This document shows, piece by piece, positions 1 through 64,000 of a stretch of 64,000 nt of DNA. Within the stretch, counting starts at the first letter, position 1, and every line of letters starts with the position of its first letter. The DNA is from Cupriavidus necator (GTDB lineage Bacteria > Pseudomonadota > Gammaproteobacteria > Burkholderiales > Burkholderiaceae): positions 186,001 through 250,000 of the forward strand of contig CP074382.1 of assembly GCA_022041995.1 (NCBI GenBank), in the 5' to 3' direction. The translations under genes were made by a program, and so were the position numbers. The notes beneath the pieces were generated by a model that saw only the letters and a program-made list of their open reading frames with translations, did no database searches and had not been told where the DNA came from.

Positions 1-139
1 TCCTAGACTGTGCCACGGGATAGTTGCCGCTGTTCCACTCCGTGGTGTTCCACTTCCCGTCGCTACTGAGCCACTGGACTGAGAAGTTGAGCACAAAGCC
101 GCTTTCGTTGTCGACGGTGATCTTTTCGACCTTTCTCAT
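1..139 (-). CDS. 5' part of an unrecognised protein, cut by the window edge
   Basis: Reading leftward from an ATG at 137-139, the frame is open to the window edge (46 codons) and begins MRKVEKITVDNESGF. An AGGA ribosome-binding-like run sits about 8 bases upstream of the ATG, which supports this start. The visible part is rich in Trp, Ser and Asn (VQWLSSDG, TTEWNSGNYP) with alternating hydrophobic residues, so a beta-sheet domain is likely. There is no signal peptide or membrane segment. I do not recognise the family. The rest of the protein lies outside the window. Confidence 0.55.
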   Translation of the reverse strand, partial: MRKVEKITVDNESGFVLNFSVQWLSSDGKWNTTEWNSGNYPVAQSR

Positions 140-944
140 GATTTATCCTCATGCTAAAAAATAAATAAAAATATCCTTGCTTGGCGGTGTTATTTATGTT
201 GCTTATTGGCTAATTCTATCCCTTGGCCTTACAGCGCACCTGCGCGAGGTCCGCGGAAGGGAGTCACCACCGATTTCATTGGTGAGCGCAATTTATGTGC
301 CTAGTGTTCGGGCGAACAGGAGTCCCTAAAAGCAGACACAACACCACTTATTCTTGAGAGTGAACGTCCTGATTGTTCCATTTCTGACATCATATGTTTT
401 GAACTGGACACTGCCCCCTGGAAGCTCCGCTGACCTAATGAAGGCTTGCAGGACCGACGCCGTGAAATCATGGACGTGCGAGGCGAATTCTGCTTGGGCA
501 TCAAAGGCCGACTCGCGGGCAACTACGGGCGCAGCGTGCTTGTAGGATGCTGGAGCATAGCGCTCCTCGCCGGACCCGCGGCAACGGTCCAGCGAGCCAT
601 GCGGCCTTTAGGGCTATGTTTCTTTGGGAGCCTTACGCTCTGACTCGTCGCCAACTCCGCAGGTGGTCGCAAGAGATGTCTTCAATCGACCGCTCACCAG
701 TTAGCGTCAAATTTTGATCCTGATCAACCGCAGGCAAGTGGACACTCTGGTTGCCTTGCCGCATACCTACCACGCCGCCTAGACTTGCCTCAACCATTCT
801 TCGTAACGTCGGCAGCAATGTCGCATCCAACAAATTTCGAACAGGCAACTGGAATGGCGGTCTTTCTTGAGCTTTGCCTCGGCGGCATTGTGCAAATCTT
901 GGGTGTGGTTCGACATTTGACCTTCAACTTTTAAGGATCCCATC

Positions 945-989
945 ATGTCCGACATCAAGAACGCAGCGGTCGGTGCGCTAGTCGCTTAG
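945..989 (+). pseudogene. 14-codon frame with a good ribosome-binding site, possibly a truncated gene start
   Basis: ATG at 945 is preceded by AAGGA (933-937) at a 7-base spacing. It encodes MSDIKNAAVGALVA and then TAG at 987-989, exactly where the 21-bp tandem duplication begins. It could be the surviving start of a gene cut short by rearrangement, or chance. No function can be assigned. Confidence 0.2.
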
Positions 990-1029
990 TGCATCTCGTT
1001 ATACAGAAAGTGCATCTCGTTATACAGAA
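988..1029. repeat. 21-bp perfect tandem duplication
   Basis: Two adjacent identical 21-bp units, 988-1008 and 1009-1029, beginning AGTGCATCTCG. It resembles the 10- and 20-bp tandem duplications at 19913, 32343, 43006, 52140 and 60950. Confidence 0.85.
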
Positions 1030-1320
1030 GTCATGACTCTTTATATGAACGCGCCCCTTTGCGCTAGTTTTTCGTGTGTTCCGACAGACAGGATGGGCTG
1101 CAGGTCTATATCCGGCATTCTTGCAGCCGGTACTACCGCTGCGTGCCCCGATGAAATTCGCTGACCCGCACCTCATTCCCGCAGCGAGCTAGAAGCCCGG
1201 AGAGTCATTCAGGTTTAGCGAGTCACGGTCCTACCTGGTTTGTCATCACTCACGATTGCCAACGCAACTTTTCGACGTTCACCCTGTGTCAAACGTTGAT
1301 CTTGAACGTGGGCCTTGAGG

Positions 1321-1776
1321 TCAAGCCGGCTTCTTGCTCACGTAGTCCTTTTCATACGCACGGTCATGGGCCAGTACCGCCCAGATCGTGCGCGCCATCT
1401 TGTTAGCGAGCGCCACGATTACGACGTTCGGTGGACGTCTCTTCTTCATTTGTTCGACCCACGGTCCGGGTTCCTTCGCATGTGTCAATACGCTTCGCGC
1501 ACCGTGAATCAGGAGCGTGCGCAGATACGTATCTCCGCGCTTCGAGATGCCGTGCAGGTTCACCTTGCCGCCCGAGCCCGTCTGTTTCGGCACCAGTCCA
1601 GCCCAGGCGGCAAACTCTCGTCCGGAGCGGAACACCTTTGCGTCGCCTATCATCGCGACTGCTGCAGTGGCCGTGAGCAGCCCGACGCCGGGAATCTCGC
1701 TGATCGCCTTCACCGCCTTGTCCTCCTTCTTCCATTCGCGCATGCGCCGCTCAATCTGCGCTATCTGCTCATCTAA
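1321..1776 (-). pseudogene. IS110-family transposase, C-terminal third
   Basis: Contains the IS110/IS116/IS902 C-terminal domain (EIPGVGLLTATAA, FAAWAGLVPKQTGSGGK, ISKRGDTYLRTLL) including the conserved serine region. The coding sequence is cut at 1776 after LDEQIAQIERR. Joining it to the fragments at 5815-6127 and 14454-14704 restores one continuous reading frame of about 345 codons: the middle piece ends LEKL and this piece resumes DEQIA. It is therefore the 3' end of one IS110 gene carrying two large insertions. The first residues of the local open frame (MNCAKKF...) are read from the end of the adjoining IS701 and are not part of the protein. Confidence 0.9.
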
Positions 1777-1877
1777 TCTTACTGTGTCATAAATGTGCCA
1801 TACTATAAACTTCTTGGCACAGTTCATGAAGAGCGATGAGCGCGAGCGAGCGATTTGAGCAATACATGGAACATTTA

Positions 1878-3195
1878 GGAACGTGCTCGAAATAACTTCC
1901 CGCTATGCGGCGTTCCGTGAGCGGATGCTGTAGTTCCACGCAGGCAAGGTTGAGTCGTACTCGATGTTCAGTGAAGCACGGACGCAACGAGTGACTGTCC
2001 GTCCGGCTTCATAGACTCCGTCAAGAATGTCAGCAGTAACTTTCAGTCCGGTTTTTGTGCAGGCTTTTTCGATCAGTTCACGAACCAGACTAACGCTGCT
2101 GAAGACTACGCCAGCACAGGCTCGCGTAATGTGTGGAAACACGCGGTGCTCGATCGGATTATGTTTCGAGCAGTATGGGGCGTAGTGGGCCACCCGGATT
2201 TCCAGTCCGAGCCGGTCTGCCAGATCTTGCAGATCCGCTTTGAAAAGCCACGAATCACTTGGGTTGCTACCTCCGCCATCGCACAGTAGCAGTAACCGTG
2301 TGGCTTGGGGATAATCGGCGCGACCCTGTTTTTCCCACCAGTGCGCTACGCTGTCGCAGGCAAACTGCGTCGTGTCACGGCTCACCCCGATGTTCACATG
2401 TGCCTTGTTCAGCCCGATGTCGTACAGCCCATGCGGGATGACCTTGCCTTCGCTGTAGCTCGGAAAATCATGGTCGAGGACTTCAAGCTGCTCGCGCGTG
2501 TAGAGCTTGCCGTCGCGATAGAAATTGCCCAGCATCTCCTTCTTCTTCGTATCGATGCTGAGGACAGGCTGGTCGTCTTCGAGATATTCCGCCTTGAGTT
2601 GCGTAATACGCTGAAATTGTACGTCGCGTTGTGCGTGGGACTTGAACGACTTCTTTTTCTGTGATTGCCGCCGGGAAAAACCGTTGCGCTTTAGCAGCTG
2701 CCGGACCGTTCGCACGCTCACCCGTTCGCCTACTTGCTGCGTCATCGCCTGTGCGATTTCGCGTGGCTTCAGATCCGTCCAGATGATGCCGTGTTGTGGA
2801 TTACCCGCCGTATGCTCTCGCACCACATCTAGAAATACCGCGTTCCACTCCGGATGGTCCGTTAACCTGGATTTACGCCCCTTTTTTTCGGATCCGCTCT
2901 CCAACCGGATCCAGCTCTTCTTCCAGGTCCTTTAGCCCTTGTCTAATTGTTTTCGGGTCCATTTCAAACAGTTTCGCAATATATTCGAAACCGCCATGGC
3001 CCAGCTTGTCCGCCTCCACAGCCGCATACCGCCGTCGGTCCTTCTCCGACAAGCGCGCGTACAGCCGCTTCATCCGCGTTTCAACCTCAGCCCGGTAACC
3101 AGCCTGCATCGTTTGTCCTCCAGAGGCATCACATCTTACCCGCGTCGCTTTGCGCACGCCAGGTCCACTTCGGGAAGTTATTTCTCACTCGTTCC
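1878..3195 (-). mobile_element. ISAzo13-family element, copy 1
   Basis: 1318 bp with near-perfect ends: GGAACGTGCTCGAAATAACT at 1878 and the complement of GGAACGAGTGAGAAATAACT at 3195. It is flanked by a 3-bp duplication, TTA (1875-1877 and 3196-3198). It is inserted between codons 14 and 15 of the IS701 transposase. It appears identical to copy 2 at 20146-21463, so movement was recent. Confidence 0.95.
1903..3109 (-). CDS. ISAzo13-family transposase in two overlapping frames
   Basis: The first frame starts at ATG 3109, preceded by GGAGG, and encodes a basic N-terminal region ending ERIRKKGA (stop at 2873). The second frame (to 1903) carries the catalytic core: SIDTKKKE, LLLLCDGGGSN and CSKHNPIEHRVFPHI, the Asp/Asp/Glu region of the ISAzo13 DDE domain. 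The frames meet at a run of seven A followed by four G. Losing one A, or a +1 shift there, joins ERIRKKG directly to RKSRLTDHPE. The same run is present in copy 2, so slippage on it is probably how the roughly 390-residue transposase is made, though an ancestral frameshift copied by transposition cannot be excluded. Confidence 0.8.
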
Positions 3196-4572
3196 TTAGC
3201 GGCGGGACTGGGGCATGCGGACCGCCATGCTGGGCTCAAGGGCTACTGCACAGGTCTGATGCTGCCGCTATCGCGTAAGAGTGTGGAGCCGATGGCAGCT
3301 GGAGTCGATCCGCTGCACGCTAGCGCCCGGCACCAGGCACTGCACCACTTTGTCGCCAAGGCCGACTGGTCCGATGAGGAGATGCTGCGCCGGGTCAGTC
3401 AGTGGGTAGTGCCCAAGATGGATCTCTCGACCGGTGGCTTCTGGATCATTGACGACACAGGCTTCCCAAAGAAGGGCAAACATTCGGTTGGGGTCGCGCG
3501 TCAGTATTGTGGGGTGCTGGGTAAGCAGGACAACTGCCAAGTTGCGGTCAGTGTGTCTCTGGCCTGTGAGCAGGCGAGTGTGCCTGTAGCCTACCAGCTC
3601 TATCTACCGCGGGAATGGGCGGAAGATACTGAGCGGCGTGAGAAGGCTGGAATTCCCGACGAGGTGAGGTTCACAACGAAGACCGAGATTGCTCTGCAAC
3701 AGCTCGAATCGCTGTTGGCCGCCGGCGCGCCAAAGTATTGCGTGTTGGCGGATGCCGGCTACGGGGTGGACAACGCATTTCGCCAGCGTCTGAGTGATCT
3801 GGGCATGCGGTATGTGGTGGGTATCACGTCGGCGGTCGTGGTCTGGCCACCGGGGGTGGAGCCGTTGCCGCCGAAGCCATATAGCGGCATCGGCCGCCCG
3901 CCGGTGATGCCGCGGCGCACTCGCAATCGACAGCCGATAAGCGTCAAGGAACTGGCGCATTCCCTGCCGCCTACCGCATTCCAGACGATTAGCTGGCGCG
4001 AAGGCTCAAACGAAACGCTCAGTGGGCGCTTTGCCGCCGTACGTGTGCGTCACGCAGGCGGTAATAGTGGCAAGGCGCGTCTGCGCCCCGAGCAGTGGCT
4101 GCTAATCGAGTGGCCCACTGGGGACACTGACCCATTGAAGTACTTCCTATCCACCCTCCCGGCCGATATTGCGCTGGATGAATTGGTCGCCCAGGCGCAC
4201 ATGCGTTGGCGCATCGAGCGCGACTACCAGGACTTGAAGCAGGAGTTGGGTCTCGGCCATTACGAAGGCCGAGGGTGGCGGGGCTTTCACCACCATGCCG
4301 CGCTGAGCATAGCCGCCTATGGATTCCTGGTCTCTGAACGTATTACCACCGGCGATTTAGTCGGCGCCAAAAAAAACTTCATTGCACGCCAAACGCCTGC
4401 GCTTTCCGCAGATTACATCCCGCGGGGCAGCCCAGCGCGCCCAGCGACACGTGGCTGATTCAATCACCACGATCCGCCACCAACTCAGCATTCTCTTGAT
4501 TGGTAGACTCGCCATGTGTCCGTGCTGTCGGAGGCCAAACAAACGACTTCTCTTGTGACACAGTAAGACTAG

Positions 4573-5810
4573 GGAATCGCTGAACAAAGCGTCAGCGCGC
4601 AGCGTTGCCAGTGTGATGCCGATTTTTTTTGTCAACCAACAGCAGATTTGACGGCTTGCCAGTTGGAAATTTTCATTTTTTGGGGCTTTTGCCCCGGGTT
4701 TCACGCCTTATGCCGCCTTGCAGACGGAATTGTCCATTGATTGCAGCAACGCTTTCTTTGCAATCACCAGATTGGCCAGCGCAAACAAGGTGTCGCACTG
4801 CGCACCGTTTTTGGCCAATCCCCTGTAGCGAGCCTTCTTGTGCTTGAACAGATTCTTCACCACATGAAACGGATGTTCAACCCGGGCACGAATTTGCGCC
4901 TTGACCTTCTCCAAGGCCTGCGTCAATTGCTTCAGCGGCCCTTCGGTCATGCCCTTGAGCCTGGAGCGCTTCATAGCCACCGACCACCGAACATCCGCCT
5001 TGATGGCGCCCTCTGCTTGCGCCTTCAAGATCTCGTCGCGCCTGTGCACGCCGGTGTAGCCCGCATCAAGAATGACGTCATCCTCTTGCCCATGCAGCAC
5101 CTCATGGGTGTGCGCCACGTCAGACTCGTTGGCCGCGGTGTAGTGAGTGCTGTGCACCAAGCCCGATTCAGCATCGGCACCCACATGCGCCTTCATGCCG
5201 TGGTACCACTGATTGCGCTTCTTCGTTTGATGCATTTCAGGGTCACGCGCCTTGTCTCGGTTCTTTGTCGAAGTCGGCGCATTGATGATGGTGGCGTCCA
5301 CCATCGTGCCCTCGCGCATCATCAGGCCTCGCTCGCGCAGGTGGGCGTTGATCTGCTCAAACAGCACGGCGGTAAGCTTGTGCTTCTCGAGCAGGCGGCG
5401 AAACTTGAGCACCGTGGTGGCGTCCGGCGCTTCCTCATGTCCCAAGTCAACACCGACAAAATTGCGGATGGCCGCGCTGTCGCTGACGGCATCTTCAAGG
5501 GCCTCGTCGGACAAGCCATACCACTGCTGCACAAAGTACAGCCGCAGCATGCGTTCCAGGCCAATGGGCGGGCGCCCTCGTTTGCCCTTGGGGTAGTACG
5601 GCTCCAGTGCCTCCAGCAATCGAGCCCAGGGCACCACCTGCTCCATCTCACCCAGAAATTTCTCGCGCCGCGTAACGCGCTTCTTTCCCAGATACTCGGC
5701 ACTAGCAAAACTGATTTGTTGCATCGGCGTAGCTCGCTGGTCGTCCTTAGTCTATCAACGCTTCACAGCTGCTCAACGTCGACACTCTCGTCGATTAAAT
5801 CAGCCTTTCC
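4573..5810 (-). mobile_element. IS5-family element, copy 1
   Basis: Ends GGAATCGCTGA (4573) and, on the other strand, GGAAAGGCTGA (from 5810), giving about 1238 bp. The flanks are CTAG (4569-4572) and TTAA (5811-5814). Both are YTAR but they differ, so this is not a clean target duplication. Copy 2 (51555-58045) lacks the first 40 bp of this outer end. Confidence 0.8.
4708..5724 (-). CDS. IS5-family transposase, intact copy
   Basis: 338 residues, the usual length for the IS5 group. The N-terminal half has the DUF772-like region (VVPWARLLEALEPYYPKG, GRPPIGLERMLRLYFVQQWY). The DDE residues are visible in TMVDATIINAPTSTKNRD (first Asp), DVILDAGYTGVHRRDE (second Asp) and RVEHPFHVVKNLFKHKKARYRG (Glu). 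No frameshift is seen, so this copy could supply transposase in trans to the broken copy at 51609-57910. It lies back to back with IS701 copy 1. Confidence 0.93.
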   Translation of the reverse strand: MQQISFASAEYLGKKRVTRREKFLGEMEQVVPWARLLEALEPYYPKGKRGRPPIGLERMLRLYFVQQWYGLSDEALEDAVSDSAAIRNFVGVDLGHEEAPDATTVLKFRRLLEKHKLTAVLFEQINAHLRERGLMMREGTMVDATIINAPTSTKNRDKARDPEMHQTKKRNQWYHGMKAHVGADAESGLVHSTHYTAANESDVAHTHEVLHGQEDDVILDAGYTGVHRRDEILKAQAEGAIKADVRWSVAMKRSRLKGMTEGPLKQLTQALEKVKAQIRARVEHPFHVVKNLFKHKKARYRGLAKNGAQCDTLFALANLVIAKKALLQSMDNSVCKAA

Positions 5811-5814
5811 TTAA

Positions 5815-6127
5815 CTTCTCCAGACCGTTCCACTGGTCCCGCAACGTATCGACGAGCACTGCCGGCAGGCGTTCTGCGATCCGCTCAAGCACTGCCGGAA
5901 TCTCCTTGTCCAGCTTCGCTCGCCCCTTGCTCATCACCTCGCCGTATTCCGTCAGTAACCCGCGCAGGGCGTTGCTCTGCATCGTCCGGAATTTCACCAA
6001 TTGCTCGCGCATCCGGTGCAGCGCCAACATCGCCTGTTGCACCTCGGTCTTTACCGCCACTGCCTTGCTCGGCTGCTGGACTGCCAGCCAGATCGCCCGG
6101 GCATCCGCCGAGTCGTTCTTGTTGCCC
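5815..6127 (-). pseudogene. IS110-family transposase, central part
   Basis: Reading from the transposon junction at 6127, the sequence gives NKNDSADARAIWLAVQQPSK (the linker after the DEDD domain) and continues through TEVQQAMLALHRMREQL to TLRDQWNGLEKL, where the IS5 end begins. It fits exactly between the fragment at 14454-14704 (ending AFNMG) and that at 1321-1776 (beginning DEQIA). The local open frame starting at 6060 and running to 5800 is only part of it. Confidence 0.88.
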
Positions 6128-6281
6128 TGTGCGTGAGCACGGGATTCGATGGGCGCGCGGGCACGGTAAATGATGGGTGGCTGCGGTCTGGTCCATCGCC
6201 AATGTTGCAGGTCGTCGGGTGATGCTGATGGACGTGGCGATCAAACGCGGAGGTTCAGATGTGGAGCGACGGCATTGATGG

Positions 6282-6308
6282 AACAAGGGGCCCGACGGGC
6301 CCCTTGTT
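6282..6308 (-). terminator. Strong hairpin after the transposon operon
   Basis: A perfect 12-bp inverted repeat, AACAAGGGGCCC then GAC then GGGCCCCTTGTT, just beyond the stop of the last gene (6315). Only a short T-rich run follows in the direction of transcription, so it may act as an intrinsic terminator or as a shield against outside transcription. Confidence 0.6.
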
Positions 6309-6314
6309 GCTGGA

Positions 6315-6518
6315 TCAGAAGTCGTTATCGGCGAGATCGCCAAGGCCATCAGGATGCTCCTGCCGATCTTCGGCCAGCCACTCGGCCAAAGCCAATTGAT
6401 AGTGTGCAAGCAGACGGTCGCGCAGTTCGATCACAGCCCAGGCCTGCGCGGGCGTCCAGTTGGCGTCGATGAACAGGGGCAATCCCTGGGTGATGCCGGA
6501 TGGCTGGTGGAAGGTCAT
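6315..6518 (-). CDS. Small acidic protein, last gene of the TnsB/TnsC-type transposon
   Basis: 67 residues from ATG 6518, which follows the ATPase stop (6572) by about 50 bases. It begins MTFHQPSGITQGLPLFIDAN and is rich in Asp and Glu at its end (EDRQEHPDGLGDLADNDF). The core WTPAQAWAVIELRDRLLAHY looks like an amphipathic helical segment. Its place after the transposase and ATPase resembles that of TniQ/TnsD target adaptors, but it is far too short and shows no zinc-finger cysteines, so I do not assign that role. Function unknown. Confidence 0.6.
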   Translation of the reverse strand: MTFHQPSGITQGLPLFIDANWTPAQAWAVIELRDRLLAHYQLALAEWLAEDRQEHPDGLGDLADNDF

Positions 6519-6571
6519 GCTGATGTCTTGGTCGTATTGATGAACGTGGCGGTGATGGCCAACGACGCCAC

Positions 6572-7003
6572 TCACCGCCTGGCACGGCGGCTCTGGGTTG
6601 CGCTGTAGATCTCCAGATAGAGCTTCTCGTCGATCTGCGGCAGCTCCCGCTGCGCGGCTTGGGCCAGAAGCTCGCCGGCCAGATTCATCAGGATGCGGTA
6701 ATTGCCGGCGGCGTGTTCGCACAGGGTCTGGCGTAATGGTATGGTCATCAGCGTGGCGTTGCCAGCGGCGGCCAGCAGGTGGTCCAGGCAAGCCTGCAGC
6801 TCGTCGATGCTTGCGCTCTCCAGCGCCAGGCGGCATCGGATGCGGCTGCCCAGCGGGATCAGGTCCTCGCGGCTGAACTTCTCCGGCAGGCGGGCGTCGC
6901 CGGCAAGCACCACGCACAGCAGCAATTGCGAGTCGAAGCGTGCCTGCGCGAGCAGGCGCAGCTCCGAGAGGGCCGGCACAGCCATCTCCTGGGCTTCGTC
7001 AAT
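6572..7003 (-). pseudogene. Transposon AAA ATPase, C-terminal part
   Basis: Begins at the Walker B motif (LIDEAQEM) and runs through the sensor region (LLLCVVLAGDARLPEKF) to a helical C-terminal lid domain, ending RRARR. The N-terminal part, with Walker A, is at 11809-12216. The two are separated by the recombinase-in-trio element, and the sequence GTCAAT is present at both joints (6998-7003 and 11809-11814). Joined, they give an ExeA/TniB-like ATPase of about 280 residues that would drive target selection for the transposase. Both Walker motifs survive, so the gene was intact before the insertion. Confidence 0.88.
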
Positions 7004-7026
7004 TAACGTTATGCGCAACGTTAATT
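7001..7026. repeat. 26-bp palindrome at one end of the recombinase-in-trio element
   Basis: AATTAACGTT, six bases, AACGTTAATT. It lies between the ATPase fragment and the terminal repeat of the element and has no counterpart at the other end, where the terminal repeat meets the ATPase gene directly. Confidence 0.85.
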
Positions 7027-7119
7027 GACTAATGTGAAGCACTCCGATATGTGAAGCTACGAAGCTCGAGTCCAGTGGAGATTGGGATCAGCCGCTTCGC
7101 GCTTCACATAACAAAATCC

Positions 7120-8145
7120 TCAAAGACGACGCAGCCATCCGAGGAGATCGGCAGATCCGAGCACAAGACGTCCCGGTGCCTGCTCTGCCAGGACATCCGG
7201 AAAAACCTGCGTCAACGCTTGTCGCTTGAGGTTGAGGTCGGCCCGCGCGTACACCATGGTAGTGTTCAGGCTCGCATGCCCGAGCCATTGGCTGATGGTG
7301 GCAAAGTCAACGCCAGCCTTCAGAAGCGCGACAGCAGTACTATGCCGCACCGAATGAGGATGAATGTGCTTGCTGGGCAAGGTGCCAACAGTCGTGGCTG
7401 CTCTCGCGACATACTTGCGGAGAAGATATCGGACTCCAAAGCGCGTCAGTTTTGCTCCTCGTTCATTGCGAAACAGCGTGGCCTGGCTGTCCTGGATATC
7501 CGGCAGTGCCTGCGACAGATTGCGCAATAGCGAGGCGGTGTTAGCCCAGATCGGGCAGATTCTGACTTTTCCGCCCTTGCCCAGCAGCCTCACCTGATAC
7601 GGTGGTTCCGTCCGGACATCGCATCGGCGCAGATCTAGCACTTCCTGGACGCGTGCGCCGGTGTTGAACATCAATGCGAATAACGCGTAGTCGCGTTGGC
7701 CCGAGCGCGTTGAACGGTCGATCTGGCTCAATAGCGCCTTGACCTCGTTGGCCTCCAGATACTCGATCATATGTTGCGTTGCGCCGCGTTTGAACGGAAC
7801 ACCGAGAACGCGTTGTAACTCACCGAAGCGTTCCGGATGCTCACCGGCGAGGAAATGGGCCAGGCAGTGCAGTGCCGCGAGGCGGGCGTTGCGAGTCGAG
7901 ATGCCATTACCGCGTTCGCGTTCCAGGAAGTCGAGAAATGCGATCACCTGGTCGGCATTGAAATCCGCCATATCCAGGTTCTCCACAGGCCGCCCGGCCT
8001 GTTCGGAAGCGAAGCGCAAGAATAGAACAATGGCATCGCGATAGCCGTGTATCGTGTGAAGGCTCATTCCCCGCAGGTTCGGCAGATACTCCTGGAAGAA
8101 CCGAAGGAGCGCCTTGCCAAGTGTATTGGGCCGATCGCGCTTCAT
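7120..8145 (-). CDS. RIT tyrosine recombinase, third gene
   Basis: 341 residues if started at ATG 8145, whose ATGA overlaps the stop of the second recombinase. That coupling is why I prefer it to the longer frame beginning at 8223. The N-terminal SAM-like DNA-binding domain (LRFFQEYLPNLRGMSLHTIH) is followed by the catalytic domain: the first Arg in NTGARVQEVLDL, the His-x-x-Arg box in HPHSVRHSTAVALL, the second His in WLGHASLNTT and the nucleophilic Tyr in MVYARADL. All catalytic residues are present. It probably acts together with the other two recombinases to move the element. Confidence 0.9.
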   Translation of the reverse strand: MKRDRPNTLGKALLRFFQEYLPNLRGMSLHTIHGYRDAIVLFLRFASEQAGRPVENLDMADFNADQVIAFLDFLERERGNGISTRNARLAALHCLAHFLAGEHPERFGELQRVLGVPFKRGATQHMIEYLEANEVKALLSQIDRSTRSGQRDYALFALMFNTGARVQEVLDLRRCDVRTEPPYQVRLLGKGGKVRICPIWANTASLLRNLSQALPDIQDSQATLFRNERGAKLTRFGVRYLLRKYVARAATTVGTLPSKHIHPHSVRHSTAVALLKAGVDFATISQWLGHASLNTTMVYARADLNLKRQALTQVFPDVLAEQAPGRLVLGSADLLGWLRRL

Positions 8146-9113
8146 GATGTACCTCCATCGATCAGACTGCCAAAACCGACTTCGAACTGTTCGCTGGCGG
8201 CTTGCGCGAGCGCGGGCGTCCACCGAAGATAGTGGGCAGTTGAAAGGATTGATACGTGGCCCATGTACATCGAAAGCTTGGGTAGCTTGACCTGAACGTC
8301 CGCGCCGTCTTTATACCAGCGCAGCAAAGCGCCAATGGCGAAGCTGTGCCGAAGATCCAGGATGCGAGGTTGGCGCCCGTCAGCACCCTGAATCTGGGCC
8401 GAGCTCATCACCTGCGTGAACAAGTGCTGAAATCCGCCGCCGCTATAGCCGTGGAACCCTGCCACGCAGTGGCATAACAGCGGCGCATCGAGCCCGCAGT
8501 CGAACTGCGCCTGCAGTCGCTTGCGCAAATAACGGCGAACTTCTGCGCGCGCATCCTCCGACAATGGCAAAAAGCGTGATTTATGACACTTCGACTCACG
8601 GATATGCAGCACTCCTTGCGCCTCGTTCACATCGGCCAGGGTCAACCGTACGAGTTCGCCACGGCGGAGCCCGGCGCTATACAGCAAAACCACCGCCACT
8701 CGACATAGTGCTGGTCGAAGCGGGGATTGCCATGTGGCGCGAAGTCGATCGCAAGCATCCAGCATGCGGGCGATCTCCGTTCCGGAGACGATAACAGGAG
8801 GATCATGGGGACTGCTACGCCTAAACCGGCGTCGATCCGGTACGAAACAGTCTGGCTCGGTGCGCTGCCGGAAGCGACACAGCTTACACACAATCAGTTG
8901 CTGGTTCCGTTGCGTGATACCTCGCAAGGAGGAGAATGCCTGGCACCACGTCTCGAAGCCGTGCTGGGTTAGATCGCTGAAACCATGCTCGTTAAGGAAT
9001 CGACTCAACGACCTGAGGGTGTGCTCTTCCCTGACGTAGCGGCGGCCCAGCGCTCGCCAGTGCAGAAGATAGCGCTCGATAGCAAGATCGAGCGGGGTCT
9101 GAGGTTGGTTCAT
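8142..9113 (-). CDS. RIT tyrosine recombinase, second gene
   Basis: About 323 residues from ATG 9113 (MNQPQTPLDLAIERYLLHWR); that start overlaps the stop of the first recombinase by ATGA. The core-binding domain lies in the first 110 residues. The catalytic domain shows Arg in SAGLRRGELVRL, the box LDLRHSFAIGALLRW, MGHVSILSTA and Tyr in HYLRWTPALAQA. The box carries His and Arg in the variant spacing seen in RIT recombinases. It is intact, and it sits in the middle of the translationally coupled trio. Confidence 0.9.
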   Translation of the reverse strand: MNQPQTPLDLAIERYLLHWRALGRRYVREEHTLRSLSRFLNEHGFSDLTQHGFETWCQAFSSLRGITQRNQQLIVCKLCRFRQRTEPDCFVPDRRRFRRSSPHDPPVIVSGTEIARMLDACDRLRATWQSPLRPALCRVAVVLLYSAGLRRGELVRLTLADVNEAQGVLHIRESKCHKSRFLPLSEDARAEVRRYLRKRLQAQFDCGLDAPLLCHCVAGFHGYSGGGFQHLFTQVMSSAQIQGADGRQPRILDLRHSFAIGALLRWYKDGADVQVKLPKLSMYMGHVSILSTAHYLRWTPALAQAASEQFEVGFGSLIDGGTS

Positions 9114-10003
9114 GACAACCTCCGCGGCAGAGTGTTCGTGATTGCTGGCGGTAGCGAAAGGCCGACCTCTCTTAAAACCTCCGTTTGCAGACGAAGATAA
9201 ACGCATGTGCTTTCCAGGGATCGATGGCCCAGCAGGTCGCCTATTGCCTTGAGGCCGACGCCACGGTTCAATAGCCGCATTGCGAAGGCGTGGCGCAGGC
9301 TATAGGCGGAGCTTCCTTGTAGAGGCAGTCCGCTCGCGCGCGTGCAACTCTGATATATCTCGTTGACCGCCGTGGGGCACAATGCAGTTGCTGGCCGATG
9401 CGCCCGCAGAAACAAATCCGTTCGACCGCGGGCAACTGGCCTGCCGACCTTCAGATAACGTTTGAGTACGCGGGTGGCCTGAATGGACAACGGAAGGAGA
9501 AGCTCCGAACGAGTCTTGCGTTGCTGCACGCGCAAAGTCCTTTGCGTCCAGTCGATCGAGTCCAGCTGCAATGCGGCGATCTCCACAGGCCGCAAGCCGT
9601 AGTGCGCCATCAGATAGAGAATCGCATGGTCGCGGCAGCCAATCATGCTTGACCGATCGATGGAACGAAGTAGCGCGAGAACGTCGTTCCAAGGGAGTGC
9701 GCGTGGTGGCAATTCGTCGCGATACGCACGCGGGGTGTCGATCGTTCCGATGCGCTCGTGGATATAGCCACGGGTGTACAAGAACAAGAGGAACGACCGT
9801 AGATGCGCGACCACATGTTGCAAGCTCTGCCTGCTCATGTGCTCACCCGAAACCGCCACAAAGCGATCCACGGTTTGCATCGACATTCCCGCAAGAGGAG
9901 TCTCCGGGGCAACCGCGTCGTGCAAAAAGGCCATGGCCGTACGCATGTGGTTGCGGACGGTCGAAGCCGACATGCCGCGTTGATCGACCAGCGAGTCGCG
10001 GTA

Positions 10004-10891
10004 TGAATCACCCCGGGAATCGAGGAGGCTGTTTTGTTTAAGTTGATGCCGGGCCGCAGCGGTATCGCTGAGTTGCCGATAGTAGTTTGCCTCAGCTTCA
10101 GCCGGCGGGATATAGCCGAGGTATTCCATCAGGCGGTGGTTGTTGAACCAGGCCACCCATTCCAAGGTTGCAAGCTCCACGGCCTCGCGGGATTTCCAGG
10201 GGCCACGCCTGTGGATCAGTTCGGCCTTGTACAGGCCATTGATGGTCTCAGCCAGTGCGTTGTCGTAGGAGTCACCGCGGCTGCCCACCGACGGCTCAAT
10301 GCCGGCTTCAGAAAGCCTCTCGGTATAGCGAATGCTGACGTATTGCGATCCCCTGTCAGAATGGTGAATGAGCGTCCCGTCGTTGTCGGGATGGCGCGCG
10401 TAGAGCGCCTGCTCCAAGGCATCCAGAACGAAGTCCGTGGTCATCGAAGTGCTGACGCGCCAGCCAACAATACAGCGGGCGAACACGTCGATCACGAAGG
10501 CCACGTACAGCCAGCCCTGCCAAGTCGAAACGTAGGTGAAATCACTCACCCACAGTTGGTTGGGCCGTGTGGCGTGGAACTGGCGCTTGACGCGATCCAG
10601 AGGGCACGGCACCGAGTCGTCGGCCACTGTGGTGCGCTTCTTCTTGCCCCGGCGCACCCCCGCCAGGCCAAGCTGCTTCATCAGCCGTTCGACCGTGCAG
10701 CGCGCCACCGCCATGCCTTCCCGATTCATCTGTTTCCAGACTTTGTCCGCACCATAGACCTGCATATTGTCCTCCCAGACCCGCTTGATCGCAGGCCGCA
10801 GACGCTCATCGCGAATTGCACGGGCGCTACGTCGCGACGGATCACGAAGCCGTGCGGCATGGCGTCGGTAACACGACGGGGCAATCTGCAA
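10004..10891 (-). CDS. IS3-family transposase OrfB, fused in frame to the RIT recombinase tail
   Basis: Retroviral-integrase-type catalytic core: LWVSDFTYVSTWQGWLYVAF (first Asp), IHHSDRGSQYVS (second Asp) and DNALAETINGLYKAELI (Glu). The product is normally made by a -1 shift from orfA (10948-11271). There is no stop before the end of the element. The frame runs across the inverted repeat into the recombinase remnant and stops only at 9110, giving a 593-codon chimera. Transposase with a foreign 300-residue tail may or may not be active. Confidence 0.85.
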
Positions 10892-10947
10892 GACTTGGCA
10901 GATCGGCTCGACCCCGAAGGCATCTCGATGCTCATCGACGAAGGCCT

Positions 10948-11271
10948 TCAGGACTTGAGCCGGCGGTCGAGCTCCGCCTGGGCGAAAAACGCACTGGCCA
11001 GCTTCAAAATCTCATTGGCCCGGCGCAATTCCTTGACTTCACGCTCCAGCGCCTTGATGCGCTCTCGCTCTGCCGTCGTGACGCCGTCGCGTTCGCCGCT
11101 ATCCACCTGGTCACGCTTGACCCATTTCAACAATGTATGGGCCGAGCACCCAATCTTTGGGGCGATGGCCTGGACCGCCGCCCATAGCGAAGGATGCTCG
11201 CCGAGTTGCTCTCGCACCAGGCGAACAGCCCGATCTTGGACTTCGGGGGAATGCTTGATCTGCTTGTTCAT
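10948..11271 (-). CDS. IS3-family OrfA (helix-turn-helix protein)
   Basis: 107 residues from ATG 11271. It has an HTH region ([20 protein letters not shown]) for binding the element ends, followed by a leucine-zipper-like helix ([20 protein letters not shown]) used for dimerisation. It overlaps the unmarked start region of OrfB, as usual for this family, where a -1 frameshift makes the OrfAB transposase. It appears intact. Confidence 0.92.
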
Positions 11272-11808
11272 GGCTCCATTCTCGCAAGAGTTGGAGCCTC
11301 CTCAAAACCCGGGGCGATTCAGTATGCATCGAGTACTGTGTCGAAGCGCCCAGTGCGAGAAGAGGGCAACAAGTCACCTCGCATCAAAAGGAAACGCTCG
11401 AAGCGGTGCTGCGTGTGTCGGTATGGCTTCTGTACCCGCAGTTCTGCGGATGGCATTGCGAACAACGCGCCAAGGTCCGCAGCCGAGAACTTCGATTCTG
11501 CAGTTATGTTCCCAGCACCCTCAAGTGTCTGCTTCAGACGAAAAAGATGGCCGTGAAGTGTCCTGCCCATATAGCCCTCGTCGACAAGCCATCGGGCGAA
11601 GTCCTCAAGCAGGTTGGCGACGGGTGACTGGAGGTAAGACCGGTGACCTCTGGGAAAGATTTGCTCTAGCATCATGGCCTCCATCAAGGTCTAAATGGAG
11701 ATCCCACCATACGCCGTATGGCCGAGTTATGTTGAGTAGGGGCCGTGCAATCGCTTCCAACTGCGGGACAGAATCAGGACACTCCACATATCGGAGTGCT
11801 CCACATTA

Positions 11809-12216
11809 GTCAATGAGCAGCACGCAGCGACGGCGGCTGGCCTCCATGTGGGCGAGCCAGCGCTCGCGCAGCGCCTTGAAGCCACCCCATCGGTTGTGGG
11901 GCTTGAGCGGTACGGTAAAGATGTCGCTGAGCTCGCGGTAGAAGTCCGCCAGATTGCTCTGCGGGTGGGCGATCGAGCCGACCATCAGATCGGGGACGCG
12001 CATGAGGCGCTGATGAAGCAGGCGCAGCGTGACGCTCTTGCCGCAGCCAGGGTCGCCATGCACCATGGCGAAGCCGCCTTCGCGGGCCATACCGTTCTCG
12101 ATGCGCCAGCAGAAGTGATCGAGCTTAGGTGGTACGAACACGGCCTCGACGGGGATGTCCTGGGCGAAGGGGTTGAACTTCAGGCCGTACAAGGCCAGCA
12201 GGTTGGGTTGCATCAT
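11809..12216 (-). pseudogene. Transposon AAA ATPase, N-terminal part
   Basis: Starts MMQPNLLALYGLKFNPF, typical of ExeA/TniB-like ATPases, and carries Walker A (VHGDPGCGKSVTLRLL). It is cut within Walker B (RRCVLLID) by the recombinase-in-trio element; the remainder is at 6572-7003. The ATG overlaps the stop of the upstream transposase gene (ATGATG at 12211-12216), so the two were translationally coupled like TniA-TniB or TnsB-TnsC pairs. Confidence 0.9.
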
Positions 12217-13655
12217 GGCTTGGTGGGTGCAGCGGGTGGGAGATAGGCCGGCGGCAGGCCGGTGGCAGCGTGTTCGGCAAGCAACTGACGCAGCAGCGGT
12301 GCAGTGCCAGTCTGAGCAGGTTGCTCGTTAGCGGGCGCCGCTCCCTTTGACGTGAGCTGCGCGCGCCGTGCGTCGGCATTGGCCGACTTGTCCAGCGGGA
12401 ACACGGCGGCCAGGATCGCGCCGGTGCGCGCATTGATCAGGTCGACCTGAGAGAGATCCCAGCGCGCGTAGCTCAAGCAGACTTGCTCGAGGTGGCGGTA
12501 AGCGCCGGGGAGCTCGAAGCGCACGCTGTCCAGCGTACAGGTGCCATCGGTTCTGCGCTGCATGCGATGCTTGCGGATACGGAAGGCGCGACGCAAGGCC
12601 AGCGCCTCGGGACTGGGGCGCGAGACGTCGGCACAGGACAGGTAGCGCTGCAGGGGCGTCGCTTCGAGCTCGGCATGTTCCTTGTGGTGGTATTCCTGCT
12701 CGACCCAGGCCTGCGTGGCGAGGTTCAACTGCTCCAGGGTCAGGTGCGATTCGCCTTCGAGCATGGCCATCAGCCGCGATTCGAGCTGCCCCCAGAAGCG
12801 CTCCTGCTTGGCATTCTGGTATGGGCTATACGGCAAGGTGGTTTGGTGCAGGATGCCCAGGCTGGCCAGCCCCTCGACGAACTCGTCGGCGATCATGGCC
12901 GCGCCGTTGTCGGTCATGATCGCCCGCGGCAGGCCCCGCTTCATGATGGCCTGCGAGACGCCGTGCACCAGCGACGCGGTGGTCTCATCAAGGAACCACT
13001 GCAGGTGGCAGACCAGCCGGGAATGGTCGTCCATAATGCAGAGCAGCAGCGGCTTGTGCCATTGCCCATCAGGGGTGAGCACCTTGCGTGAACCATGGTG
13101 GAAGTCCAGATGCCAGAGGGCGGCCACGTGGTCGACTTCGTAGCTGCGCACCTCGCGTGCCTCGCGGCGAGCCGCCGCTGCAATGGCGCCATCGGTGCTC
13201 GAGCGCGGCGTTGGTTTGCGCACCAGACCATGCGCCTTCAGATACCGACACACCGTGGTGTAGGACGGCAGCGTGTCCGGACCATCCTTGGTCGCGACGC
13301 GCAGGTTGTCGTAATGCAACTGCATGGTCCAACCGGGATGCTGCCGGTACTGTTCCACCAGCGCCTCGATGATGGTCGGGCTCAGGCTGACGAAGTGGCC
13401 GCAATCGTCGCGCAGGCGGTTCTTGAGCTGATCGACCGGGTCCTGGACATGACGGGCCCGGTAGTACCAGCGTTCGATGGAGGACGCGCCGAACTGAACG
13501 TCGGCGCCAGTGATGGGGTGCCGCCAGACCTTGGCGGCCAGAACCTGGAACGCTTGCTGCAATTCGCCTTTGCCGGGCGGCGAAGCCAGCAAAGGGCCAA
13601 TGACCGAGAAGCGCAAGCGCGCCCATCGGTTGCGATGATCGATCGATAGTGACAT
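12213..13655 (-). CDS. TnsB/TniA-like DDE transposase of the 8.3-kb transposon
   Basis: 480 residues. An N-terminal winged-helix and HTH part (residues about 50-150; SIERWYYRARHVQDPVDQLK) precedes an rve integrase core with the first Asp in ALWHLDFHHGSRKV, the second Asp in AIMTDNGAAMIADEF and Glu in YSPYQNAKQERFWGQLE. A C-terminal beta-barrel of the Mu-transposase type follows (VRFELPGAYRHLEQV). The start is preceded by a GGGAGAG ribosome-binding-like run. It is the strand-transfer subunit for this element; the coupled ATPase is its regulator. The catalytic residues look intact, so it could still mobilise related ends if an ATPase were supplied by another copy. Confidence 0.9.
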   Translation of the reverse strand: MSLSIDHRNRWARLRFSVIGPLLASPPGKGELQQAFQVLAAKVWRHPITGADVQFGASSIERWYYRARHVQDPVDQLKNRLRDDCGHFVSLSPTIIEALVEQYRQHPGWTMQLHYDNLRVATKDGPDTLPSYTTVCRYLKAHGLVRKPTPRSSTDGAIAAAARREAREVRSYEVDHVAALWHLDFHHGSRKVLTPDGQWHKPLLLCIMDDHSRLVCHLQWFLDETTASLVHGVSQAIMKRGLPRAIMTDNGAAMIADEFVEGLASLGILHQTTLPYSPYQNAKQERFWGQLESRLMAMLEGESHLTLEQLNLATQAWVEQEYHHKEHAELEATPLQRYLSCADVSRPSPEALALRRAFRIRKHRMQRRTDGTCTLDSVRFELPGAYRHLEQVCLSYARWDLSQVDLINARTGAILAAVFPLDKSANADARRAQLTSKGAAPANEQPAQTGTAPLLRQLLAEHAATGLPPAYLPPAAPTKP

Positions 13656-13739
13656 GACTCTCCCATTGGGGTGGATAACGGGAGCAGGCTACGGGCAGTG
13701 CGAGTGACCCGCCATCGACATGTTCTGCGGGAGAAGCTC

Positions 13740-14339
13740 CTATCTGGCGCATCCCTCAGCCTGCGTGGTCAGGCCGGGCCCGAGCAGCAAGCGCAATACC
13801 GCGGCCAGGCGCTCCTCCTCGCTGTTGTGCTCGACCGATTGCAGCAGGCGGTCGGGATAGATGAACGGCTCGGGCGTTGGCGGGATGAGACCACGCAGCC
13901 ACCGGCCGGCGGGGGTCTTTGGGAAGGTCTCGGTCCACCACTGACGCCAGCGCTTGAGCGTAGTCCAACTGATCGCGGGCAGGCCGTCCAGGCAGGCGCC
14001 ATGGGCACGACTCGATCGCAGTACCAGGATAATGGTCAGCCAGACGCGCCGGCCGAGGAAACGCACCGAATCGGGCGTCATGCGTTTGCGGCATCCGGCA
14101 CAGCACAGGCTCAGGCGCGTAGCGCAGTCCGGGTGTGCTGCCGGTGGGCATCCGCGTGGCTTACGCGGATAGTTGGCACTGTGCAGCACAGAGCTGCAAT
14201 GGCAGCAGCCCCTGTCCCGCGCCACCGTCATCAGGTCTTCGTCGATCCGGCGTAACAGGGCAAAAAACGCCGGCGTTTGTAGCAAGGCATGGCACACTGC
14301 TGAGGTCTCCTTCATTGCTCGACACAATAAAGGCGACAT
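13740..14339 (-). CDS. Cys/His-rich protein, first gene of the transposon
   Basis: 199 residues. Clustered Cys and His in the first half (RGCCHCSSVLHSANYP, HPDCATRLSLCCAGCRKRM) look like one or two zinc-binding knuckles, followed by a basic segment and a helical C-terminal half (TLKRWRQWWTETFPKTPAGR). The position directly after one transposon end and upstream of the transposase suggests a DNA-binding accessory protein, perhaps for end or target recognition. I do not recognise a named family. An alternative start is ATG 14315. Confidence 0.7.
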   Translation of the reverse strand: MSPLLCRAMKETSAVCHALLQTPAFFALLRRIDEDLMTVARDRGCCHCSSVLHSANYPRKPRGCPPAAHPDCATRLSLCCAGCRKRMTPDSVRFLGRRVWLTIILVLRSSRAHGACLDGLPAISWTTLKRWRQWWTETFPKTPAGRWLRGLIPPTPEPFIYPDRLLQSVEHNSEEERLAAVLRLLLGPGLTTQAEGCAR

Positions 14340-14453
14340 CTTCCCTCAGGCGCGTGCGCGCACGCTCCCTGAGGGAACCCCTCTAGCGTCCATCACCGTT
14401 CTTGCTCAAATCCCCGCGCTATCGGCATCACGAAAGCTGCTTATGCACAGCCC

Positions 14454-14704
14454 ATGTTGAACGCCTTGACGAACTTCGCCGGCATCAGCCTGACCTGATG
14501 GCCCAGCTTCGTGAGCTCCCTTGCCCAGTGTTGCGCTCCACCACACGCTTCCATCCCGATCAGGCCCGGTGCCCGGTTCGCGAAGTGCTCCAGGAATTTC
14601 GCTCGCTTGATCGGCTTGTTCATAATCTCGCCCGTCTCCGGGTCAATGTAGTGCACTTGAAAAACCGTCTTCGCCGTATCCACGCCCACTGCCATACAAT
14701 TCAT
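14454..14704 (-). pseudogene. IS110-family transposase, N-terminal (DEDD) part
   Basis: Starts MNCMAVGVDTAKTVFQ after a GGAGGA ribosome-binding site. It shows the first acidic residue of the DEDD RuvC-like domain (GVDTAK), the second in GMEACGGAQHW and the tail MPAKFVKAFNMG, where the 8.3-kb transposon is inserted. The sequence resumes at 6127 with NKNDSADARA. The open frame that begins further upstream at 14755 includes non-coding sequence. Confidence 0.9.
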
Positions 14705-15262
14705 TTTGGATCCTCCGGTTGCCGGGAAATGCTTGCATTTTCCACCTGAGCACATCGATGCCGTTGCCCGCGAGGATCCACTTTCCTTACTCTCACGTTT
14801 ACGGGTGGGGCGCGTTCATTTCATTCCCGCAGCGCCTGAATGGTGAGTGCGGCGTCCATGGTTCGCTGCATGCCGATCCAGATCGTTTTAGCGCCGGGCT
14901 CGCCATCGCTCTTGCGCCCAAGAAACCCACCCAACGAAGCAACCAACCGAATCATCTGATTGAGTGTGACCGGGGTCTTCGGGCGAGCTTTCTTGGCCAG
15001 CACGTATGCCCCCCGAATCTCGTCGGCGTCGAAGAACAGGGACGTATCCAGATCCGGGCAGGTTCTGCCCAACCGCATCAAGCGGGCAATGCGCCACGCC
15101 ACCACCATATACAACGCCAAGGCCCGTTCCACGCGACCCATGTGTGATAGCTGCAGCGCTTCGACCTTGCAGCCGGTCTTCAGGACGTGGAAGAACATCT
15201 GTCGGGTAAAGGACTGGCGCGGTGCTCGGCTTGTCCGGCCCGTTTCCAGCCCCTCCCCATAA

Positions 15263-15295
15263 GAACTGCTCGTGAGGTTTTCCCTCAAGCAGCTC
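15263..15295 (-). ncRNA. Group II intron 1, domain V
   Basis: The 33-34 nt hairpin GAGCTGCTTGAGG / CCTCACGAGCAGTTC with a GGAAAA-type loop matches the conserved catalytic domain V pattern (AGC triad region, bulge and tetraloop). Confidence 0.85.
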
Positions 15296-15496
15296 ACCCA
15301 GTGAGATTCATCGCAAGGGTTATGAGTCCTATCGGTGTGGCGACCACTTTCACGCGAACCCCTCCGCGCCCGTCAGCGGGCGCGTCTTCCAGTCCCAGAA
15401 CAGTCCCAGGACTCCGTAGAGGTACTCGTTACTCCATCGTCGCCACCCGACGCTCGTCTTCTGGCGTCGCTTGCGCCGCGTTAGCAGAGTTCGAAC

Positions 15497-16607
15497 CATG
15501 CTTATCCGGTTGTCTCCCAAGCCCTCTACCGATAGTATGTTGGTCATCTGTGCCACCCCGGGGCAACCATGGTTATTGACGTGCTTGACCGAGGCGATCT
15601 GCCGTTTCCGGGCTCGCTGCCGGAGTTTCAGCGGATGTTTCCAGACGAAGCGGCATGCATGGCCTACCTTGAGCGCGCTCGATGGAGCGATGGGTTCATT
15701 TGTGACCACTGTGGCTTGCTTGGTGAGCCGTACCGCTTTGCCAATCGCCCCGGCGTTTTCCGTTGTCGCCATTGCACACGCGACACGAGCCTCACTGCTG
15801 GCACCGCCATGGAGCGCACGCACACACCGCTGTCGGTTTGGTTCTGGGCGGCGTATCTGGTCGCCAGTCAGACACCTGGCATGTCGGCCGTTCAGTTCCA
15901 GCGCCAACTCGGCCTGTCGCGTTACGAGACCGCCTTCCAGATACTCCACAAGTTGCGCGCCGGCATGGTGCGCCCCGACCAGGATCGGATCGGTGGCAAG
16001 CCTGAGGAACACGTCGAGGCCGATGAGGCCCACGTCGGTGGGCGTACTCGCGGCAAAGGCAGGGGCGTGCACGACATGGTTCTTGTGGCCGGCGCTGTCG
16101 AGGTTCGGCAACGCAAACTTGCCGGCAGCCGCAACAAACGCAAGAGCGGACGGTATGCCGGACGAGTTCGGCTCGCTCTGGTTCCTGACCGAAGTGCCCG
16201 GTCGCTGGGCGGATTCATCGAGCGTACCGTTGCACCCGGCGCAACCATCATCACCGACGACTGGAACGGTTATGCCAAGCTGGGCGAGCGCGGCTATGGC
16301 CATATCGCCATCGCGCAGCGCGGTGAGATGCAAGTGACCGAATCCTTCCTGCCGATCATTCACCTTGTGTTCTCCAATCTCAAGACCTGGCTGCGCGGAA
16401 TTCATCACGGTGTCAGCCCGCAGCACCTGCAAGCCTATCTCAACGAATTCACCTTCCGCTTCAACCGTCGTTTCTATCCCTTCAATGCATTTCGCTCCCT
16501 GCTCGGCATCGCTGGTGACGTCACCGCGCCGACCTATGCCGAGCTCTATGCCAAAAAATCGCTACCCACTACATCTAGTAGGTTTGGGAGCTAACCGGAT
16601 AAGCACG
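15497..16607 (+). mobile_element. IS1595-family element, copy 1
   Basis: 1111 bp with inverted repeats CATGCTTATCCGGTT (left) and CGTGCTTATCCGGTT (right, on the other strand). It has a perfect 8-bp palindromic target duplication GTTCGAAC (15489-15496 and 16608-16615). It is inserted in the intron 1 reverse transcriptase gene. Confidence 0.95.
15569..16594 (+). CDS. IS1595-family (ISXO2-like) transposase, intact
   Basis: 341 residues. An N-terminal zinc ribbon is formed by two Cys pairs (CDHCG, CRHC, residues about 46-70). The ISXO2-like DDE domain follows: EEHVEADEAHVGGRTRGKG (first Asp), ATIITDDWNGYAKLGERG (second Asp) and VFSNLKTWLRGIHHGVSPQ with the conserved Asn/His region, then YLNEFTFRFNRR. 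No stop or frameshift. The second copy (33829-34854) has a nonsense mutation in the same gene, so this one is the likely active source. Confidence 0.95.
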   Translation: MVIDVLDRGDLPFPGSLPEFQRMFPDEAACMAYLERARWSDGFICDHCGLLGEPYRFANRPGVFRCRHCTRDTSLTAGTAMERTHTPLSVWFWAAYLVASQTPGMSAVQFQRQLGLSRYETAFQILHKLRAGMVRPDQDRIGGKPEEHVEADEAHVGGRTRGKGRGVHDMVLVAGAVEVRQRKLAGSRNKRKSGRYAGRVRLALVPDRSARSLGGFIERTVAPGATIITDDWNGYAKLGERGYGHIAIAQRGEMQVTESFLPIIHLVFSNLKTWLRGIHHGVSPQHLQAYLNEFTFRFNRRFYPFNAFRSLLGIAGDVTAPTYAELYAKKSLPTTSSRFGS

Positions 16608-19600
16608 GTTCGAACCTTCATTTCCAGATAGTCGCGCACCTCACTGAAAGCGCGACTGGCGTTGCCGACCCGGAAGTAGTTGACCCATCCCGCCACCGCA
16701 GCATTGAGTTTCGCGATCAGCTTCACGGCCGGGGTTGATCCCCCATGCCGGATGATGTCGCGGATCCTCGCCTTGATGGCTTGGCGAGCCTTCTTCTTGG
16801 GGTCATCAGGACGAAGTGCCCGTTCCCCGCTCGTTTGCGCACGCGACGCAGGTCGAACCCCAGGAACCCAAAGGCGCCCTCCTTCAATGTATCCACCACA
16901 ATGGTTTTCTCCGTGTTCAGCTCGACGCCTAGCGGCACGAGTTGTTCCCGCAGCCGCTGCAGGGCACGTTCAGCCCAGCCGCGTTTGGTGTGGTGGCCAC
17001 TGACGGTGATGACAATGTCGTCAGCAAACCGGTGATAGTTCACTGCCTCGTAAGGGCCCTGTGCCGTCTTGCGTCGAATCTCGTCGAACATCCAGTCAAT
17101 CTCATTCAAGTAGATGTTCGCAGCGAGTGGGCTGAATGGGCCACCTTGCGGTACCCCAACTTTGCCCGCTGCTTTGATAACCTGCTTGACCAAGTGCATG
17201 ACCTGAGGGTCCTGAATGCGCTTCGCGATCTTGCCCAACAGGGTTGAATGTTGGATTGTGTCAAAGTAGCGCGACAAATCCACATCAACCACCGTCGACA
17301 TGCGCCGCAGCACACTGCGTCTGACTTCCGCCAGCGCGCGGTGTGGGGACCGCTTCGGTCGAAACCCGTAGGAGTTCGGGCAGAAGTCCGCCTCGAATAC
17401 CGCTTCGAGGATCAGTTTCAGCGCCCCCTGCACCACGCGGTCGCGGATGCAAGGAACCTGGAGAACGCGGACCTTGCCATTGCTCTTCGGGATCTCTACC
17501 CTGCGGTTCGGCTTGGGTTCATACCTGCCTGTTTTGAGGTCTGCCTGGATCTCCGCAAGGAATACAGTACGTCCCGATGCCTCGATGTCTGCAAAACACA
17601 GGTCATCGATTCCCGGCGCACCGCCGTTCCTCTTGGCGATACGGTAGGCCTCGTCGAGGGTTTCACTCTTCGCAATATGCACGAAGAGCCCCCAGAAGCG
17701 ATGAGTCTTGTCAGACTTCGCCTTGCGATATATCCGCCTTCTCAGTTCCTGCAGACTGCCGGATGCCTTTGTCATTTCATCCCTGCCTCACCTTGTTGGA
17801 CGGAGTACTCACCGGTCCGGATCCTTCCCTCCGGGCGCGTTTTGCTGCACGCCCATCGTCAGTACTACAACCCGATCCGTCACCCTGGCACCTATGCCCG
17901 CATTTCCCACTCGCGGTTATAACGGGCATCTCCTCGACGGGCTTTCTCCGCCGGGTGCCGAGGGCTTCTCCAGTTTCCACGTTATCCTTCACACCATGTC
18001 GCCGCTGATACCCCGCCGGTGAGAGTTGCCGCATCGGACTCGTTTCGGACAACTCTTGCTGCTTTCGCGCGTTATCGACCGTCTCAGCCACCGGGTTTTC
18101 GTGTGACGAGGCTACATCTGCGTTCACTGCACGTTGCAACCTGGTGCGTTGCATACACTCCTTTCTGAGCATACTGTCGGAGGGCTCCGTCATCTTGCTT
18201 TCGCGCCATGACGCCTCCCAAGCTACGAGGCTTGAGTCTTTTGCCTCGGTCGGACTTACACCGACTGGATAACGTGTCCTTATCTGGACACACCGACTTC
18301 CCATCGGGCTCGGTACCCCTCGACGAGCTCGATGACAGCGTCGGCGTCCGGCGCATCCCGGTTCGTCAACAACCGCCAAACCACTGGCTTGACGCCTGCG
18401 GGCGCGCCGATTTCCCTGGCCTCTACACAGGTGAGCTCCGCTCCGGCCAGACCCGGCAGCTTCACACGTCGGGCGCGTAGCTCCTGTTTGACCTCGCGCG
18501 CCTTCTGGCCTGCACGCCCTGGCAAGATAAAGGTGATTTCCCCAAGTACCGGGTTGGCGTCGACGCTATCCCACAACTTGCCGCCCTCAGCAAGGTTGCG
18601 GTTGTGTTGGCTGCGGATCAGCCAGTCGGCCGGTTGGCCAAGTTCCTGGGCGCGCGCCATCAACTCGGCAATATCACCCTCGCGGTCCGTCACATACACC
18701 AGCCGTGTCTGGGGCAGCAGCGTGGCTTGCTCCGCAACCCGTTCGTACCCCTCGATCCAGCGTACGCTTTCCTTGATCCCGCTGCGGTTCCCGTCGGCGT
18801 CCTTTGGCTCCCGAGCCCACATCCAGGCATCGATCACCCCCAGCGGTTCACGGTCAGGCGTCACCGCGTAGGTCGGATGCAGAAACATGCCCCGCTGGGC
18901 TTCGTAGCTCAGCGGACCCAGCCCTTCCACCTCCTGCCCATTGAAGTTCAGCTCTAATGCAGAGTATATTTTAATGCGGCGTAGTTCACTGAAGAAGATG
19001 TAAATGGGGTTCTCTCAACGCTGATCGGGTATCGCGTTCGTTCGGTATTGCTCTGCATAATATTGACGTCTTTCTGGCCACTCGACTGGAGACTTCTGCT
19101 CAAGGAGGACGTCATGCTTAGTCAGCACTTCAAATCCCCGTCGCAGGTTCAGCTGCTTCTCTCTCGCCCAGGCGGTCCGCTGCTTGAAGGCTTTTCTCAA
19201 TACCTGGAGCAGCTCGGTTACGCGAATAGTTCTATCTGCACCCGTATTACCGCAGCATCGCACTTCCTGTTTTGGGCGAATCGGGAGGGCATGTCGCTTC
19301 CATTTAACGAATTGACTCTTGAACGTTTCGCAGAACATTTGAGTCGATGCCAATGCAAGGGCTTTGGGCATCAGCGCAGCATCGCAACGTTAAGGGGTGC
19401 GCGCATGTTCCTGACGCACCAAGGGAGAATTGGCACCCGGGCAACCGGCTTTACTGCACTTGCAGCGGAGCTGGAATCATTTCAGTTCTTGTCATTCTGC
19501 CAATGGATGCGCCAACAGCGTGGAATCTGTGATGCCACCTTGTACAACCACGGTATTGCGCTTCGAGATCTATTCAGACGGGGGGATGACCTCGGCAAAC

Positions 19601-19912
19601 TGAATGCAAGGGACCTGCGCCAGTTCATCCTTGAGCAAAGTATGATGAAGGGATGGGCGGCGTCGAAGCACTGCACGACGGCATTGCGCATGCTCGTTCG
19701 GTATCTGACTGCCGAAGGCAAGTGCGCTGTCGGTCTGGAGGCAGCGATACCCGTCTTGGCGCATTGGAGCTTGTCAACGCTGCCGCGATATTTGCAACTC
19801 GACGAAGTCGAACGTGTCATCGCTGCATGTGACACAGCGTCGCCGGTCGGTCTGAGGGACCGTGCGATTTTGCTGCTGTTGGCGCGTTTAGGGCTTCGCG
19901 CCGGCGATATTT

Positions 19913-19932
19913 GGCACCTACGGGCACCTACG
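19913..19932. repeat. 10-bp tandem duplication in recombinase A
   Basis: GGCACCTACG twice in a row (19913-19922, 19923-19932). It shifts the recombinase frame; removal of one unit restores a continuous protein. Confidence 0.92.
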
Positions 19933-20145
19933 CATTGGGGATATCGATTGGAAACATGCGTCGATCTCTGTCTCAGGAAAAAACGGGTGGCAGACACTCT
20001 TGCCTCTGACACAGGAAGTCGGGCAGGCCATTGTGGAGTATCTCCTACGGGGGCGGCCTCGAACCGAGGCCGATGCGGTATTCGTCCGCGCGTGTGCCCC
20101 GTTTCAAGTCTTTACAAATCATGCTGCCATTTCGATCATCGCTAA

Positions 20146-21463
20146 GGAACGAGTGAGAAATAACTTCCCGAAGTGGACCTGGCGTGCGCAAAGCGACGCG
20201 GGTAAGATGTGATGCCTCTGGAGGACAAACGATGCAGGCTGGTTACCGGGCTGAGGTTGAAACGCGGATGAAGCGGCTGTACGCGCGCTTGTCGGAGAAG
20301 GACCGACGGCGGTATGCGGCTGTGGAGGCGGACAAGCTGGGCCATGGCGGTTTCGAATATATTGCGAAACTGTTTGAAATGGACCCGAAAACAATTAGAC
20401 AAGGGCTAAAGGACCTGGAAGAAGAGCTGGATCCGGTTGGAGAGCGGATCCGAAAAAAAGGGGCGTAAATCCAGGTTAACGGACCATCCGGAGTGGAACG
20501 CGGTATTTCTAGATGTGGTGCGAGAGCATACGGCGGGTAATCCACAACACGGCATCATCTGGACGGATCTGAAGCCACGCGAAATCGCACAGGCGATGAC
20601 GCAGCAAGTAGGCGAACGGGTGAGCGTGCGAACGGTCCGGCAGCTGCTAAAGCGCAACGGTTTTTCCCGGCGGCAATCACAGAAAAAGAAGTCGTTCAAG
20701 TCCCACGCACAACGCGACGTACAATTTCAGCGTATTACGCAACTCAAGGCGGAATATCTCGAAGACGACCAGCCTGTCCTCAGCATCGATACGAAGAAGA
20801 AGGAGATGCTGGGCAATTTCTATCGCGACGGCAAGCTCTACACGCGCGAGCAGCTTGAAGTCCTCGACCATGATTTTCCGAGCTACAGCGAAGGCAAGGT
20901 CATCCCGCATGGGCTGTACGACATCGGGCTGAACAAGGCACATGTGAACATCGGGGTGAGCCGTGACACGACGCAGTTTGCCTGCGACAGCGTAGCGCAC
21001 TGGTGGGAAAAACAGGGTCGCGCCGATTATCCCCAAGCCACACGGTTACTGCTACTGTGCGATGGCGGAGGTAGCAACCCAAGTGATTCGTGGCTTTTCA
21101 AAGCGGATCTGCAAGATCTGGCAGACCGGCTCGGACTGGAAATCCGGGTGGCCCACTACGCCCCATACTGCTCGAAACATAATCCGATCGAGCACCGCGT
21201 GTTTCCACACATTACGCGAGCCTGTGCTGGCGTAGTCTTCAGCAGCGTTAGTCTGGTTCGTGAACTGATCGAAAAAGCCTGCACAAAAACCGGACTGAAA
21301 GTTACTGCTGACATTCTTGACGGAGTCTATGAAGCCGGACGGACAGTCACTCGTTGCGTCCGTGCTTCACTGAACATCGAGTACGACTCAACCTTGCCTG
21401 CGTGGAACTACAGCATCCGCTCACGGAACGCCGCATAGCGGGAAGTTATTTCGAGCACGTTCC
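20146..21463 (+). mobile_element. ISAzo13-family element, copy 2
   Basis: 1318 bp, same ends and length as copy 1 (1878-3195), flanked by TAA (20143-20145 and 21464-21466). It splits tyrosine recombinase A. Confidence 0.95.
20232..21438 (+). CDS. ISAzo13-family transposase in two overlapping frames, copy 2
   Basis: Same arrangement as copy 1: frame one starts at ATG 20232 after GGAGG and stops at 20468, and frame two runs to 21438. The A7-G4 run at 20453-20463 is where the frames can be joined by skipping one base. The catalytic core motifs (SIDTKKKE, LLLLCDGGGSN, HNPIEHRVFPHI) are intact. The two copies appear identical in protein sequence, so this is a recently moved and probably still active pair. 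Confidence 0.82.
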
Positions 21464-21682
21464 TAAGAAGGCAATGCGACGAGCTGGTGTAATCTGCTCG
21501 AGCCGAGGCGCCGCCCATGTGCTGCGGCATTCGGTTGCCACGGCGATGTTGGGGCAAGGTGCGTCCCTGCAGGATATTGCTGCCGTTCTACGGCACCAAT
21601 CTGTCGCGACTACACAAATTTATGCAAAAGTAGACACCGCCGCGTTGCGGCAGATTGCCCAACCATGGCCGGAGGAACTGCC

Positions 21683-22097
21683 ATGTTAAGGCCAACCGTT
21701 CAGTCATATCTGGAACTGCGCCGCGCCTGTGGATTCGAACTCAAGTCACAGGGCAATCTGTTGTGCAGCTTCGCTGCCTACTCAGACGCAAGGGGTAAAT
21801 CCCACGTGTGCGCCGATACCGCCATCGAATGGGCTGGATTGGCACGCTTGTCCTCTCAACGAGCTCGCCGACTCGCTGAGGTGATTCGATTCGCTCGGTA
21901 CGCACAGGCTGAAGATTCTCGCCATGAAGTGCCCCCGAACGTCTTTGGCAGCAGCCAACGGATTCGACCTATCCCTTATATCTTTTCCACGAACGAGGTC
22001 CGCCACCTCGTTCAGGCAGCTTCCCAATCGGGGCGAGAGACGTTGCGGCGATATACCTACAGCACGCTGTTTGCATTACTTGCTTGCACCGGTCTAA
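21683..22097 (+). pseudogene. Tyrosine recombinase B, truncated by IS701
   Basis: ATG 21683 overlaps the stop of recombinase A, as in recombinase-in-trio operons. The N-terminal domain (MLRPTVQSYLELRRACGF) and the start of the catalytic domain (YSTLFALLACTGL) are readable. IS701 copy 2 is inserted just before the expected catalytic Arg. No 3' remainder follows the element, because an IS5-type element abuts directly. With recombinase A this looks like the remains of a second tandem-recombinase unit whose third gene is lost. Confidence 0.85.
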
Positions 22098-23568
22098 TCT
22101 TACTGTGTCACAAGAGAAGTCGTTTGTTTGGCCTCCGACAGCACGGACACATGGCGAGTCTACCAATCAAGAGAATGCTGAGTTGGTGGCGGATCGTGGT
22201 GATTGAATCAGCCACGTGTCGCTGGGCGCGCTGGGCTGCCCCGCGGGATGTAATCTGCGGAAAGCGCAGGCGTTTGGCGTGCAATGAAGTTTTTTTTGGC
22301 GCCGACTAAATCGCCGGTGGTAATACGTTCAGAGACCAGGACTCCATAGGCGGCTATGCTCAGCGCGGCATGGTGGTGAAAGCCCCGCCACCCTCGGCCT
22401 TCGTAATGGCCGAGACCCAACTCCTGCTTCAAGTCCTGGTAGTCGCGCTCGATGCGCCAACGCATGTGCGCCTGGGCGACCAATTCATCCAGCGCAATAT
22501 CGGCCGGGAGGGTGGATAGGAAGTACTTCAATGGGTCAGTGTCCCCAGTGGGCCACTCGATTAGCAGCCACTGCTCGGGGCGCAGACGCGCCTTGCCACT
22601 ATTACCGCCTGCGTGACGCACACGTACGGCGGCAAAGCGCCCACTGAGCGTTTCGTTTGAGCCTTCGCGCCAGCTAATCGTCTGGAATGCGGTAGGCGGC
22701 AGGGAATGCGCCAGTTCCTTGACGCTTATCGGCTGTCGATTGCGAGTGCGCCGCGGCATCACCGGCGGGCGGCCGATGCCGCTATATGGCTTCGGCGGCA
22801 ACGGCTCCACCCCCGGTGGCCAGACCACGACCGCCGACGTGATACCCACCACATACCGCATGCCCAGATCACTCAGACGCTGGCGAAATGCGTTGTCCAC
22901 CCCGTAGCCGGCATCCGCCAACACGCAATACTTTGGCGCGCCGGCGGCCAACAGCGATTCGAGCTGTTGCAGAGCAATCTCGGTCTTCGTTGTGAACCTC
23001 ACCTCGTCGGGAATTCCAGCCTTCTCACGCCGCTCAGTATCTTCCGCCCATTCCCGCGGTAGATAGAGCTGGTAGGCTACAGGCACACTCGCCTGCTCAC
23101 AGGCCAGAGACACACTGACCGCAACTTGGCAGTTGTCCTGCTTACCCAGCACCCCACAATACTGACGCGCGACCCCAACCGAATGTTTGCCCTTCTTTGG
23201 GAAGCCTGTGTCGTCAATGATCCAGAAGCCACCGGTCGAGAGATCCATCTTGGGCACTACCCACTGACTGACCCGGCGCAGCATCTCCTCATCGGACCAG
23301 TCGGCCTTGGCGACAAAGTGGTGCAGTGCCTGGTGCCGGGCGCTAGCGTGCAGCGGATCGACTCCAGCTGCCATCGGCTCCACACTCTTACGCGATAGCG
23401 GCAGCATCAGACCTGTGCAGTAGCCCTTGAGCCCAGCATGGCGGTCCGCATGCCCCAGTCCCGCCGCTAAATGTTCCATGTATTGCTCAAATCGCTCGCT
23501 CGCGCTCATCGCTCTTCATGAACTGTGCCAAGAAGTTTATAGTATGGCACATTTATGACACAGTAAGA
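22098..23568 (-). mobile_element. IS701-family element, copy 2 (intact)
   Basis: 1471 bp, inverted repeats TCTTACTGTGTCA, flanked by a perfect CTAA target duplication (22094-22097 and 23569-23572). Confidence 0.95.
22208..23509 (-). CDS. IS701-family transposase, intact copy
   Basis: 433 residues starting MSASERFEQYMEHLAAGLG. DDE-type catalytic features: FWIIDDTGFPKKGKHSVG (first Asp), KYCVLADAGYGVDNAF (second Asp) and the terminal helix MRWRIERDYQDLKQELGLGH with the Glu. About 60 bp separate the start from the inverted repeat. This is the only undamaged IS701 transposase in the window and probably the source of copy 1 (split) and copy 3 (truncated, frameshifted). Confidence 0.95.
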   Translation of the reverse strand: MSASERFEQYMEHLAAGLGHADRHAGLKGYCTGLMLPLSRKSVEPMAAGVDPLHASARHQALHHFVAKADWSDEEMLRRVSQWVVPKMDLSTGGFWIIDDTGFPKKGKHSVGVARQYCGVLGKQDNCQVAVSVSLACEQASVPVAYQLYLPREWAEDTERREKAGIPDEVRFTTKTEIALQQLESLLAAGAPKYCVLADAGYGVDNAFRQRLSDLGMRYVVGITSAVVVWPPGVEPLPPKPYSGIGRPPVMPRRTRNRQPISVKELAHSLPPTAFQTISWREGSNETLSGRFAAVRVRHAGGNSGKARLRPEQWLLIEWPTGDTDPLKYFLSTLPADIALDELVAQAHMRWRIERDYQDLKQELGLGHYEGRGWRGFHHHAALSIAAYGVLVSERITTGDLVGAKKNFIARQTPALSADYIPRGSPARPATRG

Positions 23569-23572
23569 CTAA

Positions 23573-24917
23573 CAGGCCGCTGAAGTACTCGCTGCAGACG
23601 GGGCAAAGCTTCCCCCTGCGCGACGCACATGCCTCGTATTTTTCATAATCCGGAAGCCGGGCGTCACTTCATCGATTTTCATGCGGTTTGATGCCCATTT
23701 TTAGCTTCCTTGCTCCCATTACAGTCCCTGCGGACGGATTTGTCCTAGCGTTCGCATCCGCACGAGGTTGTAAGCGGCCATGCTAAGCACAAACATCTGG
23801 TCGACCTTCTTCAAGCCGCGCACCATCACCTGACGCATGCGCCCGACCGTCTTGACCCAGCCGAAGCCCTGTTCGATCAGCTTGCGCTTCTGCTGCGAGA
23901 TGGCATAGCCGACGCTGCGGGCAATCTCATCGGGCACCGCCGAGCGTCGCCCTGAAGTGTTTTGCGCCACGTGCGGAGTCACCTTCATCTCCAGGCAGGC
24001 TTGAACGAACTCCTCGGCGTCGTAGCCCTTGTCCGCGCCCACGGTAACTTCGGCGCTCGGCTCGTTAGCAACCTGCCGGGCGTCGTTGAGCATGGCCTTC
24101 GCGGCCTCGCGCTCAGCATATCCGTCGGCTTGGGTCACCACGGCACTGACCACCAGGCCGTGGCGGTTGTCGCTCAAGGTGTGGCCCATATAGCGCAGCT
24201 CACTGGCAGTCTTGCCCTTGCGATAGAGCTTGGCGTCCGGATCAGTCTTGGACTGATGCGTCTCGTTGCTGCGCTTCTCTCCTTGGAAGCCGCCGGTGCC
24301 ACCGCTGTCGCTGTCGCTGTCATCGCCATTGCCGCCGTCCTTGCGTACGAAGCTCTTGTGGCCGGCCCAGGCCTTAATCATCGTGCCATCCACGCTGAAA
24401 TGCTCGCCCGACAGCAAGTTGCGCTTGTGCGCGATAGCCAGCACCTCGTTGAAGAACGTGATCACTGCATCGTGCTGGATCAGCCGTGCACGGTTCTTGG
24501 TAAACACCGTTGGCACCCAGACTGCGTCGTCCATCGACAGACCGATGAACCAGCGGAACAGCAAGTTGTACTGCGTTTGCTCCATCAGTTGCCGTTCGGA
24601 CCGAATGCTATACAGAACCTGCAGCAGCATCGCGCGCAGCAGCTTCTCCGGCGCAATGCTCGGGCGTCCGCCCTTGATATCGGCTTCGTACATGCTTGCG
24701 AACAGCCGATCCATCTTCGTCAAGGCCTGGTTGACCATGGTGCGGATCGGGCGCAACGGATGCGCTTGCGGCACGAAATCTTCGAGTCGCAGCATGGTGA
24801 ACAGGCTTTCGGTGAAGGTGTCGGCGCCGCGCATGAATCTCGGATGGAGTGGTATCTGGTAATCAACGCCTTGGCACGATACCGCGCTGACTTCGGGCTA
24901 GGTATTTCAGCTGCCTG
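23573..24917 (-). mobile_element. IS5-family element (371-residue transposase type)
   Basis: Ends CAGGCCGCTGAAGTAC (23573) and, on the other strand, CAGGCAGCTGAAATAC (from 24917); 1345 bp. The flanks are CTAA (shared with the IS701 duplication) and CTAG (24918-24921). It directly abuts IS701 copy 2 and cuts into an older IS5-type remnant. Confidence 0.85.
23719..24834 (-). CDS. IS5-family transposase (DUF772 plus DDE domain), intact
   Basis: 371 residues. The N-terminal DUF772 region (PEKLLRAMLLQVLYSIRSER, LMEQTQYNLLFRWFIGL) precedes the DDE_Tnp_1-like core: EHFSVDGTMIKAWAGHKS (first Asp), VTVGADKGYDAEEF (second Asp) and IEQGFGWVKTVGRMRQ (Glu). Between them is a low-complexity Gly/Asp/Ser linker (DDSDSDSGGTGGFQGEKRSN), a common feature of this subgroup. 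No frameshift. Unlike the element at 4573, it is not duplicated in the window. Confidence 0.93.
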   Translation of the reverse strand: MRGADTFTESLFTMLRLEDFVPQAHPLRPIRTMVNQALTKMDRLFASMYEADIKGGRPSIAPEKLLRAMLLQVLYSIRSERQLMEQTQYNLLFRWFIGLSMDDAVWVPTVFTKNRARLIQHDAVITFFNEVLAIAHKRNLLSGEHFSVDGTMIKAWAGHKSFVRKDGGNGDDSDSDSGGTGGFQGEKRSNETHQSKTDPDAKLYRKGKTASELRYMGHTLSDNRHGLVVSAVVTQADGYAEREAAKAMLNDARQVANEPSAEVTVGADKGYDAEEFVQACLEMKVTPHVAQNTSGRRSAVPDEIARSVGYAISQQKRKLIEQGFGWVKTVGRMRQVMVRGLKKVDQMFVLSMAAYNLVRMRTLGQIRPQGL

Positions 24918-24920
24918 CTA

Positions 24921-25140
24921 GGGCAAGGCTGCCAGTCTTCCAACTCCCTGTCGAGCATCAACACCACATCGTGATTCGTCTGGAACAGGAACCGACGCAT
25001 CAGTCGGCGAAACCACCCCTACACCGTTTGCCACGCCCGGGAAGTCCTTGGGCAACATGCGCGAGCCACAGCCCGAGCGCACTAGGTATCGCAAGGCGTT
25101 GATGACCTCGCTCCACTCAACCTTCCTGCGTCGGCCTCGC
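24921..25140 (-). pseudogene. Degenerate IS5-family (IS427-type) transposase fragment
   Basis: Read on the minus strand, one frame gives RRRKVEWSEVINALRYLVRS then GCGSRMLPKDFPG, and after a frameshift WQTV-stop-GWFRRLMRRFLFQ. This is the N-terminal part of IS427-group transposases (normally NALRYLVR..GWRMLP...WQTVY.WFR). It has at least one frameshift and one stop and is cut at 24917 by the neighbouring IS5 element. Confidence 0.75.
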
Positions 25141-25535
25141 TGAACCGGTTTAGCAGTAGGAAACTGGCTCGTTTGACAAAAAATGCGCGGGACCTGGCTG
25201 AGCCGCTATCCATGGACGAACAATAGAATTGTCTATTGGAGATGCGGAGTCTTAGTCGATTCTGCGAGGCGGCAATGTGCACTAGATGACAAATTGCAAC
25301 AATTTCAACAGCGCGTTCCACCGTCATAACGACCGCAAGGTCTCCATACCCGCATGAAGCCTGCTTTTGCCCTAAACACACGACAGGCACAGCCCTTGCA
25401 CTGCTCTTGATAGCCTCGGGCCCGTCAGGGAATGAGCCTGGTGCCGGTGCTCAGATTTTTGACAAATGAGCGGCGCCCTTAATCGTCGGGCCCACTGCTT
25501 TCCAGCGATAGCCCCCAGTGTTGCAAGTAAAGGCC
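25141..25535. other. Non-coding stretch upstream of the sulfotransferase operon
   Basis: No convincing gene on either strand. A 102-codon minus-strand frame (25082-25390) merges with the transposase remnant and has no recognisable family. The promoter of the operon that starts near 25536 should lie here, but I cannot point to a clear -35/-10 pair. Confidence 0.4.
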
Positions 25536-26519
25536 ATGTTCACTCTTGCCATCCCGCCCATGTTCAACTCGTCACTAGACTCCACTTTACTCCCACTGCG
25601 TTCTAACCCTCTCCTCCTCGGCGGCGAAGACCGCTCCGGCACCACCTTGCTTAGCATCCTGCTCGACTCGCACCCGGATTTGGTCGTAGGCCCGGAGATC
25701 GATTTTACAGAGCCAGTTAACCTAGGCCCCCATATTCTCGCAGTATGCGCCATGATGGCCTGTCAGGATCCACGGGTCACCGGTACGACGAAGGAAACCA
25801 TCGACTTTAAGTGGTTCGACGGCGTGCACTTCGTCTTGCAATGTGAACGTTTCGGCTTGGACCGAGACGACGTACAGGAACTGGTGGCCCGTCTGATGGC
25901 CGAGCGTGGCACCGACCTGTCTACACTGGAGGACCGCTGCTTCCTTATCGACTCTATTGGCGAGTTCCGACGTCAACAGACCGGGGCGAAGCGATGGGGC
26001 CTAAAGCTTCAGCGGAGGATCCAGGACATCGGCACATACGCCACCATTTGGCCAAAAGCCCATTTTGTCCATATCATCCGCGACGGCCGCGATGTGGCAG
26101 CCTCCCATGCTAACGTCCCCGACTGGGGCCATCGGAGTATCGCGGAGGCCGCGCAGGGCTGGCTAGAGGTCGTCACCCGGCCGCGCCTTGGGGCGCCGAG
26201 TGGTCGCTATCTCGAAGTTCGATACGAGGATCTGGTCACTGTCCCGCGTGAGACAGTCGCACGGATGCTGGAATACCTTGGCTTGCGATGGAACGAAGCG
26301 GTTCTGCATCACGCAGAGCACAAGCACGCGCTCTTCGACAAACCGTGGGGCCACCCCTCAGCTGAAGCCGCTGCTCAACCGCTATACACAAGGTGTATTG
26401 GGCGGTACTTGCAAGACCTTACGCCGCAGGAGGTTGAGCAGTTCGAGCGGATAGCCGGCAATGAACTGGAACAGTTCGGCTACAAGCTGTCCGTGCCGGC
26501 TTTGCGGGGCGGGGAATGA
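25536..26519 (+). CDS. PAPS-dependent sulfotransferase
   Basis: 327 residues from ATG 25536 (a GTG at 25518 and an ATG at 25563 are alternatives; none has a clear ribosome-binding site). The 5'-phosphosulfate-binding loop is LLLGGEDRSGTTLLSILLDS (residues about 28-48). The 3'-phosphate-binding motif is HFVHIIRDGRDVAASH (about 176-191). YLEVRYEDLVTVPRETV and the C-terminal helix fit the Sulfotransfer_3 family of bacterial small-molecule and protein-tyrosine sulfotransferases. It should transfer sulfate from PAPS to a hydroxyl or amine in the cytoplasm. It is the first gene of the operon and overlaps the exporter gene by ATGA. The facing APS-kinase-like gene suggests a dedicated PAPS supply. 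Confidence 0.88.
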   Translation: MFTLAIPPMFNSSLDSTLLPLRSNPLLLGGEDRSGTTLLSILLDSHPDLVVGPEIDFTEPVNLGPHILAVCAMMACQDPRVTGTTKETIDFKWFDGVHFVLQCERFGLDRDDVQELVARLMAERGTDLSTLEDRCFLIDSIGEFRRQQTGAKRWGLKLQRRIQDIGTYATIWPKAHFVHIIRDGRDVAASHANVPDWGHRSIAEAAQGWLEVVTRPRLGAPSGRYLEVRYEDLVTVPRETVARMLEYLGLRWNEAVLHHAEHKHALFDKPWGHPSAEAAAQPLYTRCIGRYLQDLTPQEVEQFERIAGNELEQFGYKLSVPALRGGE

Positions 26520-27862
26520 TAGACGTTGCAAACGAAACACCACGACACCGCTTGCCCGGCAGCTTCTATCTTCTTCTCTTGGGCGAGACGGTTTCCCGCG
26601 TCGGCTCCCAGGTGACCCTCATCGCCCTACCCCTGACCGCGATCCAACTACACCGAGCAGGGCCGCTTGAGACAGGCTTCCTGCTAGCCTGCGGACGCGC
26701 CCCGTACCTTCTGCTGGGCCTGCTTGTCGGGGTCTTCGTCGATCGGCTTTCACGCCGGATTCTTCTGACTGCGGCAAATTCGATAATGGCGCTAACGCTG
26801 GCGACCGTACCAGTGACTGCTTTACTAATCGGACACGTCGGCATGCCCCATCTCTACACAGTTGCTACACTGGTGGGTGGGGCCACGGTGATCGCCGACG
26901 TGGCCTTCTTGGCATGTGTGCCAACTGTCGTGCCGCCCCATCAACTAGTACAAGCGCAGAGCTGGCTAGAACTGGGACAATCGGCGGCATTGGTACTTGG
27001 CCAGCCGCTCGCAGGCTGGCTGATCTACTCCTTTTCCGCGCCTATCGCGATACTTGCAGATGCGGCGTCGTTCCTTCTGGTGACGGTGCTGCTTCCATAC
27101 GTGGTGATGACGCCGATAACAAGTACGCCGGTGACAAGTAACCACAACGATGACGACGCTAGGGGCATCCTTGAACGCATCCTCTCGGAGGCGGCAGAGG
27201 GCGCGCTATTCGTGCTACGCACTCCCGGACTACGCGCAGTCACCTTTGCCACCGGCACTCTCATCCTTTGGTACAGCGCCTACTCCGCTGTCTTTCTGTT
27301 GTATCTAACCGAAGAATTGGGGCTAAACGCCACAATGGTCGGAACGGTCTCAGGCATCGCCGCCACCGGAAGTGCTATCGGGGCATTGCTCGCTCGTCCT
27401 GCTGCTCGAGCGTTAGGCTTGGGTCGCGTGCTAATCGCAGCGCTCCTTATCAGCGCCGTCGGCGCGATGCTAACCCCCATGCTTGATGTGCCAGGATGGT
27501 TATCGGTGGGACTGTCGCAATTCGTATTGTGGATCGGCCAGCAGCTCTACAACGTCCATCAGGTACCGATCCGCTATGCCTTGGCTCCGCCTCAACTGCA
27601 CGGACGAGTGAACGCGAGCATCCGGACCATCGTGTGGGGACTTGCTCCATTCGGCGCCGTGCTGGGCGGCGCCTGTGGAGCATGGCTTGGCGTACGCGCG
27701 ACGCTACTGCTCAGTGGAGCCCTCATTGCCGCAGCCGCTGCGTGGATCTTGGCATCTCCTCTGCGATCCGTGCGTACACCGCAGCTCGTGGAGGCACGCA
27801 CCGAACCGGGGTCTGCCACCATTGTCTCCAATTGCTCTCGGACAACACGCGCCACACCATGA
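26516..27862 (+). CDS. MFS exporter
   Basis: 448 residues with about 12 hydrophobic segments and typical MFS loop signatures: GVFVDRLSRRILL in loop 2-3 and the ALGLGRVLIAALL region in the second half. The closest general match is the EntS/MFS_3 class of siderophore and antibiotic exporters, with a helix-breaking central loop around residues 205-225 (TPITSTPVTSNHNDDD). It lies inside a biosynthetic operon, overlapping its neighbours by ATGA on both sides, so it most likely exports the cluster product or gives self-resistance. It appears intact. Confidence 0.88.
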   Translation: MIDVANETPRHRLPGSFYLLLLGETVSRVGSQVTLIALPLTAIQLHRAGPLETGFLLACGRAPYLLLGLLVGVFVDRLSRRILLTAANSIMALTLATVPVTALLIGHVGMPHLYTVATLVGGATVIADVAFLACVPTVVPPHQLVQAQSWLELGQSAALVLGQPLAGWLIYSFSAPIAILADAASFLLVTVLLPYVVMTPITSTPVTSNHNDDDARGILERILSEAAEGALFVLRTPGLRAVTFATGTLILWYSAYSAVFLLYLTEELGLNATMVGTVSGIAATGSAIGALLARPAARALGLGRVLIAALLISAVGAMLTPMLDVPGWLSVGLSQFVLWIGQQLYNVHQVPIRYALAPPQLHGRVNASIRTIVWGLAPFGAVLGGACGAWLGVRATLLLSGALIAAAAAWILASPLRSVRTPQLVEARTEPGSATIVSNCSRTTRATP

Positions 27863-29342
27863 AGCTCACCGACATGCTATCGCCTAGTCTATCTCCGGGC
27901 TACCTCACCGTCTGGCGGGCCACGGCACCACACATATCCGATCCCAATTGGATAGCCGACGCTCGGCGGCCGTCCCACGTGCAGGAAGCCCACATCACGT
28001 CTGCACTTGAGGCAGCTGGTGACGGTCCCTTGTATCCGTCTTGGCTGGCCTGCACCTTCGACCTGCCCGGTGAATTCAATGCAGTTGCTTTCGCCACGGC
28101 GTTGCGTGACTGGATAACCCGCCACGAAACCCTCCGTAGCCAGCTCACCCCTGCCTCGTGCGTCCCACCTGGTGGCCGATTCCACCGCAAGACGCTACCA
28201 GCCGAGGCCGTGAGAATCCGCCCCAGTACGGCGGTGAACTTCACCGACGGCCGCAAGTTGGCGCGACATCTGGAAAACCTGTTCGACAGTGAGGTCCTCG
28301 CTGTCGGCTGGCCTGGCTATCTTCCCGCCACCGTCAGCCGCCCGGAAGCAACCACCGTCTATGTCGCCGCGGACCACACTCTAATGGACGGCTACTCAAT
28401 TTTCCATACTGCGTATGAGCTTCAACTACTGTATGCGTCAGCACTCGCGCCCTCAAGCAGCGCAACCACCTCCCCTCTCCCCCACCCGACGGCAAGCTAT
28501 CTCGATTTCGCAGAGGCCGAACGGAACGCCGCCGATGCGTTAACCGCGGAACACGCATCTATAGCGCGCTGGCGGACTTTTGTTGCCGAAAGCGGGGGAC
28601 GCCTGCCGCAGTTCCCTGTATCAGTAAGCGATGCGACCGGATGCCCTGCCGCGCAGCCAAGCGGATACACAGAGCTTCTCAACGCATTTGACGCACTCTC
28701 CTTCAATCAGGTCTGCCGCGCAGTTGGGGGCAATTCCTTTGCTGGGCTTCTCGCCTGCCTTGCAAAGGTAGGCCAAGAAATCAGCGGCTCGAACGTATTC
28801 CGTACCATGGTCCCGTCAATACACAGACGGATCCGTCCCAATTATCCATAGGGTGGTACGTGGGTATGGGTCCAGTGGCCTTCACGCTAAATGGAACAGA
28901 CTCTTTCTCTGACGCGGTGCGTTCGGCGGTTGCAGGTCTAGCCGGGCTGAAGGACCTGGCCCGGATACCGCTACCCCGAGTGGCGCAACTCCTCGGCCTG
29001 TCCCTGCGCGACCCTTTCATGGTTTCGTACATGGACCTTCGGCGTACGCCTGGGGCGAGCAGTTGGAACACCTGGAGAACCACCGTCTTCCGTAGTCGCT
29101 GCACCGATCCTGAAGAGGTGTTTCTTTGGTTCATACGTACTCATGATGGCTTCTCCATTAGCTATCGCCACCCCGCCACCGAATTGGCAGGCATTGCGGT
29201 CCCCCACTACGTGGCCAGCACAAAAGCTTTGCTTGCCGCCGTCGCGAACAATGGCGGTTGGCCCGCACTGACATCCCATCTCAAAAAGGAGACCATTGCA
29301 CATGACGGATATCAGACACATTGCGGCGGCCGCATCTCGTGA
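27859..29342 (+). pseudogene. Condensation/PapA-like acyltransferase, one-base frameshift
   Basis: About 494 residues if the frame is repaired. The N-terminal half (27859-28851) resembles condensation and PapA acyltransferase domains: WLACTFDLPGEFNAVAFATA, RHETLRS and the active-site motif at residues 172-178, DHTLMDG, in which the first His of HHxxxDG is Asp but the catalytic second His and the Asp are kept. At about 28813 one base is missing. The next frame gives VNTQTDPSQLSIGWYVGMGP, which is the family's floor-loop region, and continues to 29342. This enzyme would form an ester or amide between a carrier- or CoA-bound acyl group and the cluster intermediate. Either the gene is freshly dead or this is a sequencing error. 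Confidence 0.78.
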
Positions 29343-30792
29343 TTACACAAGCTTCGATGTTGTTATCGTTGGCTCAGGGCCTTCGGGATCGATTGCTGCC
29401 CGAACACTTGCCGAAAAAGGTTGTCACGTTGCCGTCCTCGAGTATGGAGGCTTGGTATCCCAAGGTGCGCTATACGGGCCCCATCAGGCAGCCTACAGCA
29501 AGGCACGCACATCTTCCCACGGTCGCGCCGATGGAAATCCGTGGACCGCGTGTGCCGTCGGTGGAGGAATGGAGTTTTACAACGCGATCACGTTCAGATA
29601 CCGACAAGCAGATCTCTCGGCCTCCCAATACCTGAGGACTGACATGGAGATAGACTGGCCCATTGCCCTTCAGGATCTCGAACCTTTCTATTCCGAAATA
29701 GAGAATCTATTAGAGATTAGTGGTACGAATGGATTTCGGCCATATCCGGCAAGCCCGCGAGGACTATTGATATCCGATGCCATGCAAGAACTTGGCATCA
29801 AGGCAAAGAGTATCCCACTGGCGATCCGACAACCCAAAACCACCAATGGATGCATTGAGTGCTCGGGTTGCGACGACCTGGTGTGCCCTACAGATGCAAA
29901 AGCAAACATACGCACACGAAGTATTCTTGACGACTCCGCCTTACCAGGAACGATTTCGGTGCTGTACGGATGCTTTGTCAACGCGATCGAACTCCGAAAC
30001 GACTGCCGTGCAGAAGCCCTTGAGTGCTATGTGCCGCTCTCCTCGCGACGGATTAGAATTCCAGTTAAAACCGTCATCGTCTGTGCAAACGCAATTCAGT
30101 CAGCGGCATTAATGCTTCGCTCGACTAGCCGTCATGCACCGACAGGAATAGGAAATGATTCTGACCTTGTAGGGCGCGGCCTCTCATTCAAAATCAGCGG
30201 ATACTCCGTCGGCTACATGAAGAATACAGCCCCGGTGCCTGCACATTGGGGGCCGCACGCGACCGTGTATACGGACGACTTCTATGAGCACCCTGACGTG
30301 CCATGCAGATTTGGTGGCCTGATCTATGAAGCAAATTTCCCTTCGCCGGGAGATAACATCGGCCTCGTGCGGTTACACTACATCGCCGGGGAAGAACCTT
30401 GGTCACACAACCGTGTCATGCTTGATGCGGCCATTGACCCACACGGGGTTCCTTACGTCCGTATCGCATATAAAAACTCTGAAAATGATCTCGCACGAAT
30501 TAGCTTTCTCGCTAACCGGGCCGAAGACACACTGCGCCGCTTAGGCGCATCCTGCATCGAACGCATGCCCTTTTCCCGCGGGAAAGGCAGTTGCCATCTG
30601 CACGGCACAATGCGAGCCGGTTCCGATCCAAAGACTTCAGTAGCCGACCGCTACGGTAGGATTCACGGGTTAACAAACATCTATGTTATGGATGGCTCCG
30701 TGATGAACTTCGCCGGAAACAGCAATCCGACGCACACCATCATGGCCAACGCGAGGCGAATGGCCCTGTCACTAGCCGAAAGGGGAAACTAA
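29302..30792 (+). CDS. GMC-family FAD-dependent oxidoreductase
   Basis: 496 residues from ATG 29302, preceded by GGAG at a 10-base spacing (a TTG at 29296 is less well placed). It has the FAD Rossmann motif DVVIVGSGPSGSIAARTLAE (residues about 20-40), the GMC signature region around AVGGGMEFYNAITFRYRQAD and the C-terminal active-site domain with His in GSCHLHGTMRAGSDP and Asn in NFAGNSNPTHT. A four-Cys run CIECSGCDDLVC (about 184-195) resembles the Cys motif of bacterial GMC dehydrogenases. It should oxidise a primary or secondary alcohol to a carbonyl. Paired with the next gene it would allow conversion of C-OH to C-NH2. The gene looks intact. Confidence 0.9.
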   Translation: MTDIRHIAAAASRDYTSFDVVIVGSGPSGSIAARTLAEKGCHVAVLEYGGLVSQGALYGPHQAAYSKARTSSHGRADGNPWTACAVGGGMEFYNAITFRYRQADLSASQYLRTDMEIDWPIALQDLEPFYSEIENLLEISGTNGFRPYPASPRGLLISDAMQELGIKAKSIPLAIRQPKTTNGCIECSGCDDLVCPTDAKANIRTRSILDDSALPGTISVLYGCFVNAIELRNDCRAEALECYVPLSSRRIRIPVKTVIVCANAIQSAALMLRSTSRHAPTGIGNDSDLVGRGLSFKISGYSVGYMKNTAPVPAHWGPHATVYTDDFYEHPDVPCRFGGLIYEANFPSPGDNIGLVRLHYIAGEEPWSHNRVMLDAAIDPHGVPYVRIAYKNSENDLARISFLANRAEDTLRRLGASCIERMPFSRGKGSCHLHGTMRAGSDPKTSVADRYGRIHGLTNIYVMDGSVMNFAGNSNPTHTIMANARRMALSLAERGN

Positions 30793-32046
30793 ATGAGCAG
30801 TTTCGGAGCTGCCGGTCATTTGGCTGAGTGGGAGCGTGAAACCCGCACGTCCATCATATTTCGATCCGCCAATGGCGCAACGGCGGAGGATATCGACGGC
30901 AAGATTTATCTTGATATGACGTCCTGCAGCGGGTCTTCACCCTTGGGAAGTAATAACGCTGTATTCAAAGCCAGATTTTCTCAAGCTATGGAGAAAGATA
31001 CTGACGTTCTTCCATCGGCGGTGAGCATGCAACGCCAGATACTAGCTGAGAAGATCTCGATGAAATTCCCAGCCATGCCTAGGGTGTTCTTCTTGAGGAC
31101 CGGATCTTGTGCAACGGAAGCCGCCGTCCGCATCGCGCGACACCGAACCGGCCAACCGATTATTCTAACGGCTGGTTTTCACGGCTGGCATGACATCTTT
31201 CAACAGTACCCGTGGCAGGAAACCCCACCGGCCAATGATCATTACATCCAAGATTTTCAGTATGATTTAGATATCTTGGAGCAACAGTTGAGTCGGAACA
31301 GAGGCAAAGTCGCCGCCATTTTCGTCACGCCAGAGCCGTCAGTCTTTCCTCCGGAGTTACTCCACCAAATCGCTAGGATGGCTATACTGCATGGAGCGCT
31401 GTTGATCGTTGACGAGGTGCTTTGCGGCCTTCGTTACGCCAATGGTGGCTACTGTCAACGGCACAAAGTCCCAGCCGACCTGATCACCTTGGCCAAAGGG
31501 ATCGCACAGGGAATCGGCCTTTCCGCGGTCATTGGCACCGCCGATGCCATGTCCGGGGCTGACGGGGTTTATCTTGGCAACACCTACTTACGCGAAAATC
31601 GCGCCTTTGTCGCCGGTAACCTAACGCAGGAAATCTTCGAAGAAGATGGCACCGTGGCTCGCTTGGCGGAAAGCGGGGCGGCGCTCAAGAGGTTGTTCGA
31701 CGAGTCATTCGCTCGCTCCGGAATACCCGCGCGTGTATTAGGAAGCGACACCATGTTCGATATCGTCATGCCTTCGCAAAGGCATGGACAGGCATTTGTT
31801 CGAAGGTGCCTTCAGTACGGTATCTACACAGGCTACCCGGCCACGTACATGAGCAATGTTTCCATGGGCGACAAATTCTTCAGCGCTTTACAAGAGGCGC
31901 TGAAGGGGGCGCTAGCAGACTACTGCAAAGACGAGGATATGACTGCGCAGGTAACGGACAGGTCCATGGTGGAATACTGTTGGCAGGCGTTCCGCGCGAC
32001 AGAGAATGCTTGTCTTTCCAACAAGACTTATTGGGCGCGATCATGA
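30793..32046 (+). CDS. Class III PLP-dependent aminotransferase (glutamate-1-semialdehyde aminomutase-like)
   Basis: 417 residues, starting directly after the GMC stop. Fold-type I features: GSCATEAAVRIARHRTG (phosphate-binding region), AGFHGWHD, the cofactor Asp in LLIVDEVLCGLRYANGG (about residue 206) and the PLP Lys in ITLAKGIAQGIGLSAVIG (about 235). YLGNTYLRENRAFVAGNLT is the substrate-side loop. Class III enzymes transfer an amino group to an aldehyde or ketone, or shift it within a molecule, so this enzyme would aminate the carbonyl made by the GMC oxidoreductase. The 3' end overlaps the HAD gene by ATGA. No defects seen. Confidence 0.9.
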   Translation: MSSFGAAGHLAEWERETRTSIIFRSANGATAEDIDGKIYLDMTSCSGSSPLGSNNAVFKARFSQAMEKDTDVLPSAVSMQRQILAEKISMKFPAMPRVFFLRTGSCATEAAVRIARHRTGQPIILTAGFHGWHDIFQQYPWQETPPANDHYIQDFQYDLDILEQQLSRNRGKVAAIFVTPEPSVFPPELLHQIARMAILHGALLIVDEVLCGLRYANGGYCQRHKVPADLITLAKGIAQGIGLSAVIGTADAMSGADGVYLGNTYLRENRAFVAGNLTQEIFEEDGTVARLAESGAALKRLFDESFARSGIPARVLGSDTMFDIVMPSQRHGQAFVRRCLQYGIYTGYPATYMSNVSMGDKFFSALQEALKGALADYCKDEDMTAQVTDRSMVEYCWQAFRATENACLSNKTYWARS

Positions 32047-32616
32047 TAAACGTTCGAGTGAACGAATACGATCATGTAGCCTTTGACTTGGATGGCGCCC
32101 TCGTTGACTCGGAGGCAGTCGTTAAAGGCGCGCTCCGTCGTTGGGCGCAGGGGAAACTAATTTCGCCGGATTATGTCCTACGGATGTCTGCGTCCGGTCG
32201 AGATGTCGAACTGATAGCTGCCATTGCGCCTGGCCTATCGCCGGAGCGTGAAGCCGCTCGCATTGCACAATATGAAATCCAAGCGATGCAGCTGTTACGG
32301 CCGATAGCGGGCGCCGCAGAATTCTATCGCTCCATCCCAATCGAATGGAGATGAATGGAGATCAATTGTGACCTCTTCCAGTTCGACGAGCTATCAAGAG
32401 CCGCAAAGGGCTGTCGGAGCTCGAGTACACAAATCGCGCAGCTTCCAAGATGGTGCAAATCGATTCAATTTGCTCTATCTAGTTTTGCAGCGACGCAGTG
32501 CGCGGAGCCGTTCAAGCCAAAGTCACCTGAGAGAGATGGCTGAAGAGTCCGGTACCGAGGTACGAACGGTCAAGGATTTGCCGCTCGACCTCGACGCCAA
32601 GCGCTCCATCGCCTGA
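32043..32616 (+). pseudogene. HAD-family phosphatase, broken by a 10-bp duplication
   Basis: The N-terminal motif I FDLDGALVDSEAVV is readable, followed by a helical cap (ALRRWAQGKLISPDYVLRMS). The unit GAATGGAGAT occurs twice in tandem at 32343-32362. Removing one copy turns the premature stop IEWR-stop into IPIEWRSIVTSSSSTSYQEP, which is HAD motif II (IVTSS). Resemblance to the family fades after about 32416, and the Lys/Asp motifs III and IV are not found, so the 3' half is also lost or replaced. When intact it would have removed a phosphate from a pathway intermediate. Confidence 0.82.
32343..32362. repeat. 10-bp tandem duplication in the HAD phosphatase gene
   Basis: GAATGGAGAT twice in a row (32343-32352, 32353-32362). 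It introduces the stop that ends the HAD frame at 32354. Confidence 0.92.
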
Positions 32617-32861
32617 TGATCTGCTTCACATCGCGATAGTCAAAGTATTTTATTTTTGGCAGGGAAGTCCTAGGAATAAGGATCGCAAACGGCGGCGGCC
32701 TCTTAGCGGAGCAAACGCCAACATTACTGTAAGACCGACGATCAGCGGCTAAAGGAGGATCCCGGCTTACGAGTACAAGAAGACCCCGATTGGTGTCCTG
32801 TTCGGTCCAAGCGGCATGCCAAACACTAATATTATTCCCGAGAGTTCCTTTGCACTAACAT

Positions 32862-33473
32862 TCAAAGGCTCCTCCTAAGTTTTGTCATTGACAAATTTGG
32901 CGATCTACTTAGGAGCGCCAAATGAATCGTACGTGCCACCTGCTTCAATTCTTCTATCGTCTTATATCCGCTCACCCGAAATGCATAGTCTGTGGGAGCT
33001 TTATACATCTTGCGCGTATCTGCAAACCTAGACTCGTCAGCGGTTATCGTGTTCATGAACACGGTGTAGACTGGATACTCGGCCGCGTCCAGAAAGGCTC
33101 TGCGTGTTTCCACAGTGGGACAAACAAAATCCACAATGCAATAGTCGTTCGCCCCGTAGTTTAGCGTCAGATTGGCAATTTCGGACATACGACGCGCGTG
33201 CTCAATGCGATGCACCAAACTAAACGTCAAGTCACGATTTATATTTTCCCGAACAAAATCCGCATTAACCCAGCTAGCTGTCGGCATTAGATCCAGAAGC
33301 ATTCGAGCGAGGGTGGTCTTGCCAGCTCCTGGAAGACCTTGAATCAAGACGATGACCCGCTCTTTGTGTTGCATATCCCATTTATTCATGATTAATTGAT
33401 TATGTCCTCGATGAAATTCCGCAATGAACCGCCCTTCCATTTTTGATGGATTTCTCATCCACGCCCCGTCCAT
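32862..33473 (-). CDS. Adenylylsulfate (APS) kinase-like P-loop protein
   Basis: 203 residues in the full frame. Other possible starts are ATG 33440 and ATG 33389; none has a clear ribosome-binding site. Walker A is IQGLPGAGKTTLARMLLDLM (residues about 45-64). NADFVRENINRDLTFS, HRIEHARRMSEIANL, then a beta strand and Pro (IVDFVCPTVETRRAFLDA) follow the APS-kinase order, where the pattern is D-nucleotide-loop, N-R-D-L-x-F-S, D-R-x-E-x-x-R-R and a strand ending in Pro. It would phosphorylate APS to PAPS, the donor for the sulfotransferase at 25536. A more distant gluconate-kinase or zeta-toxin-like kinase role cannot be excluded. Confidence 0.72.
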   Translation of the reverse strand: MDGAWMRNPSKMEGRFIAEFHRGHNQLIMNKWDMQHKERVIVLIQGLPGAGKTTLARMLLDLMPTASWVNADFVRENINRDLTFSLVHRIEHARRMSEIANLTLNYGANDYCIVDFVCPTVETRRAFLDAAEYPVYTVFMNTITADESRFADTRKMYKAPTDYAFRVSGYKTIEELKQVARTIHLALLSRSPNLSMTKLRRSL

Positions 33474-33481
33474 TATCTCTA

Positions 33482-33815
33482 CGCAATTATCCTGATCCTT
33501 TGCATTCGAGCCTCACCTTGGTTTCCGTAACTTTGCTGGTGCACTAACAGCTTGTACAATTGATTGTTTCGATACCTTTTATCCAAAAATTGGATGCCTG
33601 TGCTTCTTCCGTAGCGGGCTTGCCCAATGATGTGATCGAAGGCCAAGTAAAGATCGTGGATCGGCCATGCGATTTAGGTAGGCAAGGCCAAAGGCAGGCA
33701 GCCCGCCCCCAAATCGCTCCCTAGATACTCGTAATTTCCGAGTTGGCCAGAGTGGATATTTGCCGACTTCACAACAAATGGAACAGGATCCTGGGACGTG
33801 GTAGGGAGAAGATAG
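33482..33815 (-). other. Unidentified coding remnant upstream of the APS-kinase-like gene
   Basis: One minus-strand frame reads FDHIIGQARYGRSTGIQFLD then KRYRNNQLYKLLVHQQ and stops at 33479-33481, just before the kinase frame. Upstream of about 33660 a different frame (FGGGLPAFGLAYLNRMADP) is more protein-like. It looks like a frameshifted gene cut by the IS1595 unit, but I recognise no family. Confidence 0.35.
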
Positions 33816-35047
33816 CGTGCTTATCCGGTTAGCTCCCAAACCTACTAGATGTAGTGGGTAGCGATTTTTTGGCATAGAGCTCGGCATAGGTCGGCGCGGT
33901 GACGTCACCAGCGATGCCGAGCAGGGAGCGAAATGCATTGAAGGGATAGAAACGACGGTTGAAGCGGAAGGTAAATTCGTTGAGATAGGCTTGCAGGTGC
34001 TGCGGGCTGACACCGTGATGAATTCCGCGCAGCCAGGTCTTGAGATTGGAGAACACAAGGTGAATGATCGGCAGGAAGGATTCGGTCACTTGCATCTCAC
34101 CGCGCTGCGCGATGGCGATATGGCCATAGCCGCGCTCGCCCAGCTTGGCATAACCGTTCCAGTCGTCGGTGATGATGGTTGCGCCGGGTGCAACGGTACG
34201 CTCGATGAATCCGCCCAGCGACCGGGCACTTCGGTCAGGAACCAGAGCGAGCCGAACTCGTCCGGCATACCGTCCGCTCTTGCGTTTGTTGCGGCTGCCG
34301 GCAAGTTTGCGTTGCCGAACCTCGACAGCGCCGGCCACAAGAACCATGTCGTGCACGCCCCTGCCTTTGCCGCGAGTACGCCCACCGACGTAGGTCTTAT
34401 CGGCCTCGACGTGTTCCTCAGGCTTGCCACCGATCCGATCCTGGTCGGGGCGCACCATGCCGGCGCGCAACTTGTGGAGTATCTGGAAGGCGGTCTCGTA
34501 ACGCGACAGGTCGAGTTGGCACTGGAACTGAACGGCCGACATGCCAGGTGTCTGACTGGCGACCAGTTACGCCGCCCAGAACCAAACCGACAGCGGTGTG
34601 TGCGTGCGCTCCATGACGGTGCCAGCAGTGAGGCTCGTGTCGCGTGTGCAATGGCGACAACGGAAAACGCCGGGGCGATTGGCAAAGCGGTACGGCTCAC
34701 CAAGCAAGCCACAGTGGTCACAAATGAACCCATCGCTCCATCGAGCGCGCTCAAGGTAGGCCATGCATGCCGCTTCGTCTGGAAACATCCGCTGAAACTC
34801 CGGCAGCGAGCCCGGAAACGGTAGATCGCCTCGGTCAAGCACGTCAATAACCATGGTTGCCCCGGGGTGGCACAGATGACCAACATACTATCGGTAGAGG
34901 GCTTGGGAGACAACCGGATAAGCATGGCATTTCGCTCCCTGCTCGGCATCGCTGGTGACGTCACCGCGCCGACCTATGCCGAGCTCTATGCCAAAAAATC
35001 GCTACCCACTACATCTAGTAGGTTTGGGAGCTAACCGGATAAGCATG
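33816..35047 (-). mobile_element. IS1595-family unit: full copy 2 plus an inverted 121-bp piece of its 3' end
   Basis: A complete 1111-bp IS1595 (33816-34926, reverse orientation) is followed directly by 121 bp (34927-35047) that repeat the transposase 3' end in the opposite orientation. Both outer ends are therefore the same terminal repeat. A perfect 8-bp duplication GAAGATAG flanks the whole unit (33808-33815 and 35048-35055). Confidence 0.9.
33829..34854 (-). pseudogene. IS1595-family transposase with a nonsense mutation
   Basis: Same protein as 15569-16594 but with TAT changed to TAA after VWFWAA (near 34566). It leaves a 95-residue N-terminal zinc-ribbon piece and a separate C-terminal frame (33829-34542). 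A few other substitutions are present (for example Gln-Arg to Gln-Cys in VQFQCQLD). It was probably mobilised, if at all, by the intact copy. Confidence 0.93.
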
Positions 35048-35055
35048 GAAGATAG

Positions 35056-36307
35056 ATCGAATGCCACCAGCTTCAAGTTGATCAAGATCAAAAACAGAAA
35101 CCCACGCTCCATCGATGACACTTGCTCCAGCTTACCGCAGGGCGTCTGATGGGGTATCCACGATGCGTTCACCGCTGCACTCCCATTCGAGGTCAGACAG
35201 CGCCGTGGTCGATCTACGAAACGTGGTGCAGACCCGTTCCCCGAGCAGAAGTTTAGGCGTCGATAGACACGTCGAACTCCGAACCATGAGGGCAAACGCA
35301 CCGTATAAGCAAAAGAATAAGCAGTGCACGGTTATACGCTTGATACAGCGGTCAATGGATATTGACAAATTGCATTAACCCTTATGGAGTAAAACGTAGC
35401 AGCATTGTCCACAAAGCTACATTTGCAACAATGATTGATACATCGTGCGTCGGCGCCTCGAAAAAAATAGCGAGTGACCATGACGAACTGCCTGGCATAA
35501 CCCTTGCTGATCCCTTGATTGCCATCCAAGCGGGGAGCGCCAGGTGCCCAGGTCTCTTTACTAATGAGCGACTTATGGTAATAGCTAGCCTCGCGAACTG
35601 TTGCCAGCAATAGAGCGTGGGGAGTCCTAAACAAGCGGTCTGAAGGGCGACTGATGGGTTACCCCAACTGGCACAACTCATGCACATTGGCAACGGTATC
35701 TAAATGAATACTGACATTGGTCAACCCCAGTAGCAATGAAACCGCGAACGACAGCATATCCGCATCGTGGTGCAACGCTGCCCCCACGGATCACCACCGA
35801 GGATAGTGGCACACAGATTTTCTGTAATGCGATGCAAGGTTGAACGCATGGCCGAATGGAGTCCGGCACGCTGGCCGCGAATGTACGGCGGCGACCCTTT
35901 TCTTGCATCTTGGGAAATGCGGTCGGAGCGGAATTCTTGCTCTCCACGCCGTCTTCGCGTAATTCGAGCATAGCCTTCCAGAAGGCTATTATGACGGAAA
36001 GGAGAACTCGAATGCTTCACCCCGAGTACCAGAAAGAATGGCACAGGGCGAAATTTGGACTGCGAAAGAGGCTCACCTTGCGGGCGCACTCATTCGGACA
36101 ACGTACTTGCCGACTTGCATCTGCCATATTTTTGCGAGCCCGACACCCGACGCCCTCCAATGCTTGGCGTAACGAGTTCTGTTTAATAGCGACTTTATAC
36201 ACGGTGCAATTGCTAATTTTTTCCGTTATTTGGATAATCGAATGAATTGAAGCATAATGTTTTGACTCAAAGCGAATATCATTCTTCAACCAAATTAACG
36301 TTATACA
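35056..36307. other. 1.25 kb without a recognisable gene
   Basis: Several 60- to 130-codon frames overlap on both strands, but none has family resemblance, a good start or consistent codon use. Near 35056-35300 the minus strand has protein-like fragments (GAWVSVFDLDQLEAGGIRSI) that could continue the broken gene on the far side of the IS1595 unit. AT content rises towards 36300. Confidence 0.4.
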
Positions 36308-36922
36308 ATGAAAAAAATCGTCACAACCATCGTGGCACTGATTTTCCGTAGCTCATCCCACGCCACGGAGCCACCCAACGAATTTAATCTCTTATCGCGA
36401 CTTATTGGGACTTGGGAGGGCGACAAGGGAATGGATATTGCGCCAGCCCAAAAGAAAACAGGCCTACCAACCGGAGCGGCTGCGTCTAACCCATACTTCG
36501 AAAAAATCGTCATTAGTGATGGGCCGAGCGTCACCAATGCGAGCGACCAGAACTTGGTGTCTGTAAGCTACCACCAGCAGGTATTTAGAAAATCAGATAG
36601 CCAAATGTTTCATGATCAAGTTGGATATTTTATTTTGAACAGGAAGAATAATACCATCATTGATTCTTTTTGCATCCCCCGAGGAGTTTGCGCAACGGCG
36701 GAAGGAAGGCTAAAGGACAATAATTCCTTTAGTGCTTATACGCGCCCCTTTGCTGAGAATTCCTTTATGAGGAAGAACGGCAAAACGCATGAGTTTTACA
36801 TTGATATGAATTTGAACCCCGATGGAACCTTGACATATTCACAAAGAACCATCCTGACAATCTATGGAAAAAAGTTCGTTCACGTCGATACCGGTACCCT
36901 GCGCAGGAAGGCCGGAATGTAG
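36308..36922 (+). CDS. Nitrobindin/THAP4-like beta-barrel protein (tentative)
   Basis: 204 residues. A short hydrophobic N-terminus (MKKIVTTIVALIFRSSSHA) could be a weak signal peptide. The body has LLSRLIGTWEGDKGMDIAPA, the opening G-x-W-x-G strand of heme-binding nitrobindin-like barrels (DUF1794). VSVSYHQQVFRK, HDQVGYFILNRKNNTIIDSF and GTLTYSQRTILTIYGKKFVH then form a run of beta strands. The usual C-terminal His for heme is not obvious. The ribosome-binding site is weak. AT content is higher than in the neighbours, which may point to transfer. Alternative: another lipocalin-like lipid or small-molecule binder. Confidence 0.55.
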   Translation: MKKIVTTIVALIFRSSSHATEPPNEFNLLSRLIGTWEGDKGMDIAPAQKKTGLPTGAAASNPYFEKIVISDGPSVTNASDQNLVSVSYHQQVFRKSDSQMFHDQVGYFILNRKNNTIIDSFCIPRGVCATAEGRLKDNNSFSAYTRPFAENSFMRKNGKTHEFYIDMNLNPDGTLTYSQRTILTIYGKKFVHVDTGTLRRKAGM

Positions 36923-37251
36923 ATTGTATTGTGTACTGCGCCAAGCGTTGGAGTTGTCAACTCCTGCTATCATTTGGGGTCTGCCGAAAAGCGCTAGGGA
37001 AGCGAGTTCGGCTCATCGCAAATCTTCACCCTGGCCAGCCCCTAATGGACGGGAACACCATCTTTTTCAGACAAGACTGACCCCGGCTCTTGTCACGGTT
37101 TCCAACGGGCCACGGTGCTTCAAGTAACGCCCGTCCCGAAATCGGGCTGTAGTAGTTATACGTCGTTTCCTGAATACAGAAATTTGCGCTGCTGGTCCAC
37201 CGACTCCGCTCACGCGTCGTGTCAGTTTCATACACTTATTCGAAGCAATCC
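36923..37251. other. Intergenic stretch, nothing recognised
   Basis: 329 bp with only short overlapping frames. A minus-strand frame at 37026-37276 has no family resemblance. It probably contains the promoter of the following membrane-protein gene. Confidence 0.4.
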
Positions 37252-37770
37252 ATGATCCTACGAATCTCCAAGACACTAATGGTCTTTGCCATCGCCCTCT
37301 TTGCCTCTTTGGTCGCGTTTGACAATATCACTGACTACTCCACGAATTTTGACTTTGTTCGTCATGTGCTGCTAATGGACACGACGTTCCCAGGTAACGG
37401 AATCATGTATCGAGCTATCACCTCGCCCCCTCTGCATCATGTTGCCTATGTGGGCATTATCACACTAGAGACCGCAACCGCTGCGCTGTGCTGGGTCGGC
37501 GGCAATCGCTTGTGGTGCGCACGCCGTGGCTCCCACATGACCTTTCAGCGCGCGAAAGGCTTTGCCATCGCCGGACTTACGCTGGGTTTTTTGACATGGC
37601 AGGTCGCATTCATGTCGGTGGGAGGGGAATGGTTCGGCATGTGGATGTCGAAACAGTGGAATGGGATGCCAGATGCGTTCCGATTCTTTATCACGATCCT
37701 TTCGGTGCTGATCTTCCTAAGCCATCGCGATGATGCTTTGGAAATCCTCGACAGACCGGACGACCTATAG
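37252..37770 (+). CDS. DUF2165-family small integral membrane protein
   Basis: 172 residues from ATG 37252; the in-frame upstream ATG at 37219 lacks a ribosome-binding site. There are four hydrophobic segments: TLMVFAIALFASLVAF, HHVAYVGIITLETATAALCW, GFAIAGLTLGFLTWQVAF and FRFFITILSVLIFLS. Family landmarks are FDNITDYSTNFDFVRHVLLM, DTTFPGN and the GGEWFGMWMSKQWNGM segment, which is highly conserved in DUF2165. Function unknown; inner-membrane location inferred. It appears intact and isolated between decayed regions. Confidence 0.9.
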   Translation: MILRISKTLMVFAIALFASLVAFDNITDYSTNFDFVRHVLLMDTTFPGNGIMYRAITSPPLHHVAYVGIITLETATAALCWVGGNRLWCARRGSHMTFQRAKGFAIAGLTLGFLTWQVAFMSVGGEWFGMWMSKQWNGMPDAFRFFITILSVLIFLSHRDDALEILDRPDDL

Positions 37771-37799
37771 TCAAAACCTTATCGACCAAGGGCCCCCGT

Positions 37800-38185
37800 C
37801 TTGTAGACGCTCGCACAGCATAATCTGGGGATACCTTAGGCGCGCACGGGAAAAAGTAGACTCAGAGGGGTAGAAGGGAACAGGCGGCCGGGCGGGCATG
37901 CAGGGACTTCGCCGACAGGCTCGGAATACCGTTGGTCGTTCAGTTGTGGCGACATGCCTGGGAGGCTTGCTCGTCGACGATTGTAGGCAGCGGCAGGTCC
38001 CTTGCGGCTACCGCGACGCGCAGGAGGCAGCCTCCTCAGTCCCAGCTCATGGGTCTCTCGTGCAGTCAGCGCTGCGATCCCGGCGAAGCATTCGTTATTG
38101 CGCGAGGACGTGCCAGACGATCATTGCCAGCTGACGTGCGGTGGCAACAGCCGCGATCCGCTGACCGCGACGATAGGAGCCGGAA
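37800..38185 (-). pseudogene. Degenerate IS110-family C-terminal remnant
   Basis: Minus-strand frames give NSGSYRRGQRIAAVATARQL then AMIVWHVLAQ, and after frameshifts LGLRRLPPARRGSRKGPAAA. This order matches the end of IS116/IS110/IS902 transposases (GQRVAAVAVARKLA... and ..LPARRG.RKG.AA.Y). At least two frameshifts and stops are present. The fragment reaches the 3' end of the GH12 gene. Confidence 0.5.
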
Positions 38186-38968
38186 TTACTCTGCGGTGAC
38201 GGCGAAGTTCTTAGACACGAAGCTAAGGCCGCCGACCGACGAGGTTATTTCAAAGCCGTACTCGACCTTACCGATGACCACGTCACCAAAATAGTTCAGC
38301 GATTTCAAGTAATTCATAATCTCCAGCACATCGATCGTGGTGTTGTCGGTCTTCGTTGTGCGCAGGAAAGAATAGACAGCGTTATTGCCATTGCTACCGA
38401 CATAGACATTCCATGTGCTACCGGACAACGGGACGTTGCTATAGAGCGGAATCGCGCAACCGCCAGAGGTCCAGTTGTGGGAGATCGGCTTGACATTACC
38501 GCACCCATTCGAGGTGCCGGTGTAGTTCAGCCAGACCATGATCTCGTGCCGTTCTGTGCCGGCCCAGACATCCAATGTTGATTCCCAGGCACCAATGGAA
38601 GGCGTTGTAGCTGAGACAGAGGCGGTGAGCTTGCTCAGCGAGCTGATAGGTTTGTTGACAGAGTATTCGACGTGCGGATAGGACTTGATGCCGCTCGTGT
38701 CGGGCTGGTCCGAAGTGACACCCCAGTCGAGGTTTGTGTTGGCCCAGAAGGTCTGCCAACCAATTGCGACTGGAGGATTTCCGCAAGGCCCCCAAGCGTC
38801 ATTGTTGAAAGTATACCTGCCGTAGGTCCAATTAGCGAAAAGAGTGCGCTCATGGCAGGACGAGGTTGAAGGCGAAGCTGCAGACCACGTTGCAGCCTGT
38901 GCGATGGTGGATCCAAGCATCAGGGCCGCGGCGATGGCGTAGCCAAACAAGATTTGGAATTTAGTCAT
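38186..38968 (-). CDS. Secreted glycoside hydrolase family 12 endoglucanase-like enzyme
   Basis: 260 residues. A clear signal peptide (MTKFQILFGYAIAAALMLGS, cleavage after AQA) is followed by the GH12 beta-jelly-roll order: YTFNNDAWGP, IKSYPHVEYS, ERHEIMVWLNYT with the nucleophile Glu (about 142), WNVYVGSNGNNAVYSFL and VEYGFEITSS with the acid/base Glu (about 240). GH12 enzymes cut beta-1,4-glucan or xyloglucan, so a periplasmic or extracellular role on plant or fungal-like cell wall is likely. AGGAG lies about 11 bases before the ATG. It starts 7 bp after the stop of the upstream Ntn-hydrolase pseudogene. No defects seen, unlike most neighbours. Confidence 0.82.
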   Translation of the reverse strand: MTKFQILFGYAIAAALMLGSTIAQAATWSAASPSTSSCHERTLFANWTYGRYTFNNDAWGPCGNPPVAIGWQTFWANTNLDWGVTSDQPDTSGIKSYPHVEYSVNKPISSLSKLTASVSATTPSIGAWESTLDVWAGTERHEIMVWLNYTGTSNGCGNVKPISHNWTSGGCAIPLYSNVPLSGSTWNVYVGSNGNNAVYSFLRTTKTDNTTIDVLEIMNYLKSLNYFGDVVIGKVEYGFEITSSVGGLSFVSKNFAVTAE

Positions 38969-38975
38969 GTCCTTT

Positions 38976-39616
38976 TTAACTCCTGTCGGTGGGAAGTCGG
39001 GCGGGATCAGTAGGGATTCTAGTTAAGCAACCGTCATTCTCCACGACTTTGCTTGTACCATCCAAGGTCATAGCCTTGTATACAAATGGGCCCCGTACAC
39101 CACACGAGAATTGCTTTGCCGCCATCAGGGCGGTCCGGAGCTCCCGCATTGGTTCGACTGGATTGCCGGAATTGAAGGATGCGTAGAGCGCCCCCATTGC
39201 CACGTCCTGTCCGCATCCAACTGCTTCATAGTCTAGGCGTGTTTCGCCGACCTGATAGTCGCTTTCGATTCGAAAAATTCTACCTTCATAGCCTACGAGG
39301 AATGTTCCACCGCTCTCCACATCGTCCGCCTTTTTCGCATAACCGCCCGACTTGAGACATCCGCGCACTGCGTTGATGAACGTAGTCGTCATGAACGTCT
39401 CAGTGGAAACACGCGGGTCACGCTCCGGAGGAACGAATGCATGGCCAAGAAGCTGCCCCATCCGGAATGAAGTGGTGAAACCGAACAGGAAAGGGCCCAC
39501 CTGATTGATCTTCGGATCGTTGCGGACTCGTATAGCATATCCATTGCCATTACTCGCAGCTGAATCAGCACCATGTACATCATGCCGAACTGCTTGATTG
39601 CTACAACGCAAGTCAT
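38976..39616 (-). pseudogene. HslV-like Ntn-hydrolase (phage/orphan proteasome-like protease), frameshifted
   Basis: ATG 39616 starts MTCVVAIKQFGMMYM, giving a Thr nucleophile after Met removal as in HslV. One base is missing in the next codon (near 39575). The following frame gives HGADSAASNGNGYAIRVRND, then PKINQVGPFLFGFTTSFRMG: the Asp and the Lys correspond to the catalytic Asp17 and Lys33 of HslV. The rest (GYEGRIFRIESDYQVGET, GCGQDVAMGALYASF) is the Ntn fold. It has no HslU partner nearby. Orphan relatives occur in prophages and plasmids. It lies immediately upstream of the GH12 gene on the same strand. Confidence 0.72.
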
Positions 39617-40052
39617 GCTTTACCCTTGGCATTTTCGGCGAACTTTGCCGTTGAGGGCCCTTGGTATGCAAGTCTTGGGCCAATTGTTGCGATTACGCAT
39701 GGCTCTTGCTACTACTCCCTTCATACGCCTCCATTTTGAATGGGCCGCCCTGCTTCTATGCGCTATCGAAACGCGCGTCGCCTTGATTCTTGGCCAGGAT
39801 GAATCGCTCGAAGGCAAAGCTACGAGACAGTGAGGAATGTAATATTTGTCGTAATTACGACAAATTTGTTCCTCGGTTTGTCGAGGTTCGCCCCTGGATG
39901 CTTTGATGCCTGTGTCCGGCCCCATGCTTACCATGTCATACCAAGACTTGCTGAGTTCGAATTATCTGGCCCGGCGACCTTACCGCCTTTATGCCTTATC
40001 CCACACTGGGCTTGGGATCGTCGTGTACCTAGACGGGTCATCAATGATTGCC
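39617..40052. other. Stretch without a recognisable gene
   Basis: Open frames of 86-104 codons exist on both strands (39830 and 39903 on plus, 39934 on minus), but none resembles a family or has a good start. The plus-strand frame at 39903-40163 overlaps the end of the glycosylase-like pseudogene and is probably chance. Confidence 0.4.
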
Positions 40053-40831
40053 TTATTGATTTGTGGACCACAACTCAAATTCCGCCTTCGCCAACCATTG
40101 GCTGATGTAGGACCCCATTGCTTTCAGAAGGACGTCAGAGCACATACCGGCGGCACCGGCTAAGGCGGGGCAAAGCACCAGCCGCGTGCCTTTGTCGTCG
40201 TAGATATGGAGTATGCGAGCCTGGTCGGCCGGCTTCAGGGTGTGCTCTTTGTATGGGAGCCCGCGCATACCGAAGGCATGCACATAATCGTCCTCATGAC
40301 GCTCACCCAGACATACCACCACCTTAGGCCGCTCACGGCGACGTAACGCCTCGATGAAACGAAAACGCCCCCCCTCACGGCAAAGAGTCATGTACGCTAT
40401 TCTCGAAGCAAGTTCAGGTTGCATGCCATAGCGTCGCCTCCAACTCTGGCCGTAGCCTGTACGGATCGGCAGCGGAAATAGGCTAAGCATGAATTCCCGC
40501 CCCAGCGGTCGATACAGGTGCTCAGTAAGATATCTTTTCCAGTCGCCACTATCTTCTTGGCCAAACAACACCATTTCACGCGCAGCTGACATAATATGAG
40601 CGATTCGCTGGTGAGTCTGCCACCGGAGGATCTCCTTTGCATGCCTTGCACGAAATGGGGAGTCCCAAGCTGGACATTCAAGCTGCGGCATCAGTGGGGC
40701 GACCAGCGATAGGCTGCTCCTGGTCGGCGAGTAGTCGCAAAACCAGACCGCAGCGGACGGGTTCCCCCTTCCATGCCAACGAAAGACGCAAAATAGGTGT
40801 CTAATTGCTCGCGGGTAAAAGCTTTCGTCAT
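40053..40831 (-). pseudogene. Uracil-DNA-glycosylase-superfamily-like protein, frameshifted
   Basis: ATG 40831 gives MTKAFTREQLDTYFASFVGM then EGG. After a one-base loss in the G-run near 40765 the frame continues NPSAAVWFCDYSPTRSSLS and then MPQLECPAWDSPFRARHAKE to 40053. The G-x-NP-x-A-x-VWF-C-x-Y opening, and later RERPKVVVCLGER with a terminal LVLCPAL, resemble uncharacterised UDG-fold proteins, but the assignment is tentative. Without repair only the 212-residue C-terminal frame from 40691 would be translated. Confidence 0.5.
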
Positions 40832-41044
40832 CATTCTTGATTCAACTCGGTGTTCTGTCAGCACCTACTATTTGCTTTCATAGCAAAAATCTCTCGCTAT
40901 AGCACGCAATAATCAAGCCAGATCATTAATTTTCGTTGCTTGGCGTCGTTTCACCCAAACTCACTGTATATCAGGCCATTTCCAGGCTGCTGTACGGCGC
41001 CCTACGGCAACCAGATAAGCGTCAAACCGAGACCGTCTTGACGA

Positions 41045-41641
41045 TCAGAACTTGATCTCTGAGAGCCGCTGATTCGCGAGCACGAGGTCGAAGGCAGCGG
41101 GATCGAAGGTGCCGCCACACCACTCGTGGAAGTGGTCGTGTTCCTCCTGAGTCGGATCGCCGATCGCTTCGAGGAAGTTGGCATATCCCGGCACTCCACC
41201 GACGTCTTCCGGCGGACACGCATTCCGCCCGTTCAGGCACAGCGGCCGGCGCATGTCTGGATCAGGCACCAGAGCCTTCTCGACCTTGATCCGATGCTGC
41301 CAGTTGTCACCGTAGTCGTAGATGTAGGTGAATGACTTCAGCCCGCCCAGCGCCTTCGCCAGCGTGACTTGTGCTTCATTGAGCATTGGCGGATCGCTCT
41401 GGAATCCGAAGTCATCCGGTTCACCATAGTTGGTTTCGTCGAAGACGAATTCGTGCAGGTGCGCGCCCTCCCAGCCCATGGCCAGCAGCAGCACGACATG
41501 CAGTTTGCCTAGACGGATTGAGCCGGGGACGATGATTCGTCGCCAGATTGCCGGCTTGATGTACTGCAGTTCAACGCGCAACACGTAATCGGGCACTGGC
41601 GCTCTGACCGGGCGCAGGGAGGGCTTGCGAGCTTGGGCCAT
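41045..41641 (-). CDS. Plasmid pRiA4b ORF-3 family protein
   Basis: 198 residues. Family landmarks are YVLRVELQYIKPAIWRRIIV, KLHVVLLLAMGWEGAHLHEF, YIYDYGDNWQHRIKVEKAL and the Cys-Pro-Pro-Glu-Asp-Val-Gly-Gly segment (CPPEDVGGVPGYANF). These define the PF07929 domain, which is common beside IS66 and on plasmids. Function unknown; cytoplasmic. The gene starts only 7 bp from the IS66 tnpC stop, on the same strand, and may have been captured with the element or have been its target. Confidence 0.9.
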   Translation of the reverse strand: MAQARKPSLRPVRAPVPDYVLRVELQYIKPAIWRRIIVPGSIRLGKLHVVLLLAMGWEGAHLHEFVFDETNYGEPDDFGFQSDPPMLNEAQVTLAKALGGLKSFTYIYDYGDNWQHRIKVEKALVPDPDMRRPLCLNGRNACPPEDVGGVPGYANFLEAIGDPTQEEHDHFHEWCGGTFDPAAFDLVLANQRLSEIKF

Positions 41642-41648
41642 CGAATTA

Positions 41649-42704
41649 TTACGCGGCTTGCTGCTCGACGTTTTCGGCTGGCATCAGGCGCCACGGCAGC
41701 AACTCGTCGATGCGGTTGATGGGATGATCGGCGATGCGCTCAAACACCGTGCGCAGGTACGCAAACGGCTCGATGTCGTTCAGGCGCGCCGTACCGATCA
41801 GGCTGTAGATCACCGCCGCGCTTTCGCCACCGCCGTCGGAGCCTGCGAACAGATAGCGCCTGCCGAGGACCAGCGGGCCTGATCGCGCGCTCCGCCGTGT
41901 TGTCCACCTCATGCAGGCACAGGCGCGCCGTGCGTGTCTTGCCACGCCCTGGCTCCAGCACAGGCGCGAGCGTGTCGTCGGTATGGATCTTGTCTGCGTC
42001 GCGCACATAACGACCGAGTGCATCGGACAGCGGCTGCAGCAGCGCCGCTGCTTCACGCACCCACGAAGCCAGTGTGCCCGATCCAGTTCGATGCACGCGC
42101 GGCGATAGATGCCTGCCTGCCGGTATAGCGGCGTATGGTCAGCGTACTTCGCGACGACGACCTGCGCGAGCAGTCCGGCTCCCGCCATTGCGCGCGCTGT
42201 CGGGCGCGAAGGTGCTGGCTTCTGCACCACTGCAGCACAGCGCGGGCAGCTCAGCTTCGGACGCACGTGACGCAGTACCTTGAAGTAACCGGGCACATAG
42301 TCGAGCACCTCCGAGACGTCTTCGCCCTGCGCACCCATCTGTTGCCCGCACTCCGTGCATCCACAGTCCGTCGGTGCATGAACAACCGTTTCACGGGGAA
42401 GATGGGCGGGGAAGTGCCATGGCTTGCGGCACAGCGGAAAAATGTTCGTTGTGGCCGACGTACCGGCAGTCGCGTCGGCATCAGGCGCCTTCGCCGTTGC
42501 CGCCATGGCCGATTCAGGAACGGGAAGCTCACCGAGCGCCAGCTGCAACTGGCCCATCAGTTCGGTCATACGCTCCGATGAACGGCCATACTGCCATCGC
42601 CTCAGTCGCGAGATCTCCGCCAGCAACTGCGCAATGGTCTCGTCGCCCGAGGCAACGATGCGTTTGAGGGCGGCGATGTCATCGGGCAGATGGCTGGCTG
42701 GCAT
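41649..42704 (-). pseudogene. IS66-family transposase TnpC with internal deletion and frameshifts
   Basis: The N-terminal coiled region (ALKRIVASGDETIAQLLAEI, SRLRRWQYGRSSERM), the Cys zinc-binding part (CGCTECGQQM, CPRCAAVV) and the start of the catalytic region are readable. The middle frame shifts (SWVREAAALLQPLSDALGRY is in another frame). About 150 residues of the DDE core between KTRTARL and CLHEVDNTAERAIRP are missing. The C-terminus (LFAGSDGGGESAAVIYSLIG, NRIDELLPW) is intact in type. The element cannot make its own transposase. Confidence 0.88.
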
Positions 42705-42743
42705 GCGTGCCGGTGTAAATGAAGCCCGCGAGCTTGTGGGCTG

Positions 42744-42929
42744 TTATGCCGCGTGCGTCAGCTGCCACGTCCGCTTTGGATGCCGCCAGTCAATCCCCTT
42801 GAGCAGCATCGACAGTTGGGCGGCAGACAGATGGACTGTTCCCGAGTCCGCCTGCGGCCACACGAAGCGTCCGCGCTCAAGTCGTTTTGCGTACAGGTTC
42901 ATGCCGTCGCCGCTCCACCATAAAATCAG
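42744..42929 (-). pseudogene. IS66 TnpB, C-terminal part
   Basis: Reads ILWWSGDGMNLYAKRLERGR, FVWPQADSGTVHLSAAQLSM and LLKGIDWRHPKRTWQL, the conserved second half of IS66 Orf2. It joins the N-terminal part at 47119-47288 across the ISL3 insertion (GDLIKI + LWWSGDG). The sequence AAAATC is repeated at both joints (42922-42927 and 47119-47124). Confidence 0.9.
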
Positions 42930-42959
42930 GCTCGTCGGCGGAATCTGTGGGTGAAAGCG

Positions 42960-43229
42960 GATGTGCGGCTAGCCGAGTGAAGCCCGATTCAGGTACTGAT
43001 AGAGCTTGCGACAGGTTGCGACAGGTTGCATCAAAGGAATTTTGTGCGGACTCGGAGATAACTGGCCAGATGAGAGGGCCGCCGTCTTCCTCGATGAGCT
43101 TGTCCAGGAGGGTTGCCACAGGGAGGGTAAGGAGATCGGGATCTTCATGGCGTCGTCGGATCATTTCGCCACCGAGCATCCAGATGTGATCGCGGTGCCG
43201 AAGCAATGTCTTGCGTGCGTATCCCAAGG
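42960..43229 (-). pseudogene. Unidentified ISL3-associated frame with a 10-bp tandem duplication
   Basis: The minus-strand frame reads RHRDHIWMLGGEMIRRRHED, then LLDKLIEEDGGPLIWPVISE and SFDATCRNLSQ. Removing one unit of the duplicated TTGCGACAGG (43006-43025) changes the tail to DATCRKLYQYLNRASLG and then a stop, a more natural protein end just inside the inverted repeat. I recognise no family. It may be an accessory gene of the ISL3 element. Confidence 0.45.
43006..43025. repeat. 10-bp tandem duplication in the ISL3 left arm
   Basis: TTGCGACAGG twice in a row, followed by a partial third TTGC. Confidence 0.92.
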
Positions 43230-43287
43230 AGAGGTGGCGCCGGAAATTCGGACAGTCGGATAAATGGAAGAGCTGGGGTCTGAGCCG

Positions 43288-44738
43288 CACCCCTTTCAAG
43301 GTGATCAAACGACACGTCCGGCCTTTATGACACGTGCGGTAGAGACATGCCGTCTTGCCACGCAGCCTGCAACATAGCTTTTCTTCTTGGGCGCTTTGGG
43401 TCCCCGCGGATGTTTTCGCAACGCAAGTGCATCAACGTGCGTTGCTATTTTTAGCAGCGTCCGGCTAAGCTGGGCCGGCGTGAGTGGGTCGTATGCCTGC
43501 CATACCTCGGCCGGCACAGCGATCATCATGCCGGCATACGTTGCCCGGATTTCGCTGGCGAGGTAATACGGTGAGAGCTCGATATCACTGGTATCCAACT
43601 CATGGCGGATTCTCACCGCCGTCGCAATCACGCTCAGCACGTTATACGCCAGCGCCGCCACGCCGAAGGCCAGCAGCGCCGCACGCGGCTGACTCAACGA
43701 ACGAATCTCGCTATTGAGCACCGATTCGAGTCGCTGAAACAGATTCTCGATGCTCCAGCGGCGTCGGTATAGCTGGGCGACCGCGTCGGCCGTGAGGTGT
43801 GCGGCTGGGACATTGGTCAACAAGCGAACGACGGTGTCACCGGCCTCGGTGGCACGATCCAGATGCAACTCGATGCGCCGCAGCACCAGCGGTGTGTTCG
43901 ATTCATCCAGAATGCTGACCGCCTGCTCGTATACGATGCCGGCTTCGACTCGGCCCACCTCGCGTGCCGGCTCCAACTCGCTGGGGCACGGATTGCGGCC
44001 GTGCTCGCGCACAATGAAGGCGCTGCCGCGATGCTGCCAGCCGGTAAGGATCGCCCGGGTGCTGAAGTTGCGATCGGCGATCCACAACTGGGCCGGCTCG
44101 GCCGACTCGAGCAGGGTTTCCATGATGGCCCGCTCCTGCGCATGCGCATCCTCACAGGGCACCAGATCGACAATCATCGCCGTATCCGGGTCATAAACCA
44201 CCAATGACTGCCCTGGCAAGGCCGCGCCCCGAAACCCACGCAATGGTTTCAGGCGCTTTTCGCTCGCCGGCAAGTGGCTGCCATCCACGATGCGCAGGCG
44301 ATAGCCGTCCACCGAGGGCGGCTGCTTGCGCAACATCGGCTGCACAACCGGCCCCAACCGCCGCGCACTACCTTGCACCAAGGCACGAACCAGTCCCGGC
44401 TCGGTCCGGCTGATCTTGTCGTACAGCGCGGTGATGGAAACCGGCAGCGCCGGACTGGCCTTGGCCGCCGCATGCACCGACGGGCGCAGGCCAACGGCAA
44501 CCAGCGACATGATCTCAACCGTCGTCGAGAACAATAGCTCCCGCGTGTACTGCGTTTCACGCTCCTGCTCGAACAACTCGTCGATCCAGGGCGCGTTGCA
44601 ACCCCAGACGCGCCATCACACTGATCGGGCTGTGTTCGATAAAGCGTTCCACCACTGCATCCAGTACCACGCTACTCACTCCGGCTTTCGTTCGAGAACA
44701 CGGAGGGTGCCCTATTTCTCGTCACCTTGAAAGGGGTG
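43288..44738 (-). mobile_element. IS4-family element inserted near the left end of IS3
   Basis: 1451 bp. Perfect ends CACCCCTTTCAAGGTGA, flanked by an 11-bp duplication GGTCTGAGCCG (43277-43287 and 44739-44749), the usual length for IS4. Confidence 0.95.
43305..44679 (-). pseudogene. IS4-family transposase, frameshifted near its start
   Basis: A GTG at 44679 begins VSSVVLDAVVERFIEHSPIS, the usual N-terminus of this IS4 subgroup. After LQRAL a small deletion shifts the frame. The main frame then begins WIDELFEQERETQYTRELLF and continues to 43305. DDE residues: LRIVDGSHLPASEKRL, LWIADRNFSTRAIL and the YREK-type motif LYRRRWSIENLFQRLE. Unless ATG 44576 (423 residues) is used productively without the N-terminal 35 residues, the protein is defective. 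Confidence 0.82.
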
Positions 44739-44781
44739 GGTCTGAGCCGGCCATAATGGCGGGCAGAAAGGACCTCAGAAG

Positions 44782-45090
44782 ATAACGAAACGAAGCAGGC
44801 GAACCCACTCGGCGGGGTTGAAGGCGAAGGTAGCCCTGGCGGCCCTCAAGGGCGAAAAGACGCTGGCGGAGCTGGCCCAGCAGTACGACGTGCACCCCAG
44901 CCAGATCACAGCGTGGAAGCAGCAGTTGGTGGAGCATGCCGCGGACCTGTTCGGCGGTGGCAAGGAAAGTGGGGGCGAGCCGCCGGTGGATTTGAAGGTG
45001 CTGCACGCCAAGATCGGCCAGTTGGCGCTGGAGAACGATTTTTTGTCCGGCGCGCTCAGCAAGGCCGGCCTGCTGAGCGCAAAGCGATGA
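44782..45090 (+). CDS. IS3-family OrfA, apparent start codon ATA
   Basis: 103 codons. Read back to the element-typical N-terminus TKRSRRTHSAGLKAKVALAA, the frame begins at ATA (44782) a few bases after AAAGGA. The ancestral ATG has probably mutated, leaving a TTG at 44818 as the first usable start. HTH region TLAELAQQYDVHPSQITAWK; zipper helix VLHAKIGQLALENDFLSGAL. It overlaps orfB by ATGA at 45087. Confidence 0.8.
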   Translation: MTKRSRRTHSAGLKAKVALAALKGEKTLAELAQQYDVHPSQITAWKQQLVEHAADLFGGGKESGGEPPVDLKVLHAKIGQLALENDFLSGALSKAGLLSAKR

Positions 45091-45917
45091 TCGACCGCGA
45101 GCACGCGCTGCCGGTGAGCCGGCAGGTCAAGCTGGTGGGCATCGCCCGGTCCAGCGCGTACTACCAGCCGCAACCGGTCAGCGAGGCAGATCTGAAGCTG
45201 ATGCGCCGCATCGACGAACTGCATCTGGAGCATCCCTTCGCGGGGGCTCGCATGCTGGCTCGCCTGCTGCGCCGGGAAGGCATCCAGGTCGGTCGCCGGC
45301 ACGTGGGCACGCTGATGAAGCGCATGGGCATTGAGGCGCTGTATCGCCGGCCGAACACGAGCCGCAAGCACGCGGCGCACAAGATCTGGCCGTACCTGCT
45401 GCGCGACCGGAAGATCGACCGGGCCAACCAGGTGTGGGCTCTGGACACGACCTACATTCCGATGGCACGGGGCTTTGTGTACCTGACGGCAGTGGTGGAC
45501 TGGGCCAGCCGCCGGGTGCTGGCCTACCGGGTGGCGATCACGCTGGAGAGCTGTCATGCCGTCGAGGCAATCGAGGAGGCCTTTGCCAAGTACGGCGCGC
45601 CGGAGATCGTCAACACCGATCAGGGCAGCCAGTTCACCGCCACGGAGTTCACAGACGCCGTGCTGGACCGCGGCATCCAACTGTCGATGGACGGCAAGGG
45701 CAGTTGGCGCGATAACGTGTTCGTCGAACGCCTTTGGCGCAGCGTCAAATACGAGGAGGTCTACCTGAAAGCCTACGACTCGGTCAGCCATGCGCGCCGC
45801 TCTATCGCTAACTACCTAACCTGGTACAACCAACGACGGCCCCATTCCAGTCTGGCGGACCAGACCCCGGATGAGGCATACTTCGCCACGCTGCCAGCGA
45901 TCAAATCGGCAGCCTGA
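45087..45917 (+). CDS. IS3-family transposase OrfB
   Basis: 276 residues. The HTH_21 region (HPFAGARMLARLLRREGIQV) is followed by the rve core with WALDTTYIPMARGFVYLTAV (first Asp), EIVNTDQGSQFTATEF (second Asp) and DNVFVERLWRSVKYEEVYL (Glu), ending ATLPAIKSAA. No internal defect. Expression depends on the weak orfA start or on its own ATG, which overlaps the orfA stop. Confidence 0.93.
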   Translation: MIDREHALPVSRQVKLVGIARSSAYYQPQPVSEADLKLMRRIDELHLEHPFAGARMLARLLRREGIQVGRRHVGTLMKRMGIEALYRRPNTSRKHAAHKIWPYLLRDRKIDRANQVWALDTTYIPMARGFVYLTAVVDWASRRVLAYRVAITLESCHAVEAIEEAFAKYGAPEIVNTDQGSQFTATEFTDAVLDRGIQLSMDGKGSWRDNVFVERLWRSVKYEEVYLKAYDSVSHARRSIANYLTWYNQRRPHSSLADQTPDEAYFATLPAIKSAA

Positions 45918-45978
45918 TTGCCCCAGCGCTTCCACTTAAAAACTCCGGATCCCTGTCCGAACAACCGGTGCCACCTCT

Positions 45979-47111
45979 GTTCGAAGCCGGTCTGCTCATG
46001 CTGCAACCAGCCTGCGCGGGGTTACGACTCACTCACGGAGCGCCGCTTCGAGTTTATTCCCGTCTGGGGTTTTGCAGTATTCCTGCTCTATACCATGCGG
46101 CGCGTCGACTGTCGTGACTGTGGCGTGAAGGTCGAAGCCCTGCCGTGGGCCAATGGCAAGCACACGCTTACCCGCGCTTACATGATCTTCCTGGCGCAGT
46201 GGGCACGCAAGCTGTCGTGGAAGGAGACGGCACAAAGCTTCCGCACCAGTTGGGAGAAAGTCTTCAACGCAGTGGAGTGGGTGGTGGACTGGGGCCTGGC
46301 CCATCGCGAACTCGGTACGATCCGTGCCTTTGGTGTCGACGAGATCCAGTATGGTCGTGGACACAAGTACCTCACACTGGTCTACCAGATCGAGGCTGGC
46401 TGCACGCGTCTACTATGGGTGGGGCAGGAGCGCACGAAAGAAAGCTTCGCGAAGTTCTTTGCCATGATCGGAGAACAGGTATGCGAGAAGGTTGAGTTCG
46501 TCTGCTCGGATATGTGGAAGCCCTACCTTGAGATGATAGCGCTGCATTGCCCCAATGCGCTGAACATCCTGGACCGCTTCCACATCGTTGCGAAGATGAA
46601 TAAGGCTATCGATGAGGTTCGCGCTGAAGAGTCCCGCCGCATGGTCCGCGACGGATACGAGCCGGTGCTCAAGAAGTCCCGCTGGTGCCTGCTCAAACGT
46701 CCGGAAAACCTGACCGACAAACAGCGACTGCGCATGCGTGACTTGTTGCAGTACAACCTGCGCACCGTACGCGCCTGGCTGCTCAAAGAGGAATTCCAGC
46801 AGCTCTGGGATTACATCTCACCGGACTGGGCCGGAAAATTCCTCGACCAGTGGTGTACGCAGGTGATGCGCTCGCGCATCGAGCCGATGAAGAAGTTCGC
46901 CCGCACCGTGCGTGCCCACCGTGAGCTGATCCTCAACTACTTCCGTGCCCGCAAGCAGTTCTCCAGCGGCGGCGTCGAGGGCCTGAACAACAAGGCCAAA
47001 GTCACCATGAGAAAATCGTACGGATTCCGAACCTTCAGGGCGACGGAAATCGCGCTATATCATGCACTTGGCAATCTTCCTGAGCCTTCGTCAACCCACA
47101 CTTTTTCCTGA
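45979..47111 (+). pseudogene. ISL3-family transposase, N-terminus missing
   Basis: The zinc-finger part begins abruptly at CSKPVCSCCNQPARGYDSLT, right at the IS3 end, so roughly the first 35-45 residues are absent. The rest is complete: RRVDCRDCGVKVEALPW, GVDEIQYGRGHKYLTLVYQI (first Asp), EFVCSDMWKPYLEMI (second Asp), ILDRFHIVAKMNKAIDEVRA and SGGVEGLNNKAKVTMRKSYG (Glu). The stop lies within the terminal repeat. The local open frame from 45918 takes its start from the IS3 tail. Confidence 0.88.
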
Positions 47112-47118
47112 CGAACCT

Positions 47119-47288
47119 AAAATCTTGATGAGGTCACCGCGACGCCCACGAAACAGAAAGATGTGGCCCGAGAAGGAATCACGTCCGAGTGTCGACTGCA
47201 CCAGTGCGGCAAGTCCATACATGCCACGGCGCATATCGGTACCGCCCGCTGCCAGCCATACACGGGTACCGCTGGGTGGAGCAATCAT
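47119..47288 (-). pseudogene. IS66 TnpB, N-terminal part
   Basis: Begins MIAPPSGTRVWLAAGGTDMR and contains GMYGLAALVQ and GHIFLFRGRRGDLIKI, the conserved first half of IS66 Orf2. It is cut by the ISL3 unit at 47118; the rest is at 42744-42929. It overlaps tnpA by ATGA. Confidence 0.9.
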
Positions 47289-47719
47289 GCCGGCATCAGG
47301 CAGCGCAGCACGAGGCGCAACTGAACTGGATCGACCATACCCGTGACACGCACACGGGCACCGTTCAGTTCAATCTCGATGCCCGACGCTGCCAGTACGC
47401 TCTCGCGATGTGGCTCGACCGGCTGTAGTGCCAGCGACGCCGGTACAGTCTTCTCGCCTGTCGGTGCATCAGGCAGCGCAACGGGCGGCAACACCGCCGT
47501 GCCGTGCGGCACCCCGTCAAACAGGCCCGCCCGCAGTTGCCGGCGCCACTTGAACACCATATTAGGATTCAGTCCGTGGGCCTGCGCGAGCTTGGCCACC
47601 GAAATACCCGGCTCGCTCGCCACTACTGCAACTTGCCGTCGGTACTCCGGTGCGCAATTCGGTCGGCCCTTGCGGTTCGATGGTCTCGCATTCCGTGTGT
47701 CCAAAGTAGTCCCCACCAC
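47285..47719 (-). CDS. IS66 TnpA
   Basis: 144 residues. The HTH_8-type helix-turn-helix (EYRRQVAVVASEPGISVAKL, AQAHGLNPNMVFKWRRQL) lies in the N-terminal half. A C-terminal strand region (IEIELNGARVRVTGMVDPVQ, LRLVLRCL) follows, as in IS66 Orf1. It is the first gene of the IS66 operon, overlapping tnpB. It appears intact, but tnpB and tnpC are broken. Confidence 0.93.
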   Translation of the reverse strand: MVGTTLDTRNARPSNRKGRPNCAPEYRRQVAVVASEPGISVAKLAQAHGLNPNMVFKWRRQLRAGLFDGVPHGTAVLPPVALPDAPTGEKTVPASLALQPVEPHRESVLAASGIEIELNGARVRVTGMVDPVQLRLVLRCLMPA

Positions 47720-47745
47720 TTGAAGTAACGGGCATCACTTTGGAC

Positions 47746-48117
47746 ACCGGGACCAGCTCTGTCCATGCGGTCTTCAAATGACGCTTACGCAACCAGATCA
47801 AATCTGTGAAAGAAGATCCAAGAGGACCGGGTCGGCAAGGTAAGTTGCCTGGTAGAACCCGTCCTTGAAGGCAAGTAAAGAGAGCAAGCAGCATCGTGCC
47901 CTCAAAATTCTTTGTGGACACGTGAACACGTTACAGGCACGGTGTCGACGCAGGCAAGCATTGACTGCAGGTTCGAGGGCGGGCCTCGTCAGTCCAGCCG
48001 TAGCGCTGTGACCTGGTGTCCGGGTCATTGGCCGCTTGCCCAACCGCAAGCGCATCACCGACAAGGCATGCGTGAACGCAGATCACCGATGCGTTATCGA
48101 CGTTGCCAAACAGAAGC
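47746..48117. other. Stretch between IS66 and an IS5 element, nothing recognised
   Basis: About 370 bp with overlapping short frames only. The IS5 element that follows split a minus-strand frame reading DKILVDGGIKIFVALVCFCL (49300 back to 48100), which I cannot identify. Confidence 0.4.
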
Positions 48118-48126
48118 ACACCAATG

Positions 48127-49256
48127 GGCGTTGTTGCATAAATCGAGATTGAAAACAGGGGCTCCTCGGTGACGCTGAACTCAGGCTATACGGACGGATT
48201 GCGGGCGAGCGAGCGCGACCATGCGGTTGAGCACGCCCGCACGGATAGCCACTTCGGTGGCCTGCGACCCGATTTCGCGTGCCCACAGACTGTGTCCCGT
48301 CAGCGTCTTGAGGCGGTACATCAGGGTCTCGGCCAGCGAGCGCCGGTGATAGCCGCTGGCGGCTTTCCAATCGCGTCGACTGCTCTTCTCGATGACATCG
48401 ATGGCCTCGTTACGCCAGGCTGCGCCCGGCGTACTTTCGGACCAAGGCTTCGCTCCATCGCGTGGTGGAATCGAGGGCTGTGCACCTCGCGCAGCAATCT
48501 CCGCGTGGCACGGCTTGCTGTCGTAAGCGCCATCACCTCCGATGGTATCGATCGGTGTATCAACCGGGATCTGATCGAGCAGGTCGGCCAACACTTCGCC
48601 ATCGCCAACGTCCTGGTGGGTCATCAGTGCAGCACAGATTTGGCCGGTGTTCGCGTCCATGGCGAGATGGACCTTGCGCCAAGTCCGGCGCTTGGACCAA
48701 CCGTGCTTGCGAACCTTCCACTCGCCTTCGCCGTAAAGCTTCAGCCCAGTGCTGTCGATCACCAGATGCAGCGGCTCGCCGCTACGCGAGGCGGGCAGCA
48801 CGACGTTCAGATTCTGCGCGCGGCGGCTCAATGTCGTGTAGTTCGGCACTGGCAACGTTGGGAAAGCCAGGGTGTGCAAGCTCTGCGCGAAGCCTTGCAG
48901 CGCGCGCAGCGGCAGGTGGAACACCTGCTTGAGACTGAGCAGACCCTGGATCAGCGCATCCGTATAGACGAGCGGGTGGCCACGCTTGGGCGACTGGGCT
49001 TTAGCCGGTGGCACGAGCAAGCTCTCTTCGACCCACATCGTCACGTCTCCTCGGGCTATCAGCCCCTTGTTGTACTGCGCCCAGTTCTTGACGCGGTAGA
49101 CCCCCTTGGGCTCGGCTTGCTGTCGGTTGTCCTTGCGCATCGTCCCGGAAAAAGTCCAAGACACTACGCCGCTTCGTCAGAAGTTAACAGAGCCAGCGCT
49201 CCAGTCGTTGTGCGTAAACGTCAGCCCATCCGACCCCGGATTTATGCAACAACGCC
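48127..49256 (-). mobile_element. IS5-family (IS903-type) element
   Basis: 1130 bp. Perfect 18-bp ends GGCGTTGTTGCATAAATC, flanked by a 9-bp duplication ACACCAATG (48118-48126 and 49257-49265), as expected for IS903-type elements. Confidence 0.96.
48181..49140 (-). CDS. IS903-type transposase (IS5 family), intact
   Basis: 319 residues from ATG 49140 (MRKDNRQQAEPKGVYRVKNW); the frame extends to 49164 but this start matches the family. DDE core: LHLVIDSTGLKLYGEGEWKV (first Asp), DTIGGDGAYDSKPCH (second Asp) and SLAETLMYRLKTLTGHSLWA (Glu). No frameshift. It is a complete element and probably active. Confidence 0.94.
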   Translation of the reverse strand: MRKDNRQQAEPKGVYRVKNWAQYNKGLIARGDVTMWVEESLLVPPAKAQSPKRGHPLVYTDALIQGLLSLKQVFHLPLRALQGFAQSLHTLAFPTLPVPNYTTLSRRAQNLNVVLPASRSGEPLHLVIDSTGLKLYGEGEWKVRKHGWSKRRTWRKVHLAMDANTGQICAALMTHQDVGDGEVLADLLDQIPVDTPIDTIGGDGAYDSKPCHAEIAARGAQPSIPPRDGAKPWSESTPGAAWRNEAIDVIEKSSRRDWKAASGYHRRSLAETLMYRLKTLTGHSLWAREIGSQATEVAIRAGVLNRMVALARPQSVRIA

Positions 49257-49398
49257 ACACCAATGCAACGAATATCTTAATGCCGCCGTCGACCAGTATC
49301 TTGTCGGGCGTCTTCTTTTGCAGCCGCAATGCGCTGGTCGGGCGTCACTGGCCGATAGAGAGACCTGTTACAAGTTGTCCACCACTTGGTAGCCACTT

Positions 49399-50204
49399 TC
49401 AATTTTTGGACACAACCTGCGACTGCGCGTTCGCGCTAACTGTCTTAGCCGGCGCCCCTGCCGCAGTCGAGACCCAGACACTCTTGGTCTCAAGGAACTC
49501 TCGCACAGCTTCGATACCATTCTCACGGCCAAGCCCGGACTGCTTTATCCCACCGAAAGGTAAGTTGAAGCTCATCGCGCGATAGGTGTTGATCCACACT
49601 GTGCCGGCCCTGAGCGCCTTTGACACACGAAGCGCCCTAGAAATATCTGTTGTCCAGACTCCTGCGGCGAGCCCGTAAATAACATCATTGGCGATCCTCA
49701 CTGCGTCGGCTTCGTCATCGAAACCAATGACCGACAGCACAGGGCCGAACACTTCCTCTTGCGCGATGCGCATGTCGTTCGTCACGTCGACAAAAACCGT
49801 GGGCTTCACAAACTGCCCACCAGGGAGATCCCGTACAGGCTCACCCCCTAACACACAGCGAGCACCTTCGGATTTGGCAATGTCGATGTACCGCAACACC
49901 TTTTGATACTGCTCCGGCGTTGCGAGAGGACCAATGCTGTTCTCCCGTGCGTTTGGATCACCGATGCGTGCCAACGCAACCATGCTCACAAGTTGATCGA
50001 CGAAAAGGTCCTTGATGCTGTTCTGCACCAGCAAGCGGGAACCCGCGACGCACGCTTGACCGCTCGCGGCAAAAATCCCGGACATCGCTCCCACTACGGC
50101 CTGAGCGAAATTGCAGTCCTCGAACACAATATTGGGAGACTTACCACCTAATTCCATTGAAACCCGCTTCATCGACCTTGCAGCAGCCGCGTAGACCTTT
50201 GCCC
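49399..50204 (-). pseudogene. Aldehyde dehydrogenase, C-terminal half
   Basis: From 50204 the frame reads VYAAAARSMKRVSMELGGKS with the conserved catalytic Glu region (MELGGKSPN). It continues with the active-site Cys in ASGQACVAGSRLLV, the NAD-site Glu in QEEVFGPVLSVIGF and the oligomerisation end LPFGGIKQSGLGRENGIEAV. It resembles betaine- and hydroxymuconic-semialdehyde-type dehydrogenases. The N-terminus is at 58416-58486 on the same strand. About 225 residues in between (Rossmann fold) are deleted, and 8.2 kb of mobile DNA sits in their place. Confidence 0.88.
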
Positions 50205-51555
50205 ATGCCCTTATACAAAACGCGGCCGGCCTGCGGCTTGAAAAAACCGTTTACGTTCAATGACATAGCAGAGGGGCTTGTTAACTGCGTCGCAAAGGCG
50301 TTTACTAGCGCGTTTTCAGTGGACGCATGAAGGCAAAGTCAGCGGGTTGGGGCCATGAAGAGTTGGAGGGACTGGACTTGGGGGATGCGAGACGCAATGA
50401 ACGTGCGAAGACGCTGGTGACGCGATTTGCTGCGAACCCGACAGCGAGCATTCCTGGCGCGTGCAATGGCTGGGCTGAGACCATGCGCGCTTATCGATTT
50501 CTCGAGAATGAGGAGATCGAGTGGCGCGGGATTCTAGAGCCCCACTGGCAGCGCACGCAGCAGCGCATGGGCGAGCACGAAGTGGTGCTGTGCCTGCAGG
50601 ACTCTACAGAGTTGGATTTCAACGGTCAGGAAATAGAAGGCCTGGGCGAGCTGAACTATGAGGCGCGGCGGGGGATCTACTTGCATCCGACGTATGCGGT
50701 GACGCCCAATCGCGAGCCGCTGGGTGTGCTCGATGCCTGGATGTGGGCTCGGTCCGAGCGAGATGAAGCGGGACGAAGGGCGGGGCCGAAGGAAAGTCTG
50801 CGCTGGATAGAAGGTTACGAGCGGATCGCGGAAATTGCACCGCACTTGCCACATACTCGTCTGGTGTATGTGGCGGACCGGGAGGCCGATATCCTGGCCT
50901 TGATGCGATGCGCTCACGAACTTGGCACACCGGCGGATTGGCTGATTCGTGCCAAACACGACCGCAGTCTTGCTGGCGGCGAGAAGCTCTGGCAAACGGT
51001 AGCCGCTGGGGAGGTGGTAGGCGAGATCCAGTTCACCTTGGCCGCTCGTCCGGGACAGAAGGCACGGCCGGTAATGCAGGAGATCCGTGCGCAGCGCGTG
51101 GACTTGCCGGCTGGTAAGGCTGGCGCGATCGGCGTGACGTGCCTGATGGCCCGGGAGATCGACGCACCCAAAGGTGTGAAGCCGGTAGAGTGGCGGTTGC
51201 TGACCAACCGGCAGGCAACAGAGCTGCCGCAGCTACTTACTTTGATTGACTGGTATCGTACGCGATGGGAGATCGAAATCTTCTTCAACGTGCTCAAGAA
51301 TGGGTGCCGAGTCGAAGCACTGCAACTGTCTGTCGTCGATCGTCTTGAGCGTGCGCTGGCGCTGTTCATGATCGTGGCTTGGCGCATTGCACACTTGATG
51401 CGGATGGGAAGGACCTGTCCGGATCTTGATGCTGCTTTGTTCTTCGATCCAGACGAAATCCGCGGCGCTTACTTGCTGACGAAAAAGCGCGTTCCCGATC
51501 GGCCTCCACGGCTCAATGAGGTACTGCGCTTGATTGCACAACTTGGCGGCTTCTA
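50205..51555 (+). mobile_element. IS50-type IS4 element, 3' truncated by IS5
   Basis: The 5' non-coding region shares TCAATGACATAGC and the following GGGG..TTGT stretch with the intact relative at 62174-63654. The left end is near 50205, where the aldehyde dehydrogenase sequence breaks off. The right part is replaced by IS5 copy 2. Confidence 0.75.
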
Positions 51556-51586
51556 CTTGAGCAGCTGTGAAGCGTTGATAGACTAA
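50327..51586 (+). pseudogene. IS50-type transposase, last ~30 residues lost
   Basis: Starts MKAKSAGWGHEELEGLDLGD. Tn5-transposase-like motifs are LCLQDSTELDFNGQEIEGLG (first Asp), LVYVADREADILALM (second Asp) and WYRTRWEIEIFFNVLKNGCR (YREK-type, Glu). Homology holds to LIAQLGGF; the final YLSSCEALID is read from the IS5 end. The sequence differs clearly from the copies at 14821 and 62298, so these are three separate lineages and not recent duplicates. Confidence 0.88.
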
Positions 51587-52139
51587 GGACGACCAGCGAG
51601 CTACGCCGATGCAACAAATCAGTTTTGCTAGTGCCGAGTATCTGGGAAAGAAGCGCGTTACGCGGCGCGAGAAATTTCTGGGTGAGATGGAGCAGGTGGT
51701 GCCCTGGGCTCGATTGCTGGAGGCACTGGAGCCGTACTACCCCAAGGGCAAACGAGGGCGCCCGCCCATTGGCCTGGAACGCATGCTGCGGCTGTACTTT
51801 GTGCAGCAGTGGTATGGCTTGTCCGACGAGGCCCTTGAAGATGCCGTCAGCGACAGCGCGGCCATCCGCAATTTTGTCGGTGTTGACTTGGGACATGAGG
51901 AAGCGCCGGACGCCACCACGGTGCTCAAGTTTCGCCGCCTGCTCGAGAAGCACAAGCTTACCGCCGTGCTGTTTGAGCAGATCAACGCCCACCTGCGCGA
52001 GCGAGGCCTGATGATGCGCGAGGGCACGATGGTGGACGCCACCATCATCAATGCGCCGACTTCGACAAAGAACCGAGACAAGGCGCGTGACCCTGAAATG
52101 CATCAAACGAAGAAGCGCAATCAGTGGTACCACGGCATG

Positions 52140-52179
52140 AAGGCGCATGTGCGACCTGAAAGGCGCATGTGCGACCTGA
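52140..52179. repeat. 20-bp tandem duplication at the 5' exon/intron joint
   Basis: Two identical 20-bp units (52140-52159, 52160-52179), each beginning AAGGCGCATGTGCGACC. It duplicates the exon end together with the first 12 bases of the intron, creating two candidate 5' splice sites (before 52149 and before 52169). Confidence 0.92.
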
Positions 52180-53261
52180 AAGTCGCATAAGTTTCTGTTT
52201 CACGAGGTAAGGTATGGATGAAACCGGTTGTTCCATCAACCGTTCCCTACCCGGACATGCGGAGCAGGCAACCGCTCGGTGTGAAGCTCCGGGGACAACG
52301 TACCCGCCGGTTTAGCCGGTACTCGGTCCCGCGAGGGACCGTGGAAACTGCCAGCACAGAGGCGGTGAGGGGCTAGGGACGAGCGGTAACGATCAACACA
52401 TGTGAACTTCCGTTAAACGTCGTCATCATTGAACAAGCCAAATGTGCTGACAGGCTTGAGCCAAAAGGCAAGCGGCAAGGCATGGTCTTTATGTGCTGGG
52501 CCATCATGGACAAGACGCCGCCGGCGAATAGGAAGGATCCGACCCGCTCTGAAACTTATGTGGAACAGGGTAAGCCCGTAACGCCGCCTCCCAAGGCAGG
52601 CGAACCGCAAGGAACGCTGTTGGTGTTGCGGGTAGAGGAACACGGAAAAAGCGAAGGCCTTTCTGTAATGGGAAGGATACCGGCTGGAACATTGTCGGAC
52701 GCGAAAGCGGGCAGACTTCCGTGCGGTCATTCATGGCGAGAGAACTTTGACAAATCGTTATACGAGGGAAAGCAGATGACGGCGGCTGGGGCGAAAGCGA
52801 CAGGTGCTGGTGCGCCCTCGCACGCCGAACGGATGTGGGGCCAGGCTGACTGGTTCCGCATCAAGGAGGACGTGAAGCGACTTCAGGTGCGTATCGCCAA
52901 GGCAACAATGGAAGGCCGATGGGGCAAGGTGCAAGCCTTGCAACGTCTGCTGACCCGCTCGCACAGCGGCAAGATGCTGGCCGTGAAGCGGGTGACAGAA
53001 AACCGCGGCAAGAGTACGCCGGGGGTCGACGGCAGGATATGGCGATCCCCAGCGGCTAAATGGAAGGGAATGGAGTCGCTGCAACATCGCGGATATCGAG
53101 CACTGCCGCTGCGACGCATCTATATTCCCAAGAGCAACGGCAAGAAGCGTCCGCTGGGAATTCCCTGTATGCGGTGCCGAGCGATGCAAGCGTTATGGAA
53201 GCTCGCTTTGGAACCAGTCGCAGAGACTCTGGCGGACCACAACTCGTACGGGTTCCGGCCC

Positions 53262-54687
53262 CAATCCACCCAAGATAAGCCGCCAAATAAAATCGCAATT
53301 GGCGCCGAGAACGCTTGACAGGTGACGAGGTTCGAGGGGCCGCCGCCCTGCTTGCGCTGGATGTTTAGCGCAAGCAGGGCGGCGGCCAATAGAGGATCGC
53401 TTCTCGATCTTCGCTTGGCTCTCATGCCCCTGTCCGATTTGTTCGCTGCACTTGCCCAATATCTGCACACCAAGGTCTTTCACGATCTTGCCCGTCATCC
53501 AGAGCATCCGGCCGCCTTCACCCGGCAGCGCAAGCTCACCCTGCCGACACTGATCTCCTTCATGCTCGGCAACTTGCGTATGGGCATGCAAGCCGAGCTC
53601 GATCAATTCTTCGCCACGCTCGCCCGCCAAAACACCTTGCGCCGTTGCGTCAGTGAACAAGCCTTCGCCCAGGCTCGCAGCAAGCTCGGCGGCGATGTCT
53701 TTGCTCACCTCAATGACTGGCTACTTCAGCACGTCTCCAACCATTTGCCACGCTGGCATGGCTTTCGGCTGGTCGCCGCGGACGCTTCACACCTGCGTTT
53801 CGCCATTCGCCACAGCCATCTGCCTCGAGCCGCCAGCCGCGATCAACTTGCCTTCGGCCTGTACCTGCCTGGGGCCCAGATCATGCTCGCCGCCTCATTA
53901 CACAGCGTGTACGAGAACGAACGCCAGATCCTGTTCGAGCATCTGGACCGCCTGCAATCCGACGACTTGCTCTTGCTCGACCGCGGCTACCCCGCCCGCT
54001 GGCTGGTGGCCGTACTCAACCAACGAAACATCCCTTTCTGCATGCGTGCCGACGGCAGCGGCTTTGCTGCCGTACGGCGCTTCGTGCGCTCTGGCCGTGA
54101 CGAGGCCATCGTCACGCTCCCCGCTCCAGCCCGCATTGACGCGCGCGACTACGAGTGTGCGGCTACCCCGCAGACCGTTCGGCTGATCCGGCAGATCTCG
54201 CCAGCCGGCAAGGTGCGCGTGCTCATCACCAATCTGCTCGACATGCACCGCTATCCAGCGGCCACCTTCCGCGACCTTTACCATCAACGCTGGCGCCTCG
54301 AGGAGGCGTACAAACGCCTCAAGCACCGCATGGGACTCGAACATCTGTCCGGCCTCTCGCAGTTGGCTGCCAGGCAGGACTTCGGCGCCAAAATCCTCAG
54401 TGATAACCTGCACGCTCTATGCTGCTTCAGCGCCGTGCAGGAACATGAGATTGACTCGAACTATCGGATCATCCGAACCTACGCCATCACCGCTCTCAAA
54501 CCTGTCCTGCCAGCGGCGCTACTGGGACTGCGCTGGGCCAAGGCTGCGCTGAATGAGACCTTGGCCTTGATCGCAACACGTACCCATCGCGTGCGACCGG
54601 ATCGCGCTAAACCACGTCCGCCTCGCCAGAAACCTCATCGACATGCCGCCTATAAGGCTTGCTGATGTCCTTATCTTGGGTGGATTG
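53262..54687 (+). mobile_element. IS4-family element inside intron 2
   Basis: Perfect 18-bp ends CAATCCACCCAAGATAAG with a 10-bp direct repeat GTTCCGGCCC on both sides (ending 53261 and starting 54688). About 1.43 kb. Confidence 0.94.
53424..54665 (+). CDS. IS4-family transposase inside intron 2, intact
   Basis: 413 residues from ATG 53424 (MPLSDLFAALAQYLHTKVFH); the open frame extends upstream to 53322 but this start fits the family. DDE and YREK residues: FRLVAADASHLRFAI (first Asp), DDLLLLDRGYPARWLVAVLN (second Asp) and LYHQRWRLEEAYKRLKHRMG (Glu and Lys). No frameshift seen. It is a different IS4 subgroup from the elements at 43288, 58856 and 62174. Confidence 0.93.
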   Translation: MPLSDLFAALAQYLHTKVFHDLARHPEHPAAFTRQRKLTLPTLISFMLGNLRMGMQAELDQFFATLARQNTLRRCVSEQAFAQARSKLGGDVFAHLNDWLLQHVSNHLPRWHGFRLVAADASHLRFAIRHSHLPRAASRDQLAFGLYLPGAQIMLAASLHSVYENERQILFEHLDRLQSDDLLLLDRGYPARWLVAVLNQRNIPFCMRADGSGFAAVRRFVRSGRDEAIVTLPAPARIDARDYECAATPQTVRLIRQISPAGKVRVLITNLLDMHRYPAATFRDLYHQRWRLEEAYKRLKHRMGLEHLSGLSQLAARQDFGAKILSDNLHALCCFSAVQEHEIDSNYRIIRTYAITALKPVLPAALLGLRWAKAALNETLALIATRTHRVRPDRAKPRPPRQKPHRHAAYKAC

Positions 54688-55718
54688 GTTCCGGCCCGGG
54701 CGCTCGAGCGCTGACGCCATTGAGTATTGTTTTACCACTCTCGCGAAACGCAAGTCACCGGAGTGGATTCTTGAGGGCGACATTCGTGGCTGCTTCGACA
54801 ACTTCAGCCATGACTGGATTCTCGAGAACATACCGATGGATAAAGCGATCCTGCGTCGATGGCTTCGAGCTGGATTTACCGAGGAGGGAACTCTGTTTGC
54901 GACCGACGCTGGTACCCCACAGGGGGCATCATCTCACCGGTGATCGCAAACATGACGCTAGATGGACTTGAGGCGGCGGTGGAAGCAAGCGTGGCACCGA
55001 CGGAGCGCGCACGCCGAAAGTTCAAGGTAAACGTCAACCGGTATGCTGACGACTTCGTGGTGACCGGAGTATCCAGGGAGGTTCTGGAGCACCAGGTCCT
55101 TCCGGCGATCAAACAGTTCCTGGCTTTGCGGGGACTGGAGCTGTCGGAAGAAAAGACCAAAGTCGTTCATGTCACTGAGGGGTTCGATTTCCTAGGGCAA
55201 AACGTGCGCAAGTACGGTGGCAAGCTGCTCATCAAGCCGGCCAGAAAGAGTGAACAGTCGCTCTTGGCCAAGGTCCGGGAAATCGTCGTGAAGAACTGGA
55301 GCGCCACGCAGGAGAATCTGATCCTGCAACTTAACCCCGTCATCCGGGTTGGGGCATGTATCACCGGCACGCGGTCTCCAAATCACGATTCACAGCGATA
55401 GATGCTCACATCTGGCGCCTCTTATGGAAATGGGCTGTGCGTCGGCACCCCACGAAAGGCATGGGCTGGGTACGGAGGCGCTACTTCCGAACGGAAGGCA
55501 ATCGTACCTGGGTATTTGCCTCGGAGATCCAAGTCAACGGCCAAGTCCAGCGACTCCGGCTCTTCCGGGCTGCGACGATTCCCATCGTTCGGCATGTCAA
55601 GGTACGTGGCATGGCAAACGCCTTCGATCCTCGATGGTCGTCGTACTTCGCGCACCGTCGCGCCGTGGACGTTTCTGATTGATTGCCCGGTTCCCGATAA
55701 GGGGCTGCGGAATGGCTT

Positions 55719-55752
55719 GAGCCGGATGCAGGGCGACTTGCACGTCCGGTTC
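55719..55752 (+). ncRNA. Group II intron 2, domain V
   Basis: The 34-nt hairpin GAGCCGGATGCAGGG / CTTGCACGTCCGGTTC with a central bulge matches the catalytic domain V consensus. The IS110 element begins a few bases after it. Confidence 0.88.
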
Positions 55753-55754
55753 TT

Positions 55755-57390
55755 AGCGCAGTAACCGCGGCCGCGGTGGGCGCCCCGAAGAAACCTGGCA
55801 CCGATCGCCGCTTTGGTAAGCTGAGGCGTCGCGCCACTGAAGACCGACTCCCCATTGGTGCTATCAACGCCCGTTTCTTAGCGTGGTCCAAGGTCACGTC
55901 GGCGACATTGGTGAGTTCGTGCGAACGAACATCCCGCTTGAGAGGTTGAGCAATGACGACGTACCGTTGGCGGCGCGGCACCCTTCCACTTATGATGGAG
56001 TAGTCGATGGCCCCGCGCAGCCAGTTAAAGAGGATGGAAATTGCCAACCCCAATGCAGCGGGGATCGATGTTGGCTCGGCGAGTCACTTTGTCGCCGTAC
56101 CGCCAGACCGCGACGATGAGCCAGTTCGGGAATTCAGGAGCTTCACCGAAGACCTGGAGCACTTGGCCGATTGGCTGGTTTCGTGCGGCATTGACACGGT
56201 GGCGATGGAGTCAACCGGAGTGTACTGGATTACCCTGTTCGAGTTGCTGGAGTCGCGAGGCCTGAATGTATTTCTGGTCAATGCCCGTCACGTGAAAAAC
56301 GTCTCGGGCCGCAAGTCCGACGTGCTCGACTGCCAGTGGCTACAGCAACTGATGAGCTACGGACTACTGTCTGGAGCGTTTCGTCCCAAGGACGAGATTT
56401 GCGCATTACGCTCAGTGATGCGTCAGCGCGCAATGCTGCTGTCCTACCAGTCGCGGCATGTGCAGCATATGCAAAAAGCTCTAGCGCTCATGAATGTACA
56501 GTTGGCCAATGTAATTTCTGACGTTGTCGGTGAGACTGGCCAGAAGATTCTGCGCGCGATCATCGCTGGCGAGCGCGACCCACTGAAGCTGGCAGATCTC
56601 AAAAACGGCCGGATCGAGGCGAGCAAAGAAGAGATTGCCAAGTCGTTGCAGGGTAACTGGCGGGAAGAACACCTGTTCGCCTTGACCCAGGCGGTTGAGC
56701 TATTTGATGCTTATTCCAAAGCGCTACAGCGCTGCGACGTCCAACTGGAGAGCATGCTTAAGGCGTTGAGCCGGAGCGAAGCTGAGCCCGGTCCGTCCAA
56801 GCGCCGCGTCGGCAAGGCAAAAAATGCCCCCAAGTTTGATGCACGCACCTATCTCTTCCGCATCTGCGGCGTTGACCTAACTGCGATTGACGGCATCGAC
56901 ATCACGACCGCACTCAAGGTAGTCGCCGAGATCGGCCCAGATCTGTCGCGCTTTCGGAACGCCAAACACTTCGCCTCATGGCTGGGCTTGTCTCCGGGCA
57001 CGAAGATCTCCGGAGGCAAACGCCTATCAGGGGCCACCAAGGGCAACGCTAATCGCGCTGCTCAAGCTCTGAAGCTGGCTGCCGCTGCACTCCGCCCCAG
57101 CCAGTCGGCTCTGGGCGCCTACTATCGTCGAATGTGTGGGCGGTTGGATAAGGGCAAGGCCGTGACGGCGGTTGCACACAAGCTCGCCCGCTTGGTCTAC
57201 GCCATGCTGACCAAAGGCACTGCCTATGTCGATCAGGGGCAGGCCTACTACGAAGAACGCTACCAGCAGCGCGTGATCTACCACCTCAGGAGAAAAGCCG
57301 CAGCCATGGGTCTCGAACTCGTCCCAATCCAGCCACAAGGACAATCCTCTTGAAAAACACCAATCAAATCAGGTAATTGAAATGGTTTCT
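55755..57390 (+). mobile_element. IS110-family element between domains V and VI of intron 2
   Basis: A single intact IS110 transposase gene with about 280 bp of upstream non-coding sequence, as usual for IS110. The exact ends cannot be set because IS110 elements lack inverted repeats. The domain V sequence ends at 55752 and domain VI resumes at about 57391. Confidence 0.8.
56034..57353 (+). CDS. IS110-family transposase, intact
   Basis: 439 residues from ATG 56034 (MEIANPNAAGIDVGSASHFV). The N-terminal DEDD RuvC-like domain shows Asp in AGIDVGSASH, Glu in TVAMESTGVYWITLFELLE and Asp in GRKSDVLDCQWLQQL. The C-terminal Tnp domain with its Ser region contains LTAIDGIDITTALKVVAEIG, FASWLGLSPGTKISGGKRLS and NRAAQALKLAAAAL. 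It is a different subgroup from the split IS110 at 1321-14704. Confidence 0.94.
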   Translation: MEIANPNAAGIDVGSASHFVAVPPDRDDEPVREFRSFTEDLEHLADWLVSCGIDTVAMESTGVYWITLFELLESRGLNVFLVNARHVKNVSGRKSDVLDCQWLQQLMSYGLLSGAFRPKDEICALRSVMRQRAMLLSYQSRHVQHMQKALALMNVQLANVISDVVGETGQKILRAIIAGERDPLKLADLKNGRIEASKEEIAKSLQGNWREEHLFALTQAVELFDAYSKALQRCDVQLESMLKALSRSEAEPGPSKRRVGKAKNAPKFDARTYLFRICGVDLTAIDGIDITTALKVVAEIGPDLSRFRNAKHFASWLGLSPGTKISGGKRLSGATKGNANRAAQALKLAAAALRPSQSALGAYYRRMCGRLDKGKAVTAVAHKLARLVYAMLTKGTAYVDQGQAYYEERYQQRVIYHLRRKAAAMGLELVPIQPQGQSS

Positions 57391-57433
57391 TGAGAGGGGG
57401 CGGTGGCGCAGAAATGCGCCACCGCTACCCGAC
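57391..57433 (+). ncRNA. Group II intron 2, domain VI and 3' splice site
   Basis: A perfect hairpin GCGGTGGCGCA-GAAA-TGCGCCACCGC followed by TACCCGAC and the exon sequence GTGGGTGCC. The unpaired A expected near the 3' side of domain VI is probably in CGCTACCCGAC. Confidence 0.75.
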
Positions 57434-58049
57434 GTGGGTGCCGATGCTGAATCGGGCTTGGTGCACAGCACTCACTACACCGCGGCCAACGAGTCTGACG
57501 TGGCGCACACCCATGAGGTGCTGCACGGGCAAGAGGATGACGTCATTCTTGATGCGGGCTACACCGGCGTGCACAGGCGCGACGAGATCTTGAAGGCGCA
57601 AGCAGAGGGCGCCATCAAGGCGGATGTTCGGTGGTCGGTGGCTATGAAGCGCTCCAGGCTCAAGGGCATGACCGAAGGGCCGCTGAAGCAATTGACGCAG
57701 GCCTTGGAGAAGGTCAAGGCGCAAATTCGTGCCCGGGTTGAACATCCGTTTCATGTGGTGAAGAATCTGTTCAAGCACAAGAAGGCTCGCTACAGGGGAT
57801 TGGCCAAAAACGGTGCGCAGTGCGACCCCTTGTTTGCGCTGGCCAATCTGGTGATTGCAAAGAAAGCGTTGCTGCAATCAATGGACAATTCCGTCTGCAA
57901 GGCGGCATAAGGCGTGAAACCCGGGGCAAAAGCCCCAAAAAATGAAAATTTCCAACTGGCAAGCCGTCAAATCTGCTGTTGGTTGACAAAAAAAATCGGC
58001 ATCACACTGGCAACGCTGCGCGCTGACGCTTTGTTCAGCGATTCCCTAG

Positions 58050-58415
58050 TCTTACTGTGTCATAAATGTGCCATACTATAAACTTCTTGGCACAGTTCAT
58101 GAAGAGCGATGAGCGCGAGCGAGCGATTTGAGCAATACATGGAACATTTAGCGGCGGGACTGGGGCATGCGGACCAGCCATGCTGGGCTCAAGGGCTACT
58201 GCACAGGTCTGATGCTGCCGCTATCGCGTAAGAGTGTGGAGCCGATGGCAGCTGGAGTCGATCCGCTGCACGCTAGCGCCCGGCACCAGGCACTGCACCA
58301 CTTTGTCGCCAAGGCCGACTGGTCCGATGAGGAGATGCTGCGCCGGGTCAGTCAGTGGGTAGTGCCCAAGATGGATCTCTCGACCGGTGGCTTCTGGATC
58401 ATTGACGACACAGGC
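58050..58415 (+). mobile_element. IS701-family element, copy 3, 5' fragment
   Basis: Begins with the terminal repeat TCTTACTGTGTCA after CTAG and matches copies 1 and 2 up to about 58415 (IIDDTG), where aldehyde dehydrogenase sequence starts. One extra base (GGACCAGCC for GGACCGCC, near 58176) shifts the transposase frame, so even the fragment is broken. Confidence 0.92.
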
Positions 58416-58486
58416 TCCGTATCGAACCACTCAGGCTTTACTGGATCGACATAACGGCCGTCAATAAACAATTGATAGCGTTTCAT
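58416..58486 (-). pseudogene. Aldehyde dehydrogenase, N-terminal fragment
   Basis: ATG 58486 gives MKRYQLFIDGRYVDPVKPEW then FDTE, the typical first strand and loop of aldehyde dehydrogenases, and ends at the IS701 fragment. AAGGA lies about 13 bases upstream. It is the start of the gene whose C-terminal half is at 49399-50204. Confidence 0.8.
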
Positions 58487-58855
58487 TTGGATCTTAATTT
58501 CCTTGTAGGCTAGTGTTGACAGTCTGGATTGCATTTCATTCATTCGCCGGCCCTTCGTGCGATGCTGCCAGCATCGCACGTATGTTGACTCGACCCTTGC
58601 TTTTGCTCGCGCTCTTGGGTCAAGCACAACATCGCCGCGATGCGGAGGATTTGGCACCGAGTGCCGCTTCTGAACTTGCTCGCACGTCATTAATGGTGTT
58701 CTGGTCGGCCACGACAGAAGCGTGTTAAACAATGCAAATGCCCCGCCTGACTGCGGACGCGTGGGCATTAAACACCTCCAACCATCCCCCCGAACGGCCT
58801 GATCGAGGTGAGCGGGATCACGGAGATCTGAACCCTTCGAAATGCTACATTCAGT
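58487..58855. other. Intergenic region upstream of the aldehyde dehydrogenase
   Basis: No gene recognised. It contains the perfect dyad at 58556-58580. The IS4 element at 58856 separates it from the SMP-30 pseudogene. The 168-codon minus-strand frame here runs into the IS701 fragment and is not a real gene except for its dehydrogenase start. Confidence 0.5.
58556..58580. promoter_or_regulatory. Perfect 12-bp dyad upstream of the aldehyde dehydrogenase gene
   Basis: CGTGCGATGCTG, one base, CAGCATCGCACG. It lies 70 bp upstream of the dehydrogenase ATG (58486). The one-base centre argues against a terminator hairpin and for a dimeric regulator site. Confidence 0.5.
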
Positions 58856-60180
58856 CACTAGTGTCCGGTTAAATTTCGAACAAATTCAATTGGTTAGCGG
58901 CGTCGGGAACTTCTGACAGTGAAGAGTCGGGCTGAAAGGCCTGTGAAATAGGGGTTTTCTCGAAAACCGAGACGGACAAAATCTGTAGCAAAGTGTAGAG
59001 CGAGGCATTGAGTTGAAGCTCCTTCTTGACGATGGCGATGAGCACGTAGATGGACACGGCGCACCAGATTTGCGTCTTCACCGCGTTCTCGCTCGTGCCG
59101 AGGAATTTCTTGATACGCAGATGCTGCTTGATCCATTTGAAAAACAATTCCACCTGCCAGCGGTTCTTGTACAGCGCGGCGATGGTGATAGGCGGCAGCG
59201 TTGTGTTGTTGGTCAGGAAGATCAAGGTCTTGCCGGACTCCGGGTCCTTGAAGCGGATGCGGCGCAAGTGCTCAGGATAGTCTTGTGCAGAGTAAAAGCC
59301 GTTCAGGGCGATGGTCTGATCGCAGATGACACCGGTGCTGCGGTCTGTTGCGGCAGAGTAGACGCGGCGGGCATTCATGTTGCTCTTGGCCCGCGTGACG
59401 AAGAATGCGCCGCTTTGATGAACCAGGTAGAGCCGAGCGAAATCCAGATAGCCGCGATCCATCACGTAGAACGCGCCTGCCTCGATGGGCAGGAAGTCGA
59501 GTACGTTCACTTCGTGCAGTTTGCCGTCGGAAATGTGGATGAAGGCGGGAATGGCGCCGCGCAAATCGAGCAGCGTGTGCATCTTGATCGCTGCCTTGGT
59601 CTTGCGAAACGGCGCCCAGTCGAACAACGACAGGCACAGGTCGATGGTAGTGGCGTCCAGGGCGTAGATGGTTGCATCGAGATCGATATCCAGCGACTCG
59701 CTCGCATACAGCGCCCGAGCGCGCGTGATAAGGCGCATCGCCAGCTCGTGATAGATGCGCCAGTCCCGCAGGTTCAGCGCATCCGACAGCGTCGAGCGCG
59801 CCGGCACGTTCTTCAATCCCATGTGAAAGAGCTTGCTGCGGTTGGCCGCCAGGCAGACCTCTATGTCGCGCAGCGACTCGCGCCAGGTCAACTGGGCGAA
59901 CGACATGATGCGGAACAGATCGGCGCAGCCCAAGGTGCGCACGCCCGCATCTCCGCGATGCTTCTCGATAATGCGACCGAAGGTCTTCCATGGCACGAAT
60001 TCCATGACCTGCGCGAACAGCGTCTTGCCCACATTCATGGGTCGATCCTGGTCGTTGAAACCCGAAAGGATCGCAAATTTTCCGTTCGAAATTCAAATCG
60101 TGGACACCCATGGAATCCTCACAACCCGCGTCAGCATTGGCTTCCAAGCCAATGACCCTCAAATAAACCGGACACTAGTG
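58856..60180 (-). mobile_element. IS4-family element (DUF4372 type)
   Basis: 1325 bp. Ends CACTAGTGTCCGGTT, flanked by a 9-bp duplication ACATTCAGT (58847-58855 and 60181-60189). Inserted just downstream of the SMP-30 pseudogene stop. Confidence 0.95.
58869..60038 (-). CDS. IS4-family transposase with DUF4372 N-terminal domain, intact
   Basis: 389 residues. The N-terminal DUF4372 domain (FAQVMEFVPWKTFGRIIEKH, CADLFRIMSFAQLTWRESLR) is followed by the DDE core: IYALDATTIDLCLSLFDWAP (first Asp), FYVMDRGYLDFARLYLVHQS (second Asp) and YKNRWQVELFFKWIKQHLRI (YREK-type Glu and Lys). No defects. A single copy in the window. Confidence 0.94.
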   Translation of the reverse strand: MNVGKTLFAQVMEFVPWKTFGRIIEKHRGDAGVRTLGCADLFRIMSFAQLTWRESLRDIEVCLAANRSKLFHMGLKNVPARSTLSDALNLRDWRIYHELAMRLITRARALYASESLDIDLDATIYALDATTIDLCLSLFDWAPFRKTKAAIKMHTLLDLRGAIPAFIHISDGKLHEVNVLDFLPIEAGAFYVMDRGYLDFARLYLVHQSGAFFVTRAKSNMNARRVYSAATDRSTGVICDQTIALNGFYSAQDYPEHLRRIRFKDPESGKTLIFLTNNTTLPPITIAALYKNRWQVELFFKWIKQHLRIKKFLGTSENAVKTQIWCAVSIYVLIAIVKKELQLNASLYTLLQILSVSVFEKTPISQAFQPDSSLSEVPDAANQLNLFEI

Positions 60181-60193
60181 ACATTCAGTAGAT

Positions 60194-60851
60194 TCACAGT
60201 GTTGCCCGAAGGATCGTTCCAGCCTCCGATTCAGTCACAAAAATCGATGGTCCCTCCGCTGTCGGTCCAAATGTGAGATTTGTCGTGGTCGTCTCCAGTC
60301 GGACTCACCAGAATCCGCTCGGGCTCCCCTTTGGCGCTAATTACCCAAATGTAGCCTAAGCTCGCATGTGCGACGTACAAGCATCCGCGACGGTCCATAG
60401 CAATGCTATCCGGCCCACTAGTGCCATAGAAGGTGAACAACTGTCCCACCTTCGACACGCTCCCGTCTGCTTGGAGTGGGGCTCGCCAAATGCTATTCCC
60501 GCGGGTGGCGGCCACGAAAAGTACTTTCTCATCGGGAGACAGGACCAGACCGTTCGGACTTGGAACATTTCCCAGCAGCAAATCCAACTGCCCCGACTTT
60601 CTCAGACGGAAGACTCGGCCGGTTGGATCGTGCAGACCAGTCTGCCCTTGATCCGTAAAGTAAATGTCTCCGGTGTCACGTAGAGGTTACCCCGCTTGAT
60701 CGAAGGTCGGGCCTTCAAGGAAACTCTCAACGCACCTGCCAGCCTCGTTGGCGTCGGCCCAATCGGATCCAACATTCACCCTGCGAAAGCGCTTGGGCCT
60801 CGACGTGAAAACCTCGAGTCGCTTCTCATCTGGCACAGTGCGAAAGTACAT
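60194..60851 (-). pseudogene. SMP-30/gluconolactonase-family protein, internal deletion and frameshifts
   Basis: ATG 60851 follows GGAAAG and gives MYFRTVPDEKRLEVFTSRPK, then ESFLEGPTFDQAGNLYVT. The next blades are missing and the frame shifts into GDIYFTDQGQTGLHDPTGRV and LLLGNVPSPNGLVLSPDEKV. A further shift near 60300 leads to TTTTNLTFGPTAEGPSIFVT and a stop at 60194. Metal-site motifs of the family (FLEGP, NVPSPNG, D in PDSIAMD) are present. The family hydrolyses sugar lactones. The gene is dead. It is divergent from the IclR regulator and on the same strand as the aldehyde dehydrogenase, so it belongs to that catabolic operon. Confidence 0.82.
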
Positions 60852-61055
60852 AGTCTTTCCTATCGAGATAGCTGATGCCCACTTTTACATCGGAGGCTTT
60901 TTCGACCCCGCTCCATAGCTTGGTTTCTTTCATGAAGATGAGCACGAAAATTGCTGGCGATTGCTGGCGATGCGTGTCGCTCGATAGATAGCCTTCATCC
61001 CATGACGCGCACCAACTTCGCTGCCCAAAGACTTCTTTGTTGACACCACAAGCTT
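60852..61055. other. Divergent intergenic region (SMP-30 / IclR)
   Basis: Contains a 10-bp tandem duplication of ATTGCTGGCG (60950-60969) and otherwise no gene. Both divergent promoters should lie in 60852-61142. Confidence 0.5.
60950..60969. repeat. 10-bp tandem duplication
   Basis: ATTGCTGGCG twice in a row, in the divergent promoter region. Confidence 0.92.
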
Positions 61056-61072
61056 GTTCCGTATGACAGAAC
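61056..61072. promoter_or_regulatory. Likely IclR-family operator
   Basis: GTTCCGTATGACAGAAC is an imperfect palindrome of the GTTCyGT...ACrGAAC form seen for IclR-family regulators. It sits about 70 bp upstream of the IclR gene, between it and the divergent SMP-30 pseudogene. Binding is inferred. Confidence 0.5.
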
Positions 61073-61142
61073 GACAAATTTAATTTAGTTTATGGTACCG
61101 CCTTTACGAGGTCAACATCCGCACTTTTTCCTTGATCCTACG

Positions 61143-61871
61143 ATGCCCCGTAAGCCGCTAAACACGTCAAAGGCCGATGAGAATTCAGCGCCTGGTGGCG
61201 CATCGAGCGTGGACCGCGCTTTGTCTTTGCTTGACGTGTTCACGCCAGAAGCTACTTCTTTCTCGCTGACTGAGATAGCCAAACAGGCAAGACTCTATAA
61301 AAGCACCGCACTGAGACTCCTAGCATCCTTGCAGCACAAGGGTCTCGTCCAGCGCAAAACAGATGGCACCTACAGCCTTGGCCCACAGATCGCGCGACTG
61401 CATGCAATCTACGCGGCGTCATTTTCGCTTGAAGAAATCGTGATGCCTGCGTTGCGTGAACTCATGCTACAAACCAAAGAGAGCGCTGCTTTTTATGTAC
61501 GCCAAGGCGAGTTCCGTCTCTGCCTCTATCGCGTTGATTCCCCACAACTGGTTCGCGATCACCTACGGGTGGGTGAGGTCCTCCCTATTGATCGCGGCGC
61601 AAGTGGCCGCTTACTGCTCGCCTATTCCGGTGAACAAGGGGAACTCTACGATCGAGTGCGTAAGGAGGGGATTGCGATGCTAGTCGGAGATCGCGTACCG
61701 GAGCTCAGCGGCGTATCAGCTCCGGTTTTCAATGCCTTGAAAGAACTCGCTGGCGCCGTCACACTCACCATGCCCACGGCTCGCTATTCGGAAACTTTGG
61801 CGGAGCCGGTACGCGCCGCGGCAATGAGAATCTCATCGAAGCTGTGCGCCACCGGCTTTAGTCAAAGATGA
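61143..61871 (+). CDS. IclR-family transcriptional regulator
   Basis: 242 residues from ATG 61143 (MPRKPLNTSKADENSAPGGA); the frame is open upstream to 61092 but this start fits the family. The N-terminal winged HTH is SVDRALSLLDVFTPEATSFS, then LTEIAKQARLYKSTALRLLA and SLQHKGLVQRKTDGTYSLGP. The C-terminal effector domain shows ESAAFYVRQGEFRLCLYRVD and LPIDRGASGRLLLAYSGEQG. It appears intact and probably controlled the adjacent SMP-30 and aldehyde dehydrogenase genes through the palindrome at 61056, but both targets are now pseudogenes. Confidence 0.92.
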   Translation: MPRKPLNTSKADENSAPGGASSVDRALSLLDVFTPEATSFSLTEIAKQARLYKSTALRLLASLQHKGLVQRKTDGTYSLGPQIARLHAIYAASFSLEEIVMPALRELMLQTKESAAFYVRQGEFRLCLYRVDSPQLVRDHLRVGEVLPIDRGASGRLLLAYSGEQGELYDRVRKEGIAMLVGDRVPELSGVSAPVFNALKELAGAVTLTMPTARYSETLAEPVRAAAMRISSKLCATGFSQR

Positions 61872-62165
61872 CACTGGAGGCCCTCGCATTCTTATCGCAC
61901 CGTGTGTTCTTACAGGTGGCACGATCTTGAGCCACCCCCCTCAAGAGCGCGCCGATCTTGCCTGCCCGCCGATACCCGCGTTGAAGATTCGGCGTGCCTC
62001 GCCTAGGCAATGCCATAGCGTGCCAGCTTCTGTAGGTCGACATTTATCGACAGCATCGGAAATCCGGTCGCTGTTGGTCATGCATCGCCGGCGCTCGGAA
62101 CGGGCATAAACACACATGATATTGCCAAGGATTCTGAATACGCACGTCAGCAGAGTTGCGCGGTA
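61872..62165. other. Intergenic stretch, nothing recognised
   Basis: 294 bp between the IclR gene and an IS50-type element, with only short chance frames. Confidence 0.5.
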
Positions 62166-62173
62166 TTTTAGGC

Positions 62174-63654
62174 CACCTCATTACACACAACTCCTGGCGG
62201 CTGGTGCGCCGCAGAAAGTCGTTTACGGTCAATGACATAGCGGGTGGGGTTGTAAACTCTTTCGGATTGTCGTTCACTCTTGCATTTTGGACGGCACATG
62301 CAGCGAGAGGCAACGAGTTGGGCAGCGGCAGAATTCAAGGACATTGACTTGGGCGACCAGCGCCTGAATAAGCGGGCGGTGCTGCTAGCGGAGCGACTCG
62401 CAGAGAAGCCGACGGCAAGCATACCGAGTGCGTGCGGCGGCTGGGCGGAAACGGCTGCTGCGTACCGCTTCCTGGCTCAGGATGAATTGGACTGGCGCGA
62501 TATTCTGGCGCCCCATTGGCAGAGCTCAGCCGAGCGGATGCGAGCTTGCGAAGTGGTGCTATGCATCCAAGACACCACGGAGCTGGACTTTAACGGCCAG
62601 GCCATCGCAGGCCTGGGACCGCTGTCGTATGAGGCGCAACGCGGGCTATATCTGCACCCGACTTACGCGGTAACGCCAGCGCGCGAACCGCTGGGCGTGC
62701 TCGACGCCTACATGTGGGCGCGCGAGCCCAAGGGTGCGGATGGCGTGCGCCCCGGCATCAAGGAAAGCACCCGCTGGACTGAAGGATATGAGCGGGTCGC
62801 CGAACAGGCGGCCGCACTGCCTGCCACGCGACTCGTCTATGTGGCTGACCGAGAGTCGGACATCATGGCGCTGATGGTCAAGGCAAAGGAGTTGGGCCAC
62901 CCGGCGGATTGGCTACTGCGCTCGCAGCACAATCGCACCTTGCCTGGCGGCGGCAAGCTGTGGGACCAAGTAACTGCGGGCAAGCCAGTGGGCAGGATTC
63001 ACTTTACGCTGGCAGCCCGTCAGGCTCAGCCAGCGCGCGCGGTACGGCAGCAGGTGTGGGCGCAACGTGTTGCGTTGCCTGATGCTGCAGGCGGCGTGGT
63101 GAGTGCCACTTGTATCGTCGCCCGGGAGGTCGACCCGCCGGCCGGCGTCAAGCCGATTGAATGGCGACTGCTGAGTAATCGCGAGGTGGACGACCTTGAC
63201 GCAGCGGCGCAGCTTATTGACTGGTACCGCGCGCGTTGGGAGGTGGAATTGTTCTTTCATGTGCTCAAGAACGGCTGTCGGGTCGAGGCATTGCAACTCG
63301 CATCGATGGCACGGCTTGAGCGTGCCTTGGCGCTGTTCATGGTGGTGGCATGGCGCATCGCTCGGTTGATGCGACTGGGCCGAACTTGCCCGGACCTGGA
63401 TGCAGGGCTGTTGTTCGAGCGCGATGAATGGCGCGCGGCATTCATTCTCAACAAGAAGAAGCCGCCGAAGACGTCACCGCGTCTGAATGAGGTCGTGCGC
63501 TTGGTCGCTATGCTCGGCGGCTTCCTGGCGCGCAAAGGCGACGGCGAACCCGGAGTCAAGACCATCTGGCAAGGCCTGCAGCGAGTGGTGGATTTCGCCG
63601 CCGGTCTCCGGTATGCCCGTGAACTTGACGACTGAGATGTGTGTAATCAAATGA
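62174..63654 (+). mobile_element. IS50-type IS4 element, intact
   Basis: The ends share ATTACACACA(A/T)CTC in inverted orientation, and an 8-bp direct repeat TTTTAGGC flanks the unit (62166-62173 and 63655-63662). The exact outer bases of the inverted repeats are uncertain by a few positions. Confidence 0.82.
62298..63635 (+). CDS. IS50-type (Tn5-like) transposase of the IS4 family, intact
   Basis: 445 residues from ATG 62298 (MQREATSWAAAEFKDIDLGD). Tn5-like order: an N-terminal DNA-binding domain, LCIQDTTELDFNGQAIAGLG (first Asp), LVYVADRESDIMALMVKAKE (second Asp), a long beta insertion and WYRARWEVELFFHVLKNGCR (YREK Glu), then the C-terminal dimerisation helices ending ARELDD. It is the reference for the two damaged relatives at 14821-18957 and 50327-51586. 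Confidence 0.95.
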   Translation: MQREATSWAAAEFKDIDLGDQRLNKRAVLLAERLAEKPTASIPSACGGWAETAAAYRFLAQDELDWRDILAPHWQSSAERMRACEVVLCIQDTTELDFNGQAIAGLGPLSYEAQRGLYLHPTYAVTPAREPLGVLDAYMWAREPKGADGVRPGIKESTRWTEGYERVAEQAAALPATRLVYVADRESDIMALMVKAKELGHPADWLLRSQHNRTLPGGGKLWDQVTAGKPVGRIHFTLAARQAQPARAVRQQVWAQRVALPDAAGGVVSATCIVAREVDPPAGVKPIEWRLLSNREVDDLDAAAQLIDWYRARWEVELFFHVLKNGCRVEALQLASMARLERALALFMVVAWRIARLMRLGRTCPDLDAGLLFERDEWRAAFILNKKKPPKTSPRLNEVVRLVAMLGGFLARKGDGEPGVKTIWQGLQRVVDFAAGLRYARELDD

Positions 63655-63799
63655 TTTTAGGCACGCCTGAGCTAACCGGCGCAGACTCGGCGGCGATCAT
63701 GAACCATCTTCGACGAACTTGTGATGCTCGGGGATTCCCACTAGTTCGCGCAGATCGGACCTGTCCGTATTTTTGTGTGCGAGGCGGTTTTGAATTTTG

Positions 63800-64000
63800 T
63801 TAGCCTCGGGCAGCGGTAAATCGCTCGCCATACAGGATAGCAAACTGGTTCATGGCGGACTTCCAGTCATAAGTCGTGCGAACGGACTTGGTCAGTACGT
63901 TGCGCAGTGCCAGCCACAGCAACTTGATCGCAGCTTCATCCGAAGGGAAGTGGCCACGGGTCTTGATGATCTTGCGCAACTGCATGTTCAAGCTCTCAAT
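63800..64000 (-). CDS. IS256-family transposase, C-terminal end (runs off the right edge)
   Basis: From the window edge the minus strand reads IESLNMQLRKIIKTRGHFPS, then DEAAIKLLWLALRN and WKSAMNQFAILYGERF, and stops at 63800. This is the conserved C-terminal helix region of IS256/Transposase_mut proteins, including the SLN-x-x-x-RK motif near the catalytic Glu. The catalytic core lies outside the window. Confidence 0.88.
   Translation of the reverse strand: MESLNMQLRKIIKTRGHFPSDEAAIKLLWLALRNVLTKSVRTTYDWKSAMNQFAILYGERFTAARG

Follow-up and report, generated by a model that had tools for sequence, protein, structure and literature searches.

A damaged copy of a conserved gene cluster that tracks nodulation genes, possibly specifying a sulfated, acylated amino-trehalose lipid

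Introduction

PapA acyltransferases work together with sulfotransferases in mycobacterial sulfolipid assembly, where, in the sulfolipid-1 pathway, PapA2 acylates trehalose-2-sulfate. In paromamine-type pathways, a GMC oxidase and a class III aminotransferase together convert an alcohol to an amine. Trehalosamines carry a keto-derived amine, not a C6 amine, and the Nod factors of rhizobia are known to be decorated by sulfation and acylation.

Here we analyse a block of genes from Cupriavidus necator within a window of 64 kb (the whole stretch of DNA analysed). On balance, we lean towards reading this block as the decayed remains of a cluster that spread horizontally and would make a sulfated, acylated amino-disaccharide, most probably an amino-trehalose lipid. 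Like the sulfolipid-1 pathway, the predicted pathway combines a trehalose-type scaffold with a sulfotransferase, a PapA2-like acyltransferase and its own exporter; unlike it, the cluster has a TreT-like enzyme and an amination pair, gave no Stf0-type match, and is found in Proteobacteria, alongside nodulation genes. In the loci read, neither a polyketide synthase nor an MmpL gene is annotated within the cluster. The pairing of a GMC enzyme with a class III aminotransferase resembles aminoglycoside C-6' amination, from which the cluster differs in that its GMC protein has nearer relatives than the aminoglycoside oxidase and that the loci read carry no gene annotated for an aminocyclitol. The predicted amino-trehalose core recalls the trehalosamine-type antibiotics, to which the predicted product would add sulfation and acylation. 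As with Nod factor biosynthesis, the cluster lies on symbiotic replicons and its predicted product is a sulfated, acylated sugar, whereas its gene set is a different one, without chitooligosaccharide enzymes.

Our searches found no exact match to a characterised cluster. Among open-licence PubMed Central papers, covered mostly at abstract level, we recognised no description of the cluster and found no gene-cluster paper on trehalosamines, and the words sulfotransferase, GMC and trehalose are absent from the main texts of PMC9554594 and PMC5789663. A different GMC protein, GmcA of Rhizobium leguminosarum, is needed for symbiotic nitrogen fixation according to the title of its report (PMC7105596). 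The cluster thus appears to be undescribed.

Results and discussion

The window holds a damaged copy

As the first-pass annotation had noted, the block is flanked by insertion sequences, with IS701 and IS5 transposase genes upstream (22208-24834) and an IS1595 transposase gene downstream (33829-34542), all above cut-off. Pfam assignments give the order sulfotransferase, MFS protein, condensation-fold acyltransferase, GMC oxidoreductase, aminotransferase and HAD protein on the forward strand, followed by an APS-kinase-like gene on the opposite strand. The first gene encodes a PAPS-type sulfotransferase (Sulfotransfer_3, PF13469; 25536..26519; dN/dS 0.24 against the G008 copy) and the second a predicted MFS exporter (26516..27862; PF07690, with sub-threshold matches to TIGR00900 and EntS-type models). 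The PapA-like acyltransferase gene is split into a first piece (27859..28851), which alone matches PF00668, below cut-off, and a second piece in another frame (28812..29342); an intact homologue matches 27862-28815 and then, with its residues 318-493, 28812-29339, placing the frame break near 28812. This break, like the split in the nifH gene of the window genome, may be genuine or may stem from the assembly. These are followed by genes for a GMC-family oxidoreductase (29302..30792; PF05199/PF00732; dN/dS 0.11 against G008) and a class III, PLP-dependent aminotransferase (30793..32046; PF00202), and by the N-terminal fragment of a HAD phosphatase gene (32043..32354; PF00702 below cut-off). Spacing is tight throughout, with ATGA overlaps at 26516-26519, 27859-27862 and 32043-32046, an overlap of 41 bases at 29302 between the second acyltransferase piece and the GMC gene, and direct abutment of the GMC and aminotransferase genes (30792/30793).

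Residues 18-124 of a 229-residue HAD homologue match 32031-32351, and the homology runs on out of frame to about 32391. After this fragment lies a forward-strand scrap of a lost TreT-like glycosyltransferase gene (about 32361-32483), a C-terminal remnant matching homologue residues 426-467 at 48% identity (E 5e-9 against 1 kb), and then the convergent gene for the APS-kinase-like P-loop protein (32862..33473, reverse strand). The split acyltransferase gene, the HAD fragment and the glycosyltransferase scrap rule out an intact cluster in the window. The compact seven-gene block proposed at first is upheld in its order, overlaps and abutment, but its acyltransferase is not intact and its HAD frame has only 103 residues. 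Judged from these breaks and the relatives described below, the window block is a damaged copy of a conserved cluster. Across cluster genes, dN/dS between the window and G008 was 0.11-0.39.

Relatives of the cluster in other genera

Orthologous clusters were identified in Cupriavidus, Sinorhizobium, Mesorhizobium and two Pseudomonas, with gene order kept across alpha-, beta- and gamma-proteobacteria. Since the same order recurs in these genera, with GMC identities of 74-78% for other genera and of 87-89% inside Cupriavidus, the block is more than a chance set of unrelated neighbours, an explanation that we therefore reject. The initial suggestion of a biosynthetic unit holds up, in that the genes look biosynthetic and are conserved together. 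Among viral contigs, 59 pattern matches included no relative.

Eight-gene copies were found only in the two Pseudomonas (P. indica and PIC25), and comprise genes for a sulfotransferase, MFS protein, PapA, GMC, aminotransferase, HAD, glycosyltransferase and APS kinase. These operons offer a handle for expression. They also provide the intact version with a scaffold gene that the first-pass annotation proposed to look for. That annotation saw no scaffold gene; it missed the candidate, the glycosyltransferase, of which the window holds just a scrap and which is TreT-like in intact relatives.

None of the Cupriavidus copies examined retains the full set of pathway genes, and the losses are of several different kinds; the match to the aminotransferase stops after 76-89 residues in six loci of this genus (in WGlv3, at the end of the contig). 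This uneven decay provides natural losses to compare. The window proteins differ by 11-24% from those of the other Cupriavidus copies with which they were compared. Across the block, G008 and Cupriavidus taiwanensis STM8555 share 99.99% identity, and no differences separate STM6070, SWF66294 and G081 in the stretches examined for them. Elsewhere, the Mesorhizobium alhagi and G134 copies are damaged or incomplete, with PapA broken in M. alhagi, and four of five Sinorhizobium loci hold only a scrap of the MFS gene, which is absent from the fifth. The APS-kinase-like gene has been kept next to the G008 and STM8555 clusters and next to the remnant in G077.

Two enzymes point to trehalose

The glycosyltransferase of the Sinorhizobium americanum cluster scores above the cut-off of PF21269 (TreT_GT1; 124.3 vs 27 bits, E 4e-36), and its top PDB matches are archaeal TreT (2x6q, E 9e-41) and trehalose phosphorylase/synthase entries (to 5e-38). 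Like TreT, the cluster glycosyltransferase has the TreT N-terminal domain and, in alignment, the NST-FGGG stretch; an EX7E motif was also spotted by eye. Unlike TreT, it sits in a biosynthetic operon and falls below the archaeal NCBIfam cut-off (TreT_Thcocales, 163 vs 775 bits). By these comparisons it is a TreT relative and not the archaeal equivalog.

The acyltransferases have PapA2 as their best PDB match, at E 3.3e-27 over nearly the full length for the P. indica protein (next, an NRPS C domain at 3.5e-13) and at E 1.9e-19 for the G008 protein (next, 0.077). PapA2 is the trehalose-2-sulfate acyltransferase of the mycobacterial sulfolipid-1 pathway. The catalytic residues H172 and D176 are invariant in 6/6 aligned copies, in which Asp takes the place of the first His of the usual HHxxxD; the resulting xHxxxD motif is also present in the first piece of the window gene. 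Structure models of PapA and GMC had a mean pLDDT of about 31 and were left out of the evidence.

Two independent enzymes, the glycosyltransferase and the acyltransferase, thus point to trehalose as the probable scaffold. A small acylated, sulfated amino compound, perhaps an aminocyclitol or amino sugar, had been suggested from the window alone. Such an amino sugar remains the best prediction, whereas an aminocyclitol is less likely than trehalose because the scaffold gene is TreT-like and the acyltransferase is closest in the PDB to PapA2. An aminocyclitol scaffold was also rejected on annotation, since the clusters in the relatives' loci read contain no gene annotated for one.

Amination and sulfation

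The top six PDB matches of the window aminotransferase are all C-6' aminotransferases, 6'-epimerase/C-6' aminotransferases or NeoN (7lm0, E 3.6e-39; 7lld, E 1.9e-36); its nearest NCBIfam model, glutamate-1-semialdehyde aminomutase, is matched far below cut-off. The S. americanum GMC protein is closer in the PDB to fructose dehydrogenase (E 1e-19), and also to pyranose oxidase, than to 6'''-hydroxyparomomycin C oxidase (E 8e-8), so the GMC protein does not fix the position oxidised. The best PDB and NCBIfam relatives of the GMC proteins include fructose dehydrogenase, glucose dehydrogenase and pyranose oxidase, enzymes that oxidise secondary or anomeric hydroxyls. These relatives, together with the low TreT_Thcocales score, would suit a product that is free of trehalose or aminated elsewhere, the TreT-like enzyme joining other sugars or the GMC enzyme oxidising C2, C3 or C4. 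We consider this rather unlikely, in view of the C-6' enzymes nearest to the aminotransferase and of the PapA2-like acyltransferase, which separately indicates trehalose.

Eight PDB matches were obtained with the window sulfotransferase, seven of them protein-tyrosine sulfotransferases and one a polyketide synthase domain, with no trehalose sulfotransferase of the Stf0 type among them. The label of APS kinase given to the convergent gene is borne out by Pfam, where the PF01583 cut-off is reached, but not by NCBIfam, where the apsK cut-off is missed (44.8 vs 138.7 bits). The P. indica cluster enzyme exceeds the same cut-off (253.4 vs 138.7 bits), its gene overlaps the glycosyltransferase gene, and the PIC25 protein is 95% identical to it.

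Given a TreT-like glycosyltransferase, a PapA2-like acyltransferase and a C-6'-type aminotransferase, we predict a sulfated, acylated amino-trehalose; with one palmitoyl and one sulfate group, an amino-deoxytrehalose of this kind would have a neutral mass of roughly 659.32 by hand calculation. In the pathway that we envisage, the glycosyltransferase would join an NDP-sugar and glucose to give trehalose, with the HAD sugar phosphatase freeing glucose from its phosphate or trimming a phosphate. The GMC enzyme would oxidise one hydroxyl of the sugar, and the aminotransferase would turn the resulting carbonyl into an amine, C6 being the likeliest position. The sulfotransferase would transfer sulfate from PAPS, supplied by the operon's APS kinase in Pseudomonas and perhaps, in the genome of the window, by the APS kinase that adjoins the nod genes; the PapA2-like enzyme would attach a fatty acyl group and the MFS protein would export the finished product. 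If so, trehalose sulfolipid-like chemistry known from mycobacteria would also occur in Proteobacteria, with an amine added.

The cluster tracks nodulation genes

The cluster tracks nodulation genes in Cupriavidus and in the sampled Rhizobiaceae. Among 60 Cupriavidus genomes, the cluster GMC gene is present in 7/9 with nodA and 0/51 others, and one further nodA genome holds a remnant; among 394 sampled Rhizobiaceae genomes, it is present in 6/23 with nodA and 0/371 others. Overall, nodA was found in 13 of the 15 genomes or records with the cluster or a remnant; the two Pseudomonas are the ones without it. The cluster GMC gene is absent from 17 of the 23 nodA Rhizobiaceae in that sample and from all eight nodA Burkholderiaceae outside Cupriavidus.

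Another possibility is that the genes serve to modify Nod factors, lipopolysaccharide or exopolysaccharide rather than to make a small product. Sulfation and acylation are among the known Nod-factor decorations, and the S. americanum cluster sulfotransferase weakly matches NoeE (E 5e-5, far below cut-off). The nod gene region on the window's contig, however, contains its own, separate sulfotransferase and APS kinase, the cluster encodes a glycosyltransferase, an amination pair and an exporter of its own, and the eight-gene copies come from Pseudomonas without nodA, all of which makes decoration highly improbable.

A NifA upstream-activator-like site (TGT-N10-ACA, 25276..25291, forward strand) and a sigma54 -24/-12-like box (GGCAC-N5-TTGCA, 25386..25400, forward strand) precede the sulfotransferase gene, on the assumption that TGT-N10-ACA and GGCAC-N5-TTGC represent the NifA/sigma54 consensus. 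The box is the sole match to the strict pattern in the window. A strict pair precedes the cluster in 9/9 Cupriavidus loci that hold the region, representing about four distinct sequences, with a gap of 94-97 bp, and only 1 of the 10 strict pairs in 24 loci (539,793 bases) lies away from the cluster. No such pair occurs within 900 bp upstream in the seven non-Cupriavidus loci scanned, and the regions upstream of nifH in G000 and G008 gave no match to the pattern used. A nod box core pattern was present in 1/14 upstream regions (L022) and its extended form in none of the 14, the L010 region being shortened by its contig. In nodulating Cupriavidus, the operon is thus predicted to lie behind a NifA/sigma54-type promoter, which would switch it on in nitrogen-fixing nodule bacteria.

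The cluster could instead lack a symbiotic role and serve an antimicrobial or niche function, travelling with nodulation genes while undergoing loss, its Cupriavidus copy now a non-functional relic. This alternative concerns role and is compatible with the predicted product; it is quite possible, though we would not favour it. The only eight-gene copies found lack nodA, Cupriavidus shows varied losses, the M. alhagi and G134 copies are impaired, and many nodA genomes are without the cluster. Against it, constraint persists (dN/dS 0.065-0.43 over 17 gene comparisons), the promoter-like pair is kept in the window despite the divergence of its proteins, and the glycosyltransferase gene is whole in 5/5 Sinorhizobium loci. 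The full pathway is not needed for nodulation, because no Cupriavidus genome searched has a whole glycosyltransferase gene, the aminotransferase match is shortened in six loci of that genus, and PapA is broken in M. alhagi.

If the predicted product is correct, some root-nodule bacteria would carry a second sulfated, acylated sugar product besides Nod factors, and sulfolipid-like chemistry would track nodulation genes in two classes of rhizobia, raising the question of whether such a compound acts in the nodule. By analogy with the trehalose sulfolipids of mycobacteria, we might go further and propose that some alpha- and beta-rhizobia carry, along with their nodulation genes, an amino-trehalose sulfolipid pathway distinct from that of Nod factors, in Cupriavidus under NifA control in nodules, whose product acts on the host or on competitors; in this full form, the proposal is speculative and probably wrong in some part.

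The scaffold gene in Cupriavidus

Relocation of the scaffold gene within Cupriavidus was rejected: at E <= 1e-20, the glycosyltransferase was detected in 1/60 genomes, G077, as a C-terminal piece only. A plasmid search returned 21 matches, none in Cupriavidus, of which those of at least 80% were five Sinorhizobium records. A gene of the GT20 (trehalose-6-phosphate synthase) family is present in 10/10 genomes tested, and trehalose itself may therefore still be available. Separately, two plasmids from Streptomyces and one from a haloarchaeon carry distant TreT relatives, whose neighbouring genes are, by annotation, unlike those of the cluster.

Organization and damage of the cluster

Along the + strand, the block at window 25536-33473 encodes a sulfotransferase, an exporter of the MFS family, a condensation-fold acyltransferase resembling PapA, a GMC oxidoreductase, a class III aminotransferase and the first part of a HAD protein, followed by a convergent APS-kinase-like gene. 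It is flanked by transposase genes, of IS701 and IS5 type on the upstream side and of IS1595 type on the downstream side. The start/stop overlaps between its genes are as the first-pass annotation stated, and its reading of the block as a biosynthetic unit is upheld; our literature search found no description of this cluster.

Two genes of the block, those for the acyltransferase and the HAD protein, are damaged. The intact acyltransferase of G008, a second Cupriavidus genome, aligns to window 27862-28815 in one frame and to 28812-29339 in another, a break that may be genuine or may stem from misassembly. The HAD frame ends after 103 residues, out-of-frame homology extends to about 32391, and window 32361-32483 corresponds to residues 426-467 of the glycosyltransferase that succeeds HAD in intact relatives. 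On the simplest reading, a deletion would have taken the last part of HAD and almost the whole glycosyltransferase out of this copy. We note that nifH, on the same contig outside the window (G000, contig C3, 364059-364873), is split into two overlapping frames, the first part containing an in-frame stop. Either nitrogen fixation is decaying in this strain or the assembly is at fault, a doubt that extends to the frame break in the acyltransferase gene.

Intact relatives and the probable loss of a scaffold gene

A GTDB contig scan returned seven loci (three Cupriavidus, Pseudomonas indica, Pseudomonas PIC25, Mesorhizobium alhagi and Sinorhizobium sp. 8-89), and a plasmid collection yielded seven records with the GMC gene at 60% identity or more: two each from C. 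taiwanensis, S. americanum and S. fredii and one from S. terangae. Loci were retrieved for six of these records (S. americanum CCGM7 was left out), and the gene map took in 19 loci. Both Pseudomonas copies have the full set of eight genes, which run sulfotransferase, MFS, PapA, GMC, aminotransferase, HAD, glycosyltransferase, APS kinase. Each of the five Sinorhizobium loci contains the sulfotransferase, PapA, GMC, aminotransferase, HAD and glycosyltransferase genes, with the MFS gene reduced to a scrap of 34-62 residues in four and missing from the fifth. M. alhagi has the same set, also without MFS, and its PapA gene is in three pieces; in genome G134 the 18 kb covered show only the sulfotransferase, PapA, GMC and aminotransferase genes.

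Among the Cupriavidus copies, G008 and STM8555 keep the genes through a whole aminotransferase and lack HAD and glycosyltransferase. In amp6, STM6070, WGlv3, SWF66294, G081 and G082 the aminotransferase match breaks off at 76-89 residues (in WGlv3 where the contig ends), and all of these except amp6 also have a split MFS match from which the first 17 residues are missing. All that G077 retains is PapA fragments fused to the C-terminal end of a glycosyltransferase, and an APS-kinase-like gene that is split. Some of these loci are not independent of one another: over the block G008 and STM8555 share 99.99% identity, and no difference separates STM6070, SWF66294 and G081 in the stretches compared. 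A search of 60 Cupriavidus genomes for the glycosyltransferase (E <= 1e-20) found only the G077 piece, the window remnant being too short for this threshold. A C-terminal remnant persists both in the window and in G077; this scaffold gene was therefore most likely present in the Cupriavidus ancestor and would have been removed by different deletions.

A single FastTree phylogeny of GMC plus sulfotransferase grouped the Cupriavidus, the Sinorhizobium and the Pseudomonas sequences into clades, its deep nodes having lower support (0.34 and 0.88). The GMC proteins are 75-79% identical between proteobacterial classes, which suggests horizontal spread of the cluster.

In four Sinorhizobium loci (L020, L021, L022 and L045) an AraC-family or helix-turn-helix regulator follows the cluster and hydrogenase (hup/hyp) genes lie upstream; RND efflux genes also follow in L020, L021 and L045, the permease not being among the listed genes of L020. 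These neighbours could represent a replacement for the lost exporter, or local plasmid history.

Enzyme families and predicted product

The S. americanum glycosyltransferase matches PF21269 TreT_GT1 (124 bits against a cut-off of 27) and falls short of the NCBIfam archaeal TreT cut-off; in PDB it matches TreT (9e-41 and 6e-40) and trehalose phosphorylase/synthase (5e-38), apart from one further, weak hit. The top PDB match of the G008 acyltransferase is PapA2, a trehalose-2-sulfate acyltransferase (1.9e-19; next 0.077), as also for the P. indica copy (3.3e-27; next an NRPS C domain, 3.5e-13), and the catalytic His and Asp are invariant in all six aligned copies. The independence of the TreT and PapA2 pointers is the main reason for naming trehalose as the sugar.

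The best six PDB matches of the window aminotransferase are C-6' aminotransferases/epimerases and NeoN, and its nearest NCBIfam model, glutamate-1-semialdehyde aminomutase, is far under cut-off. For the S. americanum GMC protein, fructose dehydrogenase, glucose dehydrogenase and pyranose oxidase head the PDB matches, with 6'''-hydroxyparomomycin C oxidase ranking lower; a C-x2-C-x2-C-x4-C motif has its four Cys invariant in 11 of 11 copies. The HAD protein is sugar-phosphatase-like (PRK11587 below cut-off; sugar phosphatases and beta-phosphoglucomutase-like proteins in PDB). Seven of the eight PDB matches of the window sulfotransferase are protein-tyrosine sulfotransferases, the eighth being a polyketide synthase domain. 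The P. indica APS kinase exceeds the curated cut-off, whereas the window protein is only APS-kinase-like.

The first-pass annotation had proposed a small acylated, sulfated amino compound, perhaps an aminocyclitol or amino sugar, and had seen no scaffold gene. The product class is right in outline; the scaffold gene, not whole in the window, is supplied by intact relatives as the glycosyltransferase, and the best guess therefore moves from an aminocyclitol to an amino-trehalose. We infer the product, the position of its amine and the biological role of the cluster.

Between the window and G008, dN/dS was 0.11 for GMC, 0.14 for the APS-kinase-like gene, 0.19 for the aminotransferase, 0.24 for both the sulfotransferase and the second PapA piece, 0.25 for MFS and 0.39 for the first PapA piece; the cluster genes were constrained during most of their divergence. 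A GT20 gene was found in 10 of 10 genomes tested. For Cupriavidus, reduced function on trehalose of other origin and ongoing loss are both possible.

A candidate NifA/sigma54-type promoter

The 64 kb window has a single strict sigma54 box, GGCAC-N5-TTGC[AT], at 25386, where Markov-shuffled sequence would give 0.4; a TGT-N10-ACA site lies 94 bp upstream of the box. The strict pair, with a gap of 94-97 bp, precedes the cluster in all nine Cupriavidus loci with the region (about four distinct sequences), and 24 loci totalling 539,793 bases held 10 such pairs, a single one away from the cluster (L020:41316). Lone strict boxes exist elsewhere: the 41 kb locus L018 has three, one of them the cluster's. 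With a looser sigma54 box the window gave two further pairs away from the cluster, at 35406-35508 (+) and 39862-39667 (-), against 0.03 expected; therefore either the null is too low or other targets exist. In G000 and G008 the sequence upstream of nifH gave no match to the pattern; by eye, both have TGGCACG-N4-CTGC, accompanied in G000 by TGT-N10-ACG and in G008 by a comparable stretch. Since the seven non-Cupriavidus upstream regions scanned showed no pair within 900 bp, any control by NifA seems to be particular to Cupriavidus.

Strict sigma54-like boxes also lie at L018 24101-24115 (+), immediately ahead of a DUF2165 gene that neighbours the cluster, and at L007 18173-18187 (+); no paired NifA-type site was found for either.

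Association with nodulation genes

The window occupies positions 186,001-250,000 of contig C3 (770,893 bp of a 9.6 Mb genome). This contig carries nodA at 334975-335553, and in the 15 kb around it nodU, nodS, nodA, nodJ, nodI, nodC, nodB and an APS kinase exceed NCBIfam cut-offs; a Pfam sulfotransferase in the same stretch has NodH as its sole PDB match (E 5e-5). Of the 15 genomes or records with the cluster or a remnant, 13 have nodA; only the two Pseudomonas gave none. Among 60 Cupriavidus genomes the cluster GMC occurs in seven, all within the nine that have nodA (Fisher p 9e-8); the other two are G077, with its remnant, and G019, in which searches for GMC, glycosyltransferase and aminotransferase found none. 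In a Rhizobiaceae sample of 394, the cluster GMC occurs in six, all within the 23 with nodA, two of these being weak nodA matches (p 2e-8). These p-values show association, not cause, and assume independent genomes, which plasmid-borne, co-inherited traits are not. In a Burkholderiaceae sample of 299, overlapping the Cupriavidus set, the seven genomes with the cluster are all Cupriavidus; nodA exceeds its cut-off in 16, including eight of other genera, all without the cluster. In a Pseudomonadaceae sample of 298 the cluster occurs in the two seeds only.

The window region is largely insertion-sequence debris. Ten large ORFs beyond the block were scanned, and eight of them match models of transposases (ISAzo13, IS3, IS481, IS66, IS4 twice, ISL3 and IS110), the IS481 and IS66 matches being below cut-off. 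At window 9110-10891 (-), one open frame is shared by an IS3-type transposase region and a region that resembles XerC/D tyrosine recombinases with a below-cut-off match.
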